The notes under the pieces were generated by a model that worked only from the letters and a program-made list of their open reading frames with translations, was not told the origin of the DNA and did not search any database. Shown piece by piece: positions 1-64,000 of a DNA stretch of 64,000 bases (position 1 is the first letter of the stretch; every line of letters starts with the position of its first letter). The stretch covers positions 4,836,001 through 4,900,000 of the forward strand of contig NZ_CP128360.1 in assembly GCF_030345095.1 (NCBI RefSeq), read 5' to 3'. Origin of the DNA: Solwaraspora sp. WMMA2056 (lineage in GTDB: Bacteria; Actinomycetota; Actinomycetes; Mycobacteriales; Micromonosporaceae). Made by a program: the position numbers and the translations under genes.

Positions 1-16
1 GAGACCGGCCGTGGCA
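1..16 (+). promoter_or_regulatory. 3' end of a probable cobalamin riboswitch (B12 box)
   Basis: The first bases read GAGACCGGCCGTGGCA, which matches the 3' half of the conserved B12 box (consensus around GCCAGGAGACCGGCC) of cobalamin riboswitches. It lies about 45 nt before cbtB, a classic cobalamin/cobalt-regulated gene. Only the tail is in the window, so the aptamer fold cannot be checked here. Confidence 0.6.
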
Positions 17-59
17 CGCACCGCATCGCCACGAGGCATGGACGAGAGGATTCCCTGGC

Positions 60-260
60 ATGACTGCACCTTCTGTCGGCGGCGAGGTCACCACCCCCGC
101 CATCCGCGTACCGCTGGCCGGCTGGCTGCTGGCCGCCGTCGCGGCGGTCGTCATCTACCTGGTCGCGCAGGACAACGGGCTGGTGCTGGCCGGCGCCGCC
201 GAGTTCGTGCACGAGTTCACCCACGACGGCCGGCACGCCCTCGGCGTCCCGTGCCACTGA
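60..260 (+). CDS. cbtB: CbtB cobalt transporter subunit
   Basis: A 66-residue single-span membrane protein of the CbtB family, the small subunit of a predicted cobalt uptake system. One hydrophobic segment runs from about residue 18 to 38. The C-terminus carries the family's histidine-rich signature EFVHEFTHDGRHALGVPCH (residues 48-66), a likely metal-binding tail. The length is normal for the family. It is followed 16 nt later by cbtA and preceded by the remnant of a B12 riboswitch, so expression is probably repressed by cobalamin. The role is known from family and context; transport was not demonstrated biochemically for this protein. Confidence 0.9.
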   Translation: MTAPSVGGEVTTPAIRVPLAGWLLAAVAAVVIYLVAQDNGLVLAGAAEFVHEFTHDGRHALGVPCH

Positions 261-276
261 GCGGGGGTCGGCTCAC

Positions 277-1035
277 ATGAGCGGTCACCCGTTCGGCACC
301 GTACTGCGTCGTGGTCTGCTCGCCGGGCTCGCCGCCGGGGTGGCCGGCGCGGCGGCGGCCCTGCTGATCGTCGAACCCCGGATCGAATCGGCGCTGGTCG
401 TCGAGGAGGGCCGGGCCGCGCCGGGCGGCGGCGGGCACGGCCACGAGGAGGAACTGGTCAGCCGGGGCGTGCAGGTCCTCGGTGGACTCGTCGCGACCGT
501 CGCGGTCGAGGTCTGCCTGGCGGTGATCGTCGCCGTGGTCTTCGGCGCGACCCGGCACCTGCTGCCCGGCCGCGACGACTTCCGCCGGGTCGGGCTGCTG
601 GCCGGGCTCGGCTTCGTCGTGGTGGCGTTGCTGCCGGCCATCCGTTTCCCGGCGAACCCGCCCGGCGTCGGTGACCCCGACACCGTCAACCAACGCACCG
701 GCCAGTACCTGTCGTTCATCGTCGCGGCGGCGGCGGTCACCTGGCTGGCTCTGCTGGTGCACCGGCGGCTGGCCGCCTGGTCGCGGCCCGCGCCGTACCG
801 GGCCGTGGTCGCGACGGTCGTCGCCGTCGTCGGCTACACGCTGCTGCTGACGCTCTGGCCGGCAACCGGCGTCGAGGTGCCGGGCGACATCCCGGCGGCG
901 CTGCTGTGGGAGTTCCGCCTGGCGTCACTGGCACAGCTCGCCACGATGTGGACGGTCCTCGGGGTGGTGTTCGGGCTGCTGCTCACCCCCGCCCGCGCCG
1001 GCCACCGGCGGCCGGTCACCGCCGACGTCGCGTGA
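277..1035 (+). CDS. cbtA: CbtA cobalt transporter subunit
   Basis: A 252-residue polytopic inner-membrane protein of the CbtA family, partner of the upstream CbtB in predicted cobalt import for cobalamin synthesis. Five or six hydrophobic segments are visible (near 12-31, 68-95, 105-123, 148-168, 180-198, 217-240). An extracellular loop holds the short histidine/acidic motif GHGHEEE at residues 53-59, plausibly a metal-sampling site. Its TGA overlaps the GTG of the next gene (GTGA), indicating translational coupling. Length and motif order fit the family. Confidence 0.88.
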   Translation: MSGHPFGTVLRRGLLAGLAAGVAGAAAALLIVEPRIESALVVEEGRAAPGGGGHGHEEELVSRGVQVLGGLVATVAVEVCLAVIVAVVFGATRHLLPGRDDFRRVGLLAGLGFVVVALLPAIRFPANPPGVGDPDTVNQRTGQYLSFIVAAAAVTWLALLVHRRLAAWSRPAPYRAVVATVVAVVGYTLLLTLWPATGVEVPGDIPAALLWEFRLASLAQLATMWTVLGVVFGLLLTPARAGHRRPVTADVA

Positions 1036-1424
1036 CGGAGGGTGCCGACGCCGCACGTACACCACTGGGGCAGTCGGCCCGGGTGACGGTCTGCCGGGGA
1101 TGCTGTTGCGGTACCCGCCGCAAGCACCCCGACGTGGACCATGACCGCCAGCTCGACGTTCTGCGCACGGCCGGAGCGGTGCAGGTGTCAGAGTGCCTGA
1201 ATGCCTGCGACCGGTCCAACGTGGTCGTGGTCCAGCCGGCACCACTGGCGCGTCTGCTGGGGGCCCGGCCGGTCTGGCTGGGCGGGGTGCTCGACGACGC
1301 GGCGGTGTCCGCCGTCGCGCGGTGGGTCACCGCCGGCGGACCGGGGCTGGCCGCGCCTCCCGACCAACTCACCGGGCTGCGGTTCGCCGCCCCCCGGTGG
1401 GGCAGGTCGACCCCGGAGTCCTGA
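1032..1424 (+). CDS. (2Fe-2S) ferredoxin-like protein of the cbt operon
   Basis: A 130-residue protein that starts at the GTG overlapping the cbtA stop; longer in-frame starts would lie inside cbtA. It resembles thioredoxin-fold (2Fe-2S) ferredoxins. A cysteine cluster CRGCCCG occupies residues 21-27 and a second pair, C55 and C59 (ECLNACD), follows about 30 residues later, the spacing expected for four cluster ligands. Small ferredoxins of this kind are found beside cobalt/cobalamin genes in actinobacteria. A redox role in cobalt or corrin handling is inferred from context only. The operon appears to end in the hairpin at 1471-1510. Confidence 0.78.
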   Translation: MTEGADAARTPLGQSARVTVCRGCCCGTRRKHPDVDHDRQLDVLRTAGAVQVSECLNACDRSNVVVVQPAPLARLLGARPVWLGGVLDDAAVSAVARWVTAGGPGLAAPPDQLTGLRFAAPRWGRSTPES

Positions 1425-1448
1425 CGACGTCGCGCCGTCGCCGGCCGC

Positions 1449-1510
1449 CGTTGCCTGCCAGCCGCGCCGCCGTTGCTTGCCAGCCGAGTGGTCGCGGCTG
1501 GCAAGCAACG
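1449..1510 (+). terminator. 16-bp perfect inverted repeat with extra upstream copy, likely cbt terminator
   Basis: Arms 1471-1486 (CGTTGCTTGCCAGCCG) and 1495-1510 are perfect reverse complements around an 8-nt loop. A third copy with one mismatch (C for T) lies directly upstream at 1449-1464. There is no T-run, as usual in actinobacteria. The position, 47 nt past the cbt operon and before an unrelated regulator, fits a terminator; the extra direct copy also allows a protein-binding role. Confidence 0.6.
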
Positions 1511-1648
1511 CCCCCGAACGTTCACCTGCCTGCACGACGGTCGTCCGTCCCGGGCGGTTGCGGCAAGTTCCGTCCCGAACTGGTTGCATGATTGTGCAAC
1601 CGCCCCGAGCCGTGGGCTTCTCCACGACCGCATGGCTGTGTTGAGCTG

Positions 1649-2707
1649 ATGTCTGTGACACGGGGAACGCGGACCATCACGACACACGACGCGACGGCGG
1701 TTCCACAGCTGACCAGGTGGGGCGTGTCGCCCGACGCCGACCTCGTCTTCCGGGCGCTGACCATGTTCGGCGCACGCGACGACGAGGAACTCGCTCACGA
1801 GCTGGGATTGGCACGCAAACGGGTCAAGGTCGCACTCGACGAGCTGACCAGCTGGTCGGCGGCGGGGGTGGCGGCTGGCGGCCGGTGGCGAGCGGCACCG
1901 GCCGGCACGGTCCTCGCCCGGCTACGCCAGCCCACCCGACCGGTACGGCGGCGCGACATCTGGCGCCAGCACTTCCGTGCGATGCACGGCATCGACCTGC
2001 CCGGCCCGGACGACCCGACGGTACGCCGCCTGGTCAGCCGGGCCGCCGCCCGGGACCGGGTGCAGCGGCTGGTCGCCGCCGAACGGCACGAACATCTGAC
2101 CATCAACACCGAGGTGATCAGCGCGGCGGCCTCGGCGGCCGCGCTTCCGCTGGACCGTCGGCAGGTGGAACGCGGCGTCCGGGTCCGGGTGCTGCAGCGA
2201 CCACCCACTGTCGACGACCACAGTCTCCATCATCTGGCCCAGCTCGACACCGCCGACCCCGAACGGGTCCGGGAGCTGCCCGATCCACCGATCAAACTGC
2301 TGGTGTACGACCGCCGGATCGCCCTGTTCCCCGTTGATCCGCTCAATTTCGAAGCGGGGTACGTGGAGACCGCGGACGCGGTCGCCGTCGACCAGTTGTG
2401 CGCGTTGTTCGACCGTTTGTGGGCGCAGGCACGCCGGTCCGGTCCAGGAGGGAGACCTGCGATCACACTCACCCCGCGAGAGCAGGCGCTGGTCGCGCTC
2501 CTCGCTTCCGGACACACCGACGCCTCCGCCGCCGAGGAGCTGCGGCTGAGTCTACGGACCGTGGCGTACACGATGCGCAACCTGATGGACCGCCTCGGTG
2601 TCGAGAACCGCTTCCAACTGGCGATCCTGCTCGGTGCCTCGGGTACCGCACCGCTGCCGCCCGTACGCCGAACGCAGCCGGCCGGCCCGACCGAGGAGGA
2701 GGCATGA
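1649..2707 (+). CDS. LuxR-family transcriptional regulator
   Basis: A 352-residue DNA-binding regulator. The C-terminal domain (about 271-327) is a LuxR/GerE helix-turn-helix beginning TPREQALVALLASG and containing the recognition region SLRTVAYTMRNLMDRLGV. The N-terminal part (about 20-60) looks like a winged-helix segment (MFGARDDEELAHELGLARKRV). The middle resembles no named sensor domain. No receiver domain or ATPase motif is present, so its signal is unknown. ATG 1649 was preferred because earlier in-frame starts run into the intergenic region. Its TGA overlaps the ATG of the next gene (ATGA), so it is probably co-translated with the secreted protein it may control. Confidence 0.8.
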   Translation: MSVTRGTRTITTHDATAVPQLTRWGVSPDADLVFRALTMFGARDDEELAHELGLARKRVKVALDELTSWSAAGVAAGGRWRAAPAGTVLARLRQPTRPVRRRDIWRQHFRAMHGIDLPGPDDPTVRRLVSRAAARDRVQRLVAAERHEHLTINTEVISAAASAAALPLDRRQVERGVRVRVLQRPPTVDDHSLHHLAQLDTADPERVRELPDPPIKLLVYDRRIALFPVDPLNFEAGYVETADAVAVDQLCALFDRLWAQARRSGPGGRPAITLTPREQALVALLASGHTDASAAEELRLSLRTVAYTMRNLMDRLGVENRFQLAILLGASGTAPLPPVRRTQPAGPTEEEA

Positions 2708-3327
2708 CGATGGGGCCTGCTCGTGCCCGGGTCGCAGCGTTCCTGGTCATCGGCCTCGCCACGCTGACTGTCATCGCGATGACCGGCATCGGCACGGCGT
2801 CGATCATCCCGACCCCGATCGGCTCGCTGTCCCCGGTGACCAGTCAGCCGGTCACGGTTGTCCCGACCGCCGGCGGCCACCAGTGGATCACCGCGCCGTG
2901 CGCCCACGCCAGCTTCGGCGACGTCGGGCACGATCCACAGCTCGGCATGCACATCGACGTGTCGGCGACGACCTGTACGCCGTACAAGCTGGACAGCGCG
3001 TTCGCGGTCGCCACTTTTCGGAACGACCGCGATGTCAGCTTCGTCCACGGACATCAACTGGTGCCGTACTCGCCCACCGGCGACACCTCGCTGTGGGTCC
3101 TGATCCGTCCGGCGACCCCCACTGGTTCGGCGGTGTGCCTGCTACGGACCAGCACCGCGCGGCTCGACTGCGTCAAGATCGTCTCCGCTGGGCAATCGAT
3201 GCCGGAGGTGGAGCCGGTCGCGGTGGACGACCCGTTGGTCGACCGCGCCGTCATCTTCGACGGCAGCCCACGGCCGGAGGGCCATCCGATGCCCGGCTGC
3301 GCCAACTGCGTCGAGGCGCCGTCCTGA
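2704..3327 (+). CDS. secreted six-cysteine protein, unknown function (copy A)
   Basis: A 207-residue protein with an N-terminal hydrophobic signal or anchor (about 8-32) followed by an extracytoplasmic domain. I do not recognise a family. It is a paralogue of the next gene. Both share six cysteines in the same order (APC, TTC, SAVC, LDC and the C-terminal PGCANCV pair), a DSAFAVATF-type strand, and a V-x-DPLV...VIFDG ending. The even cysteine number suggests disulfides outside the cell. Translation is coupled to the LuxR-type gene through an ATGA overlap. No catalytic motif is visible; a structural or signalling role is speculative. Confidence 0.7.
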   Translation: MTMGPARARVAAFLVIGLATLTVIAMTGIGTASIIPTPIGSLSPVTSQPVTVVPTAGGHQWITAPCAHASFGDVGHDPQLGMHIDVSATTCTPYKLDSAFAVATFRNDRDVSFVHGHQLVPYSPTGDTSLWVLIRPATPTGSAVCLLRTSTARLDCVKIVSAGQSMPEVEPVAVDDPLVDRAVIFDGSPRPEGHPMPGCANCVEAPS

Positions 3328-3357
3328 GCACTGACAGCGAACCACGAAGGAGTCACA

Positions 3358-3948
3358 GTGATTCGGAGCATCCGCCAGGCGGTTCTCTGGCTGACTGGTG
3401 TCGTGCTCGTGGTGGCTACGGCGATGCCCGGGCCAGCTACCGCTGAGGCGTTGGCACCCGATGCATCCACGGCTGGGGTGCCCGGCCTCAAGGATCCGCC
3501 ACCACCGCACATCGACCCGTGGATTCCGGCTACGTGCGCCACCGCCGAATTCGATCAGGCCTACGTCGATCCGCCGCAGGGCGGCTTGGTCCTGGGTACG
3601 GTGACCCGCTGCGGAACGTACATAACCGACAGCAAGTACGCTCTGGCGGTCTACTGGCCCGACGAGATCCCGGTCGTCTACACCTCGCAGCTGAGAAGTT
3701 TCCTCGTCGACCGTCCCACCATCGGCGTCCAACTCCTCGTCGGCAACGGACCCGTCGCCGACGGTGTCGGGGTGTGCGCGCTGCTCACGAGCAACGTCAG
3801 GATGGGCTGCGCCCGGCTCAGCGAGGGCCCCGACGGCCTCGTCGTCGAGTCCATCCCGGTCAACGATCCGCTGGTGCTGGCTACAGCGACGGTGATCTAC
3901 GACGGAACACCGGACGTGCCGGACCCCGGCTGCGCCAACTGCGTCTGA
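3358..3948 (+). CDS. secreted six-cysteine protein, unknown function (copy B)
   Basis: A 196-residue protein starting with GTG after a good ribosome binding site (GAAGGAG). A typical Sec signal peptide ends near ATAEA (about residue 31). The mature part is paralogous to the preceding protein: ATC, TRC, GVC, GC and a C-terminal PGCANCV line up, as do DSKYALAVY and VNDPLV...VIYDG. The two genes arose by tandem duplication but have diverged strongly. They sit 30 nt apart behind a LuxR regulator. Function unknown. Confidence 0.72.
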   Translation: MIRSIRQAVLWLTGVVLVVATAMPGPATAEALAPDASTAGVPGLKDPPPPHIDPWIPATCATAEFDQAYVDPPQGGLVLGTVTRCGTYITDSKYALAVYWPDEIPVVYTSQLRSFLVDRPTIGVQLLVGNGPVADGVGVCALLTSNVRMGCARLSEGPDGLVVESIPVNDPLVLATATVIYDGTPDVPDPGCANCV

Positions 3949-3981
3949 CGGCACCGGCACCGGCACCGGCGATGCTGTCGG

Positions 3982-4008
3982 GCCGGACCACCGCGCGGGT
4001 GGCCCGGC
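3982..4008. terminator. possible bidirectional terminator between convergent genes
   Basis: GCCGG-A-CCACC (3982-3992), loop GCGCG, then GGTGG-C-CCGGC (3998-4008) forms a 10-bp stem with one A-C mismatch between the stop of the secreted protein and the stop of adhE. Just before it, GGCACC is repeated about four times in tandem (3950-3970). Confidence 0.45.
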
Positions 4009-4027
4009 CCGGCAGCACGGCACATGG

Positions 4028-6751
4028 TCAGCCTGACTGACGTGCCGTGTCGGCACCGGTGACCGGGCCGGCTGCGCCGGTCTCGGTGTCCGGCCGGGTC
4101 TCGTTGTCGGTGCCGCTCGTGCCGTAGTAGGCGGTCCGCATGAGCTGTTGCATGTCGTCGAGCATCGGCATCCGTGGGTTGGCCGGCGCGCACTGGTCCT
4201 CGTACGCGTTGACCGCCTGCTGCGGCAGGCTGGCCAGGAACGACGCCTCGTCGACCCCGACGGCCTGGAATGACGGCTCGATGCCGACCGCGTCGCGCAA
4301 CCGTTCGACGGCGGCCGCGTACGACTCGACGCCCTCAGCTGGGGTGGCCGCCGGCAGGCCGAGCATCCGGGCGATCTCCTGGAAGCGTTCCGGAGCCCGG
4401 TAGTTCTCGTACTTCGGCCAGCCGGACAGCTTGCCGGGGCGGGCCCCGTTGTACCGGATCACGTGCGGCATCAGGATCGCGTTGGTCCGGCCGTGGGCGA
4501 TGTGGAACGTCGCGCCGAGGGTGTGCGACATGGCGTGCACGATGCCGAGGAAGGCGTTGCCGAACGCCATCCCGGCGATCGTCCCGGCGTTGTGCATCTT
4601 CTCCCTGGCCTCGGGGTCGGCGCCACCGTGCCGCACCGCCCGCTCCAGGTGGGCGAAGATCAGCCGGATCGCCTGCAGGGCGAGCCCGTCGGTGTAGTCG
4701 TTGGCGTACACGGACACGTACGACTCGGTGGCGTGGGTCAGCGCGTCGAATCCGCTGTCGGCGGTGACCACCGGTGGCAGGTCGGCGGCGAGCACCGGGT
4801 CGATGATCGCCACGTTCGGGGTGAGCGCGTAGTCGGCCAGCGGGTACTTCTTACCGGTCACCGTGTCGGTGATCACCGCGAACGGGGTGACCTCGGCCCC
4901 GGTCCCCGATGTGGTCGGAATGCAGACCAGCTTGGCCAGCTCACCCGGTGCAGGGAAGGTGAACGCCCGCTTGCGGATGTCGAAGAACTTCTCCCGCATG
5001 TCGGCGAAGACCACCCCGGGGTGTTCGTAGCGCAGCCACATCACCTTGGCCGCGTCCATCACCGAGCCGCCGCCGAGGGCGATGATGGTGTCCGGGCGGA
5101 AGTGACGCATCTGCTCGGCACCGGCATCGACGGTACGGATGCTCGGCTCCGGCTCGACGGTGTCGATGATCTGCAGCGCCACCCGCTGCGCCCGGCCCTG
5201 CAGCACGGTCAGGACCCGGTCGACGAACCCGAGCCGGGTCATCGTCGCGTCGGTGACCACGGTGACCCGGTGCACGTCCGGCATGTCGGCCAGGTACCGG
5301 ATCGCGTGCGGTTCGAAGTAGATCTTCGGCGGCACCTTGAACCACTGCAGGTTGTTCGTCCGCCGGGCCACCCGTTTGATGTTGAGCAGGTTCACCGCAG
5401 TCACGTTGTTCGACACCGAGTTGCGCCCGTAGCTGCCGCAGCCCAGGGTCAGCGACGGTGCGATCGCGTTGTACATGTCACCGATCGCACCCTGCGAGGC
5501 CGGAGCGTTCCAGATGATCCGTACCGCCTTGACCCGGCGGCCGAACTCCTCGGCGAGGGCGGCGTCGCTGGTATGGATGACGGCGCTGTGGCCGAGGCCG
5601 TGGAACTCGACCATCTGTTCGGCGTACCGGATGCCGGTGGCGTGCCCGTCGGCGCGCAGCACCGCCAGCACCGGGCAGAGCTTCTCCCGGGTCAACGGCT
5701 CGGCCGGGCCGACCTCGTCGACCTCGACCAGGATGATCGACGTGTCGGCGGGCACCGTGAAGCCCGCTTGCTGGGCGATCCAGACCGGCGACTGCCCGAC
5801 GACGGCCGGGTTGAGCGCGGCCCCGGCGCAGCCCGCCGAGCCGGCGGCGACCCCGAACAGCAGCTCCTCCAGTTGGCGTTTCTGCTGCGGGGTCGCCCGG
5901 TGCGCGTGCAGCGTGGCGAACTCGGCCATCGCCGGTTCGTAGATCTCGTCGTCGACGATGACCGCCTGCTCGGAGGCGCAGACCATGCCGTTGTCGAACG
6001 ACTTGGACAGCACCACGTCGTTGACGGCCCGGGCCAGTTTCGCCGTCCGCTCCAGGTACGCCGGGACGTTGCCGGCGCCGACGCCCAGCGCTGGCTTGCC
6101 GGCCGAGTACGCCGCCCGGACCATGCCGTTGCCGCCGGTGGCCAGGATCAGCGCGACCCCGTCGTGGCGCATCAACGCGCCGGTGGCCTCGACCGACGGG
6201 TGCTCGATCCACTGGATGCAGTGGGCCGGCGCACCGGCGGCGATCGCCGCGTCGCGGACCACCCGGGCCGCTTCGGCGCTGCACCGTTGGGCGGCCGGGT
6301 GGAAGGCGAAGATGATCGGGTTGCGGGTCTTCAACGCCAGCAGGGCCTTGAAGATGGTCGTCGACGTCGGGTTGGTGACCGGGGTGACCCCGCAGATCAC
6401 GCCGACGGGTTCGGCGATCTCGACGATGCCGCTGATGTCGTCGCGACCGACCACACCGACGGTCTTCAACGTCGCCATGCTGTGCGTGACGTGTTCGCAG
6501 GCGAAGATGTTCTTCACCGCTTTGTCCTCGAAGACGCCGCGGCCGGTTTCCTGCACCGCCATCCGGGCGAGGTCGCTGTGGCGACCGAGCGCGGCGACCG
6601 ATGCCTTTCCGACGATCGTGTCGATCCGCTCCTGATCGAACTCTGCGTAGTCGTCGAGCGCCTTGGACGCCGCCGCCACGAGGGCGTCGATCGCGATCTG
6701 CGTCTCGGTCGACACGGCCGGCTTCGTGGACACCTGGACGCCTGCGGTCAT
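4028..6751 (-). CDS. adhE: bifunctional acetaldehyde-CoA/alcohol dehydrogenase AdhE
   Basis: A 907-residue fusion that reduces acetyl-CoA to acetaldehyde and then to ethanol with NADH (or the reverse), forming cytoplasmic spirosome filaments in other bacteria. The N-terminal aldehyde dehydrogenase half (about 15-450) has the catalytic Cys258 in SFDNGMVCASEQ. The C-terminal iron-dependent alcohol dehydrogenase half (from about 465) has GGGSVMDAAK, SGTGAEVTPFAV, DSGFDALTHATESYVS and the metal-binding histidine region GIVHAMSHTLGA. Length and order match the family. An AGGTGATC ribosome binding site precedes the ATG. AdhE is a fermentation enzyme, unusual in an aerobic actinomycete, so a role under oxygen limitation is likely. 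Confidence 0.95.
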   Translation of the reverse strand: MTAGVQVSTKPAVSTETQIAIDALVAAASKALDDYAEFDQERIDTIVGKASVAALGRHSDLARMAVQETGRGVFEDKAVKNIFACEHVTHSMATLKTVGVVGRDDISGIVEIAEPVGVICGVTPVTNPTSTTIFKALLALKTRNPIIFAFHPAAQRCSAEAARVVRDAAIAAGAPAHCIQWIEHPSVEATGALMRHDGVALILATGGNGMVRAAYSAGKPALGVGAGNVPAYLERTAKLARAVNDVVLSKSFDNGMVCASEQAVIVDDEIYEPAMAEFATLHAHRATPQQKRQLEELLFGVAAGSAGCAGAALNPAVVGQSPVWIAQQAGFTVPADTSIILVEVDEVGPAEPLTREKLCPVLAVLRADGHATGIRYAEQMVEFHGLGHSAVIHTSDAALAEEFGRRVKAVRIIWNAPASQGAIGDMYNAIAPSLTLGCGSYGRNSVSNNVTAVNLLNIKRVARRTNNLQWFKVPPKIYFEPHAIRYLADMPDVHRVTVVTDATMTRLGFVDRVLTVLQGRAQRVALQIIDTVEPEPSIRTVDAGAEQMRHFRPDTIIALGGGSVMDAAKVMWLRYEHPGVVFADMREKFFDIRKRAFTFPAPGELAKLVCIPTTSGTGAEVTPFAVITDTVTGKKYPLADYALTPNVAIIDPVLAADLPPVVTADSGFDALTHATESYVSVYANDYTDGLALQAIRLIFAHLERAVRHGGADPEAREKMHNAGTIAGMAFGNAFLGIVHAMSHTLGATFHIAHGRTNAILMPHVIRYNGARPGKLSGWPKYENYRAPERFQEIARMLGLPAATPAEGVESYAAAVERLRDAVGIEPSFQAVGVDEASFLASLPQQAVNAYEDQCAPANPRMPMLDDMQQLMRTAYYGTSGTDNETRPDTETGAAGPVTGADTARQSG

Positions 6752-6772
6752 TTCCGATCACCTCGTTCGGTC

Positions 6773-6801
6773 AGCACCGGCGGCACCTTGCCGCCGGTGC
6801 T
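6773..6801. promoter_or_regulatory. 12-bp hairpin in the adhE leader
   Basis: AGCACCGGCGGC (6773-6784) and its perfect complement (6790-6801) flank a 5-nt loop, 22 nt upstream of the adhE ATG and just ahead of its ribosome binding site. It may be a leader element for adhE or a second terminator for the upstream gene, which ends at 6911. Confidence 0.45.
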
Positions 6802-6868
6802 CACCCTCATCGTCACTCCGGACGGTGATCGCGCGCTGCCGCCGTACGTCCCCGGTCGTCGGGACCTA

Positions 6869-6899
6869 GGTCACCGGTTCCACCCGCACCCCGGTGACC
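6869..6899 (-). terminator. hairpin after the helix-hairpin-helix gene
   Basis: GGTCACCGG (6869-6877) pairs perfectly with CCGGTGACC (6891-6899) across a 13-nt loop. It starts 12 nt downstream of the stop of the minus-strand gene, as a terminator would. Confidence 0.5.
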
Positions 6900-6910
6900 G
6901 GTCGCGGCGG

Positions 6911-7699
6911 TCAGGTGCCGGACCGCGCCGCCGCGAGCTCCCGCGCCCGGGCCGGCCAGCTCGGCAGGCTCGCGGTGGCCCGGACGCCGGCGGCGCGCAC
7001 CGCCGCACGCAGGGTCGCCTCGTCGGTCGCGCCCAGCTCGTCGTACGTACGGATGCCGGCGGACTGCAGGGCGGCGGCCATCTTCGGCCCGATGCCCTCG
7101 ATCCGACGGAAGTCGTCGGCGGGTCCGGAATCCACAGTCGCCGGGGCGGTGAGCGGGGCCGGCTCGACGACGGCCGGCTCAGCGGCGGCAACTGGCTCGA
7201 CGACGGCCGGCTCAGCGGCAGCGTCGACCGGCGCAGGCTCCACGACCGCTGGCTCGGGTTCTACGACGGCGACCGGCTCAGGCGCGGCTGCCACCGGCTG
7301 CGGCTCGACGGCGGGCACAGACTCGGCGACCACCGGCTCCGCCGCCGCCGGCTCGGTCTCGATCGGCGCGGACTCGGCACGTGGCGACGGCACCGTCACA
7401 TCGGGCGTCGCTGCCGGTTCCGCCGTGGACGTCGAGTCGACGGTGGTCGTCGCGGCGGGGGCGGTCTCCGTGGTCGGCTGGGGATCCGGGCCGTCAGCGG
7501 CTGCCGTCGCCGCTGGAGTGTCGACAGGTGCCGGGGTGTCGACAGCCGCCGGGGTGTCGGCCGTCGACTTCCCGGGCCCGGCGGGTGGCTCGGCGGTGCC
7601 CGCGGCTGCGGACCGGCGGCTCATCACGAGCCAACCGGCGACCGCACCGAGCAGCACGACGACCAGCAGAATCAGTACGTTTCCGAGGGACCAGTCCAC
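6911..7699 (-). CDS. membrane-anchored helix-hairpin-helix protein with Ala/Pro/Val/Glu linker
   Basis: A 262-residue protein. GTG 7699 is chosen because GGAGG lies 5 nt before it; a TTG 18 nt upstream has no ribosome site. A single transmembrane helix (about 7-25, LILLVVVLLGAVAGWLVM) is followed by about 165 residues of low-complexity Ala/Pro/Val/Glu sequence. The C-terminal domain (about 195-255) resembles the helix-hairpin-helix of DNA-binding proteins (RRIEGIGPKMAAALQSAGI...YDELGATDE). Similar proteins are common in actinobacteria but I know of no assigned function. The topology suggests a membrane-tethered DNA- or protein-binding domain. The linker is encoded by internal DNA repeats. Confidence 0.72.
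   Translation of the reverse strand: MDWSLGNVLILLVVVLLGAVAGWLVMSRRSAAAGTAEPPAGPGKSTADTPAAVDTPAPVDTPAATAAADGPDPQPTTETAPAATTTVDSTSTAEPAATPDVTVPSPRAESAPIETEPAAAEPVVAESVPAVEPQPVAAAPEPVAVVEPEPAVVEPAPVDAAAEPAVVEPVAAAEPAVVEPAPLTAPATVDSGPADDFRRIEGIGPKMAAALQSAGIRTYDELGATDEATLRAAVRAAGVRATASLPSWPARARELAAARSGT
7161..7219. repeat. 26-bp direct repeat within the linker coding region
   Basis: The same 26 bases, beginning GGCTCGACGACGGCC, occur at 7161-7186 and 7194-7219, a 33-bp period. They encode repeated Ala-Glu-Pro-Ala-Val-Val-Glu-Pro units in the linker of the helix-hairpin-helix protein, a likely site for length variation. Confidence 0.8.
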
Positions 7700-7807
7700 G
7701 GCAACCTCCAGCGGCAAAAAGTCAGAATTGCGAAAGGGTCTCGTTGTGGCCTTGCCGCTGTCAAACTACGGGCAGCGGCAGGACGTGACGAGGGCAGGGA
7801 TGCTTCG

Positions 7808-8989
7808 CTACTCTTCGCCGACTGTCGAGGAACGGTGCGTACCGCCGAAGTACGGCGCGCGAACGCCGGCTGGTCGCACCGCCGACGAATCAGCCGGGGC
7901 CAGACCGACCCGGCCGGTGACGGCCCGTAGCAGATGTGCCCGGTCCCATCCGCGTGCCGCGCGCACCGGTGCCAGCGTGGTGCCCGCCGCCAGAGCCACC
8001 ACCAGGTCGGCCGCCGCGTCGGTCAGCCACGGATTGACACCGAGGCCGTCGGCGAGGTCGACACCGTGGACGGCCAACTCGACGACCCGGGTGGCCTGGA
8101 AGTCGGTCAGGGTCATCGGATCACCGTGCCGGGTGACGACCAGCCGGTCCATCGGTGCGGCCGCGACGTGCGCGGTGGCGCTCGCCGTCCGGGCCGCGAG
8201 CTCGTCGACCGCGCCGTCGACCGTCCGGGCCGCCGCCCACCGCTGGGCGTCGACGACCCGGGCCCCGTCCACGTCGGGACGGAACCGGGCATCCGCCACG
8301 TAGTAGCCGATCGCGTCCACCAGGCCGCCGGGACCGGCGGTAGGCCCGTCGCAGGCAAGCATCTCCACGGTACGGAACGACGCAATCACCGTGTGTCCCA
8401 GCAGTTCCTTCACCGTCCATGGCGCACACCGGGTCGGCCGGTCGAAATGTGTCGCCGGGACCGTCCGCAGCGCGTCGACCATCGCCCGGCTCTCCGCCGC
8501 GTAGGCGGCCGCCACTTCGTCGGCCCGCCAGATCCGCTGCACCACCCGGAACCGTTCGGCCACCACCATGGTCCGGTCGTCGACGGTGAAGGTGTCGTCA
8601 CCCAGTGCTGCCCGCATCGGCGCCGACTGCCAGAAGCCGACGTGCGCCCGACGCCAGGCGGCCACGTCGGCGAACCCTTCGCCCTCGTCCACGGCGTGCG
8701 CCAGGTCCACCTCGGCCAACGGGACCACCCGTACACCGGTGGTTTCCAGCACCGCGCACGGCCGGTCCGCCGAATCCACCAGGACGGACCGGTCCCCGGG
8801 CAGCGGCAGCGGCTCGTCGTCGTGCTCGTACTCACGCAGCAGTCCGGACGTCGCGGTCTTCGCGCCGGTGAGGATCGCCGCGACCAGTCGGTCCCGCAGC
8901 GGCCCGGGGAACGCGAACTGCGCGGGCGGCAGATCATCGTGCCGACCCGGTACGTCCTGGCCGGCGCCACGGCCCGCCTCGGCTGTCAC
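7808..8989 (-). CDS. ASCH-domain / mycothiol-dependent maleylpyruvate isomerase-like fusion protein
   Basis: A 393-residue two-domain protein. Residues about 20-150 form an ASCH domain (FPGPLRDRLVAAILTGAKTA, then LAEVDLAHAVDEGEGF...WRRAH), a PUA-like fold linked to RNA or modified-nucleoside binding. Residues about 155-390 resemble the DinB/maleylpyruvate-isomerase family (WTVKELLGHTVIASFR, ELAVHGVDLADGLG), whose members use mycothiol in actinobacteria. Both parts usually occur as separate proteins. The GTG start lies 6 nt behind a TAGACT hexamer, so the mRNA is probably leaderless. Substrate unknown. Confidence 0.75.
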   Translation of the reverse strand: MTAEAGRGAGQDVPGRHDDLPPAQFAFPGPLRDRLVAAILTGAKTATSGLLREYEHDDEPLPLPGDRSVLVDSADRPCAVLETTGVRVVPLAEVDLAHAVDEGEGFADVAAWRRAHVGFWQSAPMRAALGDDTFTVDDRTMVVAERFRVVQRIWRADEVAAAYAAESRAMVDALRTVPATHFDRPTRCAPWTVKELLGHTVIASFRTVEMLACDGPTAGPGGLVDAIGYYVADARFRPDVDGARVVDAQRWAAARTVDGAVDELAARTASATAHVAAAPMDRLVVTRHGDPMTLTDFQATRVVELAVHGVDLADGLGVNPWLTDAAADLVVALAAGTTLAPVRAARGWDRAHLLRAVTGRVGLAPADSSAVRPAGVRAPYFGGTHRSSTVGEE

Positions 8990-9105
8990 AGCGGCAGTCT
9001 ACTGACGGCCGGTGTCACCGGTCCCGCCCCCGCAGTGCACCGGCGCTTCCCGGGTGGTCCCGCAATTGACGTGACGGCCCGCGCCCGGTGCGCCACGATG
9101 TCCCC

Positions 9106-9639
9106 GTGACGACGACCGGATCGCGCGCGGTGACGCTGCACCCGATGACCCAGGCCGAGTACGACGTACGTATTCCCGCGCTGATCGCCGGCTATGCCGG
9201 CAGCCTGCTGCGGTCCGGGCGGGCGACGACCGCGACGGCGCTGGCCGAGTCGCGCCGTCAGCACGCCGAGCTGCTGCCCGACGGGCTCGCGACCGAGCGA
9301 ATGCTCTTCCTGGTGGCCCGGTCGGCGGGTGCCGACGACGCACCACCGGTCGGCTGGATCTGGGTGGGACTGCCCGGTCCGGCCGAGCCGGAACGGCCCG
9401 CCTGGATCTACGACATCGAGGTCGACGCGGCGCAGCGCGGCAACGGGTACGGCCGGGCGCTGCTGGCCGCCGTGGAACCGCTGTTGGCGGCGCGCGGAGT
9501 GACCCGGCTCGGGCTCAACGTCTTCGCGGACAATCCGGTGGCCCGCCGGCTCTACGAATCGGCCGGGTACGCGGTCACCGCCCAGCAGATGGTCAAACCG
9601 ATCGGGTCCACCTCCGCAGCGCCAGCCGAGGAGGCGTGA
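9106..9639 (+). CDS. GNAT-family N-acetyltransferase
   Basis: A 177-residue acetyl-CoA-dependent acetyltransferase. The GNAT core is clear in the second half: IYDIEVDAAQRGNGYGRALL contains the RGNGYG acetyl-CoA pyrophosphate loop (motif A), and LNVFADNPVARRLYESAGY is the typical motif B. The substrate cannot be read from sequence. GTG 9106 is preferred over the in-frame GTG at 9088 because CACGAT lies 6 nt before it, a leaderless arrangement seen repeatedly here. It is divergent from the ASCH fusion gene and shares a 116-bp promoter region with it. Confidence 0.85.
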   Translation: MTTTGSRAVTLHPMTQAEYDVRIPALIAGYAGSLLRSGRATTATALAESRRQHAELLPDGLATERMLFLVARSAGADDAPPVGWIWVGLPGPAEPERPAWIYDIEVDAAQRGNGYGRALLAAVEPLLAARGVTRLGLNVFADNPVARRLYESAGYAVTAQQMVKPIGSTSAAPAEEA

Positions 9640-9657
9640 CGGCACCGCGCGCCGGGC

Positions 9658-9688
9658 TTGCATCTCAAGCCGCTTGAGGTCGCATAGT
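9658..9688 (+). promoter_or_regulatory. MerR-type promoter with 19-bp spacer and palindromic operator
   Basis: A -35 element TTGCAT (9658-9663) and a -10 element CATAGT (9683-9688) are separated by 19 bp, the stretched spacer typical of MerR-activated promoters. The spacer holds the palindrome CTCAAGC-C-GCTTGAG (9664-9678). The start codon of the MerR gene lies 7 nt after the -10. Autoregulation is inferred. Confidence 0.7.
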
Positions 9689-9695
9689 TGGCGTC

Positions 9696-10688
9696 GTGGA
9701 CATGAACGAGCTCTATCCCATCGGGGATGTCGCCCGGCGCACCGGTCTGAGTGTCAGCGCCGTCCGCTACTACGCCGACGCCGGTGTCGTCACGCCGGCC
9801 GCCAGTACCCCGGGCGGCCACCGGCTGTACGACGTGTCGGCGATCGCCAGGCTGGAGCTGGTCCGCACGCTGCGGGAACTCGACGCCGGCCTGGACGAGA
9901 TCCGGCGGGTGCTGGCCGGCGAGGCGACGCTGCGCGAGCTGGCCACCACCCACCTGGCCCTGCTGACTCAGCAGGAGGCACGGCTGCGTAGCCGTCGCGC
10001 GGTGCTCTCCACCATCCTCCGGCAGGGATCCACCGCCGAGCAGGTGACGCTGATGCACAAGCTGGCCGGCATGTCCGACGAGGAGCGCGACCGGCTGATC
10101 GAGGAGTTCTGGGTCGAGGTCTCCACCGGCTGGGAGCCGCCGGAGCGGATGATGCAGTGGTGGCGGTCGGCCCACCCGAAGCTGCCGGACCATCCCACCA
10201 CGGCCCAGCTGGAGGCGTGGATCGAGCTGGCCGAGCTGGTCCGCGATCCGGAGATCCGACAGGCCGTACGCCGTGACCTGTACAAGGTGTGCACCACCGG
10301 AGCCGGGCCGTTGATGACCTCCGGACCGATGTTGGACCGTCTGGAAGCGGCCACCCCGATCGGCCAGGCGGCGATGGACGCCGCGCGCGAACAGGTCCCG
10401 CCGGACTCGCCGCAGGGGCGGGAGATCGCCGACCGGTGGATGGGGTGGCTGACCACCGTCTTCGCGACACCGGACAGCCCGGGGATACCGGACACACCCG
10501 AGTTCCGGATCCAGACGGCCGACCACATGCTGACCGGTGCGGAGTGGGACCGTACGCCGCCGGACCCGCCCGGTCCGCTCGACCGGTACATGGCGCTGGT
10601 CACCACCGTGAACGGCGTGGAGCCCGAACGGTTCCCGTTCGAGTGGCTGGCCGACGCGCTTCGCGCGTCCGCCCTACCGGCCCGTTGA
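9696..10688 (+). CDS. MerR-family transcriptional regulator
   Basis: A 330-residue regulator. Residues about 5-75 are a MerR winged helix (YPIGDVARRTGLSVSAVRYYADAGVVTPA...GGHRLYD), followed by a coiled dimerisation helix (about 80-110). The remaining 200 residues are an uncharacterised effector domain without the cysteine pattern of metal-sensing MerR proteins, so a small organic ligand is more likely. Transcription probably starts at or near the GTG; an ATG two codons later is possible. The stretched promoter immediately upstream is the presumed target. Confidence 0.88.
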   Translation: MDMNELYPIGDVARRTGLSVSAVRYYADAGVVTPAASTPGGHRLYDVSAIARLELVRTLRELDAGLDEIRRVLAGEATLRELATTHLALLTQQEARLRSRRAVLSTILRQGSTAEQVTLMHKLAGMSDEERDRLIEEFWVEVSTGWEPPERMMQWWRSAHPKLPDHPTTAQLEAWIELAELVRDPEIRQAVRRDLYKVCTTGAGPLMTSGPMLDRLEAATPIGQAAMDAAREQVPPDSPQGREIADRWMGWLTTVFATPDSPGIPDTPEFRIQTADHMLTGAEWDRTPPDPPGPLDRYMALVTTVNGVEPERFPFEWLADALRASALPAR

Positions 10689-10725
10689 TCGCGGCGGCCG
10701 CACGCCGATGGGGAAGACTGGCGTC

Positions 10726-11499
10726 ATGATCCTGAACGGAAAGCCCGTCGATCTGGATCACCTGAAGATCCTGGGTCTCACCAATTACGGCCACTTCACG
10801 TCCATGCGAGTGGACGCCGGCCGGGTGCGCGGACTCTCGCTTCACCTCGACCGGCTGACAGCGGACTGCCGCGCACTCTTCGGCGTCGATCTCGACCAGG
10901 ACGAGGTTCGCGGCTACGTCCGCCAGGTGGTAGACGGCTGCGCCGAGCCGACCGTCGCCAGGGTGACGGTATTCGACCCTGATCTCGACCTGGGACACCC
11001 CGCCGGCGCAGCACACCCCCAGGTGCTCGTCACGACGCGAACGGTGTCGTCGACACCACCGCCGCCGCTGGTGCTCACTGCACGCTGGTACGAACGGGAC
11101 GTGCCGCCCGTCAAGCATATCGGCCTGTTCGCAACGATGTTCCACCGCCGACAGGCTCAGCTCGCCGGCTTCGACGACGTGCTGTTCGTCGACCGGGAGG
11201 GCTTCATCTGCGAGGGGGCGACCTGGAACCTCGGCCTGGTCGCAGGGGACGACATAGTGTGGCCGCAGGCACCGGTGTTGCCGGGAGTCACGATGGCGTT
11301 GATCAAACAGGTACGCGCGGGGCACGAGCGCCGCGTCAACGTGACGGAGCTGGATCGTTACACCGCAGCGTTCGCCACCAACGCAACCGTTGGCGTCCGG
11401 AGCGTCATCGCGGTCGACGCCACTCGATGGACCGGCACGATCCCACTGGTCGAGCAGATCGGCAGGGAGTACAGCGCCATCCCCGGTGAACCGCTCTGA
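10726..11499 (+). CDS. class IV aminotransferase-like PLP enzyme
   Basis: A 257-residue protein of the fold type IV PLP family (branched-chain/D-amino-acid aminotransferase and aminodeoxychorismate lyase). The N-terminal half has LTNYGHFTSMRV and LSLHLDRL, as in these enzymes. The PLP lysine is probably in PPVKHIGLFA, and the phosphate-binding region is FICEGATWNLGLV. The exact reaction cannot be told from sequence. ATG 10726 is chosen because AAGACT lies 6 nt before it (leaderless); an in-frame ATG 18 nt upstream is less likely. It is 37 nt downstream of the MerR gene but seems to have its own promoter. Confidence 0.78.
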   Translation: MILNGKPVDLDHLKILGLTNYGHFTSMRVDAGRVRGLSLHLDRLTADCRALFGVDLDQDEVRGYVRQVVDGCAEPTVARVTVFDPDLDLGHPAGAAHPQVLVTTRTVSSTPPPPLVLTARWYERDVPPVKHIGLFATMFHRRQAQLAGFDDVLFVDREGFICEGATWNLGLVAGDDIVWPQAPVLPGVTMALIKQVRAGHERRVNVTELDRYTAAFATNATVGVRSVIAVDATRWTGTIPLVEQIGREYSAIPGEPL

Positions 11500-11576
11500 T
11501 GCGCCGGACGTCGGGCTCCTTCGGCTGACGGTGGGCTGCTACGAGTCGACCATCGAGGCGGTCACGGTCCGGCGGC

Positions 11577-11876
11577 TCAGCTCGTCGGTACGGCGATCCG
11601 CAGGCTGAGTGCGCCGTGCAGGTCGAGCCAGACGTCGGCCGGGCCGCGTACCAGGCGCAGCAGCACCCCGGCACAGTGCGGGCAGCGGGCGACCAGGCCG
11701 GGCGCGTCAGCGTAGACCATCAGGGCGGCGAGCGGCCCGGACCGGCCGCAGCCGGCGCAGCGCCCGACAGCCGTGGTGACGTCGACCGCGAAGATCTCGC
11801 CCAGCGGTCCGGCCAGGGCGTTGCCGTCCAGGTGGTGCTCGTCGGGCAGCAGGGCGACGGCGGGCTGGTCGGTCAT
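11577..11876 (-). CDS. DUF6510-like small zinc-ribbon protein
   Basis: A 99-residue protein with two CxxC pairs, RCAGCGR (about 39-45) and ARCPHCAG (about 63-70), which probably bind one zinc. It resembles the actinobacterial DUF6510 family, whose function is unknown. It is the last gene of a three-gene operon and starts 1 nt after the stop of the flavin reductase gene. A helper role for the redox pair upstream is inferred from conserved-looking context only. Confidence 0.7.
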   Translation of the reverse strand: MTDQPAVALLPDEHHLDGNALAGPLGEIFAVDVTTAVGRCAGCGRSGPLAALMVYADAPGLVARCPHCAGVLLRLVRGPADVWLDLHGALSLRIAVPTS

Positions 11877-11877
11877 G

Positions 11878-12630
11878 TCAACCTCCGGTGGGTCCGAATC
11901 GTTCGGTGCGGACGCGGCGGGGGTCGTGCCCGAGGGCGATCAGGATGTCGGCGACGGCCTCGACGAAGCCGGTCGGCCCGCAGACGTAGCAGGCCGGTTC
12001 GAGCGTCGCCGGCCAGCCGTCGGTGTTGATCCGGGCGACGCCGATCCGGCCCACCTGGCCGGGCCAGCCGTCGGGTGCTTCCCGGGTGTAGACGTAACTG
12101 ACGTCGAGTCCGGCATCGTCGCGGGCGCGGCGGCGCAGCTCGTCGGCGTAGTAGATGTCGGCCGGGGTCCGTACCGAATAGATGAGCCGGAACGGCACCC
12201 GGCTGCCGGCGGCCCGCCGGGCGCGGACCATGGCCATCAGCGGCACGATCCCGGAGCCGCCGGCGATCAGCAGCACCGGGTCGGTCGTGCCGGGCCGCCA
12301 GAGGAACCAACCGCCGACCGGGCCGCGGATCTCCACCGGGTCACCGACGGCGTACGGGCCGGCCAGGTAGCCGGAGACCTCGCCGTCGGGCACCCGCGCG
12401 ACGGTCAGCTCGACCCGGTCGCCGTCGACGGCGTTGGCGAGCGAGTAGCTGCGCTGAGCCTGGTAGCCGTCGGGGGCGGTGAGCCGCACGTCGACGTGTT
12501 GGCCGGGCAGGTGTCCGGGCCAGTCCGGCACGTCCAGCAGCAGGGTACGGGCGGTCGGCGTCTCGTCGCGGACGGCGGCGAGCCGGGCCACCCGCCAGCT
12601 CAGTCGCCCTGGTACCGCTGCTCGCGCCAC
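11878..12630 (-). CDS. FAD/NAD(P)-binding ferredoxin reductase-like protein
   Basis: A 250-residue reductase of the ferredoxin-NADP+ reductase superfamily. The FAD-binding beta barrel has RSYSLANA (about 64-71, flavin binding). The NAD(P) domain has LLIAGGSGIVPLMAM (about 122-136) and the C-terminal CYVCGPTGFVEAV. There is no [2Fe-2S] domain, so it needs a separate electron acceptor, plausibly the molybdopterin protein encoded just upstream. The GTG start lies inside the end of that gene (31-bp overlap). The N-terminal sequence continues naturally in this frame, which supports the overlap. Confidence 0.85.
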   Translation of the reverse strand: MARAAVPGRLSWRVARLAAVRDETPTARTLLLDVPDWPGHLPGQHVDVRLTAPDGYQAQRSYSLANAVDGDRVELTVARVPDGEVSGYLAGPYAVGDPVEIRGPVGGWFLWRPGTTDPVLLIAGGSGIVPLMAMVRARRAAGSRVPFRLIYSVRTPADIYYADELRRRARDDAGLDVSYVYTREAPDGWPGQVGRIGVARINTDGWPATLEPACYVCGPTGFVEAVADILIALGHDPRRVRTERFGPTGG

Positions 12631-13202
12631 GGGTCACCGTAGTCGTGGTAGCCGGCGGTCTCCCAGAAGCCCGGTTCGTCGTCGAGCAGCAGCCGGAGGC
12701 CACGCACCCACTTCGCCGATTTCCAGAAGTACAGGTGGGGCACCAGCAGCCGGGCCGGGCCGCCGTGTTCAGGGCTCAGGTCGGCGTCGTCGTACCGGTA
12801 GGCGACCCAGGCCTGACCGTCGAGCAGGTCGGCCAGGGGCAGGTTCGTGGTGTAGCCGCCGTACGAGTGGGCCACGGCGTAGTCGGCGGCGGTCTCGACG
12901 TCGGCCAGCAGCGTGTCCAGCGAGACTCCGCGCCAGCGGGTGCCGAGCTTGGACCACTTGGTCACGCAGTGGATGTCGACGGTGATGTCCTCGCTCGGCA
13001 GGTCGAGCAGTTGCGACCAGTTCCAGCGCTGGGCGGTGCCGTCCTCGGTGGTGACGACGAACTCCCAGCCGGCGATGTCGATCCGCGGCGTCGGGCCGGC
13101 GGAGAGCACCGGGAAGTCCTCGGTCAGGTACTGCCCCGGCGGCAGGGTGACTGCGCCGGGGGAACGCGGACGGCCCTGAAATCCGGGCGACACGATACCC
13201 AT
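12600..13202 (-). CDS. sulfite oxidase-like molybdopterin-dependent oxidoreductase
   Basis: A 200-residue single-domain protein of the oxidoreductase molybdopterin-binding (sulfite oxidase/YedY-like) family. The molybdenum-ligand cysteine is in DIHCVTKWSKLGTRWRGV (about 108-125), followed by SYGGYTTNLPL and the C-terminal HLYFWKSAKWV. No signal peptide or Tat motif is seen, so it is probably cytoplasmic. It forms an operon with a flavin reductase and a DUF6510 protein. A TAGAAC hexamer lies 6 nt upstream of the ATG (leaderless). Substrate unknown. Confidence 0.85.
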   Translation of the reverse strand: MGIVSPGFQGRPRSPGAVTLPPGQYLTEDFPVLSAGPTPRIDIAGWEFVVTTEDGTAQRWNWSQLLDLPSEDITVDIHCVTKWSKLGTRWRGVSLDTLLADVETAADYAVAHSYGGYTTNLPLADLLDGQAWVAYRYDDADLSPEHGGPARLLVPHLYFWKSAKWVRGLRLLLDDEPGFWETAGYHDYGDPWREQRYQGD

Positions 13203-13260
13203 CGGACAGTTCTATCACCGGCTGGGGCGGTGCTGCCAGCGGCTGCCGGGATTGCACCCG

Positions 13261-13575
13261 TCAGAGGTCGAACAGGTCCCGCATCGCCTCTTCCAGGCGG
13301 GCCATGCTGGCCCCGGTGACCATGCCGACCCGCTCGGCGCCGGACTTGCCGGAGATGCGCCGCATCCGGTTGACCACGACGACGCCGGAGAGCGGGTCGG
13401 TCTCGGCCAACGGCACCACGAACGGCGGCAGGGTGGTCGCGCCGCGCTGGCGCACGATCGGGGCGCAGTACGGCGCGGCGCGGGGCCGGTCGTTGTGGGC
13501 GTCTCCGGAGAGCACCACCACCCGGTAGCGCAGGTCGGATCGCTCGCCGACGGTCCAGATCTCGCCGCGGTTCAC
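13261..13575 (-). CDS. MazF/PemK-family endoribonuclease toxin
   Basis: A 104-residue protein of the PemK/MazF type II toxin family, ribosome-independent mRNA interferases. It begins MNRGEIWTVGERSDLRYRVVVLSG, the usual N-terminal strand with the GEIW motif, and later has the VPLAETDPLSG segment and a VVVNRMRRISGKSGAERVG strand. The ATG overlaps the stop of the antitoxin gene by 4 nt (ATGA), the standard antitoxin-first order. Family length is about 100-115 residues, so it looks complete. Confidence 0.85.
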   Translation of the reverse strand: MNRGEIWTVGERSDLRYRVVVLSGDAHNDRPRAAPYCAPIVRQRGATTLPPFVVPLAETDPLSGVVVVNRMRRISGKSGAERVGMVTGASMARLEEAMRDLFDL

Positions 13576-13823
13576 GCCGCGTCAGACAGGTCGGACCAGC
13601 CGGACTCCAGCGTGTCGGCGAGCCGGTCGAAGCCGTCGAGCTCGTCGCGCACGTCGGGGTTGGCGGCGAGCCATTCCTCGTGGGCCCGTGCGGCGTCGCG
13701 GCAGGCCTCCCGGCGGGCGGCGCGGTCCATCCAGTCGGAAAGTGTCATTCCTTCCCGCTCGGCAGCGGCGCGTGCTCTGGCCACCGTCTCCGGGCTCAGG
13801 CGCAGCGTGACCATCTCTGCCAT
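13572..13823 (-). CDS. antitoxin of the MazF-type pair (ribbon-helix-helix-like)
   Basis: An 83-residue protein that starts like a ribbon-helix-helix DNA-binding domain (MAEMVTLRLSPETVARARAAA, about 1-45) and ends with an acidic, probably toxin-binding tail (about 50-83). The gene is first in the toxin-antitoxin operon. A TACCAT hexamer lies 6 nt before the ATG, so the transcript is probably leaderless and self-repressed. Confidence 0.8.
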   Translation of the reverse strand: MAEMVTLRLSPETVARARAAAEREGMTLSDWMDRAARREACRDAARAHEEWLAANPDVRDELDGFDRLADTLESGWSDLSDAA

Positions 13824-13981
13824 GTCGCGATGGTACGACGTCGCTGGGCGGTACGCCTGCCCGGGCTCGCCCGCAGGTGTCGGCCATCGCGGCCGGCAGA
13901 CATGTCGTCGTGCTCGAACCCCGGCGGATTGTAACGTTCAAGACAGCCATCGACGTGGATCTAACAGACTCCTAACCTACG

Positions 13982-13994
13982 TTGACAAGCGCTT
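13982..13994 (+). promoter_or_regulatory. candidate LacI-type operator and -35 element of the sugar ABC operon
   Basis: TTGACA (13982-13987) is a consensus -35 hexamer. It runs into the palindrome AAGCGCTT (13987-13994), whose central CG dyad is typical of LacI-family operators, about 60 nt before the binding-protein gene. A matching -10 is not obvious. No LacI regulator is encoded in the window. Confidence 0.4.
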
Positions 13995-14054
13995 CCTGTG
14001 GTCGACGACACACCCGACCGGCATCGTTCGTCATCCCGAAACCGGAGGATCCGC

Positions 14055-15323
14055 ATGGCGACAATGAAACGATTCAGGGCAGTTCTCGCTGCGTCCGCAG
14101 CGCTCGCCCTGGTCGCGGTCGGTGCCGCTGCCTGCGGTGACGACGACGCCTCCGGGCCGGTCACCCTGCGGTACTCCTGGTGGGGCAACGCGGAACGGGC
14201 CGACCTGATGCAACAGGCGATCGACCTGTTCGAGGAGCAGAACCCGGACATCAGGGTCACTCCCAGCTTCCAGGAGTACGAGGCGTACTGGCAGAAGCTG
14301 ACCACCGAGACCGCCGGCGGCAACATGCCCGACGTCGTCCAGATGGACTTCTCCTACCTGCGCGAGTACGCCGACCGGGGCGTCCTGTACGACCTGGGCG
14401 GCCAGGCCGGCGACGCGCTGGTCCTGGCCGACCTGCTCCCGGGCTTCGACGGGGTCGGCGAGGTCGACGGCACCCGGTACGCGGTGCCGATCGGCGGCAA
14501 CACATGGAGCATGTTCTACAACCCGGCCCTGTTCGCCCAGGCCGGTGTGGCCGCCCCACAGGTCGGCTGGACCTGGGACGACTACCACGCCACGATGGCC
14601 ACCATCAGGTCCACCACCGGCACCTACGGCGGCGGCAACTACACCGGGGTCATCTACAACCTGGAGGCCCAACTGCGCCAGGAGGGCGGCGCGCTGTTCA
14701 CCGAGGACGGCCGACTCGGCTTCGACGCCGAGCGGCTGGCGCGATTCTGGCAGCAGGGCATGGACCTGATCGCGCAGGACGTCGTACTGCCGGTGGAGAC
14801 CGCCGTCGCGATCAAACCCGCGTCGCTGTGGGTGGACGACCTGGCCGCCTCGGACCTGGGCTGGGACAACTTCCTGGTCCGCTACGCGGGTGAGACCGAC
14901 ACCGAGATCCACCTCGGCCCGCTGCCCACCGACAACCCGGGCCGGCTCGGCCAGTACCTCAAGCCGGCGATGCTGCTGAGCGCCTCGGCCCGCACCGAGC
15001 ATCCGGAGGCCGCCGCGAAGCTGATCTCCTTCATGATCAACGACCCCGAGGTGGGTCGGATCTTCGGCGGCAACCGGGGACTGCCGGCCACCAACGCCCA
15101 GCGCGACGCGGCCGAACTCGACGGGCCGCTGGCCGCCGTCGCCGCCTACGAGGAGACCATCGCCGATCAGCTGACCCAGGCCCCGCCGGCGCCGCCGCGT
15201 GGTGCCGGTGGCATCGAGGCGGCCTTCATCCGGATCAGCGAGGAACTGCACTACGGGCGGATCAGCGTGGCGCAGGCCGTCGACCAGTTCTTCACCGAGG
15301 CCGAGGACATCCTGCGGTCCTGA
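14055..15323 (+). CDS. sugar ABC transporter substrate-binding lipoprotein
   Basis: A 422-residue family 1 extracellular solute-binding lipoprotein. The signal peptide ends at the lipobox AAAC with Cys27 as lipidation site. The mature protein has the usual features: VTLRYSWWGNAERADLMQQ near the start, FEEQNPDIRV, and GGNMPDVVQMDFSYLREYADRG. GGAGG lies 6 nt before the ATG. It heads a four-gene operon with two permeases. The ligand is unknown; the nearby arabinan/xylan hydrolases make a plant-derived oligosaccharide plausible. Confidence 0.93.
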   Translation: MATMKRFRAVLAASAALALVAVGAAACGDDDASGPVTLRYSWWGNAERADLMQQAIDLFEEQNPDIRVTPSFQEYEAYWQKLTTETAGGNMPDVVQMDFSYLREYADRGVLYDLGGQAGDALVLADLLPGFDGVGEVDGTRYAVPIGGNTWSMFYNPALFAQAGVAAPQVGWTWDDYHATMATIRSTTGTYGGGNYTGVIYNLEAQLRQEGGALFTEDGRLGFDAERLARFWQQGMDLIAQDVVLPVETAVAIKPASLWVDDLAASDLGWDNFLVRYAGETDTEIHLGPLPTDNPGRLGQYLKPAMLLSASARTEHPEAAAKLISFMINDPEVGRIFGGNRGLPATNAQRDAAELDGPLAAVAAYEETIADQLTQAPPAPPRGAGGIEAAFIRISEELHYGRISVAQAVDQFFTEAEDILRS

Positions 15324-15342
15324 CCGGTGAGGAGGGCGACCG

Positions 15343-16317
15343 ATGCGCACGTCCACCGTCGGCGCGAGGCGGACCCCACCGGGTGAGCCCGCGACGGGTG
15401 AGCGCCGACCGGCGGCGCCGTCACCGCGCCGCCGCCGGTCCGGCGACGGGCTCGCCGGCTACCTGTTCCTGTCACCCTGGATCGTCGGCATCGCGCTGCT
15501 GACCATCGGCCCGATGGCCGCCTCGCTGTACCTGTCGTTCACCGACTACAACCTGTTCACCACCCCGGAGTGGGTCGGCCTGGACAACTACCGACGGCTC
15601 TTCGACGACAGCCGGTGGCTGCAGTCGGTGCAGGTGACCGTGACGTACGTGCTGCTGGCCGTACCGCTCAAACTCGCGGCGGCGCTCGCGGTCGCGATGC
15701 TGCTCGACACCCCCCGACGCGGCCAGGGCGGATACCGGACGGCCTTCTACGGACCGTCGCTGATCGGTGCCAGCGTCAGCATCGCGATCGTCTGGAAGGC
15801 GCTGTTCAGCGAGGACGCGATCGTCGACCGGGCGCTCGGGGCGGTCGGGCTGCCCACCGGTGGCTGGGTCGGCAACCCCGACTTCTCCCTGCTGATGCTG
15901 GTGCTGCTGGCCGTCTGGCAGTTCGGCGCACCGATGGTGATCTTCCTTGCCGGGCTCAAGCAGGTGCCCCGGGAACTCTACGAGGCCGCCGAGGTCGACG
16001 GCGCCGGCCGGTGGCGGCGGTTCCGGGCGGTGACCGTACCGATAATCTCACCGGTGATCTTCTTCAACCTCCTGCTGGAGACGATCAACTCATTCCAGAT
16101 CTTCACCTCGGCGTACATCGTCGGCGGACGCAATGGCAGCCCGGCCGGGTCGACCCTGTTCTACACGGTCTACCTGTACGACCGGGGCTTCACCGACTTC
16201 CGGATGGGCTACGCCTCGGCGATGGCCTGGATGCTGCTGCTCGGCGTCGGCCTGGTGACCACGCTGCTGTTCCGCACCGCGCGGGGCTGGGTCCACTACG
16301 CGGGAGACGCACGATGA
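15343..16317 (+). CDS. sugar ABC transporter permease (MalF-type)
   Basis: A 324-residue inner-membrane permease with six hydrophobic helices after a Pro/Arg-rich cytoplasmic tail (1-38). The ATPase-docking EAA loop is VPRELYEAAEVDGAGRWRRF (about 208-227). It begins 20 nt after the binding protein and overlaps the second permease by ATGA. The partner ATPase is not encoded in this window and is probably a shared MsiK-type protein, as in many actinobacteria. Confidence 0.93.
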   Translation: MRTSTVGARRTPPGEPATGERRPAAPSPRRRRSGDGLAGYLFLSPWIVGIALLTIGPMAASLYLSFTDYNLFTTPEWVGLDNYRRLFDDSRWLQSVQVTVTYVLLAVPLKLAAALAVAMLLDTPRRGQGGYRTAFYGPSLIGASVSIAIVWKALFSEDAIVDRALGAVGLPTGGWVGNPDFSLLMLVLLAVWQFGAPMVIFLAGLKQVPRELYEAAEVDGAGRWRRFRAVTVPIISPVIFFNLLLETINSFQIFTSAYIVGGRNGSPAGSTLFYTVYLYDRGFTDFRMGYASAMAWMLLLGVGLVTTLLFRTARGWVHYAGDAR

Positions 16318-17168
16318 GCGGGCGGGCCGGTCACCGACGACTGCGGCACAGCGTCGGCTGGCACCTGGCGGCGCTGGCGTTGCTGGCGGTGGTCCTCTAC
16401 CCGGTGGGCTGGGTGGTCTCGGCGTCGTTCACCCCGTCGGCGTCGATCCTCGGCGACCTTCGACTGCTGCCCCGCGACCCGACGGTCGGCAACTACCAGC
16501 GCGCCGCCGAGGGTATGGCCGGCATCAGCACGCTGCGGTTCTTCTGGAACTCCACGGTGCTGGCGGTGCTCGCCGTGGTCGGCACCGTCGCGTCGTCAGC
16601 CCTCGCCGGGTACGCCTTCGCCCGGCTGCGGTTCCGGGGCCGCTCGACGATGTTCGTACTGATGGTCTCCACCCTGCTGCTGCCGTTCCACGTGCTCATC
16701 GTGCCGCAGTACGCGGTGTTCCAGCACCTGGGACTGGTCGACACCTACGTACCGCTGCTGTTGGGCAAGTTCCTCGCGGCGGAGGCGTTCTTCGTCTTCC
16801 TGATGGTCCAGTTCATCCGCACCATCCCGCCCGAGCTGGACGAGTCCGCCCGCATCGACGGTGCCGGGCAGTGGGGCACCTTCTGGCACATCATCCTGCC
16901 GCTGTCGCGACCAGCGATGATCACGACGGCGATCTTCACCTTCATCTGGACCTGGAACGACTTCCTCGGCCCGCTGATCTACCTCAGTACGCCGGACAAG
17001 TACCCGCTGCCGCTGGCCCTGCAGCTCTACATCGACCAGACGACGCTGTCGGACTACGGCGCGTTGATGGCGATGTCGATGCTGGCCCTGCTGCCGGTCA
17101 TCGGATTCTTCCTGTTCTTCCAACGCTTCCTGGTGGACGGGATGTCGACGTCGGGGCTGAAAGGGTGA
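16314..17168 (+). CDS. sugar ABC transporter permease (MalG-type)
   Basis: A 284-residue inner-membrane permease, second half of the channel. Six helices are visible, with the EAA loop IPPELDESARIDGAGQWGTF (about 182-201) and the C-terminal helix pair ending RFLVDGMSTSGLKG, typical of MalG-like subunits. The ATG is inside the stop of the first permease gene. A longer upstream open frame exists but lies wholly within the previous gene and is rejected. Confidence 0.93.
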   Translation: MSGRAGHRRLRHSVGWHLAALALLAVVLYPVGWVVSASFTPSASILGDLRLLPRDPTVGNYQRAAEGMAGISTLRFFWNSTVLAVLAVVGTVASSALAGYAFARLRFRGRSTMFVLMVSTLLLPFHVLIVPQYAVFQHLGLVDTYVPLLLGKFLAAEAFFVFLMVQFIRTIPPELDESARIDGAGQWGTFWHIILPLSRPAMITTAIFTFIWTWNDFLGPLIYLSTPDKYPLPLALQLYIDQTTLSDYGALMAMSMLALLPVIGFFLFFQRFLVDGMSTSGLKG

Positions 17169-17782
17169 CCGGCGACGACACCTCGGCGGCGCGGGCCGAC
17201 TGCCAGCGACGTGGTGCCCAGTTCGCCCTGTTCGGCGAGACCCTGCTGGTCGGGGTGCTGGTGCTGGCCGCGACCGTACCGCTGGTGACCCTGCTGGCGG
17301 CCCTCGCCGCCGGCTGCGCCCACCTGCGCGCGCACGTCGACGGCACCGGCAGCACCAGCGTCCGGGCCTTCGCCGCGACCGTACGGGCGGCACTGCCGGG
17401 CAGTTGGCCGTGGTCGCTGGCGGTGCTGGCCGCCGCCGGGCTGCTGGCGTTCGACGCGGCGGTGGCGCGCACCGGGCGACTGCCCGGCGGCGGCCTCGTC
17501 GCGGCCGTCTGCCTGCTCGCCGCCGTGGCACTCGCGGCGCTGGCACTGCGGGCCGCGCAGTTGTGGCGGCCGGGGGCGCGCTGGGCCGTGACGCTGCGGG
17601 CCGCGACGATCCGCACGGTGCACGACCCCGGCGGTACGGCGTTGCTCGGGCTCGCCGTCGGCGGGCTGGTGCTGGTCACCTGGCAGCTGACCCCGTTGGC
17701 GGTGCCGATGACCGGCTGCGTGGTGCTGGCGGCGGTGTCGGTGGCCCGCCGGCCGGCGGCACGGGCCGACAGACGCGGGTGA
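17165..17782 (+). CDS. YesL/DUF624-like membrane protein of the sugar operon
   Basis: A 205-residue membrane protein starting at a GTG that overlaps the preceding stop. Four to five hydrophobic segments are visible. The opening pattern (FALFGETLLVGVLVLAATVP, then a loop and VRAFAATVRAALPGS) resembles the DUF624/YesL family often found in sugar-uptake operons. The function is unknown; a role in transporter assembly or regulation is only inferred from position. Confidence 0.65.
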   Translation: MTGDDTSAARADCQRRGAQFALFGETLLVGVLVLAATVPLVTLLAALAAGCAHLRAHVDGTGSTSVRAFAATVRAALPGSWPWSLAVLAAAGLLAFDAAVARTGRLPGGGLVAAVCLLAAVALAALALRAAQLWRPGARWAVTLRAATIRTVHDPGGTALLGLAVGGLVLVTWQLTPLAVPMTGCVVLAAVSVARRPAARADRRG

Positions 17783-17790
17783 CGCCCGGC

Positions 17791-19194
17791 TCAGTCGTGC
17801 AGTTGGGCCAGGTGACGGATCTTGTTCATCGCGTCCAGCGCGGCGACCTTGTACGCCTCGGCGAGGGTCGGGTAGTTGAACACCGCGTCGACGAAGTAGT
17901 CGATGGTGCCGTGGCAACCCATCACCGCCTGCCCGATGTGGACGAGTTCGGTGGCACCGGTGCCGAAGATGTGCACCCCGAGCAACTGCCGGGTCTCCGG
18001 GGCGACCAGCAGCTTGAGCATCCCGTACGAGTCACCGATGATCTGCCCCCGGGCGAGCTCGCGGTAGCGGGCCATCCCGACCTCGAACGGCACCCGCTGG
18101 TCGGTGAGCTGGTCCTCGGTCGCGCCGATGAAGCTCATCTCCGGGATGGTGTAGATGCCGATCGGCTGTAGTTGCGGCATGCCGCGCGCCGGCTCGCCGC
18201 AGGCGTGGTGCGCGGCGAGACGGCCCTGCTCCATCGAGGTGGAGGCCAGCGCGGGGAAGCCGATGATGTCGCCCACCGCGTAGATGTGCCCGGCCGAGGT
18301 CTGGAAGTTCTCGTTGACCTCGACCCGGCCGCGCGGGTCGGCGGACAGGCCGGCCCGTTCCAGGTCGAGGTCGGCGGCGACGCCCTGGCGTCCGGCCGAG
18401 TACATCACCGTGTCGGCGGCGATCCGCTTGCCGCTTTCCAGCACGGCGACCGCGCCCTTGGCGTGGCGCTGCACCGACGCCACCTCCTCGCCGAAGCGGA
18501 AGGTGACGGCCAGGTCACGCAGGTGGTACTTCAGTGCTTCCACGATCTCCAGGTCGCAGAACTCCAGCATCCGGTCGCGGCGTTCCACGACGGTGACCTC
18601 GGAGCCGAGCGCGGCGAACATCGAGGCGTACTCGATGCCGATGACACCGGCACCGACCACCAGCATCGACTGCGGTACGCGTTCGAGGTTGATGATGCCG
18701 TCCGAGTCGATGATCGTCTGCTCGTCGAAGTCGACGCTGGCCGGTCGGGCCGGTCGGGTCCCCGCCGCGATCACGATCTTCTCCGCGGTGACCTTGTTGC
18801 CGTGCCCCGACGGGTCCGTCACGACCACCGTGTGCGGATCGTCGAAGCGGGCCGTCCCGGTCATGATCCGCACCCGGTTGCGGGTCAGCTGGCTGCGGGT
18901 GACATCGATCTCCCGGCCGATGACGTGCTGGGTACGGGCCGCCAGGTCACTGACCGTGATGTCGTCCTTGACCCGGTAACTGCGGCCGTAGACCTCGCGC
19001 TGGTTGAGTCCGGTCAGGTAGAGCACCGCCTCGCGCAGCGTCTTGGACGGGATCGTCCCGGTGTTGATGCACACCCCACCGAGCATGTGCGCCCGTTCGA
19101 CGACCATGACCCGCCGGTCGAGCTTTGCCGCGGCGATCGCCGCCTTCTGTCCGCTGGGGCCGGAACCGATCACGAGCACGTCGACGTCATACAC
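17791..19194 (-). CDS. sthA: soluble (Si-specific) NAD(P)+ transhydrogenase
   Basis: A 467-residue cytoplasmic flavoprotein that interconverts NADPH and NADH. The FAD motif [18 protein letters not shown] is near residue 5. The site [14 protein letters not shown] has only one of the two redox cysteines of lipoamide dehydrogenases, which is diagnostic for SthA. The NAD motif is [19 protein letters not shown], the second FAD motif [17 protein letters not shown] 19194 gives the family length (E. coli 466) and has CACACT 6 nt upstream (leaderless). A longer frame back to 19308 would add an unrelated N-terminus. Confidence 0.92.
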
Positions 19195-19428
19195 CGCCCC
19201 AGTGTGCCAGCTCCGCGTTTCGGGGTGCTTACGCCCGCCCCACCCGTCCGGACCCACTACGGCGATGGATGGGTTGCCTTCCGCAGCGAAAAGCCTACTA
19301 TGGGGCATCGTGCGGCATACGAACGTGACGTGTGTGAATATATGGCGTCACGGACGCTAATGTCCGCTATGCCGTACGAAGCTGCTTCCCTCGTCTCCCT
19401 TCGCCCAGTCAGACAAAGAGGCACCACC

Positions 19429-19884
19429 GTGAGCCAGCCACGCCCCGCTCCCACCGGCCACTCTGGATACAGGTCCCCCCGGCGGTCCCGACGCCGCTCC
19501 GTCTGGCTGTGGGTTCTCGCCCCGGTCGTGCTGGCCGTCGGGGTCATCGCCGTCGGTGCGCTGACCCGCGAGGAACAGTTGCAGGCGACCCCGCAGCCGC
19601 TGACCAGCGGCACCACCGCACAGCCGACCCCGCCGGCCGACACCGACGGTTGGCAGGCCTGCCAGGACCTGCGCGAGCTCAGCGCGGCCGAACTCGGTCA
19701 CGACATCAACCGGGCGATCGCTCGGCAGGCACAGACCTCGACCGACGACACCATCGCCGCGCTGGGCAAGGAACTGGAACAGGCCACGGCACAGGCCGCC
19801 GACCAGGACCCCATCGAGGGCAACCTGGCGATCTCGGCCGCGCAGGTCAGCCTCCGGCAGGCCTGCGAACGGGTGTTCGGCTAG
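19429..19884 (+). CDS. hypothetical membrane-anchored protein
   Basis: A 151-residue protein. GTG 19429 has an AAAGAGG site 8 nt upstream. An Arg-rich cytoplasmic start (10-24) precedes one transmembrane helix (about 25-45), then a Thr/Pro-rich stretch and a helical extracytoplasmic domain with two cysteines (WQACQDLREL and RQACERVFG). I recognise no family. Upstream (19324-19366) two inverted repeats, CGTGACG/CGTCACG and CGGAC/GTCCG, surround an AT-rich GAATATATG and may be a promoter-operator. The gene ends 4 nt inside the convergent hydrolase gene. Confidence 0.65.
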   Translation: MSQPRPAPTGHSGYRSPRRSRRRSVWLWVLAPVVLAVGVIAVGALTREEQLQATPQPLTSGTTAQPTPPADTDGWQACQDLRELSAAELGHDINRAIARQAQTSTDDTIAALGKELEQATAQAADQDPIEGNLAISAAQVSLRQACERVFG

Positions 19885-20825
19885 TCGCGCCAGGCGTCGA
19901 ACGCGGTCCGGGCCACCTGCTCCACCACCGCGACACCGGCGTCGAAGGTGTCGTGGCGGTCGGACAGGATCGCCACCAGCCAGTCCCGGTCGCCCTCGGC
20001 GATCCGCCCGATGCTGTTCACCAGCCACCGGCCGTCGTGCTCGTCGACGGTGACCCAGCCGTTCTTCACCCAGACCCGCGAACCCGCCGACGACGCCCCG
20101 GCCGACACCCCCCACCGCTGCTCCGCTACGACGTCACCCATCAACTCCAGCACCAGCTCGCGTTCGGTCGAGCCCAGCGGTCCATCGTCGCCGGCCAGGG
20201 CCCGCATCAGCCGGATCTGGTCGGCGGCGGTGGTGGTCGTCGTCCCCCACGACGGCGTCGGCCGGGTCTCGGTCATCCCCAGCGCGGCGTTGGCGCGGTT
20301 CAACCCGGACACTCCACCCACCTGGGCGAACATGTCACTGGCCGCCGCGTTGTCGCTGACCGTGATCATCCGGGTGGCGGTCCGCCGCTGCGCGCCGGTG
20401 AGCCGACCCTGCTGGAGCAGCAACGCCGCCAGGATGTCCACCTTGACGATGCTCGCCGTCTGGAACCGCAGGCCGTCGCCGATCCGGAACCCGGTCCCCG
20501 TACCCTGGTCGACGACCGCGACACTGAGCTGCCCAGGCAGGTCGGCGGCGTACCGGCGGACCTGCTGCGCGGCGCGGACCGCACGCTCCCGTTGCTGAGC
20601 GACCGGGTCCGGGCGCGGTGGCGCCGTCGGTGCCGGCGCGTCGCCGAAGCGGGCCGCCACCCGGCTGCCGTTGGCCGAGGCCGGCAACCGGCCCGCCTCG
20701 TACCAGCCGTAGCCGGCGGCACCGGCCGCGAGCGTGCCGAGGACGCCCAGACCGAGCAGGGACCGCCGCGACGTCCCGCCGCGCCGCGTGTGCCGACCGC
20801 CGGTACGGACTCTTCTGCTCGCCAC
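19881..20825 (-). CDS. class A beta-lactamase-like serine hydrolase, exported
   Basis: A 314-residue protein with a twin-arginine-like signal (TSRRSLLGLGVLGTLAAG, about 18-35), suggesting Tat export. The catalytic triad motifs of the serine beta-lactamase/DD-peptidase fold are present: SxxK as TASIVKVD (Ser about 126), SDN in TVSDNAAASD, and KNG (in place of KTG) in VWVKNGWVTV. It could hydrolyse beta-lactams or act on peptidoglycan; sequence alone does not decide. GTG 20825 has GGAG about 5 nt before it. Confidence 0.82.
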   Translation of the reverse strand: MASRRVRTGGRHTRRGGTSRRSLLGLGVLGTLAAGAAGYGWYEAGRLPASANGSRVAARFGDAPAPTAPPRPDPVAQQRERAVRAAQQVRRYAADLPGQLSVAVVDQGTGTGFRIGDGLRFQTASIVKVDILAALLLQQGRLTGAQRRTATRMITVSDNAAASDMFAQVGGVSGLNRANAALGMTETRPTPSWGTTTTTAADQIRLMRALAGDDGPLGSTERELVLELMGDVVAEQRWGVSAGASSAGSRVWVKNGWVTVDEHDGRWLVNSIGRIAEGDRDWLVAILSDRHDTFDAGVAVVEQVARTAFDAWRD

Positions 20826-21031
20826 GTCTGCTCCACCACGTCGCCACCGGTTCCGTTGCCGCCCGGTGGTACGGACCGGACCGCCGGAGCGTTCAATGCC
20901 TGGCTGGACCAGATCGGCAGGGAGGGCGCACCAGACGCACGACGCCCAGGCGAGGGGGCATGTCCGGGCGTGGTCGGACCCACCGCTTAAGGTGGCAGCC
21001 ATCCCTCCGATGACGAACAGGCGGACCGACG

Positions 21032-21898
21032 ATGGCGGACACGGCTGCAGTTGGCGCACTCGGTGCCGGTGACCACGCCTGTCTGACCTTCTCCGACCAG
21101 GAGGAGCGGTTGGACCTGGTCGCAGCCTTCGTGCGGGGCGGCCTGCGCGCCGGGCAGAAGGTCGTCTGCTGGACCGACTCGGTGAGCCCGGACGAGCTCA
21201 CCGGTGAGCTGCACGGCCGTTCGGTACGCCCCGGCTCGGCGTTGCGCCGAGGTCAACTGCGCATCGCCCCGGCCACCGGATCGCTGCTCGGTGACGTACC
21301 GGCCGACGCCGCCGGCATGGTCGACGCGCTGGCCCACGAGATGCACGTCGCCACCCGGGAGGGCTACCCCGGCCTGCGGGTCACCGCGGACATGTGCTGG
21401 GCGACCCGACCGTTCGCCGCCGCCGAACAGCTGCTCGAGTTCGAGACCCGGGTCGGCGAACTGTTGGCCCACGGCCAGCTCTGTCTGATCTGCCAGTACG
21501 ACCGGGGCCGGTTCGACGCGGTCACGCTCGCCTTCGCCGCGCGGGCGCACCCCCGGACGGTGGCCGCCCAGGTCTACCTCGAGCATCCACTGCTGCGGAT
21601 CTGTCGGCAGTACAGCCCGCCCGGGGTGCGGATCGCCGGTGAGCTCGACTACCGGCACAAGGACGTCCTGGAGCTGGCGTTGGCCGAATCCGTGCGCATC
21701 GACCGGCGGATGCACCTCAACCTGACCGCCCTCGACTACATCGACGGCGCCTGCGCCGGGATCGTCGTCGCGGCGGCCCGGGCACTGCCCCGGTCCCGGC
21801 GGATGACCATCTCCTGTCGTCGGCTGGTCGGCACGGTACTGTCCCTGGTCGGCGCGGATGACGTGGCCCAGCTACGGGTACAGAGACGCCATGAGTAG
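21032..21898 (+). CDS. MEDS-domain / STAS-domain signalling protein
   Basis: A 288-residue cytoplasmic protein. Residues about 8-170 resemble the MEDS (methanogen/methylotroph DcmR sensory) domain: GDHACLTFSDQEERLDLVAAFVRGGL near the start and LLAHGQLCLICQYDRGRF near its end. The C-terminus (about 200-285) is a STAS-like anti-sigma antagonist fold. Such proteins sense a small ligand and bind partner-switch kinases. It overlaps the next gene, an RsbW-like ATPase, by 8 bp, strongly suggesting they work as a pair. Confidence 0.82.
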   Translation: MADTAAVGALGAGDHACLTFSDQEERLDLVAAFVRGGLRAGQKVVCWTDSVSPDELTGELHGRSVRPGSALRRGQLRIAPATGSLLGDVPADAAGMVDALAHEMHVATREGYPGLRVTADMCWATRPFAAAEQLLEFETRVGELLAHGQLCLICQYDRGRFDAVTLAFAARAHPRTVAAQVYLEHPLLRICRQYSPPGVRIAGELDYRHKDVLELALAESVRIDRRMHLNLTALDYIDGACAGIVVAAARALPRSRRMTISCRRLVGTVLSLVGADDVAQLRVQRRHE

Positions 21899-22349
21899 CC
21901 CGGATCCGCAGCCGACGGGCACCGGCGGCCGTCCCGAGGGCGTGGCGGCGACCGACGGCCGCCTCGAGCACCAGTTCGACGGTGACGGGCTGTACGGGCT
22001 GCGGGCGACGCTCAGCGCGCACGCCCCCCGGCTGGAGTTGTCCGCCGAGCAGACCGAACACCTGCTGATCGTCGCCGGCGAACTCGCCACCAACGCGATC
22101 CGCCACGGCGGTGGGGGCGGCCGGCTGCGGCTGTGGCGCGCGCAGGACAGCCTGTTCTGCCAGGTGAGCGACACCGGTCCGGGGATCGACGACCCGCAGG
22201 TGGGCAGCTTGCCGCCGGACCAGGAGCGCACCGGCGGCCGGGGCGTGTGGATCTGCCGGCAGCTGTGCGTCGCCCTGCTGATCGAGCGGGCCGTCCCGGC
22301 CCCGGGGGCGGTCGTCACCGCGGTCATCGACCTCAGGGCCGAGGGCTGA
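21891..22349 (+). CDS. RsbW-like ATP-binding anti-sigma factor kinase
   Basis: A 152-residue GHKL ATPase. The N box is ELATNAIRHGG (about 63-73), the G1 box DTGPGIDD (about 97-104) and the G2 box GGRGVWI (about 119-125). Such proteins phosphorylate STAS antagonists or sequester sigma factors. The ATG lies within the end of the MEDS/STAS gene. No sigma factor gene is adjacent, so the target lies elsewhere. Confidence 0.85.
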   Translation: MSSPDPQPTGTGGRPEGVAATDGRLEHQFDGDGLYGLRATLSAHAPRLELSAEQTEHLLIVAGELATNAIRHGGGGGRLRLWRAQDSLFCQVSDTGPGIDDPQVGSLPPDQERTGGRGVWICRQLCVALLIERAVPAPGAVVTAVIDLRAEG

Positions 22350-22374
22350 GGCCGTACCTGCCCGCCGGATGCAC

Positions 22375-23427
22375 TCAGAAGGCCAGCACCGCGACCACCG
22401 CGAGATAGCCGACGAGCAGCAGGGTGCCTTCGAAGCCCAGCCGACCCCAACCCCGCACCTGGCGTACCAGCAGGCCACCGAGGAGCAGCGTCGTCATCAG
22501 CATCGCCGAGGTGGTGAGGAACAGTTCGTCGGTGCCCGCCTGGTGGTAGAGCGAACCGTCGCGGTAGAAGAGGTCGCCGACGACCAGGTTGAGCGCGTCG
22601 AGGCAGTTGCCGCCCAGGACCGCCGCGACGGCCAGGGTGACCGCGCCCCGGCGGACCGCGGCGATCGCCGTGATGGCCTCCGGCAACGCGTTGATCAGGC
22701 CCATCAGCACCCCGCCGACGAAGCCCGCACGCAGCCCGGTCGCGGCCACCAGGCTCTCCCCGGCCAGGGCGATGACCCAACCGCCGGCCGCGACGATCAG
22801 GCCGACCGCGACGAAGCGGACCCACAGTGCCGGCAACGGTGGACTGTCGAGCGGTCCGTGGCTCTGCGGCAGGTCCTGGCGGGTGTCGACGGTGTCGACC
22901 GCTTGCCAGTACGGCGTAACGTCGGTGGAGTGCACGATCATGACGCCGCCGACGTAACAGCCCACCATCACCACCGAGACCGGGTGGACGCCGGCCACCG
23001 TCGCGTCAGGGGTGTAGGTGCCGAGCAGGGCGAGCGCCAGCAGCGCCAGCAGCAGGCAGCCGAAGAGCACGTTGGACAGCGAGGCGCTCGCGTGTTCGAG
23101 GTTGACCCGGCGGTAGAACAGGTCGGCGACCGCGACCGCGGTGGTCTGCGCGGCGATGCCGCCGACGGCGTTGCTGTACGCCAGTTGCGGCGCGGCGCCG
23201 GCGGCCGTCACCGCGGTCATCACGATGCCCGACAGCGAGGTCGCCAGGCCGAAGAAGATCGCCCCGAACAGCGCCTCGCCCCAGCCGGTGCGGTCGGCGA
23301 GTGCGTCGCCGAGGGCCACCAGTCGGACACTGCCCACCACAGTGAGTCCGCCGGCGGCGACGAACGCCACGACCGACCAGGAGATCGGCCAGCTCGCCGC
23401 GAGCACCGCGTCAGTCACAGGGAGCAT
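22375..23427 (-). CDS. sodium/calcium exchanger-family (CaCA) membrane protein
   Basis: A 350-residue membrane protein with ten to eleven helices in two halves, each with an alpha-repeat-like motif: FGLATSLSGIVMTAVTAAGA and NAVGGIAAQTTAVAVAD in the first, MGLINALPEAITAIAAVRRG and AVLGGNCLDALNLVVGD in the second. This is the CaCA cation/proton or cation/sodium antiporter pattern. The ALPEA segment carries the conserved acidic residue; the first repeat has SLSG instead, so transport could be altered. Ion specificity is unknown. Confidence 0.78.
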   Translation of the reverse strand: MLPVTDAVLAASWPISWSVVAFVAAGGLTVVGSVRLVALGDALADRTGWGEALFGAIFFGLATSLSGIVMTAVTAAGAAPQLAYSNAVGGIAAQTTAVAVADLFYRRVNLEHASASLSNVLFGCLLLALLALALLGTYTPDATVAGVHPVSVVMVGCYVGGVMIVHSTDVTPYWQAVDTVDTRQDLPQSHGPLDSPPLPALWVRFVAVGLIVAAGGWVIALAGESLVAATGLRAGFVGGVLMGLINALPEAITAIAAVRRGAVTLAVAAVLGGNCLDALNLVVGDLFYRDGSLYHQAGTDELFLTTSAMLMTTLLLGGLLVRQVRGWGRLGFEGTLLLVGYLAVVAVLAF

Positions 23428-23601
23428 TCTCTACCATGAGCTGCACAAAACCCGGCAGATCACCGTATAGCGCCCCGGCGAGCTCACAGGAGTCGTTCAG
23501 AAACCGCTGATATCGTCTGATCCACGTCCATTATGGACGCCTTGCCTCCGGCACCCGATCCCGCACAACGGATACGACATCACCGAACGAGAGGAACGTA
23601 C

Positions 23602-24582
23602 GTGGTCTTCAAGAAGATGTTGGGCGCCCTGGGCATCGGCGCCCCCAGCGTCGACACGGTGCTGCCCAACCCCAACATCCGCCCCGGCCTGGTCCTCAGC
23701 GGCCAGGTCAACCTGGTCGGCGGCAGCCACGAGACCCAGCTCGACCAGATCACCGTCAGCCTGGTCACCCGGGTGGAGGTGGAGGCCGGCGGCGAGGACC
23801 ACAACGCGACGGCCGAGTTCCACCGGGTCGCGGTGGGTGGCGGATTCTCCCTACGGGAGGGCCAGCAGGTCTCGTTGCCCTTCCAGTTCGCCGTACCGTG
23901 GGAGACCCCGGTAACGGACGTGTACGGCCAGCGGCTGCACGGGATGACCATGGGGCTGCGCACCGAGGTGGCGATCCCGGGCGCGATCGACCGGGGCGAC
24001 CTCGACGCGGTGCACGTGCACCCGCTACCGGTGCAGGAGCGCATCCTGGAGGCCTTCGCCCGGCTCGGTTTCGGCTTCAAGGGCGCCGATCTGGAGTACG
24101 GCCGGCTGCACGGCGTACCGCAGACCCTGCCGTTCTACCAGGAGATCGAGTACTTCGCCGCACCGCAGTACGCCGGCGGCATCCGGGAGGTCGAGCTGAC
24201 CTTCGTCGCCAGCGAGTACGGCGTGGACGTCGTGTTGGAGTTCGACAAGCGCGGCGGGCTGTTCACCCCGGGCCACGACTCGTACGGCCGTTACCGGGTC
24301 AGCCACGCCGACGCCGACACCGTGGACTGGACGGCGCAGGTGGACGGCTGGGTCCGACAGGCACTTTCCCAGCGGCAGTCGTTCCTCGGCGGCGGCGGGT
24401 ACGGCCAGCCGATGCACGGCGGGTACCCGCCGGCCCATCGGGGCGGGTCCGGCATGGGCGGCATGGTCGCGGGGGCGGTCGGCGGTGCCGCGCTCGGCTT
24501 CGCCGGCGGGATGGTCGCCGGCGAGGTGTTCGACAGCTTCGGCGACGACGGCGGCGGCGACGAGGACTTCGGCGAGGAGTGA
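23602..24582 (+). CDS. spo0M: Spo0M-family sporulation control protein
   Basis: A 326-residue protein of the Spo0M family (arrestin-like fold). It begins VVFKKMLGALGIGAPSVDTV, closely like family members, followed by GQVNLVGGSHETQLDQITVSL and PFYQEIEYFAAPQYAGGIREVEL. The last 70 residues are Gly-rich and end in an acidic tail. Spo0M affects sporulation and cell division in Bacillus; the role in actinomycetes is less clear. GTG 23602 follows a GAGAGGA site; a longer frame to 23533 lacks one. A large hairpin follows the stop. Confidence 0.9.
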   Translation: MVFKKMLGALGIGAPSVDTVLPNPNIRPGLVLSGQVNLVGGSHETQLDQITVSLVTRVEVEAGGEDHNATAEFHRVAVGGGFSLREGQQVSLPFQFAVPWETPVTDVYGQRLHGMTMGLRTEVAIPGAIDRGDLDAVHVHPLPVQERILEAFARLGFGFKGADLEYGRLHGVPQTLPFYQEIEYFAAPQYAGGIREVELTFVASEYGVDVVLEFDKRGGLFTPGHDSYGRYRVSHADADTVDWTAQVDGWVRQALSQRQSFLGGGGYGQPMHGGYPPAHRGGSGMGGMVAGAVGGAALGFAGGMVAGEVFDSFGDDGGGDEDFGEE

Positions 24583-24591
24583 CCGACGTAC

Positions 24592-24652
24592 GGTCGTGGG
24601 CGTCCGGGTGCGACGCGGGAGACGCGTCGCACAAATGCGGATGCCCACGACC
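24592..24652 (+). terminator. large two-tier hairpin after spo0M
   Basis: An outer stem of 15 bp (24592-24606 with 24638-24652, one G-U) encloses an inner perfect 9-bp stem TGCGACGCG/CGCGTCGCA (24609-24617 with 24623-24631) with a GGAGA loop. It begins 10 nt after the stop. No T-run. Strong terminator candidate. Confidence 0.7.
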
Positions 24653-25014
24653 ATGTCGACCTCCGGCGACAATTGTCGCGCGCCTACCCACCTCCACTTC
24701 ACCCGTACGAACGCCGTTTTTTGCCGTCACGGACGTCGGCGGCAGGCTGCCCGGAGTCGACAGGTGTCAACAAACCGTCCTATTACCAATGTCCCGGCAG
24801 TCCACGGCCGCGCATGGGCACCACCACCAATCAGCGCAACCTCCGGCGCCAATTCGTCCATGAGGGACATCAGGTGGCCACCAATGAAGGAATTCACTCT
24901 GATCATTCACAGCGGAGGATTGCACAGCCGCCGATGCTGATTTAGCGTGAGGCGAACCGACCGCCGAATACGGCCACCCCGTCCTGAGCGGCGGCACCAG
25001 CACGACCGGCGAGG
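24653..25014. other. intergenic region ahead of the SARP gene with palindrome and repeated motif
   Basis: About 360 bp without a gene and less GC-rich than its surroundings. It holds the perfect palindrome GCGACAATTGTCGC (24666-24679). The bases ACCTCCGGCG followed by (A/C)CAATT occur twice, near 24659 and 24840, so part of the palindrome region is repeated about 180 bp on. These may be binding sites controlling the SARP gene. No convincing small gene was seen. Confidence 0.45.
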
Positions 25015-28000
25015 GTGACGACGTTGCGTATCCAGATCCTCGGCCAGGTGCGCGCCTGGCGCGACGGTGAACAGCTGGATCTCGGACCGGCCGCGCAGCG
25101 GGCCGTGCTCGGCCTGCTCGCGCTGGCCTGTGGCCAGCCGGTGCGCACCGCCGAGATCTCCGCGGTCGTGTGGCCCGACCGTAGTCCGCCGCCGAGTGCG
25201 CGCAACGTCATCCAGACCCACGTCAAGCACCTGCGCCGTCGACTCGAGCCGGACCGTCCCCCGCGTGCGCCCAGCCAGGTGCTGCGACAGGTCGGGGACG
25301 GCTACGCCCTGCAGCTGCCGGACTCCGCCGTGGACGCCCTGCGCTTTCGCGACCTGCTGATCGCCGCCACCGGCCGGCAGCGCGCCGGCGACCTGCGCCG
25401 CGCCGCCGACGAGCTCGAGGAGGCGCTCGCCCTGTGGCACGGCCCACCGATGGCGGACATCCCGGACCTCACCACCCATCCCAGGGTGGTCGCCCTCGTG
25501 GAGGAACGGCACGCCGCGCTCGCCCGCTACGGCGAAGTCATGATCGCTTCGGGGCGGGCCGCCGAGGCGGTACCGGCGCTGGAGGAGGCCGCCGCCGCCC
25601 AGCCACTGGACGAGGCGGCCCAGGCCCGGCTCATCCGTGCCTACCAGGCCGCCGGCCAACGTGCCCGCGCCTTCCACACCTATCATCAGGTCAGGCACCG
25701 CCTCACCGACGAACTCGGTGTCGATCCCGGACCCGAGTTGTCGGCGGCGCACACCACGCTGCTGCACGACGAAGATCCGAACACTGCCGCCGCGGGGCCG
25801 GCCCCGACCGGCGCACAGCGGTCCGACCAACGGGACACCCGTACGGCCCCTGCCGCACCGGCCCAGCTGCCCGCCGACATCCCGGACTTCACCGGCCGGG
25901 GCACCGAACTGGCCCGGCTGGACAGTCTGCTCGACGCCACCGACCCGGGCGGTGGCACCGTGCCGGGCGTGACGCTCGTCGCGACCTCGGGGACCGCCGG
26001 CGTCGGTAAGACGGCGCTGGCCATCCGCTGGGCGCACCGCGTCCGGCACCGGTTCCCCGACGGCCAGCTCTACGTCGACCTGCAGGGTTACGACGCCGGC
26101 CAGCCGGTCTCCCCCGGTCACGCGCTCGCCGGTTTCCTGCGGGCGCTCGGTGTCACCGGGCCCGACCTGCCGCTTGATCTCGACGAACGAGCGGCCTGCT
26201 ACCGGAGCCTGGTCGACGGCCGCAGACTGCTGGTGGTGCTGGACAACGCCGCCTCCGCCGAGCAGGTCCGGCCGCTGCTACCCGGCTCGCCGTCATGCTT
26301 CGTCCTGGTCACCAGCCGGGACTCCCTCGCCGGTCTGGTGGCCCGGCACGGGGCCCGGCGCATCGACCTCGACCCGCTGCCGTTGGACGAGGCCGTCGCC
26401 CTGATCCACCGGCTGATCGGTGCCCGGGTGACCGCCGAACACACCGCCGCCGCCGTGCTCGCCGCGCAGTGCGCCAGACTCCCGCTGGCGTTACGGGTGG
26501 CGGCGGAGATGGCCGCCACCCGCCCGGGCGCGCCACTGGTGGAACTGGTACGGGAACTGGCCGACCAGCACCGCCGGCTGGACCTGCTCGATGCCGGCGG
26601 CGACCTGCGTACCGGTGTGCGGGCCGTCTTCTCCTGGTCCTACCTGCATCTGCCGACGGACGCCGCCCGCGCGTTCCGGCTGCTGGGCCTGCATCCCGGT
26701 CCGGGACTGGAGCCGTACGCCGCCGCTGCGGTCATCGGTACGACAGTGGCCGACGCCCGCCGGCTGCTGGACCTGCTCGCCCGCGCCCACCTGCTCGAAC
26801 GTGGTCCCCAGCACCGGTACGGCATGCACGACCTGCTCCGTGCCTACGCGGTGGACCTCGCCGAGGCGCAGGACGCGCCGGTCGACCGGCACCGGTCGAT
26901 GACCGCGCTGTTCGACCACTACCTGCACACCGCGGCGACAGCGATGGACCTGCTGTATCCGGCCGAGCGCCACCGCCGACCGGCGGTCACCGGCCCGTTG
27001 GCGGCCGCCCGGCCACTGGCCGACCCCGCGAACGCCCGGTCCTGGCTGGAGCAGGAACGGGCGAACCTGGTCGCCATCATGGCGCACGCCGCCGGGCACG
27101 GCTGGCCCGAGCATGCCCGTCGGCTCGTGCTCACCGTCTTCCGCTACCTGGAAGGCGCCGGGCACTACCCGGACGCGGTGACCGCGCACCAGCACGGTCT
27201 GCTCGCCGCGGCGGCGATCGGCGACCGCGACTCACAGGCCCACATGATGACGAACATCGCGGTCGTCTACGGCATGCAGGGGCACCGGAAGCTGGTCGTC
27301 GACCATCTGCAACGCGCCCTGGTGCTGTACCGGCAGACCGGCGAACGCGCCGGTGAGGCACGGGCGCTGGGCAATCTCGGTGTCTTCCACGGCCAGCAGG
27401 GCCAGTACGACCAGGCCCGGGAACACCTGCAGGAGGCGCTCACGCTGCTGCGGGCCACCGGGGAGACCCACGGCGAGGCGATGGCGCTGGGCAACCTCGG
27501 CTGGATTCATGTCCTGCAGGGCCGCTACGCCGAGGCCAGCGAACACCTCGACCGGGCCATCGTCCTGTGCCGACGGATCGGCCACCGGGTCGGGATGGCG
27601 TTCGCGCTGGACTCCTTCGGCCAACTCCACGCCCGGCTCGGGCGGTTCCGGGACGCCGCCGACCACCACGGTCGGGCATTGCAGATCTACCGTGACACCA
27701 GGCAGCCGGTGGGTCAGGCCTCGGCGCTGGTCGGTCTGGCGGACGCGCTGATGGAGGTCGGGGACCCGGCAGCCGCCCGCGAGCACTACCGGCAGGCGTT
27801 GTCGATCGCCGCCCAGATCGGTGACCGGACGCAGCAGGCCCGGGCCCACGCCGGGCTGGCCCGGGCCGGGCAGCGGCTGGTCGACACCGACCGGGCGCCG
27901 GCAGCCGGGCCGGAACGCACCCCGGACGAGGTGTGGGACCACTGGTGCCACGCGCTGTCGCACTTCAGCGCCATCGGTGCCCCGGAGGCCGAGCAGATCC

Positions 28001-28071
28001 GCGCGCATCTGGCGGCGGTGGGCCGCCACCGCGACGAGGTCGGCGTCAGCGCGCCGGCACCGGGTCGCTGA
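25015..28071 (+). CDS. AfsR/SARP-family transcriptional regulator
   Basis: A 1018-residue large SARP (AfsR of Streptomyces is about 990). Domains in order: OmpR-like winged helix (about 1-95, LRIQILGQVRAWRDGEQLDL), bacterial transcriptional activation domain (about 100-245), NB-ARC ATPase (about 285-540) with Walker A GTAGVGKTALA and the LLVVLDNAA Walker B, then about six tetratricopeptide repeats (about 700-940, e.g. ALGNLGVFHGQQGQYDQARE). Such proteins activate secondary-metabolite or differentiation genes. The start is a GTG. Its 3' end overlaps the convergent glycan-locus gene by 26 bp, so it is a candidate regulator of that locus. Confidence 0.93.
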   Translation: MTTLRIQILGQVRAWRDGEQLDLGPAAQRAVLGLLALACGQPVRTAEISAVVWPDRSPPPSARNVIQTHVKHLRRRLEPDRPPRAPSQVLRQVGDGYALQLPDSAVDALRFRDLLIAATGRQRAGDLRRAADELEEALALWHGPPMADIPDLTTHPRVVALVEERHAALARYGEVMIASGRAAEAVPALEEAAAAQPLDEAAQARLIRAYQAAGQRARAFHTYHQVRHRLTDELGVDPGPELSAAHTTLLHDEDPNTAAAGPAPTGAQRSDQRDTRTAPAAPAQLPADIPDFTGRGTELARLDSLLDATDPGGGTVPGVTLVATSGTAGVGKTALAIRWAHRVRHRFPDGQLYVDLQGYDAGQPVSPGHALAGFLRALGVTGPDLPLDLDERAACYRSLVDGRRLLVVLDNAASAEQVRPLLPGSPSCFVLVTSRDSLAGLVARHGARRIDLDPLPLDEAVALIHRLIGARVTAEHTAAAVLAAQCARLPLALRVAAEMAATRPGAPLVELVRELADQHRRLDLLDAGGDLRTGVRAVFSWSYLHLPTDAARAFRLLGLHPGPGLEPYAAAAVIGTTVADARRLLDLLARAHLLERGPQHRYGMHDLLRAYAVDLAEAQDAPVDRHRSMTALFDHYLHTAATAMDLLYPAERHRRPAVTGPLAAARPLADPANARSWLEQERANLVAIMAHAAGHGWPEHARRLVLTVFRYLEGAGHYPDAVTAHQHGLLAAAAIGDRDSQAHMMTNIAVVYGMQGHRKLVVDHLQRALVLYRQTGERAGEARALGNLGVFHGQQGQYDQAREHLQEALTLLRATGETHGEAMALGNLGWIHVLQGRYAEASEHLDRAIVLCRRIGHRVGMAFALDSFGQLHARLGRFRDAADHHGRALQIYRDTRQPVGQASALVGLADALMEVGDPAAAREHYRQALSIAAQIGDRTQQARAHAGLARAGQRLVDTDRAPAAGPERTPDEVWDHWCHALSHFSAIGAPEAEQIRAHLAAVGRHRDEVGVSAPAPGR

Positions 28072-29071
28072 CCAGCGCACCGACACCCCGCTGTCGACGT
28101 CGGTGCAGATACTCGGCGAGCGCCAGTCCGCCGGCACCGACCGCGACGTCGCTGAGCACCGACACCACCCGGCTGGCCAACACGACGGTGCCGGCCAGGG
28201 GCAGTGGCATCACCGTGGCCAGTCCCACGACGAGCACCGCCTCCCGCACCCCGATGCCGTCCGGGGCGATCATCACCAGCAGCCCGGTGACCGTCGCCAA
28301 CCCGAACCCGGCCACACACACGAGGTAGGAACGGCCGGGCGGCGCCCCGGCCACCACGGCCAGCACCCACAGGTGATGTCCGGAGACCCACCAGGACAGC
28401 GCCTGCGCGACGATCGCGCGGCGGACGCCACCCGGGGTGGCACCGAACTGCGGCTCCGGCCGCCGCAGCAGCCTCGCGGCGAACCGTACGGTCCGGTCGA
28501 GCAACTGCGGGCGGATCAGCAGGACCACCACCGGCAGGGCGGCCAGCAGCAGCCACCACACCCCGCCACCGACGACCGCCGGGCCGGCGGCGATGCCGAT
28601 GGTCAGCCCGGTGAGCGCCACGATGCTCCAGCTGACCGCGAACACCGACGCCAGCCGGACCGGACCGACGTCGACCTGCCTACCCAGCCGCAGCAGCACC
28701 GGCACCGCGACGAACCGGCCCGGCACGAACTTCACCAGGAACCCGACGAAGAAGATCCGCAGTGCGGTCCAGGTGGGCACCTGGGCACCGAGATCGACGA
28801 AGACCGCGCGCCAGGACAGCACGCCGAGGGCCAGGCCGAGACAGTTGATCCCGATCGCGGCCGCCACCGCCAGGTAGCCGGTCACCGGATCCAGCGAAGC
28901 GGCCAGTTCGACGACCGGGGTCCAGTCCTGGGTACGCAGCACGGTCACCACGCCGACGACGAGCAGCACCACGAAGAGCACCACGAAGGCCCGGTTCAGT
29001 AGCCGCCACCAGCGACTCCAGCGGCCCGCCGGGCGCATCCCGCCGACCGCCGGTGGCATCCCGCCGCTCAC
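28046..29071 (-). CDS. lysylphosphatidylglycerol-synthase TM-domain (flippase-like) protein
   Basis: A 341-residue integral membrane protein of the UPF0104/LPG-synthase transmembrane family (also called AglD C-terminal-like). About eight helices are visible, with FLVKFVPGRFVAVPVLLRL and MIAPDGIGVREAVLVVGL as family hallmarks. There is no aminoacyl-transferase domain, so it is not MprF itself; such stand-alone proteins are often suspected lipid or lipid-linked glycan translocases. GTG 29071 overlaps the previous stop (GTGA). It is the last gene of the leftward glycan operon. Confidence 0.82.
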   Translation of the reverse strand: MSGGMPPAVGGMRPAGRWSRWWRLLNRAFVVLFVVLLVVGVVTVLRTQDWTPVVELAASLDPVTGYLAVAAAIGINCLGLALGVLSWRAVFVDLGAQVPTWTALRIFFVGFLVKFVPGRFVAVPVLLRLGRQVDVGPVRLASVFAVSWSIVALTGLTIGIAAGPAVVGGGVWWLLLAALPVVVLLIRPQLLDRTVRFAARLLRRPEPQFGATPGGVRRAIVAQALSWWVSGHHLWVLAVVAGAPPGRSYLVCVAGFGLATVTGLLVMIAPDGIGVREAVLVVGLATVMPLPLAGTVVLASRVVSVLSDVAVGAGGLALAEYLHRRRQRGVGALVSDPVPAR

Positions 29072-30138
29072 CGGTCGGCCCGCCGCGAGCTGGCCGGTGC
29101 GCGCCATCTGCTCCGCAGCGCCGCAGCAGCGAACCCGGCGGCCATGCCGGCCAACTGGGTGGTGTGCATGACGAAGTGCATGCCGACGAAGTACACCAGG
29201 AAGCGGTTGCCCTTGCGTCGCCACACGAAGCGCAGCAGTCCACGGTCGACGACGAGGAAGGCCGCGCCGAACAACGCCGGTAGCACCAGTAGCCACTTGT
29301 CGAACAGCGCCAACGGGAGGGTGACCAACGCCGCCGTACAGCAGAACATGGCCACGGCCGCGGCGACGTCGAAGCCGCGCCCCGGTCGGTCCGTACCGTC
29401 GGACAGGCCCGACGTGTGCGGTCGGTGCGGCGACCGCCGCCGGGCGCCGACCAGGGTGCCGGCGAGCAGCGCGCCGTAGCTGACGGCGCGCCGGACGTGC
29501 TCGGCGAGAAACGGCCCCAGTCGGTCGACGTCGTCGTGGCGGCCGATCACCTGCGCGCTCATCCTGATCTGGTAACGCTGCGGCAGCCGGGTGCCGAACT
29601 CGACGTCCTCGGAGTCGCGCAGGCGCTCGTCGAATCCACCGACCGCGTCGAACGCCTCGCGACGGATCGCGGTGAGTGCGAACAGGGTCGAGTCCGCGAC
29701 GCCCGCGCGCCGACGCCGCCAGTAGTGCTCGAACAGTGTCTTGTACACCTCCACCGGGCCGTCGGCGGCGAACGGCTCGGCGGCGTAGATGCCCTGCACC
29801 ACACCGCACTCGGGGTGCGCGGCCAGCACCCGCAGCGCGTTGCCGATCGCGTCCGGCGCGAGCGCGATGTCGGAGTCGAGGAAGAAGAGCACCTCACCGG
29901 TGGCGAGGGCGGCACCGGCGTTGCGGGCCGCCGAGACGCCCCGGTTGGCAGGCAGGCAGACCAGTTGGCACGGCAGGCCGGCGGCGATCTCCCGGGACCC
30001 GTCGGTGCTGGCGTCGTCGACCACGACCACCTCCACCGGCTGGCAGGTCTGCCGGTACACCGACCGTACGCATTCGGCCAACGTCTTGGCCTTGTTGTAC
30101 GTCGGAATGATCACCGACACCCTCGGCACCCCGGTCAC
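29068..30138 (-). CDS. membrane-anchored family 2 glycosyltransferase (paralogue 1)
   Basis: A 356-residue GT2 enzyme. The catalytic domain starts VSVIIPTYNKAKTLAECVRS, with VVVDDASTDGS and the metal-binding FFLDSDIA. A GHDDV-like region (GRHDDVDRL) follows FDERLRDSEDVEFGTRL, the acceptor-site region. The C-terminus has two or three membrane helices and the signature VGMHFVMHTTQLAGMAAGF shared with three other GT2 genes here. GTG 30138 overlaps the upstream stop (GTGA). Sugar donor and acceptor unknown. Confidence 0.87.
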   Translation of the reverse strand: MTGVPRVSVIIPTYNKAKTLAECVRSVYRQTCQPVEVVVVDDASTDGSREIAAGLPCQLVCLPANRGVSAARNAGAALATGEVLFFLDSDIALAPDAIGNALRVLAAHPECGVVQGIYAAEPFAADGPVEVYKTLFEHYWRRRRAGVADSTLFALTAIRREAFDAVGGFDERLRDSEDVEFGTRLPQRYQIRMSAQVIGRHDDVDRLGPFLAEHVRRAVSYGALLAGTLVGARRRSPHRPHTSGLSDGTDRPGRGFDVAAAVAMFCCTAALVTLPLALFDKWLLVLPALFGAAFLVVDRGLLRFVWRRKGNRFLVYFVGMHFVMHTTQLAGMAAGFAAAALRSRWRAPASSRRADR

Positions 30139-31256
30139 CACGACACCCACATCGTCTGAGGCAGGTGGTCCGACATTCCCCGCGCGTCGCCGAACTCGTA
30201 CCGGTGCACGGTCAGCGGATCCGAGACCAGTGCCCAGTCCAGCCGCCACGCCGACGGCTGCTCGGTCGGCCACGAGCCCGGGTAGAAGGACCTGCTGGCC
30301 GACACCGCGTCACGCAACCCCGAGGGCAGCCGGCGGGTGTCCCCCATCGCCGGCGTCGTGTTGAGGTCACCGGCCAGCAGCACCGGGTACGGGTTGGCCG
30401 CCACATCGGCGGCGAGCACCCGCCACTGTGCGAGGCGGCGCTGCCGCTGTTGGCGTACCGTGTCGTGGAACTGCCGGCTGAACACGCTCGGTCCGCCCAC
30501 CCACAGCGGCACCGGCAGATGCGCGTTGTACGTCGAGAGCACCCGGTCGCCGACCTGCAGGTCGGTCCGGAGCACCTGGTAGTGCCAGAAGTCCACGAAG
30601 TCGTCCGGTGCCGGGGGCAGCCCGGCGGCCTCCAACGGCACCTGCTCGACGATCGGGAACCGCGACACGGTGACCAGTTCGCCGACGACCGCGACGTGGT
30701 AGCCGGGCAGCTCGCGGGCCAGCCGGTCCAGGTCGTCGATCGGCACGATCGCCCCGTCGACCTCGGCGATGTACTCCTGCAGCAGGTACACGTCGGCCCG
30801 CTGATCGCGCAGCAGCCGGTAGAAGTCCGCCGGCTGCTCACCGGAATGCCAGTAGCCGGTGTTCCAGGACACCACCCGTACCGCCTCCGCCGGCACCGGC
30901 TGCTCGCCACGCAGCGGACCCGGCAGGTTGATCCCGGACAGCCCGGCCCCGAGGATCAGGGCCGCCGCGCACAACAGCGCCGCGGGCCGCCGGGTCCGCC
31001 GGCACCCGGCGGCCGCCGCCGCGAACGTCAACGGTACGGCGACGAACAGCAGCGGCGGGGTCAGCTCGGCCAGCAGCCACCACCACACCCGCCCGCTGAG
31101 TGCCCGGTGGGCCAGCACGTACAGCAGCCACACCGCCGAGCCGGTCAGGAACAGCCGGCCCAGCCAGCGCCGCCACCACCGCCCCCAGGGCCCCGGCCCC
31201 GGTGCGGCGGCGACGGCCTCCACCGGGGCCGGCGCGATCTGCGGTGACGCGGTCAC
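30135..31256 (-). CDS. membrane-anchored endonuclease/exonuclease/phosphatase-family protein
   Basis: A 373-residue protein. Three or four hydrophobic helices (about 30-120) precede a catalytic EEP domain (about 125-373): VVSWNTGYW, LLQEYI, NAHLPVPLW, LLAGDLNTTP and MSDHLPQTM are the conserved metal-dependent phosphodiesterase motifs. The topology places the active site outside the membrane. In a glycan operon the likely substrate is a phosphodiester such as a lipid-linked intermediate rather than DNA; this is inference. GTG 31256 overlaps the preceding stop (GTGA). Confidence 0.82.
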   Translation of the reverse strand: MTASPQIAPAPVEAVAAAPGPGPWGRWWRRWLGRLFLTGSAVWLLYVLAHRALSGRVWWWLLAELTPPLLFVAVPLTFAAAAAGCRRTRRPAALLCAAALILGAGLSGINLPGPLRGEQPVPAEAVRVVSWNTGYWHSGEQPADFYRLLRDQRADVYLLQEYIAEVDGAIVPIDDLDRLARELPGYHVAVVGELVTVSRFPIVEQVPLEAAGLPPAPDDFVDFWHYQVLRTDLQVGDRVLSTYNAHLPVPLWVGGPSVFSRQFHDTVRQQRQRRLAQWRVLAADVAANPYPVLLAGDLNTTPAMGDTRRLPSGLRDAVSASRSFYPGSWPTEQPSAWRLDWALVSDPLTVHRYEFGDARGMSDHLPQTMWVSW

Positions 31257-32272
31257 GCGGTCGCCTCCACCGGAAAGGTGCTGTCGTAGATCTGCCGGAA
31301 CGGTCGCGACACCAGCCACTGCAGGGCACCGGCCGCCACCCCGGCGGTGATGGTCACGTTCACCAGGAAGTGCACCGCTACGAAGAACATCAGGAACACC
31401 GGGCCGCGCCGGCGGTAGGCCAGCGCATAAAGTTCGCGGTCGGCGGCGACCGACGCGGCGACCAGCGCGGCCGGGACGAGCAGCCACCACGGCCCGAACA
31501 GCACCGGCAGCGCCAACGCCGGCAGGGCGGCGGTCGCGATCAGGCTGCCCCAGGCTCGGGCGGCCGTCTCGAAGCCGGTGGCGAACCGGCGAGCCCGCGC
31601 GTACAGCGGGATCCGTAGCCGGGCCCGGTGGAACAGCTTGCGCAGCAGCGGCAGCAGCTCGTGGTCGTGGTCGTGCCGGCCGCGGACCCGGGAGGTCAGC
31701 CGCAACTGGTGCCGACGGGACAGCCGGTAGCCGTAGTCGACCTCCTCGGTCTGCTTGAGCGCCGGGTTGAACGGACCGATCTCCGCGTAGACGCGACGAC
31801 GGATCGCGCACATCGCCGGAAACAGGAACGTCACGTTGCCTTCTCCGCTGGCCGACCAGTGGTGGTACTGCAGACCCCGGTAGCGGGCCACCAACGTGTC
31901 GTGCAGCAACGGCTCCGGGTCCTCGATCCCGCAGACCGCCCCGACCTGCGGTTCGGCCTCGAGCAGCGCCACCGCCTCGGCGACGGCGTCGGGTGCCATC
32001 GCCACGTCGGCATCGACGAAGAACAGGATCTCGCCGCTGGTGTTCGCCACGCCGACGTTGCGGGCCCGGCCGCAGCCGCCGTTGTCCGGCAGGGCGATCA
32101 CCCGTACGCCGAGGGCCCGCGCGACCGCCACCGAGTCGTCGGTGCTGTGGTCGTCGACCACCAGCACCTCGATCTGCGGATAGGTCTGCGCGGCGATGGC
32201 CCGCAGGCACACGTGCAGGGAGGCGGCGTAGTTGTAGCTCGGCACGATCACCGAGACCTTCGGCAGCGTCAT
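31253..32272 (-). CDS. membrane-anchored family 2 glycosyltransferase (paralogue 2)
   Basis: A 339-residue GT2 enzyme. Motifs: VSVIVPSYNYAASLHVCLRA, VVDDHSTDDS, NGGCGRARNVGV, FFVDADVA, and the acceptor-site region KQTEEVDYGYRLSRRHQL followed by GRHDHDHEL. The C-terminus has membrane helices and VAVHFLVNVTITAGVAAGA. It is close in sequence to the next upstream gene, suggesting recent duplication. Its ATG lies 1 nt after that gene's stop. Donor unknown. Confidence 0.88.
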   Translation of the reverse strand: MTLPKVSVIVPSYNYAASLHVCLRAIAAQTYPQIEVLVVDDHSTDDSVAVARALGVRVIALPDNGGCGRARNVGVANTSGEILFFVDADVAMAPDAVAEAVALLEAEPQVGAVCGIEDPEPLLHDTLVARYRGLQYHHWSASGEGNVTFLFPAMCAIRRRVYAEIGPFNPALKQTEEVDYGYRLSRRHQLRLTSRVRGRHDHDHELLPLLRKLFHRARLRIPLYARARRFATGFETAARAWGSLIATAALPALALPVLFGPWWLLVPAALVAASVAADRELYALAYRRRGPVFLMFFVAVHFLVNVTITAGVAAGALQWLVSRPFRQIYDSTFPVEATA

Positions 32273-32273
32273 G

Positions 32274-33284
32274 TCACACCGCCTGCGCCGGCTTGTCGTA
32301 GAGCCGCCGGAACGCCCGCGAGGTCAGGTAGCTGGCGAAGCCGGTGGCCGCCGCGACCGCCATGACCACGTTGAGGAAGAAGTGCATGGCGACAAAGTAG
32401 GCGACGAACAGCGGGTTGCGGCGAGCCGCGACGAACCGGTACATCGGCCAGTCGCAGGTGACGAAGCCGGCGGCGGCGAGTACCGGCAGCACACTCCACC
32501 AGGGACCGAACACCAGCGGCGCGACGGCGGTCAGCACCACCAGCAGCGCGGCGACGCTGCTCCAGGCCCGGGGCCCACTGCGCAGCCCGCCGGGGAAGGT
32601 CGGATTCTGGGCGTACATCGGAATGTGCAACCTGGTGCGGGTGAAGACCTTGCGGATCATCACCCGCAGTTCGTGGTCGTGGTCGTGGACCCCCCGCACC
32701 GCCGGGGTCAGCCAGATCTCGTACCGGCTGGCCAGCCGGAAGCCGTAGTCGGCGTTCTCGGTCTCCCGCAGCCGGGGGTTGAACGGGCCGATCTCGGCGA
32801 ACACCTCGGCCCGCATCGCCAGCAACGCGGTGTACATGGTGTAGATCCGGCCCTCGTCGGCGATCAGCCAGTAGGACTGCTGCATACAGCGGTACTCCTC
32901 GACCAGGCTGTCGCGGATCAGCGGCACCGGGTCGTAGTTGCCGCAGACCGCGCCGATCTGCGGCCGCTCGGTGAGCAGGGCCACCGCGTTGGCCACGGCG
33001 TCCGGCTTGGCCGCGACGTCGGAGTCGACGAAGAACAGGATCTCGCCGGTGGCGTGGGCGGCCCCGAGGTTGCGGGCCACCGACGGCCCGCCGTTGGCCG
33101 GGGTGCGCACCACCTGGACGCCGTACGACTCGGCCACCGCGACCGAGTCGTCGGTGCTGCAGTCGTCGACGACGATGATCTCCAGGCGAGGGTACGTCTG
33201 GGCTCGAAGGGCGGACAGGCACAGCCCGAGCGCCCGGGCGTAGTTGTAGTTCGGCACGATGACCGACACGAGCGGTTCAGACAT
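32274..33284 (-). CDS. membrane-anchored family 2 glycosyltransferase (paralogue 3)
   Basis: A 336-residue GT2 enzyme. Motifs: VSVIVPNYNYARALGLCLSA, VVDDCSTDDS, NGGPSVARNLGA, FFVDSDVA, RETENADYGFRLASRYEI, GVHDHDHELR, and the C-terminal membrane part with FVAMHFFLNVVMAVAAATGF. ATG 33284 was chosen because the conserved sequence starts right after it; a GTG 21 nt upstream is possible. No strong ribosome site is seen for either. It follows the UbiA gene after a 64-nt gap. Confidence 0.87.
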   Translation of the reverse strand: MSEPLVSVIVPNYNYARALGLCLSALRAQTYPRLEIIVVDDCSTDDSVAVAESYGVQVVRTPANGGPSVARNLGAAHATGEILFFVDSDVAAKPDAVANAVALLTERPQIGAVCGNYDPVPLIRDSLVEEYRCMQQSYWLIADEGRIYTMYTALLAMRAEVFAEIGPFNPRLRETENADYGFRLASRYEIWLTPAVRGVHDHDHELRVMIRKVFTRTRLHIPMYAQNPTFPGGLRSGPRAWSSVAALLVVLTAVAPLVFGPWWSVLPVLAAAGFVTCDWPMYRFVAARRNPLFVAYFVAMHFFLNVVMAVAAATGFASYLTSRAFRRLYDKPAQAV

Positions 33285-33348
33285 GGACACACACACCGCT
33301 TTCACTGGTCACGAGGTTGCACTGTGGTGGGTTCGGGTGGCGCTGGGG

Positions 33349-34341
33349 TCAGGACGACGGGTAGTTGACGGCGAACAGGGCCGCGCCAACCACCACCGCC
33401 AGCAGGGCGGCGGTGGTCAGGATCAGCCGGTCGCGCAGCAGGGTCCGGACCGGGTCGCCGCCGCCTCGGCGGACCAGCACGGCCTGCAGGTACCGGGAGA
33501 CCCCGAACAGGGTCAACGGAACGGCCGCCAGCAGCAGGGCGTCGCGGTGTGCGCCGACCGGCGCCTCGGAGTTGAGGTAGAGCAGGAACCCGAGGACCGC
33601 CACGGTCGCGTTCACGGTGATCAACTGGTCGGCCAGGCCGAGGTTGTAGCCGCGCAGCGCCGGGCGGTGCGCGGCACCGTCGACGGCGAGTTCCTGCCGA
33701 CGTTTGCCGAGGATCAGCAGCAGGCAGGTGGCGAAGACCGTGGTCAGCAGCCAGGCGGACACCGGGCCGCCGGTCGCGGCGTAGCCGAGCAGGACGCGCA
33801 GCACGAATCCGGCGGCGACGACGCTGATGTCGATCAGCGGTACGTGTTTGAGCCACCGGCTGTACGCCAGGTTCAGCACCAGGTAGCCGGCCAGCGGCCA
33901 CCAGGCGATGTCGGGTCCGACGACGACGGCCGTGCCGAGCAGCCCGGTCAGCACCGCAGCGATCGTCCAGGCCAACGTCGGCGAGATCCGGCCACTGGCC
34001 ACCGGGCGGGACCGTTTGCCCGGGTGCCCCCGGTCCAAGTGCCGGTCGGCGACGTCGTTGACGACGTACACCAGCGACGACGCCAGGGTGAACAGCAGCA
34101 CCGCCCACCCGACCCGGCCCACCGTCGCCGCGGTCCACGCCGGCGCGTCGAGCAGCGCCAGGGGCACCGCCAGCAGGTTCTTCGTCCACTGCTGCGGGCG
34201 CAGCAACGTGGTCAGGTCCGTGCCGGCGCGTACCGACCGGGCGATCCAGCCGGGCCGGACGTCGGCCGTCGGGCCGGCGGGGTCGCCCGCCACCGACCCG
34301 GGTGCCGGCATCGGCTCGGCTGCCACCTCCACAGCGGTCAT
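33349..34341 (-). CDS. UbiA-family prenyltransferase, decaprenyl-phosphate phosphoribosyltransferase-like
   Basis: A 330-residue UbiA-superfamily membrane enzyme with about eight helices. The opening TTLLRPQQWTKNLLAVPLAL resembles decaprenyl-phosphate phosphoribosyltransferase (Rv3806c type). The Asp-rich motif is NDVADRHLDRGHPGKRSRPV (about 97-116); the second motif region is NLAYSRWLKHVPLIDISVV. Such enzymes move phosphoribose from PRPP to a polyprenyl phosphate, making the lipid-linked pentose donor for cell-wall arabinan. An NAD-dependent epimerase lies just upstream. Specificity is inferred. Confidence 0.84.
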   Translation of the reverse strand: MTAVEVAAEPMPAPGSVAGDPAGPTADVRPGWIARSVRAGTDLTTLLRPQQWTKNLLAVPLALLDAPAWTAATVGRVGWAVLLFTLASSLVYVVNDVADRHLDRGHPGKRSRPVASGRISPTLAWTIAAVLTGLLGTAVVVGPDIAWWPLAGYLVLNLAYSRWLKHVPLIDISVVAAGFVLRVLLGYAATGGPVSAWLLTTVFATCLLLILGKRRQELAVDGAAHRPALRGYNLGLADQLITVNATVAVLGFLLYLNSEAPVGAHRDALLLAAVPLTLFGVSRYLQAVLVRRGGGDPVRTLLRDRLILTTAALLAVVVGAALFAVNYPSS

Positions 34342-34354
34342 CGCGCACCTCCTG

Positions 34355-35395
34355 TCAGAAGAAGACCTTGGCGGCGGCGAGGACGCCCTGGCGCCACGGA
34401 TCCCGGCTGGTCCGGCCGCTGGCGGCAGGGCTGACGGCGGTGGCACGCTGCGCCTGCCACCAGCGGAACGTCTCCAGCACCGCGTCCTGGTTGCTGTACC
34501 GGGGGGTGAAGCCGAGTCGGTGCCGGGCGCGACCGATGTCGACGTACGAGTCGTCGCGCAGTTTGTGCAGCAGCCGCCCGTACACCGGGGAAAGCCCGGT
34601 GCGCTGCAGCAGGCCGAGCGCGGCGCGGGCCGGGCCGGCCGGCAGCGCCACGACCCGTTTGCCGTGCCCGGCCGCGTCGAGCACCGCCTGGAAGTCCTCG
34701 CGCAGGGTGCCGAACTCGGCGGCCCCGATGTTGTACGTGTCGTTGGCGACGGCGGCCGGTGCCCGCAGCACGGTGACGACGGCCTCGACCAGGTCGGCGA
34801 CGTGCAGCATCTGGATCCGCACCCGGCCGTCACCGAGCACCGGGAAGTTGCGCCCTTCCTGGGCCCACTGGAACAGCATCGAGAACAGCCCCATCCGGCC
34901 GGGCCCCAGGAACGTCTTGGGCCGCAGCACCGGCAGCACCAGACCGGTGTCGCGGTAGCCGATCGCCAGCCGTTCGGCGTCGGCCTTGGCGGTGCTGTAC
35001 GGATCCACCGGCGCGTACGGGTGTTCCTCCGGCGTGGGCACCTGGCGGGGCAGTCCGTAGACGGCGGTCGAGGAGATGTAGACCAGTCGGGCGACACCGG
35101 CCGTACGGGCGGCGTCGAGCACCGCGCGCGAGCCGTCGACCACGATGGAGCGGATCTGCGCCGCCGGGTAGCTCGGCAGCGCGGCGGCGCAGTGCACGAC
35201 CGCGTCGACGCAGTCGAAGGCGACCCGCAGCACTGCCGGATCCCGCACGTCACCGACCAGGTGCCGGTACCCGCCGGTCGGACCGCCGGGTGCCGGCTCA
35301 CGCAGGTCGACCCCGACGACCTCGGCACCGTCGGCGACGAGTCGGGCCACCACCGATGCGCCGAGCATCCCGGCGGCGCCGGTCACCGCGATCAC
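34355..35395 (-). CDS. NAD-dependent epimerase/dehydratase (extended SDR)
   Basis: A 346-residue nucleotide-sugar-type short-chain dehydrogenase. The NAD motif is VIAVTGAAGMLGASVVARL (1-19). The catalytic serine/threonine lies in LVYISSTAVYG and the YxxxK pair in DPYSTAKADAERL. GTG 35395 overlaps the stop of the aminotransferase gene (GTGA). It could act on a nucleotide sugar or on a lipid-linked sugar made by the UbiA enzyme encoded next; the sequence does not decide. Confidence 0.87.
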   Translation of the reverse strand: MIAVTGAAGMLGASVVARLVADGAEVVGVDLREPAPGGPTGGYRHLVGDVRDPAVLRVAFDCVDAVVHCAAALPSYPAAQIRSIVVDGSRAVLDAARTAGVARLVYISSTAVYGLPRQVPTPEEHPYAPVDPYSTAKADAERLAIGYRDTGLVLPVLRPKTFLGPGRMGLFSMLFQWAQEGRNFPVLGDGRVRIQMLHVADLVEAVVTVLRAPAAVANDTYNIGAAEFGTLREDFQAVLDAAGHGKRVVALPAGPARAALGLLQRTGLSPVYGRLLHKLRDDSYVDIGRARHRLGFTPRYSNQDAVLETFRWWQAQRATAVSPAASGRTSRDPWRQGVLAAAKVFF

Positions 35396-36807
35396 CACAG
35401 CGAGCCCACCTTCTGCGCCACGAACCGGGTGAGCAGCCGGGTGAGGCCCTGGCCGAGCACGGTGTCGAGGCTGTCGAGGAAGTACTCGACGTCGTCGTCG
35501 GAGACGACCAGTGGCGGGCCGACCACCAACGGGCTGGCCCCGTTGAGGGTGTAGTAGGTGTAGATGTCGTGGTCGCGGTACAGCGCGTTGATCACCGCGC
35601 AGGTCACCACCTTGGTCCGCAGCCGGGGGTCGCGGGCCAGTCCGGCCGGGGCGAGCTTCGCCGCCAGGTCCAGTACCTTCGGTCCGCCGTCGATGAACAC
35701 CCCCCACAGCGCTCCCGCGCCGGTCACGTCGGCTACCGAGTCGGGGTGCTGCTTGGCGATGCGGCGCAGCCCGGCGGCCAGCTGCTGTTCGATGTGTCGT
35801 GCCCGCGCCGGATAGTCGTCGTCGATGGCGACGTTGACCGCCTCGATGGCGGTGGCGCATTCCTCACCGAAGCCGTAGTAGGTGGTCGACGTCGAGTGCA
35901 GCAACGCGTCCATCGGATTGTCGTATGCCTTGCGGAAGATCGGCTCCCGCGCGACGTACGCCGAGATCGACGACTTGCCGCCACCGAAGGACTTGGAGGT
36001 GGTCAGTACGTCCGGCAGCAGACCCGGGTACCGCATGAAATAGAACAGACTGCCGGTCTTGCCCCACCCGGTGTAGATCTCGTCGAAGATGAGCACTATG
36101 CGGTGCGCGGTGCACAGTTCCCGCAGCCCGCGCAGGAACTCCTCGCTGCACCAGCGCATCGTCGAGGCACTGAACGGCTCGATCAGGATCGCGTACACGT
36201 CGTCAGGATGGGCGGCGACGGCGGCCCGTACCGATTCCAGGTCATCGTACTGAAACGTGACGACCCCGGAAATGCCGGGAAATTTGAAGTGGTTCTGCGC
36301 GCCGCCAGTCAAACTACCCGAACCGAGCAGTTTTCCGTGGAAACTGATGTCGGCGCGCAGGATCGTATGGCGTCGCCCCCCGTGGTACTTGTAGGCGAGC
36401 TTGACCGCGCCTTCGACCGCCTCCGCCCCGGAGTTCGGCAGGAACGACATGTTCAGGTCGCCGGGAAGCACCTCGGCCAGGTTGTGCGCCAGGCCGGCGA
36501 CGTACGGCGAGAAGTAGGTCTTGTGCACCTCCATGCGGCGTCGCTCGGCGAATCGGCGCCGCACGGCCATCACCCGGGGGTGGTTGTGTCCGTGGTTGAG
36601 CACGCCGACGCCGCCGGTGAAGTCGAGGATGCGCCGGCCGTCGCGCAGGTAAAGGTAGGCGCCCTCGGCGTGGTCGACCAGCTCGCGGCCGAAGCCGAAG
36701 GACGTCATCAGCCCGACCTGGCTGCGGTTGACGTACTGACGGTAGAGGTCGTGCACTCGCTTGACCGGAAGCTCGTCGCAGTCATCGACGCTGAACAGAG
36801 CCACCAC
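35392..36807 (-). CDS. class III (aspartate aminotransferase family) PLP aminotransferase
   Basis: A 471-residue PLP-dependent transaminase. Features: LDFTGGVGVLNHGHNHP near residue 60, NSGAEAVEGAVKLAYKY (phosphate binding), IFDEIYTGWGKTG (PLP aspartate) and the Schiff-base lysine in LTTSKSFGGGKSS. GTG 36807 follows AAAGGG by 7 nt; upstream in-frame codons run into the divergent promoter region. It heads the leftward glycan operon, so it may make an amino sugar or an amino-acid decoration. It resembles diaminobutyrate/ornithine-type enzymes in general layout, but the substrate is uncertain. Confidence 0.85.
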   Translation of the reverse strand: MVALFSVDDCDELPVKRVHDLYRQYVNRSQVGLMTSFGFGRELVDHAEGAYLYLRDGRRILDFTGGVGVLNHGHNHPRVMAVRRRFAERRRMEVHKTYFSPYVAGLAHNLAEVLPGDLNMSFLPNSGAEAVEGAVKLAYKYHGGRRHTILRADISFHGKLLGSGSLTGGAQNHFKFPGISGVVTFQYDDLESVRAAVAAHPDDVYAILIEPFSASTMRWCSEEFLRGLRELCTAHRIVLIFDEIYTGWGKTGSLFYFMRYPGLLPDVLTTSKSFGGGKSSISAYVAREPIFRKAYDNPMDALLHSTSTTYYGFGEECATAIEAVNVAIDDDYPARARHIEQQLAAGLRRIAKQHPDSVADVTGAGALWGVFIDGGPKVLDLAAKLAPAGLARDPRLRTKVVTCAVINALYRDHDIYTYYTLNGASPLVVGPPLVVSDDDVEYFLDSLDTVLGQGLTRLLTRFVAQKVGSLW

Positions 36808-37060
36808 GCATCGGCCCTTTCTCCAGAGCAGGTGGAATTCTCCTGAAACCGGTGTCGGCGTCGGGCGTCCACCAGGAGTCGGCATGGATTTTTCCGGACC
36901 GCACTGAATGGCGACTGGAGCGCCACTGAATTGATGCTGGATCACGATTGGACGACCACAGGGACCAATTGACCAGGGACGCTGCCACGGATAGCCTTTC
37001 GCCCAGTCACGACGGCGGGGTGAACTTCCCCGGTCCCCGCACTCCGACAAGGTGGTGTCC
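36808..37060. promoter_or_regulatory. divergent promoter region of the glycan locus
   Basis: 253 bp between the leftward aminotransferase gene and the rightward GT2 gene. CACTGAAT occurs twice (36902-36909 and 36924-36931), 22 bp apart, about two helical turns, with the short inverted repeat TGGCG/CGCCA between. The stretch is less GC-rich than the coding DNA and is the likely control point for both operon arms. Confidence 0.5.
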
Positions 37061-38062
37061 GTGCCTACGCACGTATCGGTCGTCATTCCTGCCTACAACA
37101 ACGAACGCACCCTGCACGCCTGCCTGTCCGCGGTGTACGCCCAGACGCATCCGCCGACCGAGGTGATCGTGGTCGACGACGCGAGTACCGACCGCACCCG
37201 GGAGATCGCCCGCCAGTTCCCGGTACGGCTGTTGCACACACCGGTCAACAGCGGCCCGGCCGCCGCCCGCAACCGGGGCATCCGGGCCAGCACCGGCGCG
37301 GTGATCCTGTTCGTGGACGCCGACTGCGCCCCGACCCCCACCGCGCTCACCACCGCGCTGGACATCCTCGCTCGGACACCGGGTATCGACTGCGTACACG
37401 GGATCTACCTGACCGAGCCGCTGTACGACGACGGCCCGGTCGAGGCGTACCGCCTGCTGCACGCGCACTACTGGCGGCTACGCAGCGTCGGCCGGGTCCG
37501 GACCGCGATCTTCGCACTCTGCGCGGTGCGCCGCGACGTCTTCGACGACGTCGGACTCTTCGACGAACGGTTGCGGGCCTCCGAGGACGTCGAACTCAGC
37601 GACCGGATGGCCGACCGGCACGGCATCTGGCTGTCCGCCGAGATGACCTGCCACCACGACGACGACAGCCGGCTGGGATCGCTGCTGCGCAAGCAGTTCG
37701 GCCGCTCGCAACTGCTGGTGCCGGTGGCGGTGCGCGAACGCGGGCCGGCCGGGCTGCGCGCCAACCGACCGGCCGGGGTGCTGGCCACCGCCGCGATGCT
37801 GGCCACCCTGCCCCTGGCGGCGCTGACCCCGACGCTGCTGGTGCTGCCGGGCGCGGCGCTGGTCTGGTTCGCCGCCGCCGACCCCGGCCTGGTCCGGTTC
37901 GTCCGGCGCCAGCGCGGCACTGCGTTCGTCGGCTTCTTCCTCGCCCTGCACCTGCTGGTGCATCTGGCGATCGTCGGCGGCGCCGCGGTCGGCGGCGTAC
38001 GGTTCCTGCTCGACCGCGACTTCGGCCCGAGCCGGCAGCTGCGCCCGAGGCCGGGCCGGTGA
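37061..38062 (+). CDS. membrane-anchored family 2 glycosyltransferase (paralogue 4)
   Basis: A 333-residue GT2 enzyme, start of the rightward arm. Motifs: HVSVVIPAYNNERTLHACLSA, VVDDASTDRT, NSGPAAARNRGI, LFVDADCA, DERLRASEDVELSDRM and CHHDDDSRL. The C-terminus has membrane helices and LALHLLVHLAIVGGAAVGG, as in the three leftward copies. It is closest to paralogue 1 (both have EVYK/EAYR...HYWR in the middle). GTG 37061 was chosen with AAGGTGG just before it; two GTG codons 6 and 9 nt upstream are alternatives. Confidence 0.86.
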   Translation: MPTHVSVVIPAYNNERTLHACLSAVYAQTHPPTEVIVVDDASTDRTREIARQFPVRLLHTPVNSGPAAARNRGIRASTGAVILFVDADCAPTPTALTTALDILARTPGIDCVHGIYLTEPLYDDGPVEAYRLLHAHYWRLRSVGRVRTAIFALCAVRRDVFDDVGLFDERLRASEDVELSDRMADRHGIWLSAEMTCHHDDDSRLGSLLRKQFGRSQLLVPVAVRERGPAGLRANRPAGVLATAAMLATLPLAALTPTLLVLPGAALVWFAAADPGLVRFVRRQRGTAFVGFFLALHLLVHLAIVGGAAVGGVRFLLDRDFGPSRQLRPRPGR

Positions 38063-38859
38063 CCGGGCCGACCCCGCCGGCCGGCGGGCGGGGACGCGAC
38101 GAGGAACGCCCCGGCGGGAGCCCACTGATCGGAGGTAGGTCCACCGACGGACGCCTGGCGCGGGCGCGGGGGCGGGCCTGGGAGGCGATGTTCCTCGGGG
38201 TACGGACCTACCACCGGCTACGCATCCGCCCGGCGCACCCCGGGCCGACCTGGCCGGTGTTCCGGATCGACGCCGACACGGTCGCGCTCACCGTCGACGA
38301 CGGTCCCGATCCCCGCTGGACCCCGGCGCTGCTCGACCTGCTGGCCCGCTACGACGTGCCGGCGACGTTCTTCCTGATCGGTGAGCGGGCCACCGCGTAT
38401 CCGGAGCTGGCCCGGCGGATCGCGGCCGCCGGGCACCGGATCGGCAACCACTCGTTGCGGCATCCGATGCCGTTCGCGGCGCTGCCGACGGCCGCGCTGC
38501 GCGCCGAGATCACCCAGGCGCAGCAGCGGATCCTCGACGCTACCGGGGTACGGGCCGAACTGTTCCGCGCCCCCAGCGGCGGCTGGTCCACCGAGGTGCT
38601 CGCGGCGACCGCCGACGCCGGGCTGGTCCCGGTCGACTGGAGCGTCAACTCCAGCGACTGGAGGGAACCCGGCGTCGACCGCATCACCCGGACCCTGTCC
38701 CGGGCCCGCCCCGGGCACATCCTGCTCTGCCACGACGGCGGCGGCGACCGGTCGCAGACCGTGGCCGCGCTCGACACCGTACTGCCCCGGCTGCTGCGAC
38801 GCGGACTGCGGTTCGCGCCGGTGCCCGGCCGACCCACCACCACCGACCAGGAGGCATGA
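38059..38859 (+). CDS. polysaccharide deacetylase (NodB domain)
   Basis: A 266-residue carbohydrate esterase family 4 protein. The NodB motifs are all present: LTVDDGPDPRWTP (catalytic and metal Asp), HRIGNHSLRHP (metal histidines), LFRAPSGGWS, VDWSVNSSDW and ILLCHDGGG (catalytic His). No clear signal peptide; the N-terminal 45 residues are Gly/Arg-rich. It would remove N-acetyl groups from an amino sugar, on the cytoplasmic side if not exported. GTG 38059 overlaps the GT2 stop (GTGA). Confidence 0.9.
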   Translation: MTGPTPPAGGRGRDEERPGGSPLIGGRSTDGRLARARGRAWEAMFLGVRTYHRLRIRPAHPGPTWPVFRIDADTVALTVDDGPDPRWTPALLDLLARYDVPATFFLIGERATAYPELARRIAAAGHRIGNHSLRHPMPFAALPTAALRAEITQAQQRILDATGVRAELFRAPSGGWSTEVLAATADAGLVPVDWSVNSSDWREPGVDRITRTLSRARPGHILLCHDGGGDRSQTVAALDTVLPRLLRRGLRFAPVPGRPTTTDQEA

Positions 38860-38860
38860 G

Positions 38861-39493
38861 ATGGCACACCCGATCTTCCGACTGGCCGGACGGCTGCTGA
38901 ACTGGCCGTTGACCGTGCTGGTCCGCCCGTACCCCCGGCTCAACGCCATCGCCTGGGACCTGCAGTACGCCCTCGGGCTGTGGCGCTACCTCGACCGGGG
39001 CCGCGACCCGGTGCCGTTGGCGCTCGCCCAGCGGGTCACCGACCGGCCCCGGATCCTGGACCTGGGCTGCGGTACGACGGTCAATCTGGCGCTGCCGGCC
39101 GACGGGTACCGGCACTACCACGGGGTGGACATCAGTCGTACGGCGATCCGCCGGGCCAGGTCGCTGCGTCGGCCGAACACCTCGTTCGAGGTCGCCGACC
39201 TGGTCACCTACCAGAGCACCGCCAGGTACGACGCGATCCTGCTGCGCGAGGTGATGTACTACCTCACCCCGCAGGAGGCGATCGCCGTGCTGCGCCGCGC
39301 GGCCGGGATGCTCGACCCGGGCGGCCGGGTCCTGATCTGGCTGTACGACGGCACCGCAGCGGTGGCGGCGGTGCTGCCCCGGCTGCGGGAGTGCGGGTTG
39401 ACGGTCCACGCCGAACTGCCCGACGGCGACACCGGTGACGGTGTCGTGCTGGTGCTGGGTGCCGACGACCCGGCGCACAGCAGGCAGCCGTGA
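38861..39493 (+). CDS. SAM-dependent class I methyltransferase
   Basis: A 210-residue methyltransferase with SAM-binding motif I ILDLGCGTTVN (about 64-74), VDISRTAIRRARSL as motif II, and LLREVMYYLTPQEA as motif IV region. The first 40 residues are hydrophobic/amphipathic and may bind a membrane. A GGAGG site precedes the ATG, which is 1 nt after the deacetylase stop. The acceptor is unknown; a sugar hydroxyl or lipid carrier is likely from context. Confidence 0.84.
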   Translation: MAHPIFRLAGRLLNWPLTVLVRPYPRLNAIAWDLQYALGLWRYLDRGRDPVPLALAQRVTDRPRILDLGCGTTVNLALPADGYRHYHGVDISRTAIRRARSLRRPNTSFEVADLVTYQSTARYDAILLREVMYYLTPQEAIAVLRRAAGMLDPGGRVLIWLYDGTAAVAAVLPRLRECGLTVHAELPDGDTGDGVVLVLGADDPAHSRQP

Positions 39494-40740
39494 CCGCACC
39501 GGTGGCCGGTACGACGCCGGACCGGCCGTTGGTCAGGACCTGGCTGTACGCCGTGGCGATCGCGACCGGCCTGGCTGGCGCGGCGGCGGCGGTGGTGCAC
39601 CAGGTCACCGGACGGTTCTGGGGCGACCTCGGTGCCTACCGGGCCGGAGCGGTGGCCGCCGCCACCGGTGACGGCAACCTGTACCAGGCCAGCCACCTCA
39701 CCCCCGACGGCATCGCCCTGGGTTTCACCTATCCACCCTTCGCCGCGCTGCTGATGCAGCCGCTGGCGGTGCTGAGCATGCCGGTCGCCGTCGCCACCTG
39801 GACCGTGGTCAGCGTCGTGGCGCTGGTCGCGGTGATCGGCCTGGTGCTGCACCAGGTCGGTACGCCGGACCGGCACCGGCCGGCCACGACGATCGGCGCG
39901 CTGGTCGCCGCGCTGCCGGTCTTCGCGGTCGCCGGGCACCTGCAGGTCGGGCAGGTCGGGCTGATCCTGATGTGGCTGGTGCTGGCGGATCTGGTCGGCG
40001 GCCGGCACCGCCGGTGGCACGGGCTCGGTGTGGGCATCGCCGCCGGGATCAAGCTCACCCCGTTGGTCTTCATCGGGCTGCTGGTGCTGACCGGCCGGTG
40101 GCGGGCCGCGGCCACCGCGCTCGGCGGCTTCGCCGCGACCGTCGCGGTCGGGTTCGCCTGGCGCCCGGCCGACTCGGCGTGGTTCTTCTCCGGCGGTCTG
40201 CTGGACACCGACCGGGTCACCGGTGACCCCCGTACCGTGCTCAACCAGTCGCTGGCCGGTGCGGTGACCCGGGTGGCGGACGACCCGACGCCGGGGTTCG
40301 TCTGGTGGGTGCTGGCCGCCGTGGCCGCCGTGGCCGGATTGGCAGTCGCCGTCGGTCAGCACCGCCGGGGCGACGTGCTGACCGCCGTCCTGGTCTGCGC
40401 CGCGACCGGCCTGCTGGTCTCCCCGGTCTCCTGGCACCACCACTGGGTGTGGTGGGTGCCGGCGCTGCTGCTGCTCGGCGGGCACGCCTGGCGGCACCGG
40501 CACCGGACGGCGACGGCCACCACCGTCGGCGTCTGGGTCGTGCTGGTCGCCAGCACCAGCTGGGTGCTGGCCGCCCCGGGCGGCTGGGACCTGCACTTCA
40601 CCGGCCTCGGGCTGGTCTACAGCAACCTCTACGTACTGCTGGGCGTGGCCGGGATCGGCGTCGCCGGCTGGCGGCTGCGCCAGCCGACGGGGCCGCCTCG
40701 ACCGGCGACCGTCGATACCCTGTCGGGCAGTCAACCGTGA
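39490..40740 (+). CDS. GT87-family polyprenyl-phosphate-dependent glycosyltransferase
   Basis: A 416-residue membrane enzyme with about ten helices, of the DUF2029/GT87 family (mycobacterial PimE type mannosyltransferases that use polyprenyl-phosphate sugars outside the membrane). GDLGAYRAGAV (about 39-49) holds the expected catalytic Asp of the first loop; FTYPPFAALLMQPLAVL is the family hallmark, and VSPVSWHHHWVWWVPALLLL the second. GTG 39490 overlaps the methyltransferase stop (GTGA). It closes the rightward arm. Confidence 0.88.
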   Translation: MTAPVAGTTPDRPLVRTWLYAVAIATGLAGAAAAVVHQVTGRFWGDLGAYRAGAVAAATGDGNLYQASHLTPDGIALGFTYPPFAALLMQPLAVLSMPVAVATWTVVSVVALVAVIGLVLHQVGTPDRHRPATTIGALVAALPVFAVAGHLQVGQVGLILMWLVLADLVGGRHRRWHGLGVGIAAGIKLTPLVFIGLLVLTGRWRAAATALGGFAATVAVGFAWRPADSAWFFSGGLLDTDRVTGDPRTVLNQSLAGAVTRVADDPTPGFVWWVLAAVAAVAGLAVAVGQHRRGDVLTAVLVCAATGLLVSPVSWHHHWVWWVPALLLLGGHAWRHRHRTATATTVGVWVVLVASTSWVLAAPGGWDLHFTGLGLVYSNLYVLLGVAGIGVAGWRLRQPTGPPRPATVDTLSGSQP

Positions 40741-40759
40741 TCCGCGAAGGGACACGACC

Positions 40760-41707
40760 GTGCACATCAGACCATTCGGCACCACCGGGATGCAGGTCAG
40801 CGCGATCGGCCTCGGGGCCTGGCAGCTGGGCCGCTCGACACACTGGCCGGACGGCCCCGACGAGGCCGAGGCGGTGCGGATCGTGCACGCTGCGCTCGAT
40901 GCCGGGGTCACCTTCATCGACACCGCACCGGGTTATGCCGACGGGGCCAGCGAGCTCAACATCGGCCGGGCGCTGACCGGCCGACGCCGCGACGAGGCGA
41001 TCATCTGCACCAAGGTCGGCTACCTGCCCGACGGCAGCGAGAACTGGTCGGCCAGCGAGATCGAGGCCTCGGTGGCCCGCAGCGCCCACCGGATGAACGT
41101 CGACCACGTCGACATCGTGGTGCTGCACAACCCACCGCCGGAGATCCTCGACGGCAGCCGATCCGACCACTACGACGTCCTGCAACGGCTGCAGGACAAG
41201 GGCCACATCCGGGCGTACGGGGCGTCGGTCGACTGGAGCGCGGACCTGGACATGGCCGCGGACACCAGCGCCTCCACCGCGTTCGAGGTCCGGCTGTCCG
41301 CGCTCTACCAGGAGCCGTGGCCGGCGGTGGGCCGGGCCCGCGACCGGGGCGCCGGCATCATCGTCAAGGTGCCGTTGGAGTCCGGCTGGCTGTCCGGGCG
41401 GTACACCGCCGACAGCGTGTTCACCGACGTACGGGACCGCTGGTCACGCGCGGACGTGGCGGTGCGGGCCGGCCTGGTACGGGAGTTCGCGGCGCTGCTG
41501 CCCGCCGGGGTGAGTCTGCTCTCCGGTGCGCTGCGGTTCCTGCTCAGCTACGACGCGGTGTCGACGGTCATCCCCGGCACCAAGTCGGTGGCACAACTGC
41601 ACAGCAGCGTCGCCGCCGCCGCCGACGGGCCGCTGCCAGCCGAGGTGGTCGGGGCCATCCGCGCCTGGTACGACCAGCGGCTGGCCGCCGCGCCGCTGGA
41701 CTGGTGA
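40760..41707 (+). CDS. aldo/keto reductase
   Basis: A 315-residue NADPH-type aldo/keto reductase. It begins VHIRPFGTTGMQVSAIGLGAWQLG and has the catalytic residues in order: FIDTAPGYADGASELNIGRAL (Asp, Tyr), ICTKVGYL (Lys), and VDIVVLHNPP (His). The cofactor region VSTVIPGTKSVAQL is near the C-terminus. GTG start follows GAAGGGA. It is 19 nt after the GT87 gene, so it may belong to the glycan operon, but it may equally be a separate housekeeping reductase. Confidence 0.88.
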   Translation: MHIRPFGTTGMQVSAIGLGAWQLGRSTHWPDGPDEAEAVRIVHAALDAGVTFIDTAPGYADGASELNIGRALTGRRRDEAIICTKVGYLPDGSENWSASEIEASVARSAHRMNVDHVDIVVLHNPPPEILDGSRSDHYDVLQRLQDKGHIRAYGASVDWSADLDMAADTSASTAFEVRLSALYQEPWPAVGRARDRGAGIIVKVPLESGWLSGRYTADSVFTDVRDRWSRADVAVRAGLVREFAALLPAGVSLLSGALRFLLSYDAVSTVIPGTKSVAQLHSSVAAAADGPLPAEVVGAIRAWYDQRLAAAPLDW

Positions 41708-41715
41708 AGCGCCGG

Positions 41716-41758
41716 TGGGTGCGCCCCGGCCACGGCGTGGTCCGTCAGGGCGCACCCA
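41716..41758. terminator. bidirectional terminator between aldo/keto reductase and topoisomerase genes
   Basis: TGGGTGCGCCC (41716-41726) and GGGCGCACCCA (41748-41758) form a perfect 11-bp stem with a 21-nt loop between two convergent stops. Confidence 0.65.
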
Positions 41759-41762
41759 TCGG

Positions 41763-44246
41763 TCAGCCGCGTTCCAGCAGGTGCCCGACGACCTGTGGGA
41801 CCAGCATCACCGGGCTGCCCGAGCCGTCCCGGCGCGGGTCGACCGGCGGCAACGCCACCGACTCGCCGGACTGGGTGGAGCCGACCGGACGGGAACCGAT
41901 CCAGGCCAGGTCGAGCGCTGTCTCGCCCTTGAGGAACCGCTGCGCCCGTACGCCGCCGGTCGCCCGGCCCTTCGCGGGGTAGGCGGCGAACGGCGTCAGC
42001 TTCACGCCACGCCCGGTGCAGGTCACCACCATCGGTTCGCCGTGCGCCGGGTCGTCGGTGCGTACCGCCGCGAAGAACAGCACCCGGGCGTCGGTGGCGA
42101 GACTGATCCCGGCCATCCCGCCGCCCTTGAGCCCCTGCGGGCGGACCAGCTTCGCGGGAAACCGCAGCAGGGCGGCGTCGGTGGTCACGAACGCGAGACT
42201 CTCGGTGCCGTCGGCGAGCCAACTGGCGCCGACCACCTCGTCACCGTCGCGCAGGCCGATGACCTCGAACTCGTCGGCGCGGACCGGCCACTCCGGCGCG
42301 CAGATCTTCACCACCCCCTGGCGGGTGCCCAGCGCCAGCCCGGGGGTGTCCCGCTGGGCCGCCGGGGCCAGGCCGACGACCCGCTCACCCGGGCCCAGCG
42401 CGGCGAGTTCGGTGGCGGGCATCCCGCCGGACAGCGACACCGTGCCGGCCCGCTGGGGCAGCACCGGCAGCGGCAGTACGTCGGTGCGGATCGCCCGACC
42501 CGCGCTGGTGATCAACAGCACCTGGCCCCGGGCGGTGGCCGGGACGACCGCCGCGACGGCGTCGTGGCGTTCCCGGCTGTTGCGGCGGGCGTCCTCGACG
42601 GATTCCTCGCTCTGCGCCACGGTCCGGGCGACCAGCCCGGTCGCCGACAGGATCACCTGGCAGGGGTCGTCGGCGACCTCCAGCGGCCCGGCCGGTACGG
42701 AGGCGGCCAGCACCTCCTTGAGGTCACCGTCGACCAGGGTGGTACGGCGGGGGGCGGCGAACTGCTTCGCCACCTGGGCCAGCTCGTCGGAGACCACCTT
42801 GCGTAGCACCGCCGGGTCGTCCAGGATGCGCGACAGCTCGGTGATCTCGCCGCGCAGCCGCTCCTGCTCGGTCTCCAGCTCCAGTCGGTCGAAGCGGGTG
42901 AGCCGCCGCAGCGGGGTGTCGAGAATGTAGCCGGCCTGCACGGTGCTCAGCCCGAACTCGGCCATCAGGGCGTCGCGGGCGGACTGCGCGTCGTCGCTGG
43001 CCCGGATCAGCCGGACCACCCGGTCGATGTCGAGCAGGGCGATGAGCAGCCCGTCGACGAGGTGCAGCCGCTCGGCGCGTTTGCGGCGGCGGAACTCGCT
43101 GCGTCGGGTCACCACCTCGTAGCGATGGGCGAGGAACGCTTCCAGCAGCTCTTTGAGGCCCAGCGTACGGGGTTGCCCGTCGACCAGGACCAGGTTGTTC
43201 ACCCCGAACGACTGCTCCATCGGGGTCAACCGGTAGAGGTCGGCGAGCAGCGCCTGCGGGTTGACGCCGATCTTGCATTCGACGACCAGCCGGGTGCCGT
43301 TCTCCCGGTCGGTGAGATCCTTGACATCGGCGATGCCCTGCAGCCGTTTGGTCTTGGTGACCTCTTCGGTGATCTTTTCGATGATCCGTTCGGTGCCGAC
43401 TCCGTACGGCAACTCGGTGACGGTGATCGCCTGCCGGCCACGGCTGCCCTCCAGCGGGCCGATCTGCACCTTGGCCCGCATCCGGACCACGCCCCGGCCG
43501 GTCTCGAAGGCCCGGCGCACCTCGTCGAGGCCGAGCAGCAGACCGCCGGTGGGCAGGTCCGGGCCGGGCACGAACTCCATCAGCTTGTCCAGCGTGGCGT
43601 CGGGGTGGCGGATCAGCCACCGGGTGGCGGCCACCACCTCCCCGAGGTTGTGCGGGATCATGTTGGTCGCCATCCCGACCGCGATCCCGGACGCCCCGTT
43701 GACCAGCAGGTTCGGAAACGCCGCCGGAAGCACCTTCGGCTCGGTCAGCGACCCGTCGTAGTTCGGCTTGACGTCGACGGTCTCCTCGTCGAGCTCACCG
43801 ACAAGGAGCATCGCCGGGCGCGACATCCGCGCCTCGGTGTAGCGGCTGGCGGCCGGGCCGTCGTCGGGCGAGCCGAAGTTGCCGTGCCCGTCGATCAGCG
43901 GCACGTTGAGGGAGAAGTCCTGCGCCATCCGGACCATCGCGTCGTAGATGGCGGTGTCGCCGTGCGGGTGGAACTTGCCCATCACATCGCCCACCACCCG
44001 GGCCGACTTGACGTAGCCGCGGTCGGGACGATGGCCCTGCTCGCTCATCGAGTAGAGGATCCGCCGGTGCACCGGTTTGAGGCCGTCGCGCGCGTCGGGC
44101 AGGGCCCGCGCGTAGATGACCGAGTAGGCGTACTCCAGGTAGGAGTCCTGGATCTCGGTCTCCAGCGGGTTGTCCAGAATCCGGGCGCCGGCCTGGTCGA
44201 ACGCGGACAGGTCCACCCGGGACTGCTTGCTCTTGCTGCGTGCCAT
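41763..44246 (-). CDS. DNA gyrase/topoisomerase IV subunit A
   Basis: An 827-residue type IIA topoisomerase breakage-reunion subunit. The winged-helix/tower core contains [36 protein letters not shown] (the quinolone-resistance region; Thr98 and Asp102 occupy the Ser83 and Asp87 positions of E. coli GyrA) and the catalytic Tyr136 in [11 protein letters not shown]. The C-terminal beta-propeller (about 510-810) has no clear GyrA-box, so it may act as a topoisomerase IV-like decatenase. The ATPase subunit gene is 38 nt upstream. Confidence 0.92.
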
Positions 44247-44284
44247 CTACGTTTCCAACGCTTCCTCGATTGAGCGGGGCCTGC

Positions 44285-46342
44285 TCAGGCGTCGATGCTC
44301 TCCTGGTCGACCCGACCAGCGGAGTCGATCAACCAGTTGCGGCGGGGCTCGACCTTCTCCCCCATCAACAGCTCCAGGGTGCGGTCGGCGACCTCCGCGT
44401 CGGCCAGGGTGATCCGGCGCACGGAGCGGGTAGCCGGGTTCATGGTGGTCTCCCACAACTCGTCGGCGTCCATCTCACCGAGGCCCTTGAACCGGGGCAC
44501 CGGGGTGACCACCTGCCGCCCGGACCGGGTCAGCCGCCGTACGGTCTGCTCCATCTCTGCCTCGGTGAAGGTGAAGATGGTCTCCGCGTTGCGCCCCTTG
44601 GTAGTGATCTTGTGCAGGGGCGGCATCGCCGCGTAGAGCCGACCCGCCTCGATCACCGGGCGCAGGTACTTGGCGAACAGGGTGATCAGCAGAGTACGGA
44701 TGTGCGAGCCGTCGACGTCGGCGTCGGCCATCAGGATCACCCGGCCGTACCGCATGGCGGCCAGGTCGAAGGTGCGCCCGGTGCCGGCCCCGAGGACCTG
44801 GACGATCGCCGCGACCTCCGCGTTGCGCAACGTGTCGGCCAGGTTGGCCTTCTGCACGTTGAGGATCTTGCCCCGGATCGGCAGCAGCGCCTGGTACTCG
44901 GCGACCCGGGCCATCCGGGCCGAGCCGAGAGCGCTGTCGCCCTCCACGATGAACAGTTCGCTGCGCTGCAGCCCGGTCGACCGGCAGTCGACCAGCTTCG
45001 GCGGCATCGACGCGCCCTCCAGCGCCGTCTTGCGCCGGGCGGCGTCCTTCTGCTGTTTCTGGGTGAGCCGGACCCGGGCCGCGTCGACCACCTTCTGCAG
45101 CACGGTCCGAGCCTCGGTGCGCGTCTTGCGCTCCTCGACCCAGGTCTTGATGTGCCGCTCCACGATGCCCTGCACCACCCGGGTGATCCCGGCGGTGGAG
45201 AGTTCGTCCTTGGTCTGCGAGGTGAACTGCGGCTCCGGGATCCGCACGTGCACCACGGCGGTCATGCCTTCCAGCACGTCGTCGACGGTCGGTGCGTCCT
45301 CCTTGGGCTTGAGCAGCCCACGGGTGTTGCGTACGGCGTCGACGACGGCCCGGGTGACGCCGCGTTCGAAGCCGCGCCGGTGGGTGCCACCGTGCACGTT
45401 GCGGATCGTGTTGGTGAAGCACTCGACGATCCGCTCGTAGCCGGTGCCCCAGGAGAGAGCGACCTCGATCTCGGCCCGACGCTGCACGTCCGACTGCATC
45501 ACGCCGTTGGCGTCGGCGGCGTTCTCCTTGTAGGTGCCGGAACCGGTGATCAGCAGGGTGCCGCAGACCGGCTTGTCCCCGCCGGGGGTCAGGAACTCCA
45601 CCATCTCGACCAGCCCACGCGGATGGTGGTAGACCTCCTCGACCGGCTCCGTCCCGGTGGCGTCGCGAAGCACGTAGGTGACGCCGGGGACGAGGAACGA
45701 GGTGTTGCGCAGCCGGGTCCGGACGGCCTCGACGTCCAACGCGGCGCCGGCGTCGAAGTAGCGGGCGTCGTACCAGTACCGCACGCAGGTGCCGGTGGCC
45801 TCGCCCCGTTTCATCCGGCCGACCGCCCGCAGCCCCGACTCGGGGGTGAACGGGGCCGCGGGGCCGGGGCCGTCGAACACCCCCGGCACGCCCCGTTGGA
45901 ACGACATCTCGCTGACCCGGCCGTCCCGCTTGACCCGTACGTCGAACCGTAGGGACAGGGCGTTGACCGCCGAGGCGCCGACACCGTGCAGTCCGCCGGA
46001 GGCCTTGTAGCCGGAGCCGCCGAACTTGCCGCCGGCGTGCAGCCGGGTGAGCACCAACTCGACGCCGGACAGCCCGGACCGGGTGTGCACGTCGGTGGGG
46101 ATGCCCCGGCCGTCGTCGTCGATCTGCACCGAGCCGTCGGCGTGCAGGGTGACCTCGATCCGGCTGGCGTGCCCGGCGATCCCCTCGTCGGTGGCGTTGT
46201 CGAGGATCTCGTTGAGCAGGTGACCGACGCCCCGGCTGTCGGTCGAGCCGATGTACATGCCGGGCCGCTTACGGACGGCGTCCAGCCCTTCGAGGTGGGT
46301 GAGGTCGTCTGCTCCGTACAGCGTCTCAGGTTGTGCAGTCAA
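44285..46342 (-). CDS. DNA gyrase/topoisomerase IV subunit B
   Basis: A 685-residue type IIA topoisomerase ATPase subunit. GHKL motifs: EILDNATDEGI, DDGRGIPTDVH and GGLHGVGASAVNALS. The transducer and TOPRIM follow, with EGDSALGSARMAR (catalytic Glu), PIRGKILNVQKA and DADVDGSHIRTLL (metal Asp). The C-terminal EPRRNWLIDSA is typical. TTG 46342 is chosen because the conserved N-terminus (TAQPETLYGADDLTHLEGLD) begins there; a longer frame to 46522 adds an unrelated stretch. It forms an operon with subunit A. Confidence 0.9.
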   Translation of the reverse strand: MTAQPETLYGADDLTHLEGLDAVRKRPGMYIGSTDSRGVGHLLNEILDNATDEGIAGHASRIEVTLHADGSVQIDDDGRGIPTDVHTRSGLSGVELVLTRLHAGGKFGGSGYKASGGLHGVGASAVNALSLRFDVRVKRDGRVSEMSFQRGVPGVFDGPGPAAPFTPESGLRAVGRMKRGEATGTCVRYWYDARYFDAGAALDVEAVRTRLRNTSFLVPGVTYVLRDATGTEPVEEVYHHPRGLVEMVEFLTPGGDKPVCGTLLITGSGTYKENAADANGVMQSDVQRRAEIEVALSWGTGYERIVECFTNTIRNVHGGTHRRGFERGVTRAVVDAVRNTRGLLKPKEDAPTVDDVLEGMTAVVHVRIPEPQFTSQTKDELSTAGITRVVQGIVERHIKTWVEERKTRTEARTVLQKVVDAARVRLTQKQQKDAARRKTALEGASMPPKLVDCRSTGLQRSELFIVEGDSALGSARMARVAEYQALLPIRGKILNVQKANLADTLRNAEVAAIVQVLGAGTGRTFDLAAMRYGRVILMADADVDGSHIRTLLITLFAKYLRPVIEAGRLYAAMPPLHKITTKGRNAETIFTFTEAEMEQTVRRLTRSGRQVVTPVPRFKGLGEMDADELWETTMNPATRSVRRITLADAEVADRTLELLMGEKVEPRRNWLIDSAGRVDQESIDA

Positions 46343-46509
46343 CGCGTCGAACTCCCGGGTGCCGGCCAGCGCGCCCCTGTCCACGCCGGCACGGACGCCG
46401 ACGGGCGGGACCCGGTGGCCTGCGGGCCACCGCCTGACGAGCGTAACCGCAGCCCCCGACAGGGCCGCGCCGGGCCGGAAAGCCGGGCCGGCGTGGCGGA
46501 CACGTGCCG

Positions 46510-46551
46510 CCGGCCGGTGCACGAGGGTGTCATTCCTCGCGCACCGGCCGG
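46510..46551 (-). terminator. terminator of the GH10 xylanase gene
   Basis: A stem of 11 bp (46510-46520, CCGGCCGGTGC, with 46541-46551) continues inward by CGAGG/CCTCG after one mismatch, with an 8-nt loop. It lies 18 nt downstream of the xylanase stop. Confidence 0.65.
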
Positions 46552-46568
46552 CCAGGTGATCGGGTCGG

Positions 46569-48485
<1,917 letters not shown>

Positions 48486-49457
48486 ATGCCGCAGTTGTCG
48501 TCCGTCACCCTCGACGACGTCCGCGCCGCCGCCGCGCGGATCGCGGGAGTCGCGCACCGTACGCCGGTGCTGCGCTCACGCACGCTGGACGCACTGGTCG
48601 GTGCCGAGGTCTTCGTCAAGTGCGAGAACCTGCAACGGGTCGGTGCCTTCAAGTTCCGTGGCGCCTACCACGCGATCTCCCGCCTGTCCCCCGACGAACT
48701 GGCGCACGGAGTCGTCGCCTACTCCTCCGGCAACCACGCCCAGGCCGTCGCGCTGGCCGCGCGGGAACTGGGCACGACCGCGGTCATCGTCATGCCCACC
48801 GACACGCCCACGTCGAAGGTCGCCGCCGTCACCGGCTACGGCGCGCAGATCGTCACCTACGACCGGTACACCGGCGACCGGGTCGCCATCGGTGCGGCAC
48901 TCGCCGCGGAACGTGGATCGGTGCTGATCCCTCCCTACGAACACCCGCATGTGATCGCCGGGCAGGGCACGGCCGCACTGGAACTGATCGAACAGGCGGG
49001 TCGGCTCGACGCCGTACTGGTGCCGGTCGGCGGGGGCGGGCTCGCCGCAGGCACCGCCGTCGCGGCCACCGGCGTCAGCCCGGGCATCCGGGTCGTCGGC
49101 GTCGAACCCGCCGCCGGGGACGACACCCGACGGTCCCTGGCGGCCGGCCACCGGGTCGCCATCGAGGTCCCCCGCACCATCGCCGACGGCCAGGCCGCCG
49201 AGATTCCCGGCGAACTGACCTTCGCCATCAACCGACGGCTGCTCGACAGCGTCGTCGTGGTCGACGACGCCGAGATCCGCGCGGCGATGCGGTTCGCGTT
49301 CGACCGGCTGAAGATGGCCGTCGAGCCCAGCGGTGCCACCGGTCTCGCCGCGTTGCTGACCCACCGGCTGGACCCGATGCCCGCCCGGGTCGGCGTCGTC
49401 ATCTCCGGCGGCAACATCGACACCCGACGCTTCATTGACCTGCTCGGCACCGGCTGA
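48486..49457 (+). CDS. serine/threonine dehydratase-like PLP enzyme
   Basis: A 323-residue fold type II PLP enzyme of the threonine dehydratase/serine racemase group. The PLP lysine is in VGAFKFRGAYHAI (about Lys58), SSGNHAQAVALAA binds the substrate and phosphate, and the glycine loop is VPVGGGGLAAGTAVA. There is no C-terminal ACT regulatory domain, so it is the catabolic, non-isoleucine-regulated type. Either deamination of Thr/Ser or racemisation of Ser is possible. ATG 48486 has GGGAGGAA 7 nt upstream. Confidence 0.88.
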   Translation: MPQLSSVTLDDVRAAAARIAGVAHRTPVLRSRTLDALVGAEVFVKCENLQRVGAFKFRGAYHAISRLSPDELAHGVVAYSSGNHAQAVALAARELGTTAVIVMPTDTPTSKVAAVTGYGAQIVTYDRYTGDRVAIGAALAAERGSVLIPPYEHPHVIAGQGTAALELIEQAGRLDAVLVPVGGGGLAAGTAVAATGVSPGIRVVGVEPAAGDDTRRSLAAGHRVAIEVPRTIADGQAAEIPGELTFAINRRLLDSVVVVDDAEIRAAMRFAFDRLKMAVEPSGATGLAALLTHRLDPMPARVGVVISGGNIDTRRFIDLLGTG

Positions 49458-49459
49458 CA

Positions 49460-49517
49460 GCGGTCCGGCACGCCGGGGTCGGCCGGGTGCCCGGCCGACC
49501 CCGGCGTGCCGGACCGC
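49460..49517. terminator. 28-bp perfect inverted repeat terminator
   Basis: Arms 49460-49487 and 49490-49517 are perfect reverse complements of 28 nt separated by only 2 nt, starting GCGGTCCGGCACGCCGGGG. It begins 3 nt after the dehydratase stop and serves the plus strand, and by symmetry the minus strand too. Confidence 0.8.
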
Positions 49518-49539
49518 CTGCGTGAGACGCAGGCGGTCC
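49511..49539. terminator. second, overlapping terminator hairpin
   Basis: GGACCGCCTGCGT (49511-49523) pairs perfectly with 49527-49539 around a GAG loop. Its left arm shares 7 nt (GGACCGC) with the right arm of the preceding hairpin, so the two folds compete. It lies 8 nt beyond the stop of the minus-strand protease gene. Confidence 0.75.
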
Positions 49540-49546
49540 GGCCGCG

Positions 49547-50761
49547 TCACAACCAGCGCTTGTTCAGCAGCAGACTCGGCGTGCCGGCCAGGTTCCCGGA
49601 GACCGCACCAGGGACCCCGTTGGCCACGATCCAGTTGTGCACCGTCGACTGGGGCACGTCACCGTAGATCGACTTGTACAGCGCAGCGACCCCGGTCGCG
49701 TGCGGCGCAGCCATCGACGTACCGTTGACCGACCTGGTGGTCGACGTCGGATAGGTCGACACGATCGCCGATCCCGGGGCGTAGATGTCCACGCACGATC
49801 CCGTCGACGAGAAGCTGGCCCGGGCGTCGGTCCAGGTGGAGGCACCGACCACCAGCGTCGCCGCGAGATTGCGCGGCAACCGGTCACACGAGTCGGCCCC
49901 GGTGTTGCCGGCCGACGCGGCGAGGAACACACCGCTGTCCATCATCCGGGTCAGCGCGGTGGCCAGCGTCGCGCTGTAGGTGTAGTTCCAGGAGGCGTTC
50001 GCCACCGCCGGCTTGACCGCGTTGGCGGTCACCCAGTCCACCGCGGCGATCGCCGCCGACAACGTCCCACCCCCGGAACAGTCCAGCCACTTCACCCCGT
50101 ACAGCCGGACGTTCTTGGCCACGCCGTGGGTCGCCGAACCGAGCGTCCCCGCCACATGGGTCCCGTGACCGTTGCAGTCGACGTCGTTGTCGTCGATCGT
50201 GTTGTGGACGAACTGGGCCCGCCCCTCGAAATCCGGATGATCGGCCTGGATGCCCGAGTCGATCACGTAGGCGTGCACCCCCGCTCCGGTCGCGGTGTAG
50301 CGGTAACTGGCCGACAACGGCAGTCCCACCTGGTCGATCCGGTCCAGACCCCAGGACGGCGGATCGGTCTGGACAGCATCGACGACGTCGCTCTGGAACA
50401 CGTCCCGCTCGATCCGCAGCACGTTGCCGTTGTGAGCCAGTTCGGCGACCTGGGCAGCGGTCAGCCGGGCCGAGAATCCATTGAGTGCGGTACGGAAGTA
50501 CCTGGTCGCGGTGGTTCGCAACGCGCGTACCGGTGCCGTCGCGTCGGTTCCGGGCCGCATCGTCACGACGTAGGCGTCAGCGACGACCGTGACGTCCGAC
50601 GCCGCCCGCGGGGTGGTGACCGGCACCGCGACGGCGCGGTACGGGCCGCCGGCGGCCATCGCCGCCGATGGCGGTACGGCCAGAGTCGCCACGACGGTCG
50701 TCGCGATGATGCTGCCGGCGGCCACGGCGCGTCGCAGGCGCCGTAGACGTGCTGGTGACAC
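49547..50761 (-). CDS. secreted subtilisin-like serine protease (S8)
   Basis: A 404-residue secreted protease. A signal peptide (about 1-37, ending SAAMA) is followed by an inhibitor I9-type propeptide (about 60-125) and the S8 domain. The triad is Asp168 (YVIDSG), His199 (CNGHGTHVAG) and Ser349 (NGTSMAAPHA), with oxyanion Asn286 (ASAGNTG). It is like proteinase K/aqualysin. GAGGAGG lies 4 nt before the GTG. The C-terminus lacks an extra domain. Confidence 0.93.
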   Translation of the reverse strand: MSPARLRRLRRAVAAGSIIATTVVATLAVPPSAAMAAGGPYRAVAVPVTTPRAASDVTVVADAYVVTMRPGTDATAPVRALRTTATRYFRTALNGFSARLTAAQVAELAHNGNVLRIERDVFQSDVVDAVQTDPPSWGLDRIDQVGLPLSASYRYTATGAGVHAYVIDSGIQADHPDFEGRAQFVHNTIDDNDVDCNGHGTHVAGTLGSATHGVAKNVRLYGVKWLDCSGGGTLSAAIAAVDWVTANAVKPAVANASWNYTYSATLATALTRMMDSGVFLAASAGNTGADSCDRLPRNLAATLVVGASTWTDARASFSSTGSCVDIYAPGSAIVSTYPTSTTRSVNGTSMAAPHATGVAALYKSIYGDVPQSTVHNWIVANGVPGAVSGNLAGTPSLLLNKRWL

Positions 50762-50959
50762 AGAGCCTCCTCTAGGCGGACCATCCGATAGATGATCATT
50801 CGCGTTGACGGCAGGCTATATCGATCGGGCCGCCCGGTAGGAGATCCGTTGCTGCGGATTCGTCGACCGATCGGCCCTGCACCACTCACCCCGATCGCCG
50901 GGCCACCGGCTCACCCGGTCACCGGACCGCCCGCTGACCGGCTCACGGCGGGTGCGCAT

Positions 50960-50976
50960 TCACCCGGACCGGGTGA
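50960..50976. promoter_or_regulatory. 17-nt palindrome upstream of the SCP2/debranching-enzyme operon
   Basis: TCACCCGG-A-CCGGGTGA is a perfect palindrome with a single central base. It lies 66 nt before the SCP2 gene start, with a TAGGTT -10-like hexamer between (about 51000). It is a good candidate repressor site. Confidence 0.5.
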
Positions 50977-51041
50977 TGTGCGGCCGTCGTCGCCCGGCCT
51001 AGGTTCGCCAGGTGACGCTCTGAACGGGAGGGTGCGGCACC

Positions 51042-51479
51042 GTGGCCGATACGATCGAAGACGCGCTCGACCTGCTGGGACGCAACGACCCGGCGGTGGT
51101 GAACCGGCTGCCGCCCCGGATGCGCGGCACCGTACGACTGGACGTGCTCGACGACGGCCGCACCACGAGCTGGTTTGTCCTGCTCGACAGGGGGAAGGTG
51201 CAGGTGTCGTCGACCGGGTCCGAGCCGGACTCGATCATCCGCAGTGACCGGACCACCTTCGACCGACTGGCCCGGGGCGACGACCGGTTCATCCCCCTGC
51301 TGTTTCGCAACAGCCTCGTCGTCGAAGGGGATCTGGGGATCGCCGACCAGATCTCCCGGGCCCTGTTCGCCGACGCTCCGTCCGGACAGCATCCGAGGGA
51401 CTTCGCCCGCAAGGGAGCCGCCGAGCATGAACGAGAAGACCGTCAGCATCCTGGACGGGAACACGTTCGTCGTCACTGA
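51042..51479 (+). CDS. SCP2 sterol-binding-domain-like protein
   Basis: A 145-residue protein whose first 115 residues resemble the SCP2 lipid-carrier fold (MRGTVRLDVLDDGRTTSWFV, then DSIIRSDRTTFDRLARGDD and LLFRNSLVVEGDLGIADQI). GTG 51042 follows GGGAGGG. The last 24 residues are charged and encoded by DNA that overlaps the start of the next gene by 53 bp, so this tail may not be functionally constrained. It is translated ahead of a glycan-debranching-like enzyme, an uncommon pairing. Confidence 0.75.
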   Translation: MADTIEDALDLLGRNDPAVVNRLPPRMRGTVRLDVLDDGRTTSWFVLLDRGKVQVSSTGSEPDSIIRSDRTTFDRLARGDDRFIPLLFRNSLVVEGDLGIADQISRALFADAPSGQHPRDFARKGAAEHEREDRQHPGREHVRRH

Positions 51480-53514
51480 CGAACGCGGAGACGTCACCCT
51501 CTCGCCGGACTTTCCCACCGGACTGTTCTCGTTCGACACCCGGTTCCTGTCGACCTGGCTGCTCCGGGTCGACGACGCGCCGCTGAACGTCCTCTCTCGC
51601 GACGACCTGCACTTCTTCGAGACCCGGTTCTTCCTGGTACCGGGCCGGCCCACCCACTACGTCGACGCCAAGGTCTCGGTGATCCGGGAACAGTCGATCG
51701 GCGCGACATTCGTCGAACGACTGACGGTGCTCAACCACGACGTCGTGGCCACCACCATCACCGTCCGGGTGGACATGGCCAGCGACTTCGCCGACCTGTT
51801 CGAGATCAAGGAGGTGCAGCGCAAGCGCGGCACCACCTCGGTGCAGGTGGACCGGGACGCCCTGCGCTACACCTACCAGCGCGACACGTTCCGCCGGGAC
51901 ACCATCGTGACCAGCACCGCGCCAGCGAACGTCGACGAGGGTGGGATGACCTTCGACATCCATCTGGAGCCACGCGGCCAGTGGCACACCGAACTGCAGG
52001 TCGAACCGATCCTCAACGGTGGGGACGCCGACTCCCCCACGGTGTGGGGAGCCTACCGGCGCCGGGCCCGACCACAGCTGCGCCAGGAGCTGGAACACTG
52101 GATCGACCGGGCCCCGCAACTGCACGCCGACAGCGAGCAGCTCAAGACCGCGTACGAGCGTAGCCTGGTGGACCTGGCCGCGATGCGGTACGCATCGTTG
52201 ACCGCCACCGGTCCGATACCCACCGCCGGGCTGCCCTGGTTCATGACGCTGTTCGGTCGCGACAGCATCTTCATCAGCCTGCAGACGATGCCGTTCCTGC
52301 CCCGGCTGACCCCACCGGTGCTGCGGCTGCTCGGCTCGTTGCAGGGTGGCAGCCTCGACGACCTGCGCGAGGAGGAGCCCGGGAAGATCCTGCACGAGTT
52401 CCGCTACGGCGAGTCCGCAGCGTTCGAGGAGCAGCCGCACACGCCCTACTACGGGTCCGCCGACGCCACTCCGCTGTTCGTGATCCTGCTCGACGAGTAC
52501 GAGCGCTGGAGTGGCGACGCCGACCTCGTACGCGGTCTGGAACGTCAGGCCCGCGCGGCGCTGCGCTGGATCGACGAGTACGGCGACCTGCTCGGCAACG
52601 GCTACCTCTCGTACTGGCGGCGCAACACCCGTAACGGTCTGGAAAATCAGTGCTGGAAGGACTCGTGGGACGCGATCTCGTACCGCGACGGCCGGCTGTC
52701 CGCGCTGCCGCGAGCGACCTGCGAACTACAGGGGTACGCCTACGACGCCAAGATCCGTGGCGCCCGCCTGGCCCGCGAGTTCTGGAACGACCCCGTGTAC
52801 GCCGACCAGCTGCAACGGCAGGCCGCCGAGCTCAAGGCCCGGTTCAACCGGGACTTCTGGGTCGCCGACGGTGAGTACTACGCGCTCGCGCTGGACCCCG
52901 ACGGCACCCCGGTCGACGCGCTCGCGTCGAACATGGGGCACCTGCTGTGGAGCGGCATCGTGGAGCCGTCGCGGGCCCGAAAGGTCGCCGACCACCTGCT
53001 CGGCCCGGCGATGTTCTCCGGCTGGGGGGTGCGTACCCTGGCCGAGACCGAGGCCCGCTACAACCCGGTCGGCTACCACGTCGGCACGGTCTGGCCGTTC
53101 GACAACTCGATCATCGCCTGGGGTCTGCGGCGGTACGGTTTCGCCGACGAGGCGGCACGCATCGCCGAGGGCATGATCGAGGCGTCGGAGTACTTCGACG
53201 GCCGGCTGCCGGAGGCGTTCGCGGGCTACCGGCGCGACCTGACCGGCTATCCGGTCGAGTACCCGACGGCGTGCAGTCCACAGGGCTGGTCGGCCGGGGC
53301 CGTACTGCTCCTGCTGCGCACCATGCTCGGCCTCACGCCGTACCACGACCATCTCGGGGTGGACCCGTGCCTGCCGTCGTCGATCGCCCGTATCGAACTG
53401 CTCGACGTACCGGGGCGGTGGGGGCGGGCCGACGCGCTCGGCCGGCGGGCCGAGCACCGCCGCCGCAACCACACCCGGTTGCTCGCCCGGTTGGGACACG
53501 GCGAGAACCGGTGA
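51427..53514 (+). CDS. amylo-alpha-1,6-glucosidase/debranching-enzyme-like protein
   Basis: A 695-residue protein of the glycogen-debranching group. The N-terminal domain (about 15-205) starts VSILDGNTFVVTDERGDVTL with SPDFPTGLFSFDTRFLSTW, as in the GDE N-terminal family. The (alpha/alpha)6-barrel catalytic part has PWFMTLFGRDSIFISLQTM, ENQCWKDSWDAI and HVGTVWPFDNSIIAWGLRRYG. Similar actinobacterial proteins occur in stress or trehalose contexts; the true substrate is uncertain. The ATG is inside the SCP2 gene. Confidence 0.85.
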   Translation: MNEKTVSILDGNTFVVTDERGDVTLSPDFPTGLFSFDTRFLSTWLLRVDDAPLNVLSRDDLHFFETRFFLVPGRPTHYVDAKVSVIREQSIGATFVERLTVLNHDVVATTITVRVDMASDFADLFEIKEVQRKRGTTSVQVDRDALRYTYQRDTFRRDTIVTSTAPANVDEGGMTFDIHLEPRGQWHTELQVEPILNGGDADSPTVWGAYRRRARPQLRQELEHWIDRAPQLHADSEQLKTAYERSLVDLAAMRYASLTATGPIPTAGLPWFMTLFGRDSIFISLQTMPFLPRLTPPVLRLLGSLQGGSLDDLREEEPGKILHEFRYGESAAFEEQPHTPYYGSADATPLFVILLDEYERWSGDADLVRGLERQARAALRWIDEYGDLLGNGYLSYWRRNTRNGLENQCWKDSWDAISYRDGRLSALPRATCELQGYAYDAKIRGARLAREFWNDPVYADQLQRQAAELKARFNRDFWVADGEYYALALDPDGTPVDALASNMGHLLWSGIVEPSRARKVADHLLGPAMFSGWGVRTLAETEARYNPVGYHVGTVWPFDNSIIAWGLRRYGFADEAARIAEGMIEASEYFDGRLPEAFAGYRRDLTGYPVEYPTACSPQGWSAGAVLLLLRTMLGLTPYHDHLGVDPCLPSSIARIELLDVPGRWGRADALGRRAEHRRRNHTRLLARLGHGENR

Positions 53515-53520
53515 CCCGGT

Positions 53521-53546
53521 GACCGGTGGTCCCGGGGCCACCGGTC
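53521..53546. terminator. terminator between debranching-enzyme and DAG kinase-like genes
   Basis: GACCGGTGG (53521-53529) pairs perfectly with CCACCGGTC (53538-53546) across an 8-nt loop, 6 nt after the plus-strand stop and 15 nt from the opposing stop. Confidence 0.55.
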
Positions 53547-53561
53547 AGATACCGGCCCGGT

Positions 53562-54548
53562 TCACTGGTCGGTGCGGGCCCGGTCGACGAGCCGCTCGCC
53601 GCGCCGGGCGGCGGCGTCCGCGTCGACGGCGAGGTCCGGATCCTGCGCTGGGACCGGTACGCACAGCAGCAGTGCCGCCGGCTGTACGGTGGCCCGCAAC
53701 GTACGGTCGGGCTCGATCAGGTCGCCGTCGAGTTCACGGGGCTGCACCCGGTCGCTGACGACCGACACGGTCCGCCCCCGGTGCACCTGCATCCGGGGCA
53801 CCCGCTGGCGCCGCCGCAGCACCGCCCAGCCCAGCGCCAGCCAGTGCCGAAGGGTCCGCGGGGTCAGTACGGCGACGTCGAGCTGCCCGTCGTCGGGTTC
53901 GGCGTCGGCCAGCAGGGTGACCCCGCCCTGCAGCCGACCGACGTTGGCCACGAGGACCGTCAGCGCCCGGGTGGCCACCGGCGGCCGGTCGTCGACCTGG
54001 ACCCGTACCGACATCGGCCGGTCGCGCAGGTGCCGCAGCGCCCCCGCGACGTACGCCGGCCAGCCGATCCTCGCTTTCGCCTGCTCGGACGTCGCGCCGA
54101 GCATCTTCGCGTCGAACCCCATGCCGGCCATCACCACGAAGTAGCGGCCGTCGTCGAGCCGGCCCACGTCGAGTCGGCGGGTGGCCCGTTCCACCGCGAC
54201 CTCGATGCCGGCGGTCAGGTCGGTGGAGAGTCCCAGGTTGGCCGCCAGCAGGTTGCCGGTGCCGGCCGGCAGGATGGCCAGCGCCACGTCGGAACCGACG
54301 AGGCCCGCCACGCAGGCCATCACGGTGCCGTCGCCGCCGCAGGCGAGCACCACCTCGACCCCGGCGTCGACGGCCTGGCGGGTCTGGGCCTCACCCGGCG
54401 AGTCGACCGTCGTCTCCAGCCACATCGGCGCGGCCCAGCCCGCCTCGGTCAGTGCGCCGTCGACCGTCGCCCGTAGCCCGTCGAGGTCGGTGACCTTCGC
54501 CGGGTTGACCACGACGGCGGACCGGACCGCCGATGTCTGCTCATCCAC
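53562..54548 (-). CDS. diacylglycerol kinase-family lipid kinase
   Basis: A 328-residue soluble kinase of the DagK/YegS/BmrU family. The nucleotide-binding GGDGT is at residues 71-75 and PAGTGNLLAANLGL at about 93-106. Family members phosphorylate diacylglycerol, ceramide-like lipids or related alcohols. The lipid substrate is not predictable. GTG 54548 lies 6 nt after a CAGACT hexamer, so the mRNA is probably leaderless. Confidence 0.88.
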   Translation of the reverse strand: MDEQTSAVRSAVVVNPAKVTDLDGLRATVDGALTEAGWAAPMWLETTVDSPGEAQTRQAVDAGVEVVLACGGDGTVMACVAGLVGSDVALAILPAGTGNLLAANLGLSTDLTAGIEVAVERATRRLDVGRLDDGRYFVVMAGMGFDAKMLGATSEQAKARIGWPAYVAGALRHLRDRPMSVRVQVDDRPPVATRALTVLVANVGRLQGGVTLLADAEPDDGQLDVAVLTPRTLRHWLALGWAVLRRRQRVPRMQVHRGRTVSVVSDRVQPRELDGDLIEPDRTLRATVQPAALLLCVPVPAQDPDLAVDADAAARRGERLVDRARTDQ

Positions 54549-54571
54549 CGGGTCAGTCTGGCCGACGGGGC

Positions 54572-54619
54572 ACCGGCTGGCCAGTCGACCGCTGCGCGGC
54601 GGTCGACTGGCCAGCCGGT
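54572..54619 (-). terminator. 21-bp perfect hairpin after the GH43-AbfB gene
   Basis: Arms 54572-54592 and 54599-54619 are perfect 21-nt reverse complements with a 6-nt loop (TGCGCG). It lies 54 nt downstream of the stop of the minus-strand GH43 gene. Confidence 0.7.
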
Positions 54620-54672
54620 CGGCGGTCGGTCACGGTGATCCGGTCACCGGTGATCAGCGCGCGTCGCGATGA

Positions 54673-56127
54673 TCAACTCGTCACCCGGAAGGTCGCGTCG
54701 GCACGGCCTGCGGCGTCGGTGATCGGGTCGAGCCGCAACTGGTAGCCGTAGTGGCGGATGTGGCGCTGCGGATAGTTGTACGACTGGAACGACGACCAGC
54801 CGGCGTCGGCGAGGCCGGTCACCTGACGGAACGTCGCGTCCGCCGCGAACGTGGCGGTACCGTCGTTGGCGGCCAGGACGAAGTCGTAGCCGTAGTGCCG
54901 CAGGTAGTGACCCGGATAGTTGACCGACTCGAACGACACGTACCCGGAGTTGGCCGCCAGACCGGGCACGAGCCGGAACTGGGCGTCCTGAGCGGGGCTG
55001 ACGGTGGCGTCGATGCGCACGTCGAAGTTGGCGTGCCGCACGTAGCGGTCGGGGTAGTTGTACGACTGGATTCGGTTGACCGGCACGGTGGAGCCCCAGC
55101 GGGCGAGCACCCGGGACTGCTCGGCGGCGGTCAGGTTGAGGATCGAGCCGTGGCGTTTACGGGTGCCGCCCATGCTCTGGTCCGACCGGACCTGGAAGTT
55201 GCGGGTGCTGCCCAGACTGGTCGAGGTGAGCGGCAGGTAGCCGCGCCCGGTGGCGTACTGGTCCAGCCAGAGCACCCACTCGTTACGTCCGTTGAACTGC
55301 GCCCACATCGGCCCCTCGACGACGTTGCCGCCGCCGGTGCCGTTGGAGATGCCCAGGTGGGACAGGTTACCCAGGGTCGTCCAGCCGCCTAGGATCGAGT
55401 TGCTCGCCTCGATCGTGATGTGCCCGTCGGCCGAGGCCCGGTAGTAGCGGTAGCCGCCGACGTTGTTCGGCACCTCGATGATCTGGGTGTCGATGATGCC
55501 CTGGCCGCTGCCCCGGTCGATGTAGAGCTGCGGGCTGGTGACGGTGCGGAAATCGCTGGTCCGTACGTACCAGATCCGGTGCTTGGTCACTCCGTCGCGC
55601 GACGAGTTGGTCGCCCAGTAGATGACGTAGTCGCCGGTCGCCGGGTTCCAGATGGCCTCGGGCGCCCAGGCGTTACCCGCACCGGCGATGCCGGCGGCGA
55701 CGTTGAGCAGCCGGGGTGGCGACCAGTTGACCAGGTCGTTCGACTCCCAGACGACGATCGACGTGCTGCCCCGGTTGGCCGCGTCGTTCCACGACGTACC
55801 GCTGGCGATCCGCAGATCGGTGGCGATGATCCAGTACCGGTCGCCGGCCGGCGACCGGATGATCACCGGATCACGGACCCCCCGGGTACCGACCGTGGAG
55901 AGCAGGACCGGCCCGCCGTTGTTGAGGTCGGTCCAGCGCAGCCCGTCGGTGCTGTGGGCCAGGTGGATCTGCTCACCGTTGGCCGACTCGCCGGTGAAGT
56001 GGACCATGAGGTATCCGGTGAACGGGTCGAGGGCGGCGGCCCGCTGGGGGGTGACAGCGGTCCAGGAGGTGAACAGCAGGCAGGCGGCGAGGGCGATGGC
56101 GCCCAGCCGCGCGGCGGTTCGTGGCAT
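54673..56127 (-). CDS. secreted GH43-like arabinosidase with C-terminal AbfB (CBM42)
   Basis: A 484-residue secreted glycosidase. Signal peptide about 1-32. A five-bladed propeller GH43-like domain (about 34-340) contains GVRDPVIIRSPAGDRYWIIATD, WAPEAIWNPATGDYVIYWAT and NVVEGPMWAQFNG, the three carboxylate-bearing regions. The C-terminal AbfB domain (about 345-484) has three SYNYPxRYVRHxxF repeats typical of arabinofuranose-binding CBM42. It probably removes arabinofuranosyl side groups. It is encoded 58 nt downstream of a second GH43 gene. Confidence 0.9.
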   Translation of the reverse strand: MPRTAARLGAIALAACLLFTSWTAVTPQRAAALDPFTGYLMVHFTGESANGEQIHLAHSTDGLRWTDLNNGGPVLLSTVGTRGVRDPVIIRSPAGDRYWIIATDLRIASGTSWNDAANRGSTSIVVWESNDLVNWSPPRLLNVAAGIAGAGNAWAPEAIWNPATGDYVIYWATNSSRDGVTKHRIWYVRTSDFRTVTSPQLYIDRGSGQGIIDTQIIEVPNNVGGYRYYRASADGHITIEASNSILGGWTTLGNLSHLGISNGTGGGNVVEGPMWAQFNGRNEWVLWLDQYATGRGYLPLTSTSLGSTRNFQVRSDQSMGGTRKRHGSILNLTAAEQSRVLARWGSTVPVNRIQSYNYPDRYVRHANFDVRIDATVSPAQDAQFRLVPGLAANSGYVSFESVNYPGHYLRHYGYDFVLAANDGTATFAADATFRQVTGLADAGWSSFQSYNYPQRHIRHYGYQLRLDPITDAAGRADATFRVTS

Positions 56128-56185
56128 CGGTGCTCCCAGGGGGTGGGCTCGGGTCGGACTTGGGTCTGGCTGGCTTGAGGTCCGG

Positions 56186-57580
56186 TCAGCGGCTGGGGGT
56201 GATCGGGCGGATGGTGCCGTCGGCGGCGAACTCGAGCGGGTCGATGACGATCTCCCGGTTGGTGCCGTTGCCCGCCGGTACGGCGAACCGGTGGTAGGCG
56301 ATCCGCCAGGTGTCGGTGCCGGGAATCCGGATCACCGAGTGGTGTCCGGTGCCCTTGATTCCGTCGACGAGGCGTTTCTGCAGCACCACACCCCGGGCGG
56401 TCCACGGGCCGAGCGGTGACGGCCCGGTGGCGTACGCGACCTGGTAGTCCTCGCTGCGGGTGTCGTTCTCCGACCACATGAAGTAGTAGGTGCCGTTTCG
56501 CTTGAAGACGAACGGCGCCTCGTTGTAGCCAGCCGGGGTGATCAGGCGCACCTGCGCCGGATCGAACGAGACCATGTCGGTGCCGAGCGGGACGACCCGT
56601 GCGGCGCCCTGCCCCCAGTACAGGTAGGAACGGCCGTCGTCGTCGGTGAAGACCATCGGGTCGATGGCCTGACCGGAGTACTGGCCGCCCCGGATCAGCG
56701 GCCGGCCGAGCGCGTCGCGGAACGGTCCGGTCGGGGTGTCGGCGACGGCGACGCCCAGGTGCTTGACCGGGTCGCCGCTGGCCGCACCCCCGGAGAAGTA
56801 GAGGTAGTAGCGGCCGTCGCGGGCGGCGACCGCCGGCGCCCAGGCGGAGTCGTCGGCCCACGACACGTCGGGACCGTGGTCCAGGATCACCCCGTGGGCG
56901 GTCCAGTTGACCAGGTCCGGTGAGGAGAACGCCTGATAGTACGGGGCGGCCCAGCCGGCGTAGCCGTCGGTCGTCGGGTACAGGTAGTACCGGCCGTTGA
57001 AGATCGTCAGGTGCGGGTCGGCGAAGAGCCCGGGGATGGCCGGCCCCTGGTTGGTCGCCGGCGCGAGCGGCGGGGCGAGCCGGAACGAACTGTCCGCCCG
57101 GAAGCTGGCGGAGTCCTGGTACGCGTCGAGCCGGAGACCGAAGTCGCGGTGCCGGATCCGGTGCGTCGGATAGTTGTACGCCGCGAGCGCGACGGTGCCG
57201 GCGACCGACCCGTCGACCGGGCAGAAGGTGGCGTCGCGCCGGAAGGCGGCGTCGCCGGTGTTGACGTCGACCCGCAACAGCCAGTCGCGGTGTCGCAGAA
57301 ACAGTCCGTCGCGGGTCTGCAGCGAGTAGCAGTCCGGGGTGGCCAGCCCGCTGACGATGGTGAAGGTGGCGTCGAGCCGGGCCTGTACCGGGCTGGCAGG
57401 CGTGACCGGTTCGAGCTGGACGGCCTGGTTCAGGTGGCGAACGTACCGCCCGGGGTAGTTCACCGATTCCAGGGAGTGCGTCCCGGTCGGCAGCGGCGCG
57501 GCGCCGGCCGGTGCACCGGTGCCGGCGATCACGGCGAGGCAGAGCATCGCCGCCAGGACCGGGCCAACGCGGTGTCGCAT
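56186..57580 (-). CDS. secreted GH43 arabinosidase/xylosidase with N-terminal AbfB (CBM42)
   Basis: A 464-residue secreted glycosidase. A signal peptide (about 1-27, ending PAGAA) leads to an AbfB domain (about 30-170: SLESVNYPGRYVRHLNQAV, then LQTRDGLFLRHRDWLLRV and AAYNYPTHRIRHRDFGLRL). The GH43 propeller (about 180-464) has FADPHLTIFNGRYYLYPT (base Asp), AIDPMVFTDDDG and GYNEAPFVFKRNGTYYFMW (acid Glu). AGGAG is 8 nt before the ATG. A LacI-type operator overlaps the leader. Confidence 0.92.
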   Translation of the reverse strand: MRHRVGPVLAAMLCLAVIAGTGAPAGAAPLPTGTHSLESVNYPGRYVRHLNQAVQLEPVTPASPVQARLDATFTIVSGLATPDCYSLQTRDGLFLRHRDWLLRVDVNTGDAAFRRDATFCPVDGSVAGTVALAAYNYPTHRIRHRDFGLRLDAYQDSASFRADSSFRLAPPLAPATNQGPAIPGLFADPHLTIFNGRYYLYPTTDGYAGWAAPYYQAFSSPDLVNWTAHGVILDHGPDVSWADDSAWAPAVAARDGRYYLYFSGGAASGDPVKHLGVAVADTPTGPFRDALGRPLIRGGQYSGQAIDPMVFTDDDGRSYLYWGQGAARVVPLGTDMVSFDPAQVRLITPAGYNEAPFVFKRNGTYYFMWSENDTRSEDYQVAYATGPSPLGPWTARGVVLQKRLVDGIKGTGHHSVIRIPGTDTWRIAYHRFAVPAGNGTNREIVIDPLEFAADGTIRPITPSR

Positions 57581-57593
57581 CCAGACACTCCTA

Positions 57594-57607
57594 TGTTTGC
57601 GTTAACA
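57594..57607 (-). promoter_or_regulatory. LacI-type operator ahead of the GH43 operon
   Basis: TGTTTGCGTTAACA has the LacI-family pattern TGTTnnCGnnAACA with a central CG. It lies 14 nt upstream of the GH43 ATG, next to the ribosome binding site. A second related palindromic site, GTTAAC (57657-57662, within CAGTGTTAACTG), lies about 60 bp further upstream. Confidence 0.6.
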
Positions 57608-57715
57608 ATCACGATCGGCGGCAGTTACGACGAAATTGCCAGCTGAGATCGACAGTGTTAACTGGGACACGGAGTCCTGTCAATGGTGGCCCGCGATCGG
57701 CAGCTAGGCTGACGC

Positions 57716-58366
57716 ATGCTCGCTGAACTCGTCGCGCACGCCCGTCGGCTCGTGCCGACCGAGGGCCGGCACGTGCTGGGCATCACCGGCTGCCCCGCCG
57801 CCGGCAAGTCGACCCTCGCGGCGGCGCTCGTCGACGAACTGACCCGCCACGGCGAGGCGGTCGCCGCCGTGCCGATGGACGGGTTCCACCTGTCCGACGC
57901 CGCACTGAGCCAACTCGGCCGCCGGGACCGCAAGGGCGCCATCGACACCTTCGACGCAGACGGTTACCTGGCGCTGCTGCGCCGCATCCGGGCCGACCAC
58001 GACAGGACCATCTGGGCTCCCGGCTTCGCCCGCGACCTGGAACAGCCGATCGCCGGCACCATCCCGGTCGACCCACAGGTACGCCTGGTGGTTACCGAGG
58101 GCAACTACCTGCTCGCCGCGGAGCCGCCGTGGCCGCAGGTCCGCGCCGAGCTGGCCGAGGTGTGGTACTGCCACCTCGACGACGACCTTCGTCGCGACCG
58201 GCTCGTCCGCCGGCACGTCGAGTTCGGCAAGTCCGAACAGGCCGCCCGCGACTGGGTCCGAGCCGTCGACGACCCGAACGCCGCACTGATCAGCAGCAGC
58301 CGCGACCGAGCCGACCTGGACATCGACATGGCCAGGATCGGGCCGCTCGGCCCGACCACCGGGTGA
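57716..58366 (+). CDS. P-loop nucleoside/nucleotide kinase-family protein
   Basis: A 216-residue kinase of the uridine kinase/pantothenate kinase-like group. The Walker A motif GCPAAGKST is at residues 25-33. MDGFHLSDAALSQLGRRDRKGA holds the usual substrate-side Asp-Gly-Phe-His, and VVTEGNYLL is the Walker B region. Similar proteins are annotated as YfdR/FrcK-like or pantothenate-kinase-like; the substrate is unknown. The ATG lies 5 nt behind a TAGGCT hexamer (leaderless). Confidence 0.85.
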   Translation: MLAELVAHARRLVPTEGRHVLGITGCPAAGKSTLAAALVDELTRHGEAVAAVPMDGFHLSDAALSQLGRRDRKGAIDTFDADGYLALLRRIRADHDRTIWAPGFARDLEQPIAGTIPVDPQVRLVVTEGNYLLAAEPPWPQVRAELAEVWYCHLDDDLRRDRLVRRHVEFGKSEQAARDWVRAVDDPNAALISSSRDRADLDIDMARIGPLGPTTG

Positions 58367-58369
58367 CCG

Positions 58370-59167
58370 TCAGGGCTTACGGGCCACCGCGCCGTAGGCG
58401 TCGATGTGGCCAGCGTCCGGGTCGTCCGACCGCCACCGGGTGATCGGCACCAGGCCCGGCTCCACCAGGGCCAGACCCTCGAAACACTCGGCGAGCTGCT
58501 CAGGACTGCGCAGGACGTAGGGCACTCCCCCGCTCTCCACCAGCTTCTCGGCACCCCGTACCACCGCAGGACTGGTGTCGGTGCCGTCCCACAACACGAG
58601 GAAGCTTCCCGACGCGACGGTGCCCATCAGGTGATCCACGATGGACTGGACAACGTCGAGATCGGGCTCGTACCCAAGGACCCCCATGAACAGCACCGCC
58701 GTCGGCTCCCGCAGGTCCAGCACCGACCTCGCCCCAGCGAGGATCCGCTCCGGGTCGTGATAGTCCGCGTCCACGTAGGTGACCGCTCCGCCAGCGCCCG
58801 AACTGGTCAGCAGGGCCCGGGCGTGCACCAGCGCCAACGGGTCGTTGTCGACATAGACGGTCCGCGACTGCGGCGCGACGCCCTGGGCCACCTCGTGGGT
58901 GTTCTGCATCGTCGGCAGCCCCGTCCCGACGTCGACGAACTGCCGGACACCAGCCTCGGCGGCCAGGAACCGCACGGCGCGGATGAGGAACCGCCGGGAC
59001 TGCCGGGCCATCACCGCGATCTCCGGGTAGACGCTGGCCACGGCGTCACCGGCATCCCGGTCGGCCTGGAAGTTGTCCTTGCCGCCCATCCAGTAGTTCC
59101 ACATCCGCGCGGCATGCGGCACGTCGACCTGGAGCTTCGAGGCGAGTTCGGGGTCGGTGTCGGACAT
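58370..59167 (-). CDS. SAM-dependent methyltransferase of the DUF574 family
   Basis: A 265-residue protein of the actinobacterial DUF574/Methyltransf_19 family. It has the family opening HAARMWNYWMGGKDNF (about 17-32), the SAM loop FVDVGTGLPTM (about 77-87), VDNDPLALVHARAL and VLFMGVLGY. Many copies occur per genome in Streptomyces and relatives; their substrate is unknown. AGGAG lies 7 nt before the ATG. It ends 4 nt from the convergent kinase gene. Confidence 0.9.
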   Translation of the reverse strand: MSDTDPELASKLQVDVPHAARMWNYWMGGKDNFQADRDAGDAVASVYPEIAVMARQSRRFLIRAVRFLAAEAGVRQFVDVGTGLPTMQNTHEVAQGVAPQSRTVYVDNDPLALVHARALLTSSGAGGAVTYVDADYHDPERILAGARSVLDLREPTAVLFMGVLGYEPDLDVVQSIVDHLMGTVASGSFLVLWDGTDTSPAVVRGAEKLVESGGVPYVLRSPEQLAECFEGLALVEPGLVPITRWRSDDPDAGHIDAYGAVARKP

Positions 59168-59309
59168 GTCACGGCTCCTGGAGGGTGGGGTGTCCGGGGT
59201 CGGACCCGGCGACGCCTACCGCACCCCGGTACGGCTGGGCACGTGTCGACGACAGGACATCCTAACCACGCCACTGCGGAACCGCCCACTCTGGACCGAA
59301 AAACTTCGG

Positions 59310-60221
59310 TCATCCAGTGCTGAGAGTGGAACCGTTCACGCGGGCGACGATCGCGTCGGCGAAGCGGTCCAGAGCGGCGCTGTCGGCGTACCGGAATCCG
59401 AGACTGGGCTCGATCAACTCCACCTCCAGCACCAACGGGCCACCCGTGCCGCGTACCACGTCCACCCGCGCGTAGAGCAACTGCTCCGGCACCACCCCAC
59501 CCCGGCGCGCGACCACCGCGAGTGCGCGCTCCGCCAACGCGCGCGTCGCCCTGTCCGGCGTCGTGGCGGCGAGGCGCTCGGCCAGGTAGAGCTCGCCCAC
59601 GGTGTCGACGGCACCTCGGGCCAGCATCGGTCCCTTCCAGAACGCGTGCGAATACCGACCCTCGACGAAGACCAGGGCCTGCTCACCATCGGTGTCCACC
59701 GCCTGCTGGTAGGGCTGCACGAGGGCGGCGAGCCCCTGCTCGTGCAGTGACCGGATCAGGCTGCGGGCCTGGTCCGCCATTCCGGGCCCGAACCGCCCGG
59801 CACCCCGCGACCCCGCGCCGACCACCGGCTTCACGACGTACTCGGCACCACCTGCGATCGACTCCGGTGCGTCCGCCGCCGGGTCGCCGGGGTCGACGAC
59901 GGTCGTCGGGATGGTCGCCACCCCCGCCGACTGGAGGTCGAGCAGGTACCGCTTGTCGGCGTTGTACCGCACCAGCTCAGCCGGATTCGCCAGCCGCGGC
60001 ACCTCGGCGCACCACCGGAGGAAGGCGGCGGGCTGGTCCGGGTAGTCCCAGGTGGCGCGGAGCACGACCAGGGTCTGCGGGGCGACCGGACCACCCCACG
60101 GTCGCCACGCGGCGGCGACTCCCCGATGGCCGAGTGCGTCGACCAGTTCCGCCTCGTCGCCGTCGCCTTCCGGCAGCGCGGTACAGGAGGCGAGCAGGAC
60201 CTGCGGGTCCGACAGGGGCAT
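59310..60221 (-). CDS. ATP-grasp enzyme (RimK/D-cycloserine ligase-like)
   Basis: A 303-residue ATP-grasp ligase that couples ATP to bond formation between a carboxylate and an amine. The nucleotide-binding region has YVVKPVVGAGSRGAGRF (about 140-156) and ALVQPYQQAVDTDGEQALVF; the metal-binding part is LYARVDVVRGTGGPLVLEVELIEPSLGF (about 258-285, read in two stretches). Similar hypothetical proteins are often called cycloserine-like or glutathione synthetase-like; the substrate is unknown. AAAGGGA lies 8 nt before the ATG. Confidence 0.85.
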   Translation of the reverse strand: MPLSDPQVLLASCTALPEGDGDEAELVDALGHRGVAAAWRPWGGPVAPQTLVVLRATWDYPDQPAAFLRWCAEVPRLANPAELVRYNADKRYLLDLQSAGVATIPTTVVDPGDPAADAPESIAGGAEYVVKPVVGAGSRGAGRFGPGMADQARSLIRSLHEQGLAALVQPYQQAVDTDGEQALVFVEGRYSHAFWKGPMLARGAVDTVGELYLAERLAATTPDRATRALAERALAVVARRGGVVPEQLLYARVDVVRGTGGPLVLEVELIEPSLGFRYADSAALDRFADAIVARVNGSTLSTG

Positions 60222-60251
60222 GACGGCGTCCCTTTCATGTTGTCGCGAACG

Positions 60252-60291
60252 ATCCCGCTCCGGATCTTCAGGAACCATCCCGCTCCGGATC
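60252..60291. repeat. 15-bp direct repeat in the ATP-grasp leader
   Basis: ATCCCGCTCCGGATC occurs at 60252-60266 and 60277-60291, 25 bp apart. Each copy is itself an imperfect palindrome (GATCC/GGATC). It lies in the 99-bp gap between the DUF4139 stop and the ATP-grasp gene and may be an operator pair or a simple duplication. Confidence 0.6.
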
Positions 60292-60320
60292 GGCACCGGC
60301 AGCAGGCACCGTGCCGTGGG

Positions 60321-61895
60321 CTACTCGCGCCAGCCGGCGACTTCGACCCCCTTGGCCAGCTCCACCCGGAAGCCCAGCGCTATCTCGCCGATCTCGCCCG
60401 GAGCGAGCGACAGCCGCCAGGTCAACTCACCGAGCTCCGTACGCTCGACCGACGGCGGTACGACCACCGTCTCCCGGACCACCACCGCCTCGTCACGCGC
60501 CACCGGAAGCTGATCGCGCACCTCCACGTTCGCGGGGCGGGTCGTGTGGTTGCCGACGATGATCCGGTACTCCACCTCACGCCGTCGGGTCGACCCGAGC
60601 GTTGCCTTGGTCTCGACACGCCGATGCAGTTTCCGCTCCACCCTGAGCCGGTCGTCCACCCCCAGCGCCAACTTGGTCTCCTCACCCGGCGCCCACATCG
60701 GCAGCCTGGCGGACGCGACGAAGTCGGCGTGGTGGAACACCGCTGCCGGCCCAGGCAACAGGGTGTGCTCCGAGGTGTTGCGTACCGTGGCCCGCAGATG
60801 TGCCTCAGCGGTGACCACCGGCGTCGTGACGTGGTCCAGCCTGGCGGGCAGCTCCAACACGGCGACGGTGGCCCGGTGTGTGCTGCCGTCGGCCGGCACC
60901 GCCACCGGCCGGGCCGGCCGGTACGTGGCCGCGCTGACCCCCTGGGCGACGTCGGCGACGCGCTCCCGCAGCCGTGGCCGGGCCGCTGCGGACCGGACCG
61001 GGCCGCTGGCCGCCGCCTCGCTCGGTGTCGGCATCCCGGCCAGCATGTCCGCCGACACCGCGAGCGGAGGTGCCGGCTGGAGCCGGTCGAGAAACCAGGG
61101 CGACAATTCGGTCACCCCCGTCGTCGCGGCCGGCCGGGCGGTGGAGAGCTGAAGTTCGCACTCCGGCCAGTCCTCGCCGGTGCTCTGGCTGACCACTGCG
61201 AACCAGGTGACCGTCACGGTGTCCTCGACCAGCCGTAGGTCGTAGGAGGACTGCCAACTGGCCCCCTCCACCAGGTAGGTCAACTCCAGTTCGACTTCGG
61301 CATCGTCGGCATCCACTGCCACGACCACTTCGACGGCCAACTGGTCCGGCTCACGCTTGCCCTGCGCGGCGGCGAGATCCCGCCCGACGGCGGCCAGTTC
61401 CTCGGTCAGTTCGGTACGCCGACGGGCCAGGCCACGGCGACGGGCCCGCGAGTCGGTGAGCTGAGTGGCCACCGCGTCGGTGAAGTCGGCCACGTCGCCC
61501 GGCGTCGCGTCGCCGGCGGCCAGCGCGCGGGCGTAGGTGCCCCCGGCCCGCTCGGCCAACTTCGCCAGGAACTCCCCACGCTGCTGCTCGATGCCGTCCG
61601 CGTCGTCGACCCCGGCCAACTCGTCGGCCAGCTCACGGCGACGCCGCTCCAGGCCGACGACCTGCGCGTCGCCGCTGCGGGCCTGTCGCCACGTGGTCAC
61701 GTCGACGCCGAGCACGGTGGCCGGGCCCCGACCGCCGACCCGGACCGAGTCCCGGCGCAGGCCGAGCGGGAGCGGAGCCACCCGTACGCGGTGCCGACCA
61801 GCCGCCAGGCGGACCCCGCCGCGCCGGGTCACCCGGGCCCGGTCGGGATATGCGGTGACGCCGACGACGGGCGCCTCGACCTTGGTGGTGTCCAC
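60321..61895 (-). CDS. DUF4139 (mucoidy inhibitor A-like) protein
   Basis: A 524-residue protein with an N-terminal DUF4140 segment (about 5-105, VTAYPDRARVTRRGGVRL), a coiled-coil helix (about 80-175) and a C-terminal DUF4139 domain (about 190-520, LTYLVEGASWQSSYDLRL and ending LGFRVELAKGVEVAGW). The family is widespread in bacteria and eukaryotes without a known activity. No signal peptide is seen. GTG 61895 lies 7 nt after TACTCT (leaderless). Confidence 0.88.
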   Translation of the reverse strand: MDTTKVEAPVVGVTAYPDRARVTRRGGVRLAAGRHRVRVAPLPLGLRRDSVRVGGRGPATVLGVDVTTWRQARSGDAQVVGLERRRRELADELAGVDDADGIEQQRGEFLAKLAERAGGTYARALAAGDATPGDVADFTDAVATQLTDSRARRRGLARRRTELTEELAAVGRDLAAAQGKREPDQLAVEVVVAVDADDAEVELELTYLVEGASWQSSYDLRLVEDTVTVTWFAVVSQSTGEDWPECELQLSTARPAATTGVTELSPWFLDRLQPAPPLAVSADMLAGMPTPSEAAASGPVRSAAARPRLRERVADVAQGVSAATYRPARPVAVPADGSTHRATVAVLELPARLDHVTTPVVTAEAHLRATVRNTSEHTLLPGPAAVFHHADFVASARLPMWAPGEETKLALGVDDRLRVERKLHRRVETKATLGSTRRREVEYRIIVGNHTTRPANVEVRDQLPVARDEAVVVRETVVVPPSVERTELGELTWRLSLAPGEIGEIALGFRVELAKGVEVAGWRE

Positions 61896-61979
61896 GGCGG
61901 CGAGAGTAGTCGAATCACGCTTGCGGCCGACCGGTCCCCGTGTCGCGCCGGGCCCCAGTGCGGTGTGACGGGTGCTCTC

Positions 61980-62018
61980 CCTGTCCTGGACGGGCCCGGA
62001 CGGCCCGTCCAGGACAGG
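61980..62018 (-). terminator. 17-bp perfect hairpin after the truncated GH10 gene
   Basis: Arms 61980-61996 (CCTGTCCTGGACGGGCC) and 62002-62018 are perfect complements with a 5-nt loop (CGGAC), 6 nt downstream of the stop of the minus-strand GH10-CBM2 gene. Confidence 0.75.
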
Positions 62019-62024
62019 AGGCGT

Positions 62025-62961
62025 TCAGGCGGTACAGACCGGGGTCATACCGGTCGCTGTCCCGGTCCCTTGGAAGCCGAACTCGGTCGACTGGCCCGCG
62101 CCCACCGCGCCGTTGTAGCTGACGTTGCTGAACCGGACGGTGCCGCTGTTGCCGCTGCGGTTGGCGTTCCAGGCGTTGGTCACGGTGGCCCCGGACGGCA
62201 GGGTCAGTTGGACGCTCCACCCGTTGATCGACGAACTGCCGGCGGTGACCCGTACGGTGGCGACGAAGCCACCGGGCCAGGAGTTCAGCGAGACGGTGGC
62301 CGAGCAGCCGGACGGGTTCGGCGGCGGGGTCGTCGGCGGCGCGGTCGTCGGCGGCGGAGTGACGACGGTGCGGCCCTTGTTCAGCTCGTCGAGGACCGCA
62401 TGGTAGGCGGCCTTCTTCTGGTAGTTGCCGTTACCGCCGGTGAAGAGCAGACCCCGCTCCGAGGAGCGCCACGACTCACTGTCGGAGATGCCCCAGACGG
62501 TGATGCCGGTGCACTTCTCGACGTTCAGACAGGCCCGGACGACCTTACGGTAGTTCTCCGCCTGACCCGCGCCGATGTCGTTGTTGCTCAGGTCGTCGTC
62601 GATGTCCACCTCGGATAGGTGCACCTCGACGCCGAGGTCGGCGAAGCGCTGGATGTTGGCCTGCAGGTCGTCGGTGATGATGCTGTTCGGGTTGTCGTTG
62701 AAGTGGGCCTGGAACCCGACGCAGTCGATGTACTGCCGGTAGTTACGGACGATCTCGTACAGCGCGTCGGACTTGCGGTTCGGGGTACCGCCCCGGACCG
62801 TCAGGCCCTCGACGTCGTAGTCGTTGATACAGAGCTTGGTGGACAGCCCGCCGGCCTGCACGACCTGCCTGGCCCGGATGAACGAGTCCCGGATGACGTC
62901 GGTGTCACCGGGGTCGAAGAAGTCACCGTCACCGTTGGCGTCCCGGTTCATGCTGTGCGGC
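62025..62961 (-). pseudogene. GH10-CBM2 xylanase, 5' part removed by IS insertion
   Basis: About 310 codons of a second xylanase. Present: the C-terminal half of the GH10 barrel, including the nucleophile in VEVHLSEVDIDDD, the ITVWGISDSESWRS strand, a short TTAPP linker and a complete CBM2. Missing: the signal peptide and the first half of the barrel with the acid/base WDVVNEA motif. The coding sequence meets the left end of an IS at 62961; the open frame continues by chance to a GTG at 62993 inside the IS. The native 5' part may lie beyond the window. As it stands it cannot make active enzyme. Confidence 0.85.
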
Positions 62962-62981
62962 CACTGAGCCTTTCCGGGTAA
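62962..62981 (+). repeat. IS left terminal inverted repeat
   Basis: CACTGAGCCTTTCCGGGTAA matches the complement of the right end (CAGTGAGCCTTTGCGAGTAA) at 17 of 20 positions. The xylanase-derived sequence stops here. Confidence 0.75.
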
Positions 62982-63124
62982 GGCTCTGATCACCGGGCGC
63001 GGTGTCCGGAACGGTCAAGATGTGTGGGAATCGCCCTGGTGAGCCGGGATGAACGATGAGGGCGCGGAACGCCGGTACGAAGTGTTCCTCTCACAGACCA
63101 CGACCCCGGAGTCCCGCGCCGCTC

Positions 63125-63946
63125 ATGAGTATCACCTATACCGCAACGCTGCCCGTACGCGACGAGACCGTGTTCCACCTCTCCGGACTGCTGCACGCCG
63201 AACGTCTCCGGCGCGGCACCCGCCGGGGACGGCGGGTGTTGACCTGCTTCCGCCAGGCCGTGCTGGTCCTGCGCTGGCTGCTCGACGGCACCCGGATGAG
63301 CCAGTTGGCCCGCGACAACACGATCAGCCTGTCCACCGGGTACGCCCACCTGCACGAGGCCATCACGGTCCTGACCGCCCAGGCACCCGGCCTACACGGC
63401 GCGCTGCCGGCGGCCAAGGCCGCCGGCTACGACCACGTCCTGCTCGACGGAACCCTGATCGAGACCGACCGGATCGCCACCCCGGGTCCCACCCCCGGCG
63501 TCGACCTGTGGTGGTCGGCCAAGCACAAGAACCACGGCGGCAACATCCAGGTCCTGACCGCCCCGGACGGCTGGCCGCTGTGGACCTCGCCGGTACGCCC
63601 CGGCCGGGAACACGACACCAGCTGCCTGCGCGCCCACCCCGGCCTGCTGACCACCCTCACCGAGATCCGCGAGAACATGCGGACCCTGGCCGACCTCGGC
63701 TACGAAGGCGAAGCCGACACCATCGCCGTCGCGTTCAAGAAGCCCAAAAACGGTGAGCTCACCGACCTGCAGCAGACGTTCAACCACGCCCACAACCGGC
63801 TCCGCGCGGTCGGTGAACGCGGGAACAGCCTGCTCAAGACGACGTTCAAGGCCTTACGTAACGTCAGCCTGTGCCCGTGGAAGATCGGGAACATCGTCGC
63901 TGCGGCACTGGTCATCCTCCACATCGAGCACAACCGAACCACCTGA
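63125..63946 (+). CDS. IS5-family DDE transposase
   Basis: A 273-residue transposase that cuts and joins the IS ends. An N-terminal helix-turn-helix-like part (about 20-85, RRVLTCFRQAVLVLRWLLDG...MSQLARDN) precedes the DDE catalytic domain (about 95-265): first Asp in HVLLDGTLIETDR, second in REHDTSCLRAHPG, and Glu in RLRAVGERGNSLLKTTFKAL. It appears intact and in a single frame. ATG 63125 gives the typical start; longer frames reach back into the IS leader. Confidence 0.9.
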   Translation: MSITYTATLPVRDETVFHLSGLLHAERLRRGTRRGRRVLTCFRQAVLVLRWLLDGTRMSQLARDNTISLSTGYAHLHEAITVLTAQAPGLHGALPAAKAAGYDHVLLDGTLIETDRIATPGPTPGVDLWWSAKHKNHGGNIQVLTAPDGWPLWTSPVRPGREHDTSCLRAHPGLLTTLTEIRENMRTLADLGYEGEADTIAVAFKKPKNGELTDLQQTFNHAHNRLRAVGERGNSLLKTTFKALRNVSLCPWKIGNIVAAALVILHIEHNRTT

Positions 63947-63980
63947 GCCGAGTACCGGCACTACACCCAGTCGCGAACCG

Positions 63981-64000
63981 TTACTCGCAAAGGCTCACTG
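63981..64000 (-). repeat. IS right terminal inverted repeat
   Basis: The complement reads CAGTGAGCCTTTGCGAGTAA and matches the left end at 17 of 20 positions. It ends at the last base of the window. Confidence 0.7.

Follow-up and report, generated by a model that had tools for sequence, protein, structure and literature searches.

A conserved actinobacterial locus with a predicted role in making and exporting a polyprenyl-linked pentose glycan

Introduction

Lipid-linked pentoses derived from PRPP are so far known for arabinan and for some O antigens. The Arn pathway, by which aminoarabinose is placed on lipid A, employs a UDP-sugar, a DegT-type aminotransferase and a GT83 enzyme. In Citrobacter youngae O1/O2, a three-component system for pentofuranose addition has been described (Kelly et al. 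2024, PMC11127046).

Here we analyze a window of 64,000 nucleotides from Solwaraspora sp. WMMA2056 (NZ_CP128360.1, positions 4,836,001 to 4,900,000), to which all coordinates below refer. It contains a locus that we judge, with reasonable though limited confidence, to be a more elaborate version of a system, widespread among actinobacteria, that makes and exports a glycan around a polyprenyl-phosphate-linked pentose, very probably aminated. Both the product and its location in the cell we infer from the encoded protein families. Among the open-access papers that our searches listed, none described this gene set, in keeping with the initial annotation, which knew of no described pathway with this combination. 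The system is found across many actinobacteria from soil and sea. A lipid-linked pentose that is made from PRPP and aminated would be new, whether it serves as sugar donor or as primer.

Results and Discussion

Locus structure

Genes were called with our own script and assigned to families with Pfam, giving the following features.

25015-28071, plus strand: SARP-type regulator with BTAD, NB-ARC and TPR domains (Pfam), convergent with the LPG_TM gene
28046-40740: the locus, 12 genes in two divergent arms
28046-29071 (alternative start 29107), minus strand: LPG_TM, MprF-type flippase-like protein (PF03706, 42.7 bits, searched from 29107)
29068-30114, minus strand: GT2a, with C-terminal hydrophobic segments (PF00535, 7e-32)
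30135-31256, minus strand: EEP, membrane-anchored hydrolase of endonuclease/exonuclease/phosphatase fold (PF03372, 4.4e-18)
31253-32272, minus strand: GT2b, with the altered ED motif TEEVDY (PF00535, 2.9e-32)
32274-33269, minus strand: GT2c, with the altered ED motif TENADY (PF00535, 7.9e-32)
33349-34341, minus strand: UbiA, predicted UbiA-fold polyprenyl-phosphate phosphoribosyltransferase (profile searches; residue test with control)
34355-35398, minus strand: extended SDR of epimerase/dehydrogenase type (PF01370, 2.1e-40)
35392-36804, minus strand: AT3, class III PLP aminotransferase (PF00202, 2.1e-61)
36903-36952, no strand: five direct repeats [AG][CT]TG[AG]A, one every 11 bases, in the intergenic region between the two divergent arms, a putative SARP operator
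37061-38062, plus strand: GT2d (PF00535, 9.2e-35)
38059-38859, plus strand: NodB-type (CE4) deacetylase (PF01522, 1.9e-34)
38861-39493, plus strand: SAM methyltransferase, MT (PF13649, 1.5e-13)
39490-40740, plus strand: GT87, PimE-like GT-C glycosyltransferase (PF09594, 1.2e-45)

In order of transcription, the minus arm reads AT3, SDR, UbiA, GT2c, GT2b, EEP, GT2a and LPG_TM, and the plus arm GT2d, NodB, MT and GT87. All 12 genes were thus recovered with the families initially given to them, but the statement that they are mostly joined by GTGA/ATGA overlaps was too strong. Among the 10 within-arm junctions, three are 4-base GTGA overlaps (GT2b/EEP, GT2d/NodB and MT/GT87) and no ATGA overlap was seen. 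Alternative starts would turn AT3/SDR and GT2a/LPG_TM into GTGA overlaps as well (for LPG_TM, a GTG at 29071), while the remaining junctions are two gaps of 1 base and others of 13, 20 and 79 bases. Compared with three relatives of the same genus, dN/dS lies between 0.03 and 0.45 across the 12 genes, which are under purifying selection. The 12-gene arrangement is not due to chance.

Probable supply of a lipid-linked pentose

The family profile of UbiA matched M. tuberculosis Rv3806c (PDB 8j8j) with an E-value of 1.9e-74. As reference for a residue test we used the substrate residues of Rv3806c, those for PRPP as well as for polyprenyl phosphate (PMC10994848). The counterparts of R22, K28, Y70, N73, D77, R90, Y138 and K191 were kept in all of the 24 aligned relatives that cover them, those of K87 and K143 were Arg in one and two relatives, respectively, and the positions of Q135 and K208 were mostly Asn and Pro. 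Since UbiA keeps the PRPP and polyprenyl-phosphate residues, and none of the five other UbiA proteins of the same genome (the negative control) has the set, its first product is very probably polyprenyl-phospho-ribose-5-phosphate. The polyprenyl-linked pentose supply proposed in the initial annotation is hence well supported. At the same time, the score of UbiA falls short of the NCBIfam equivalog threshold (at best 170.7 vs. 207 bits), and the protein is therefore a relative of, not an orthologue to, the mycobacterial enzyme.

Kinship to Rv3806c would also fit a D-arabinan pathway of mycobacterial type, as would the proteins elsewhere in the genome with PF04030 (ALO), presumably the domain family of DprE1. 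With no ALO-domain gene among the 12 and an aminotransferase present, and as a profile search of the genome found no Emb-type arabinosyltransferase (PF04602), the C. glutamicum control being positive, we consider such a pathway very improbable.

Candidate amination pair

In AT3, K271, by the family motif the presumed PLP lysine, is invariant in an alignment of 17. The best PDB match is the putrescine aminotransferase 4uox, and because the families nearest to AT3 are PigE and aminotransferases of putrescine type, a substrate other than a sugar is possible. The SDR carries both TGxxGxxG (as TGAAGMLG) and YxxxK (Y134-x3-K138); in an alignment of 21, T6, G7, G10 and G13 are nearly invariant, Y134 and K138 are invariant, and the C-terminal tail is conserved.

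Flippase and hydrolase candidates

The folds of LPG_TM and EEP are predicted ones, as sequence searches of PDB returned nothing at E<=1 for the former and two weak matches for the latter. The AF2 model of LPG_TM (mean pLDDT 86) had MprF as its top five PDB matches, at TMq 0.50-0.52 and a best E-value of 1.3e-3, i.e. none at E<=0.001. The fold thus supports the flippase-like character already noted initially, while the E-value lends it little weight. For EEP, the AF2 model (mean pLDDT 91) had the neutral sphingomyelinase 8j2f as top PDB match; N132, E161, D297 and N299 are invariant and D363 and H364 nearly so among 20 aligned sequences, so that the hydrolase retains its catalytic residues. Hydropathy gave just two hydrophobic segments, and the charge pattern suggests that the EEP domain is probably extracytoplasmic. 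One EEP enzyme, VanJ, has undecaprenyl pyrophosphate as its substrate; it plays no part in the argument made here.

Glycosyltransferases and modifying enzymes

Given their altered ED motifs, GT2b and GT2c may or may not be active. GT2a is fused to LPG_TM in Salinispora and to an acyltransferase-3 (Acyl_transf_3) domain in Phytohabitans and N. typhae. Altogether 12 GT2-LPG_TM fusion proteins were found, each with both parts and two from the same genome, as well as one GT2-EEP fusion (locus L118). The PDB matches of NodB include several CE4 deacetylases, and hydropathy found no hydrophobic segment in it.

For GT87, the score was 178 vs. 413 bits for NF009915 'mannosyltransferase', which we take to be PimE, and is thus far below. 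Against the PimE structure 9dm5 the E-value was 7.3e-28, with D46 of GT87 aligned to the catalytic Asp, D58; a comparison with the PimE family had been suggested in the initial annotation. Using the active-site residues in PMC12041525 as reference, GT87 is alike in aligning at D58, Y62, Q163, K195, W319, H321 and H322, and unlike in having Gln for D160. The protein is a member of the GT87 family, which does not imply PimE identity.

Conservation of the core and accessory genes

The gene order, which the initial annotation had proposed comparing across relatives, is kept: the full 12-gene order was found in six loci of the same genus and also in Phytohabitans flavus, three Salinispora and Nonomuraea typhae. 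We then compared 60 loci anchored on UbiA and 80 anchored on AT3. These loci share ancestry and cannot count as independent. The conserved unit is an AT3-SDR-UbiA core accompanied by GT2s, the EEP hydrolase and the MprF-like flippase, and all six parts occur together in 43/60 UbiA-anchored and 66/80 AT3-anchored loci. NodB, MT and GT87 are accessory genes, all three being present in 13/60 and 9/80 loci, respectively (a lower bound, as the loci span about 20 kb).

AT3 and the SDR adjoin in 46 of the 47 UbiA-anchored loci that have AT3 and in all 80 AT3-anchored ones, i.e. 126/127 together, and their genes overlap in 45/47 and 72/80. UbiA is next in line in 46/47 and 58/80; in the other 22 of the 80 it does not follow the SDR directly, and in 5/80 it was not found, partly owing to short contigs. 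Since both genes near-universally adjoin or overlap beside UbiA, AT3 would act on a carbonyl made by the SDR, the most likely outcome being a lipid-linked amino-pentose. Amination appears to be optional, as AT3 is missing from 13/60 UbiA-anchored loci, 10 of which retain the SDR.

These 10 loci would also suit a plain three-component pentofuranose donor pathway, in which UbiA and the SDR yield a polyprenyl-P-pentofuranose (e.g. xylo- or arabino-) that is flipped and used by GT87 on an existing envelope polymer, with AT3 and the GT2s as a separate branch. UbiA, SDR epimerase, flippase and GT-C enzyme fit the pathway that Kelly et al. (2024) describe, and most PimE active-site residues are kept in GT87. 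We nevertheless find this pathway decidedly unlikely. The near-constant adjacency of AT3 to the SDR makes amination look like part of the SDR branch, and GT2s are present in 54/60 UbiA-anchored and 77/80 AT3-anchored loci. Moreover, among 117 AT3 loci, each containing four or more core genes (some cut by contig ends, nine duplicate-contig loci removed), GT87 is present in 19, another GT-C candidate in 32 and neither in 66, where a candidate is an unclassified protein with at least seven hydrophobic segments, by a rough hydropathy count, within the block plus two genes.

Distribution and the nature of the product

In named genomes, 211 places were candidates for an AT3 relative, and in the 80 of them that were retrieved the SDR always adjoined; hosts include Streptomyces, Salinispora, Micromonospora, Nonomuraea, Herbidospora and others. 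A plasmid search added two AT3 relatives, which had no annotation. When 57 of the 92 listed unclassified flanking proteins were searched with Pfam, none of the 25 families displayed, out of 86, was present in more than 3/57.

AT3 relatives occur in 6/394 genomes of the class, including this one, and UbiA relatives in 75/250 genomes of the family, with up to three copies per genome. Such patchiness would suit a specialised-metabolite cluster whose product is a small, diffusible amino-glycoside, with the lipid carrier only as scaffold and EEP freeing a soluble product. In keeping with this, EEP is present in 55/60 UbiA-anchored and 74/80 AT3-anchored loci (176 copies across 129 loci), 52/60 and 67/80 of the loci, at about 20 kb each, contain a gene for a SARP, a response regulator or a LuxR protein, and the 66 AT3 loci above have no GT-C candidate. 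The four membrane-anchored GT2s and the GT-C enzyme of our locus suit an envelope glycan equally, however, as does the fusion of GT2a to an acyltransferase-3 domain seen in two relatives, and no resistance gene common to the loci was seen in the part of the flanking genes scanned. We regard a cluster of this kind as unlikely.

Regulator and repeat array

Neither the SARP gene nor the repeat array had been part of the initial description. The SARP gene, which is probably the regulator of the locus, stands beside LPG_TM likewise in loci L037-L042, L047, L097-L100 and L108. Promoters targeted by SARPs typically carry direct repeats one turn of the helix apart, and here repeats with that spacing were found with a SARP gene nearby. 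Three overlapping matches to the array occur in the window vs. 0.02 expected. Elsewhere in the 7.01 Mb genome there is one weaker site (L184), which lies among genes without evident link, leaving 36903-36952 as the only full array. As exact three-repeat arrays are absent from 175/184 loci, the array is a feature of this lineage and of Salinispora, not of the core system. The single putative SARP array would offer a handle for switching the locus on.

Proposed pathway

In the aminated-pentose system that we favour, the SDR would oxidise or epimerise a ribose carbon while on the lipid, and AT3 would aminate the resulting carbonyl to give a lipid-linked amino-pentose. The four GT2 enzymes may add further sugars at the cytoplasmic face, and the glycan would be deacetylated by NodB and methylated by MT. 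The MprF-like protein, a candidate flippase because of its fold and its fusions to GT2, would turn the lipid-linked product outward, where the membrane-anchored EEP, probably outside, might remove the 5-phosphate or cleave the lipid phosphate. In the 12-gene subtype, GT87 could add a final sugar outside from a polyprenyl-phosphate donor. The SARP regulator would control the divergent promoter via the array of 11-base repeats.

Tentatively, polyprenyl-phospho-ribose could be a primer and not a donor: the SDR and AT3 would turn it, at the membrane, into an amino-pentose, the GT2s build an oligosaccharide on it, the MprF-type protein flip it and an extracytoplasmic EEP release it. If so, an aminoglycoside-like product would be made from PRPP on a lipid carrier, a route not found in the papers searched.

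Comparison with known systems

The Arn pathway is alike in its logic, i.e. amination, a polyprenyl-linked aminopentose, a NodB-fold deacylase, a flippase and a GT-C enzyme, but its UDP-sugar route, DegT-type aminotransferase and GT83 belong to families other than those found here. With the mycobacterial decaprenyl-phospho-arabinose pathway (Rv3806c, Rv3807c, DprE1/E2, Emb) the locus shares the family of the first enzyme and its PRPP and lipid residues, whereas here the genome lacks Emb, the locus has no ALO-domain gene and an aminotransferase is added. The pentofuranose system of Kelly et al. (2024) is alike in its UbiA-type PRPP-using polyprenyl phosphoribose synthase, cytoplasmic SDR epimerase, dedicated flippase and, for the 12-gene subtype, GT-C acceptor step. 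It differs in the flippase, which is a MATE protein there and of LPG_TM/MprF type, not MATE/SMR, here; in the hydrolase, a HAD-family phosphatase there and EEP here; and in the GT-C enzyme, GT136 there and GT87 here, often with no GT-C nearby, alongside several GT2s. In the system studied here, moreover, a class III aminotransferase stands beside the SDR in most loci, and the main text of PMC11127046 nowhere uses the word 'aminotransferase'.

Locus layout and selection

Both arms of the twelve-gene locus put forward in the initial annotation (28046-40740; the window spans C1:4836001-4900000 in a genome consisting of a single 7.01 Mb contig) were recovered in full by our own gene calls together with Pfam domain identification:

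Minus strand, eight genes leftwards from the divergent region: class III aminotransferase (AT3), SDR, UbiA, GT2c, GT2b, EEP-fold hydrolase, GT2a and the MprF-type flippase-like LPG_TM
Plus strand, four genes rightwards from the divergent region: GT2d, NodB, methyltransferase (MT) and GT87

The accompanying proposal that the genes are mostly coupled by overlaps stood only in part, as a 4-base GTGA overlap occurs at 3 of the 10 junctions and not at the rest as called; two further junctions would gain it if other starts were used, and 1-base gaps separate the genes at two. Compared with three same-genus relatives, all 12 genes are under purifying selection, strongest on AT3 (dN/dS 0.03, 0.07 and 0.11) and weakest on NodB, MT and GT87 (up to 0.45).

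The locus is adjoined by an aldo/keto reductase gene (40790-41707), found by tblastn at the same place in five of six same-genus loci; another AKR cluster is present in 58 of 140 loci. A topoisomerase pair of the gyrase/topoisomerase IV A and B type (41763-46384) also directly adjoins it, and the A-type gene does so in all six same-genus loci.

Conservation of the core

UbiA matches (E<=1e-10) were found in 75 of 250 family genomes, including the six same-genus genomes listed; of the 88 places matched in genomes other than the own one, 60 were fetched. Around this anchor, SDR was present in 56 loci, EEP in 55, GT2 in 54, LPG_TM in 49 and AT3 in 47. A second set, the best 80 of 211 candidate relatives obtained by scanning an AT3 alignment against named genomes, contained SDR in 80 loci, GT2 in 77, UbiA in 75, EEP in 74 and LPG_TM in 66, part of the missing genes falling on short contigs. 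With GT2-LPG_TM fusions scored as LPG_TM, the six-part core was complete in 43/60 and 66/80 loci, respectively. An SDR gene on the same strand comes after AT3 in 46 of the 47 UbiA-anchored loci with AT3 and in all 80 AT3-anchored ones; the two genes overlap at their ends in 45 and 72 of these, and UbiA is next in 46 and 58. In these counts each anchor is present by construction, the sets have at least nine contigs in common, and the loci share descent and are not independent trials.

AT3 is absent from 13 of the 60 UbiA-anchored loci, of which ten keep SDR; the three lacking both (L094-L096) may for that reason be ordinary phosphoribosyltransferase genes. At E<=1e-150, AT3 was found in 6 of 394 genomes of a class-wide sample, the own genome included, and in 3 of 396 phylum-wide, which makes the AT3 system an accessory and patchy one.

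Ten AT3-less sister clusters pair UbiA with SDR (L072, L073, L084, L087-L093), and some of them carry GT4-like and short-chain dehydrogenase genes. Three same-genus genomes (G079, G105, G114) have three UbiA matches each, every one in a separate cluster of similar type, and one cluster contains an IS605 OrfB/TnpB-type gene (L046:8275-9480).

Gene order and fusions in relatives

Outside the own genome, the full 12-gene order was found in the six same-genus loci (L037-L042), Phytohabitans flavus, three Salinispora and Nonomuraea typhae. Micromonospora and Plantactinospora have the same gene set, or most of it, rearranged. NodB, MT and GT87 occur together in at least 13/60 UbiA-anchored and at least 9/80 AT3-anchored loci, lower bounds given loci of about 20 kb.

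GT2a and LPG_TM form one protein in Salinispora. In total, 12 GT2-LPG_TM fusions (two from one genome) contain both parts, and in L118:13553-15799 GT2 and EEP share a single open frame; these fusions tie the GT2, LPG_TM and EEP parts together. An N-terminal acyltransferase-3 domain is fused to GT2a in Phytohabitans (L047:13618-15849) and N. typhae (L100:16634-18895), a hint of an acylated product in these two.

Regulation

Within the divergent intergenic region lie five direct repeats with an 11-base period (36903-36952). A three-repeat pattern allowing up to three mismatches had three matches in the window, in overlapping registers, against 0.02 expected. Genome-wide, a four-repeat pattern matched here (two registers) and at one other place with three mismatches, while its reversed control gave zero matches; the array is effectively unique in the genome. 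Exact three-repeat matches occupy the same divergent place in L037, L039, L042 and three Salinispora loci and are absent from 175 of 184 fetched loci. A variant box is found in L038, L040 and L041 and was not seen in L047 or L100. SARP regulators favor direct repeats of this kind, and the locus is flanked on its LPG_TM side by a SARP gene in L037-L042, L047, L097-L100 and L108.

Predicted functions

Searched against PDB, the UbiA family profile placed Rv3806c structures on top (8j8j, E 1.9e-74; 8j8k, E 6.8e-62), with the next entry far behind (E 2.7e-09). Residues for PRPP, Mg and lipid phosphate were taken from the structure paper (PMC10994848). Counterparts of R22, K28, Y70, N73, D77, R90, Y138 and K191 are invariant in those of 24 aligned members covering them (one lacks the N-terminus in its gene call). 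K87 is Arg in one and K143 in two, Q135 is mostly Asn, K208 mostly Pro, and Y157 is Phe in all 24, as in some mycobacteria according to the same paper. None of the five remaining UbiA proteins of the genome keeps this residue set. The match and the kept substrate residues make UbiA very probably a polyprenyl-phosphate phosphoribosyltransferase.

Family catalytic residues are intact in both SDR and AT3. The SDR has a conserved C-terminal tail, GRTSRxPWxQGxLxxAKxFF, perhaps a membrane contact. Since SDR accompanies UbiA even without AT3, the simplest order would have SDR form a carbonyl or epimer on lipid-linked ribose, with AT3 as an added amination. AT3 may also act on a non-sugar substrate, since its nearest solved relatives are putrescine aminotransferases and its best NCBIfam model is PigE, at 232.5 bits far below the cut-off of 850.

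EEP has intact metal-hydrolase residues, and its predicted model (mean pLDDT 91) is closest in PDB to human neutral sphingomyelinase, the leading matches all belonging to one superfamily with many DNA-acting members. Hydropathy gives two hydrophobic segments, whereas additional helices are seen in the model; the positive charge at the N-terminus and ahead of the final hydrophobic helix points to an outside location of the hydrolase domain. LPG_TM had no PDB match by sequence search, and the top five structural matches of its model (mean pLDDT 86) are all MprF (TMq 0.50-0.52; best E 1.3e-3, none at E<=0.001). GT87 aligns with the PimE structure 9dm5 (E 7.3e-28), keeping D58, Y62, Q163, K195, W319, H321 and H322 as read from the alignment, with Gln at D160, and NodB matches CE4 deacetylases. 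Among relatives of GT2b and GT2c (31253-33269), EE replaces the catalytic-base motif ED in at least 78 of 92 GT2b-like proteins, while GT2c-like ones have EN in at least 38 of 90 and keep ED in at least 26; the Asp after the altered motif is often kept. The mechanism of these two enzymes may differ.

Comparison with known systems

Among the open-licence PubMed Central papers listed we found no described pathway with this gene combination, in line with the initial annotation. The product may be either surface-retained or released. Of the described systems, the three-component pentofuranose pathway (PMC11127046) comes nearest. It has UbiA, SDR and a flippase in common with the locus, whereas AT3, EEP, the GT2s and the MprF-type flippase are found only in the latter. 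These differences, together with 66 of 117 AT3 loci having no GT-C candidate nearby, favor, without proving, a pentose serving as a lipid-linked primer or unit extended by the GT2s over one used simply as the donor of a GT-C enzyme.
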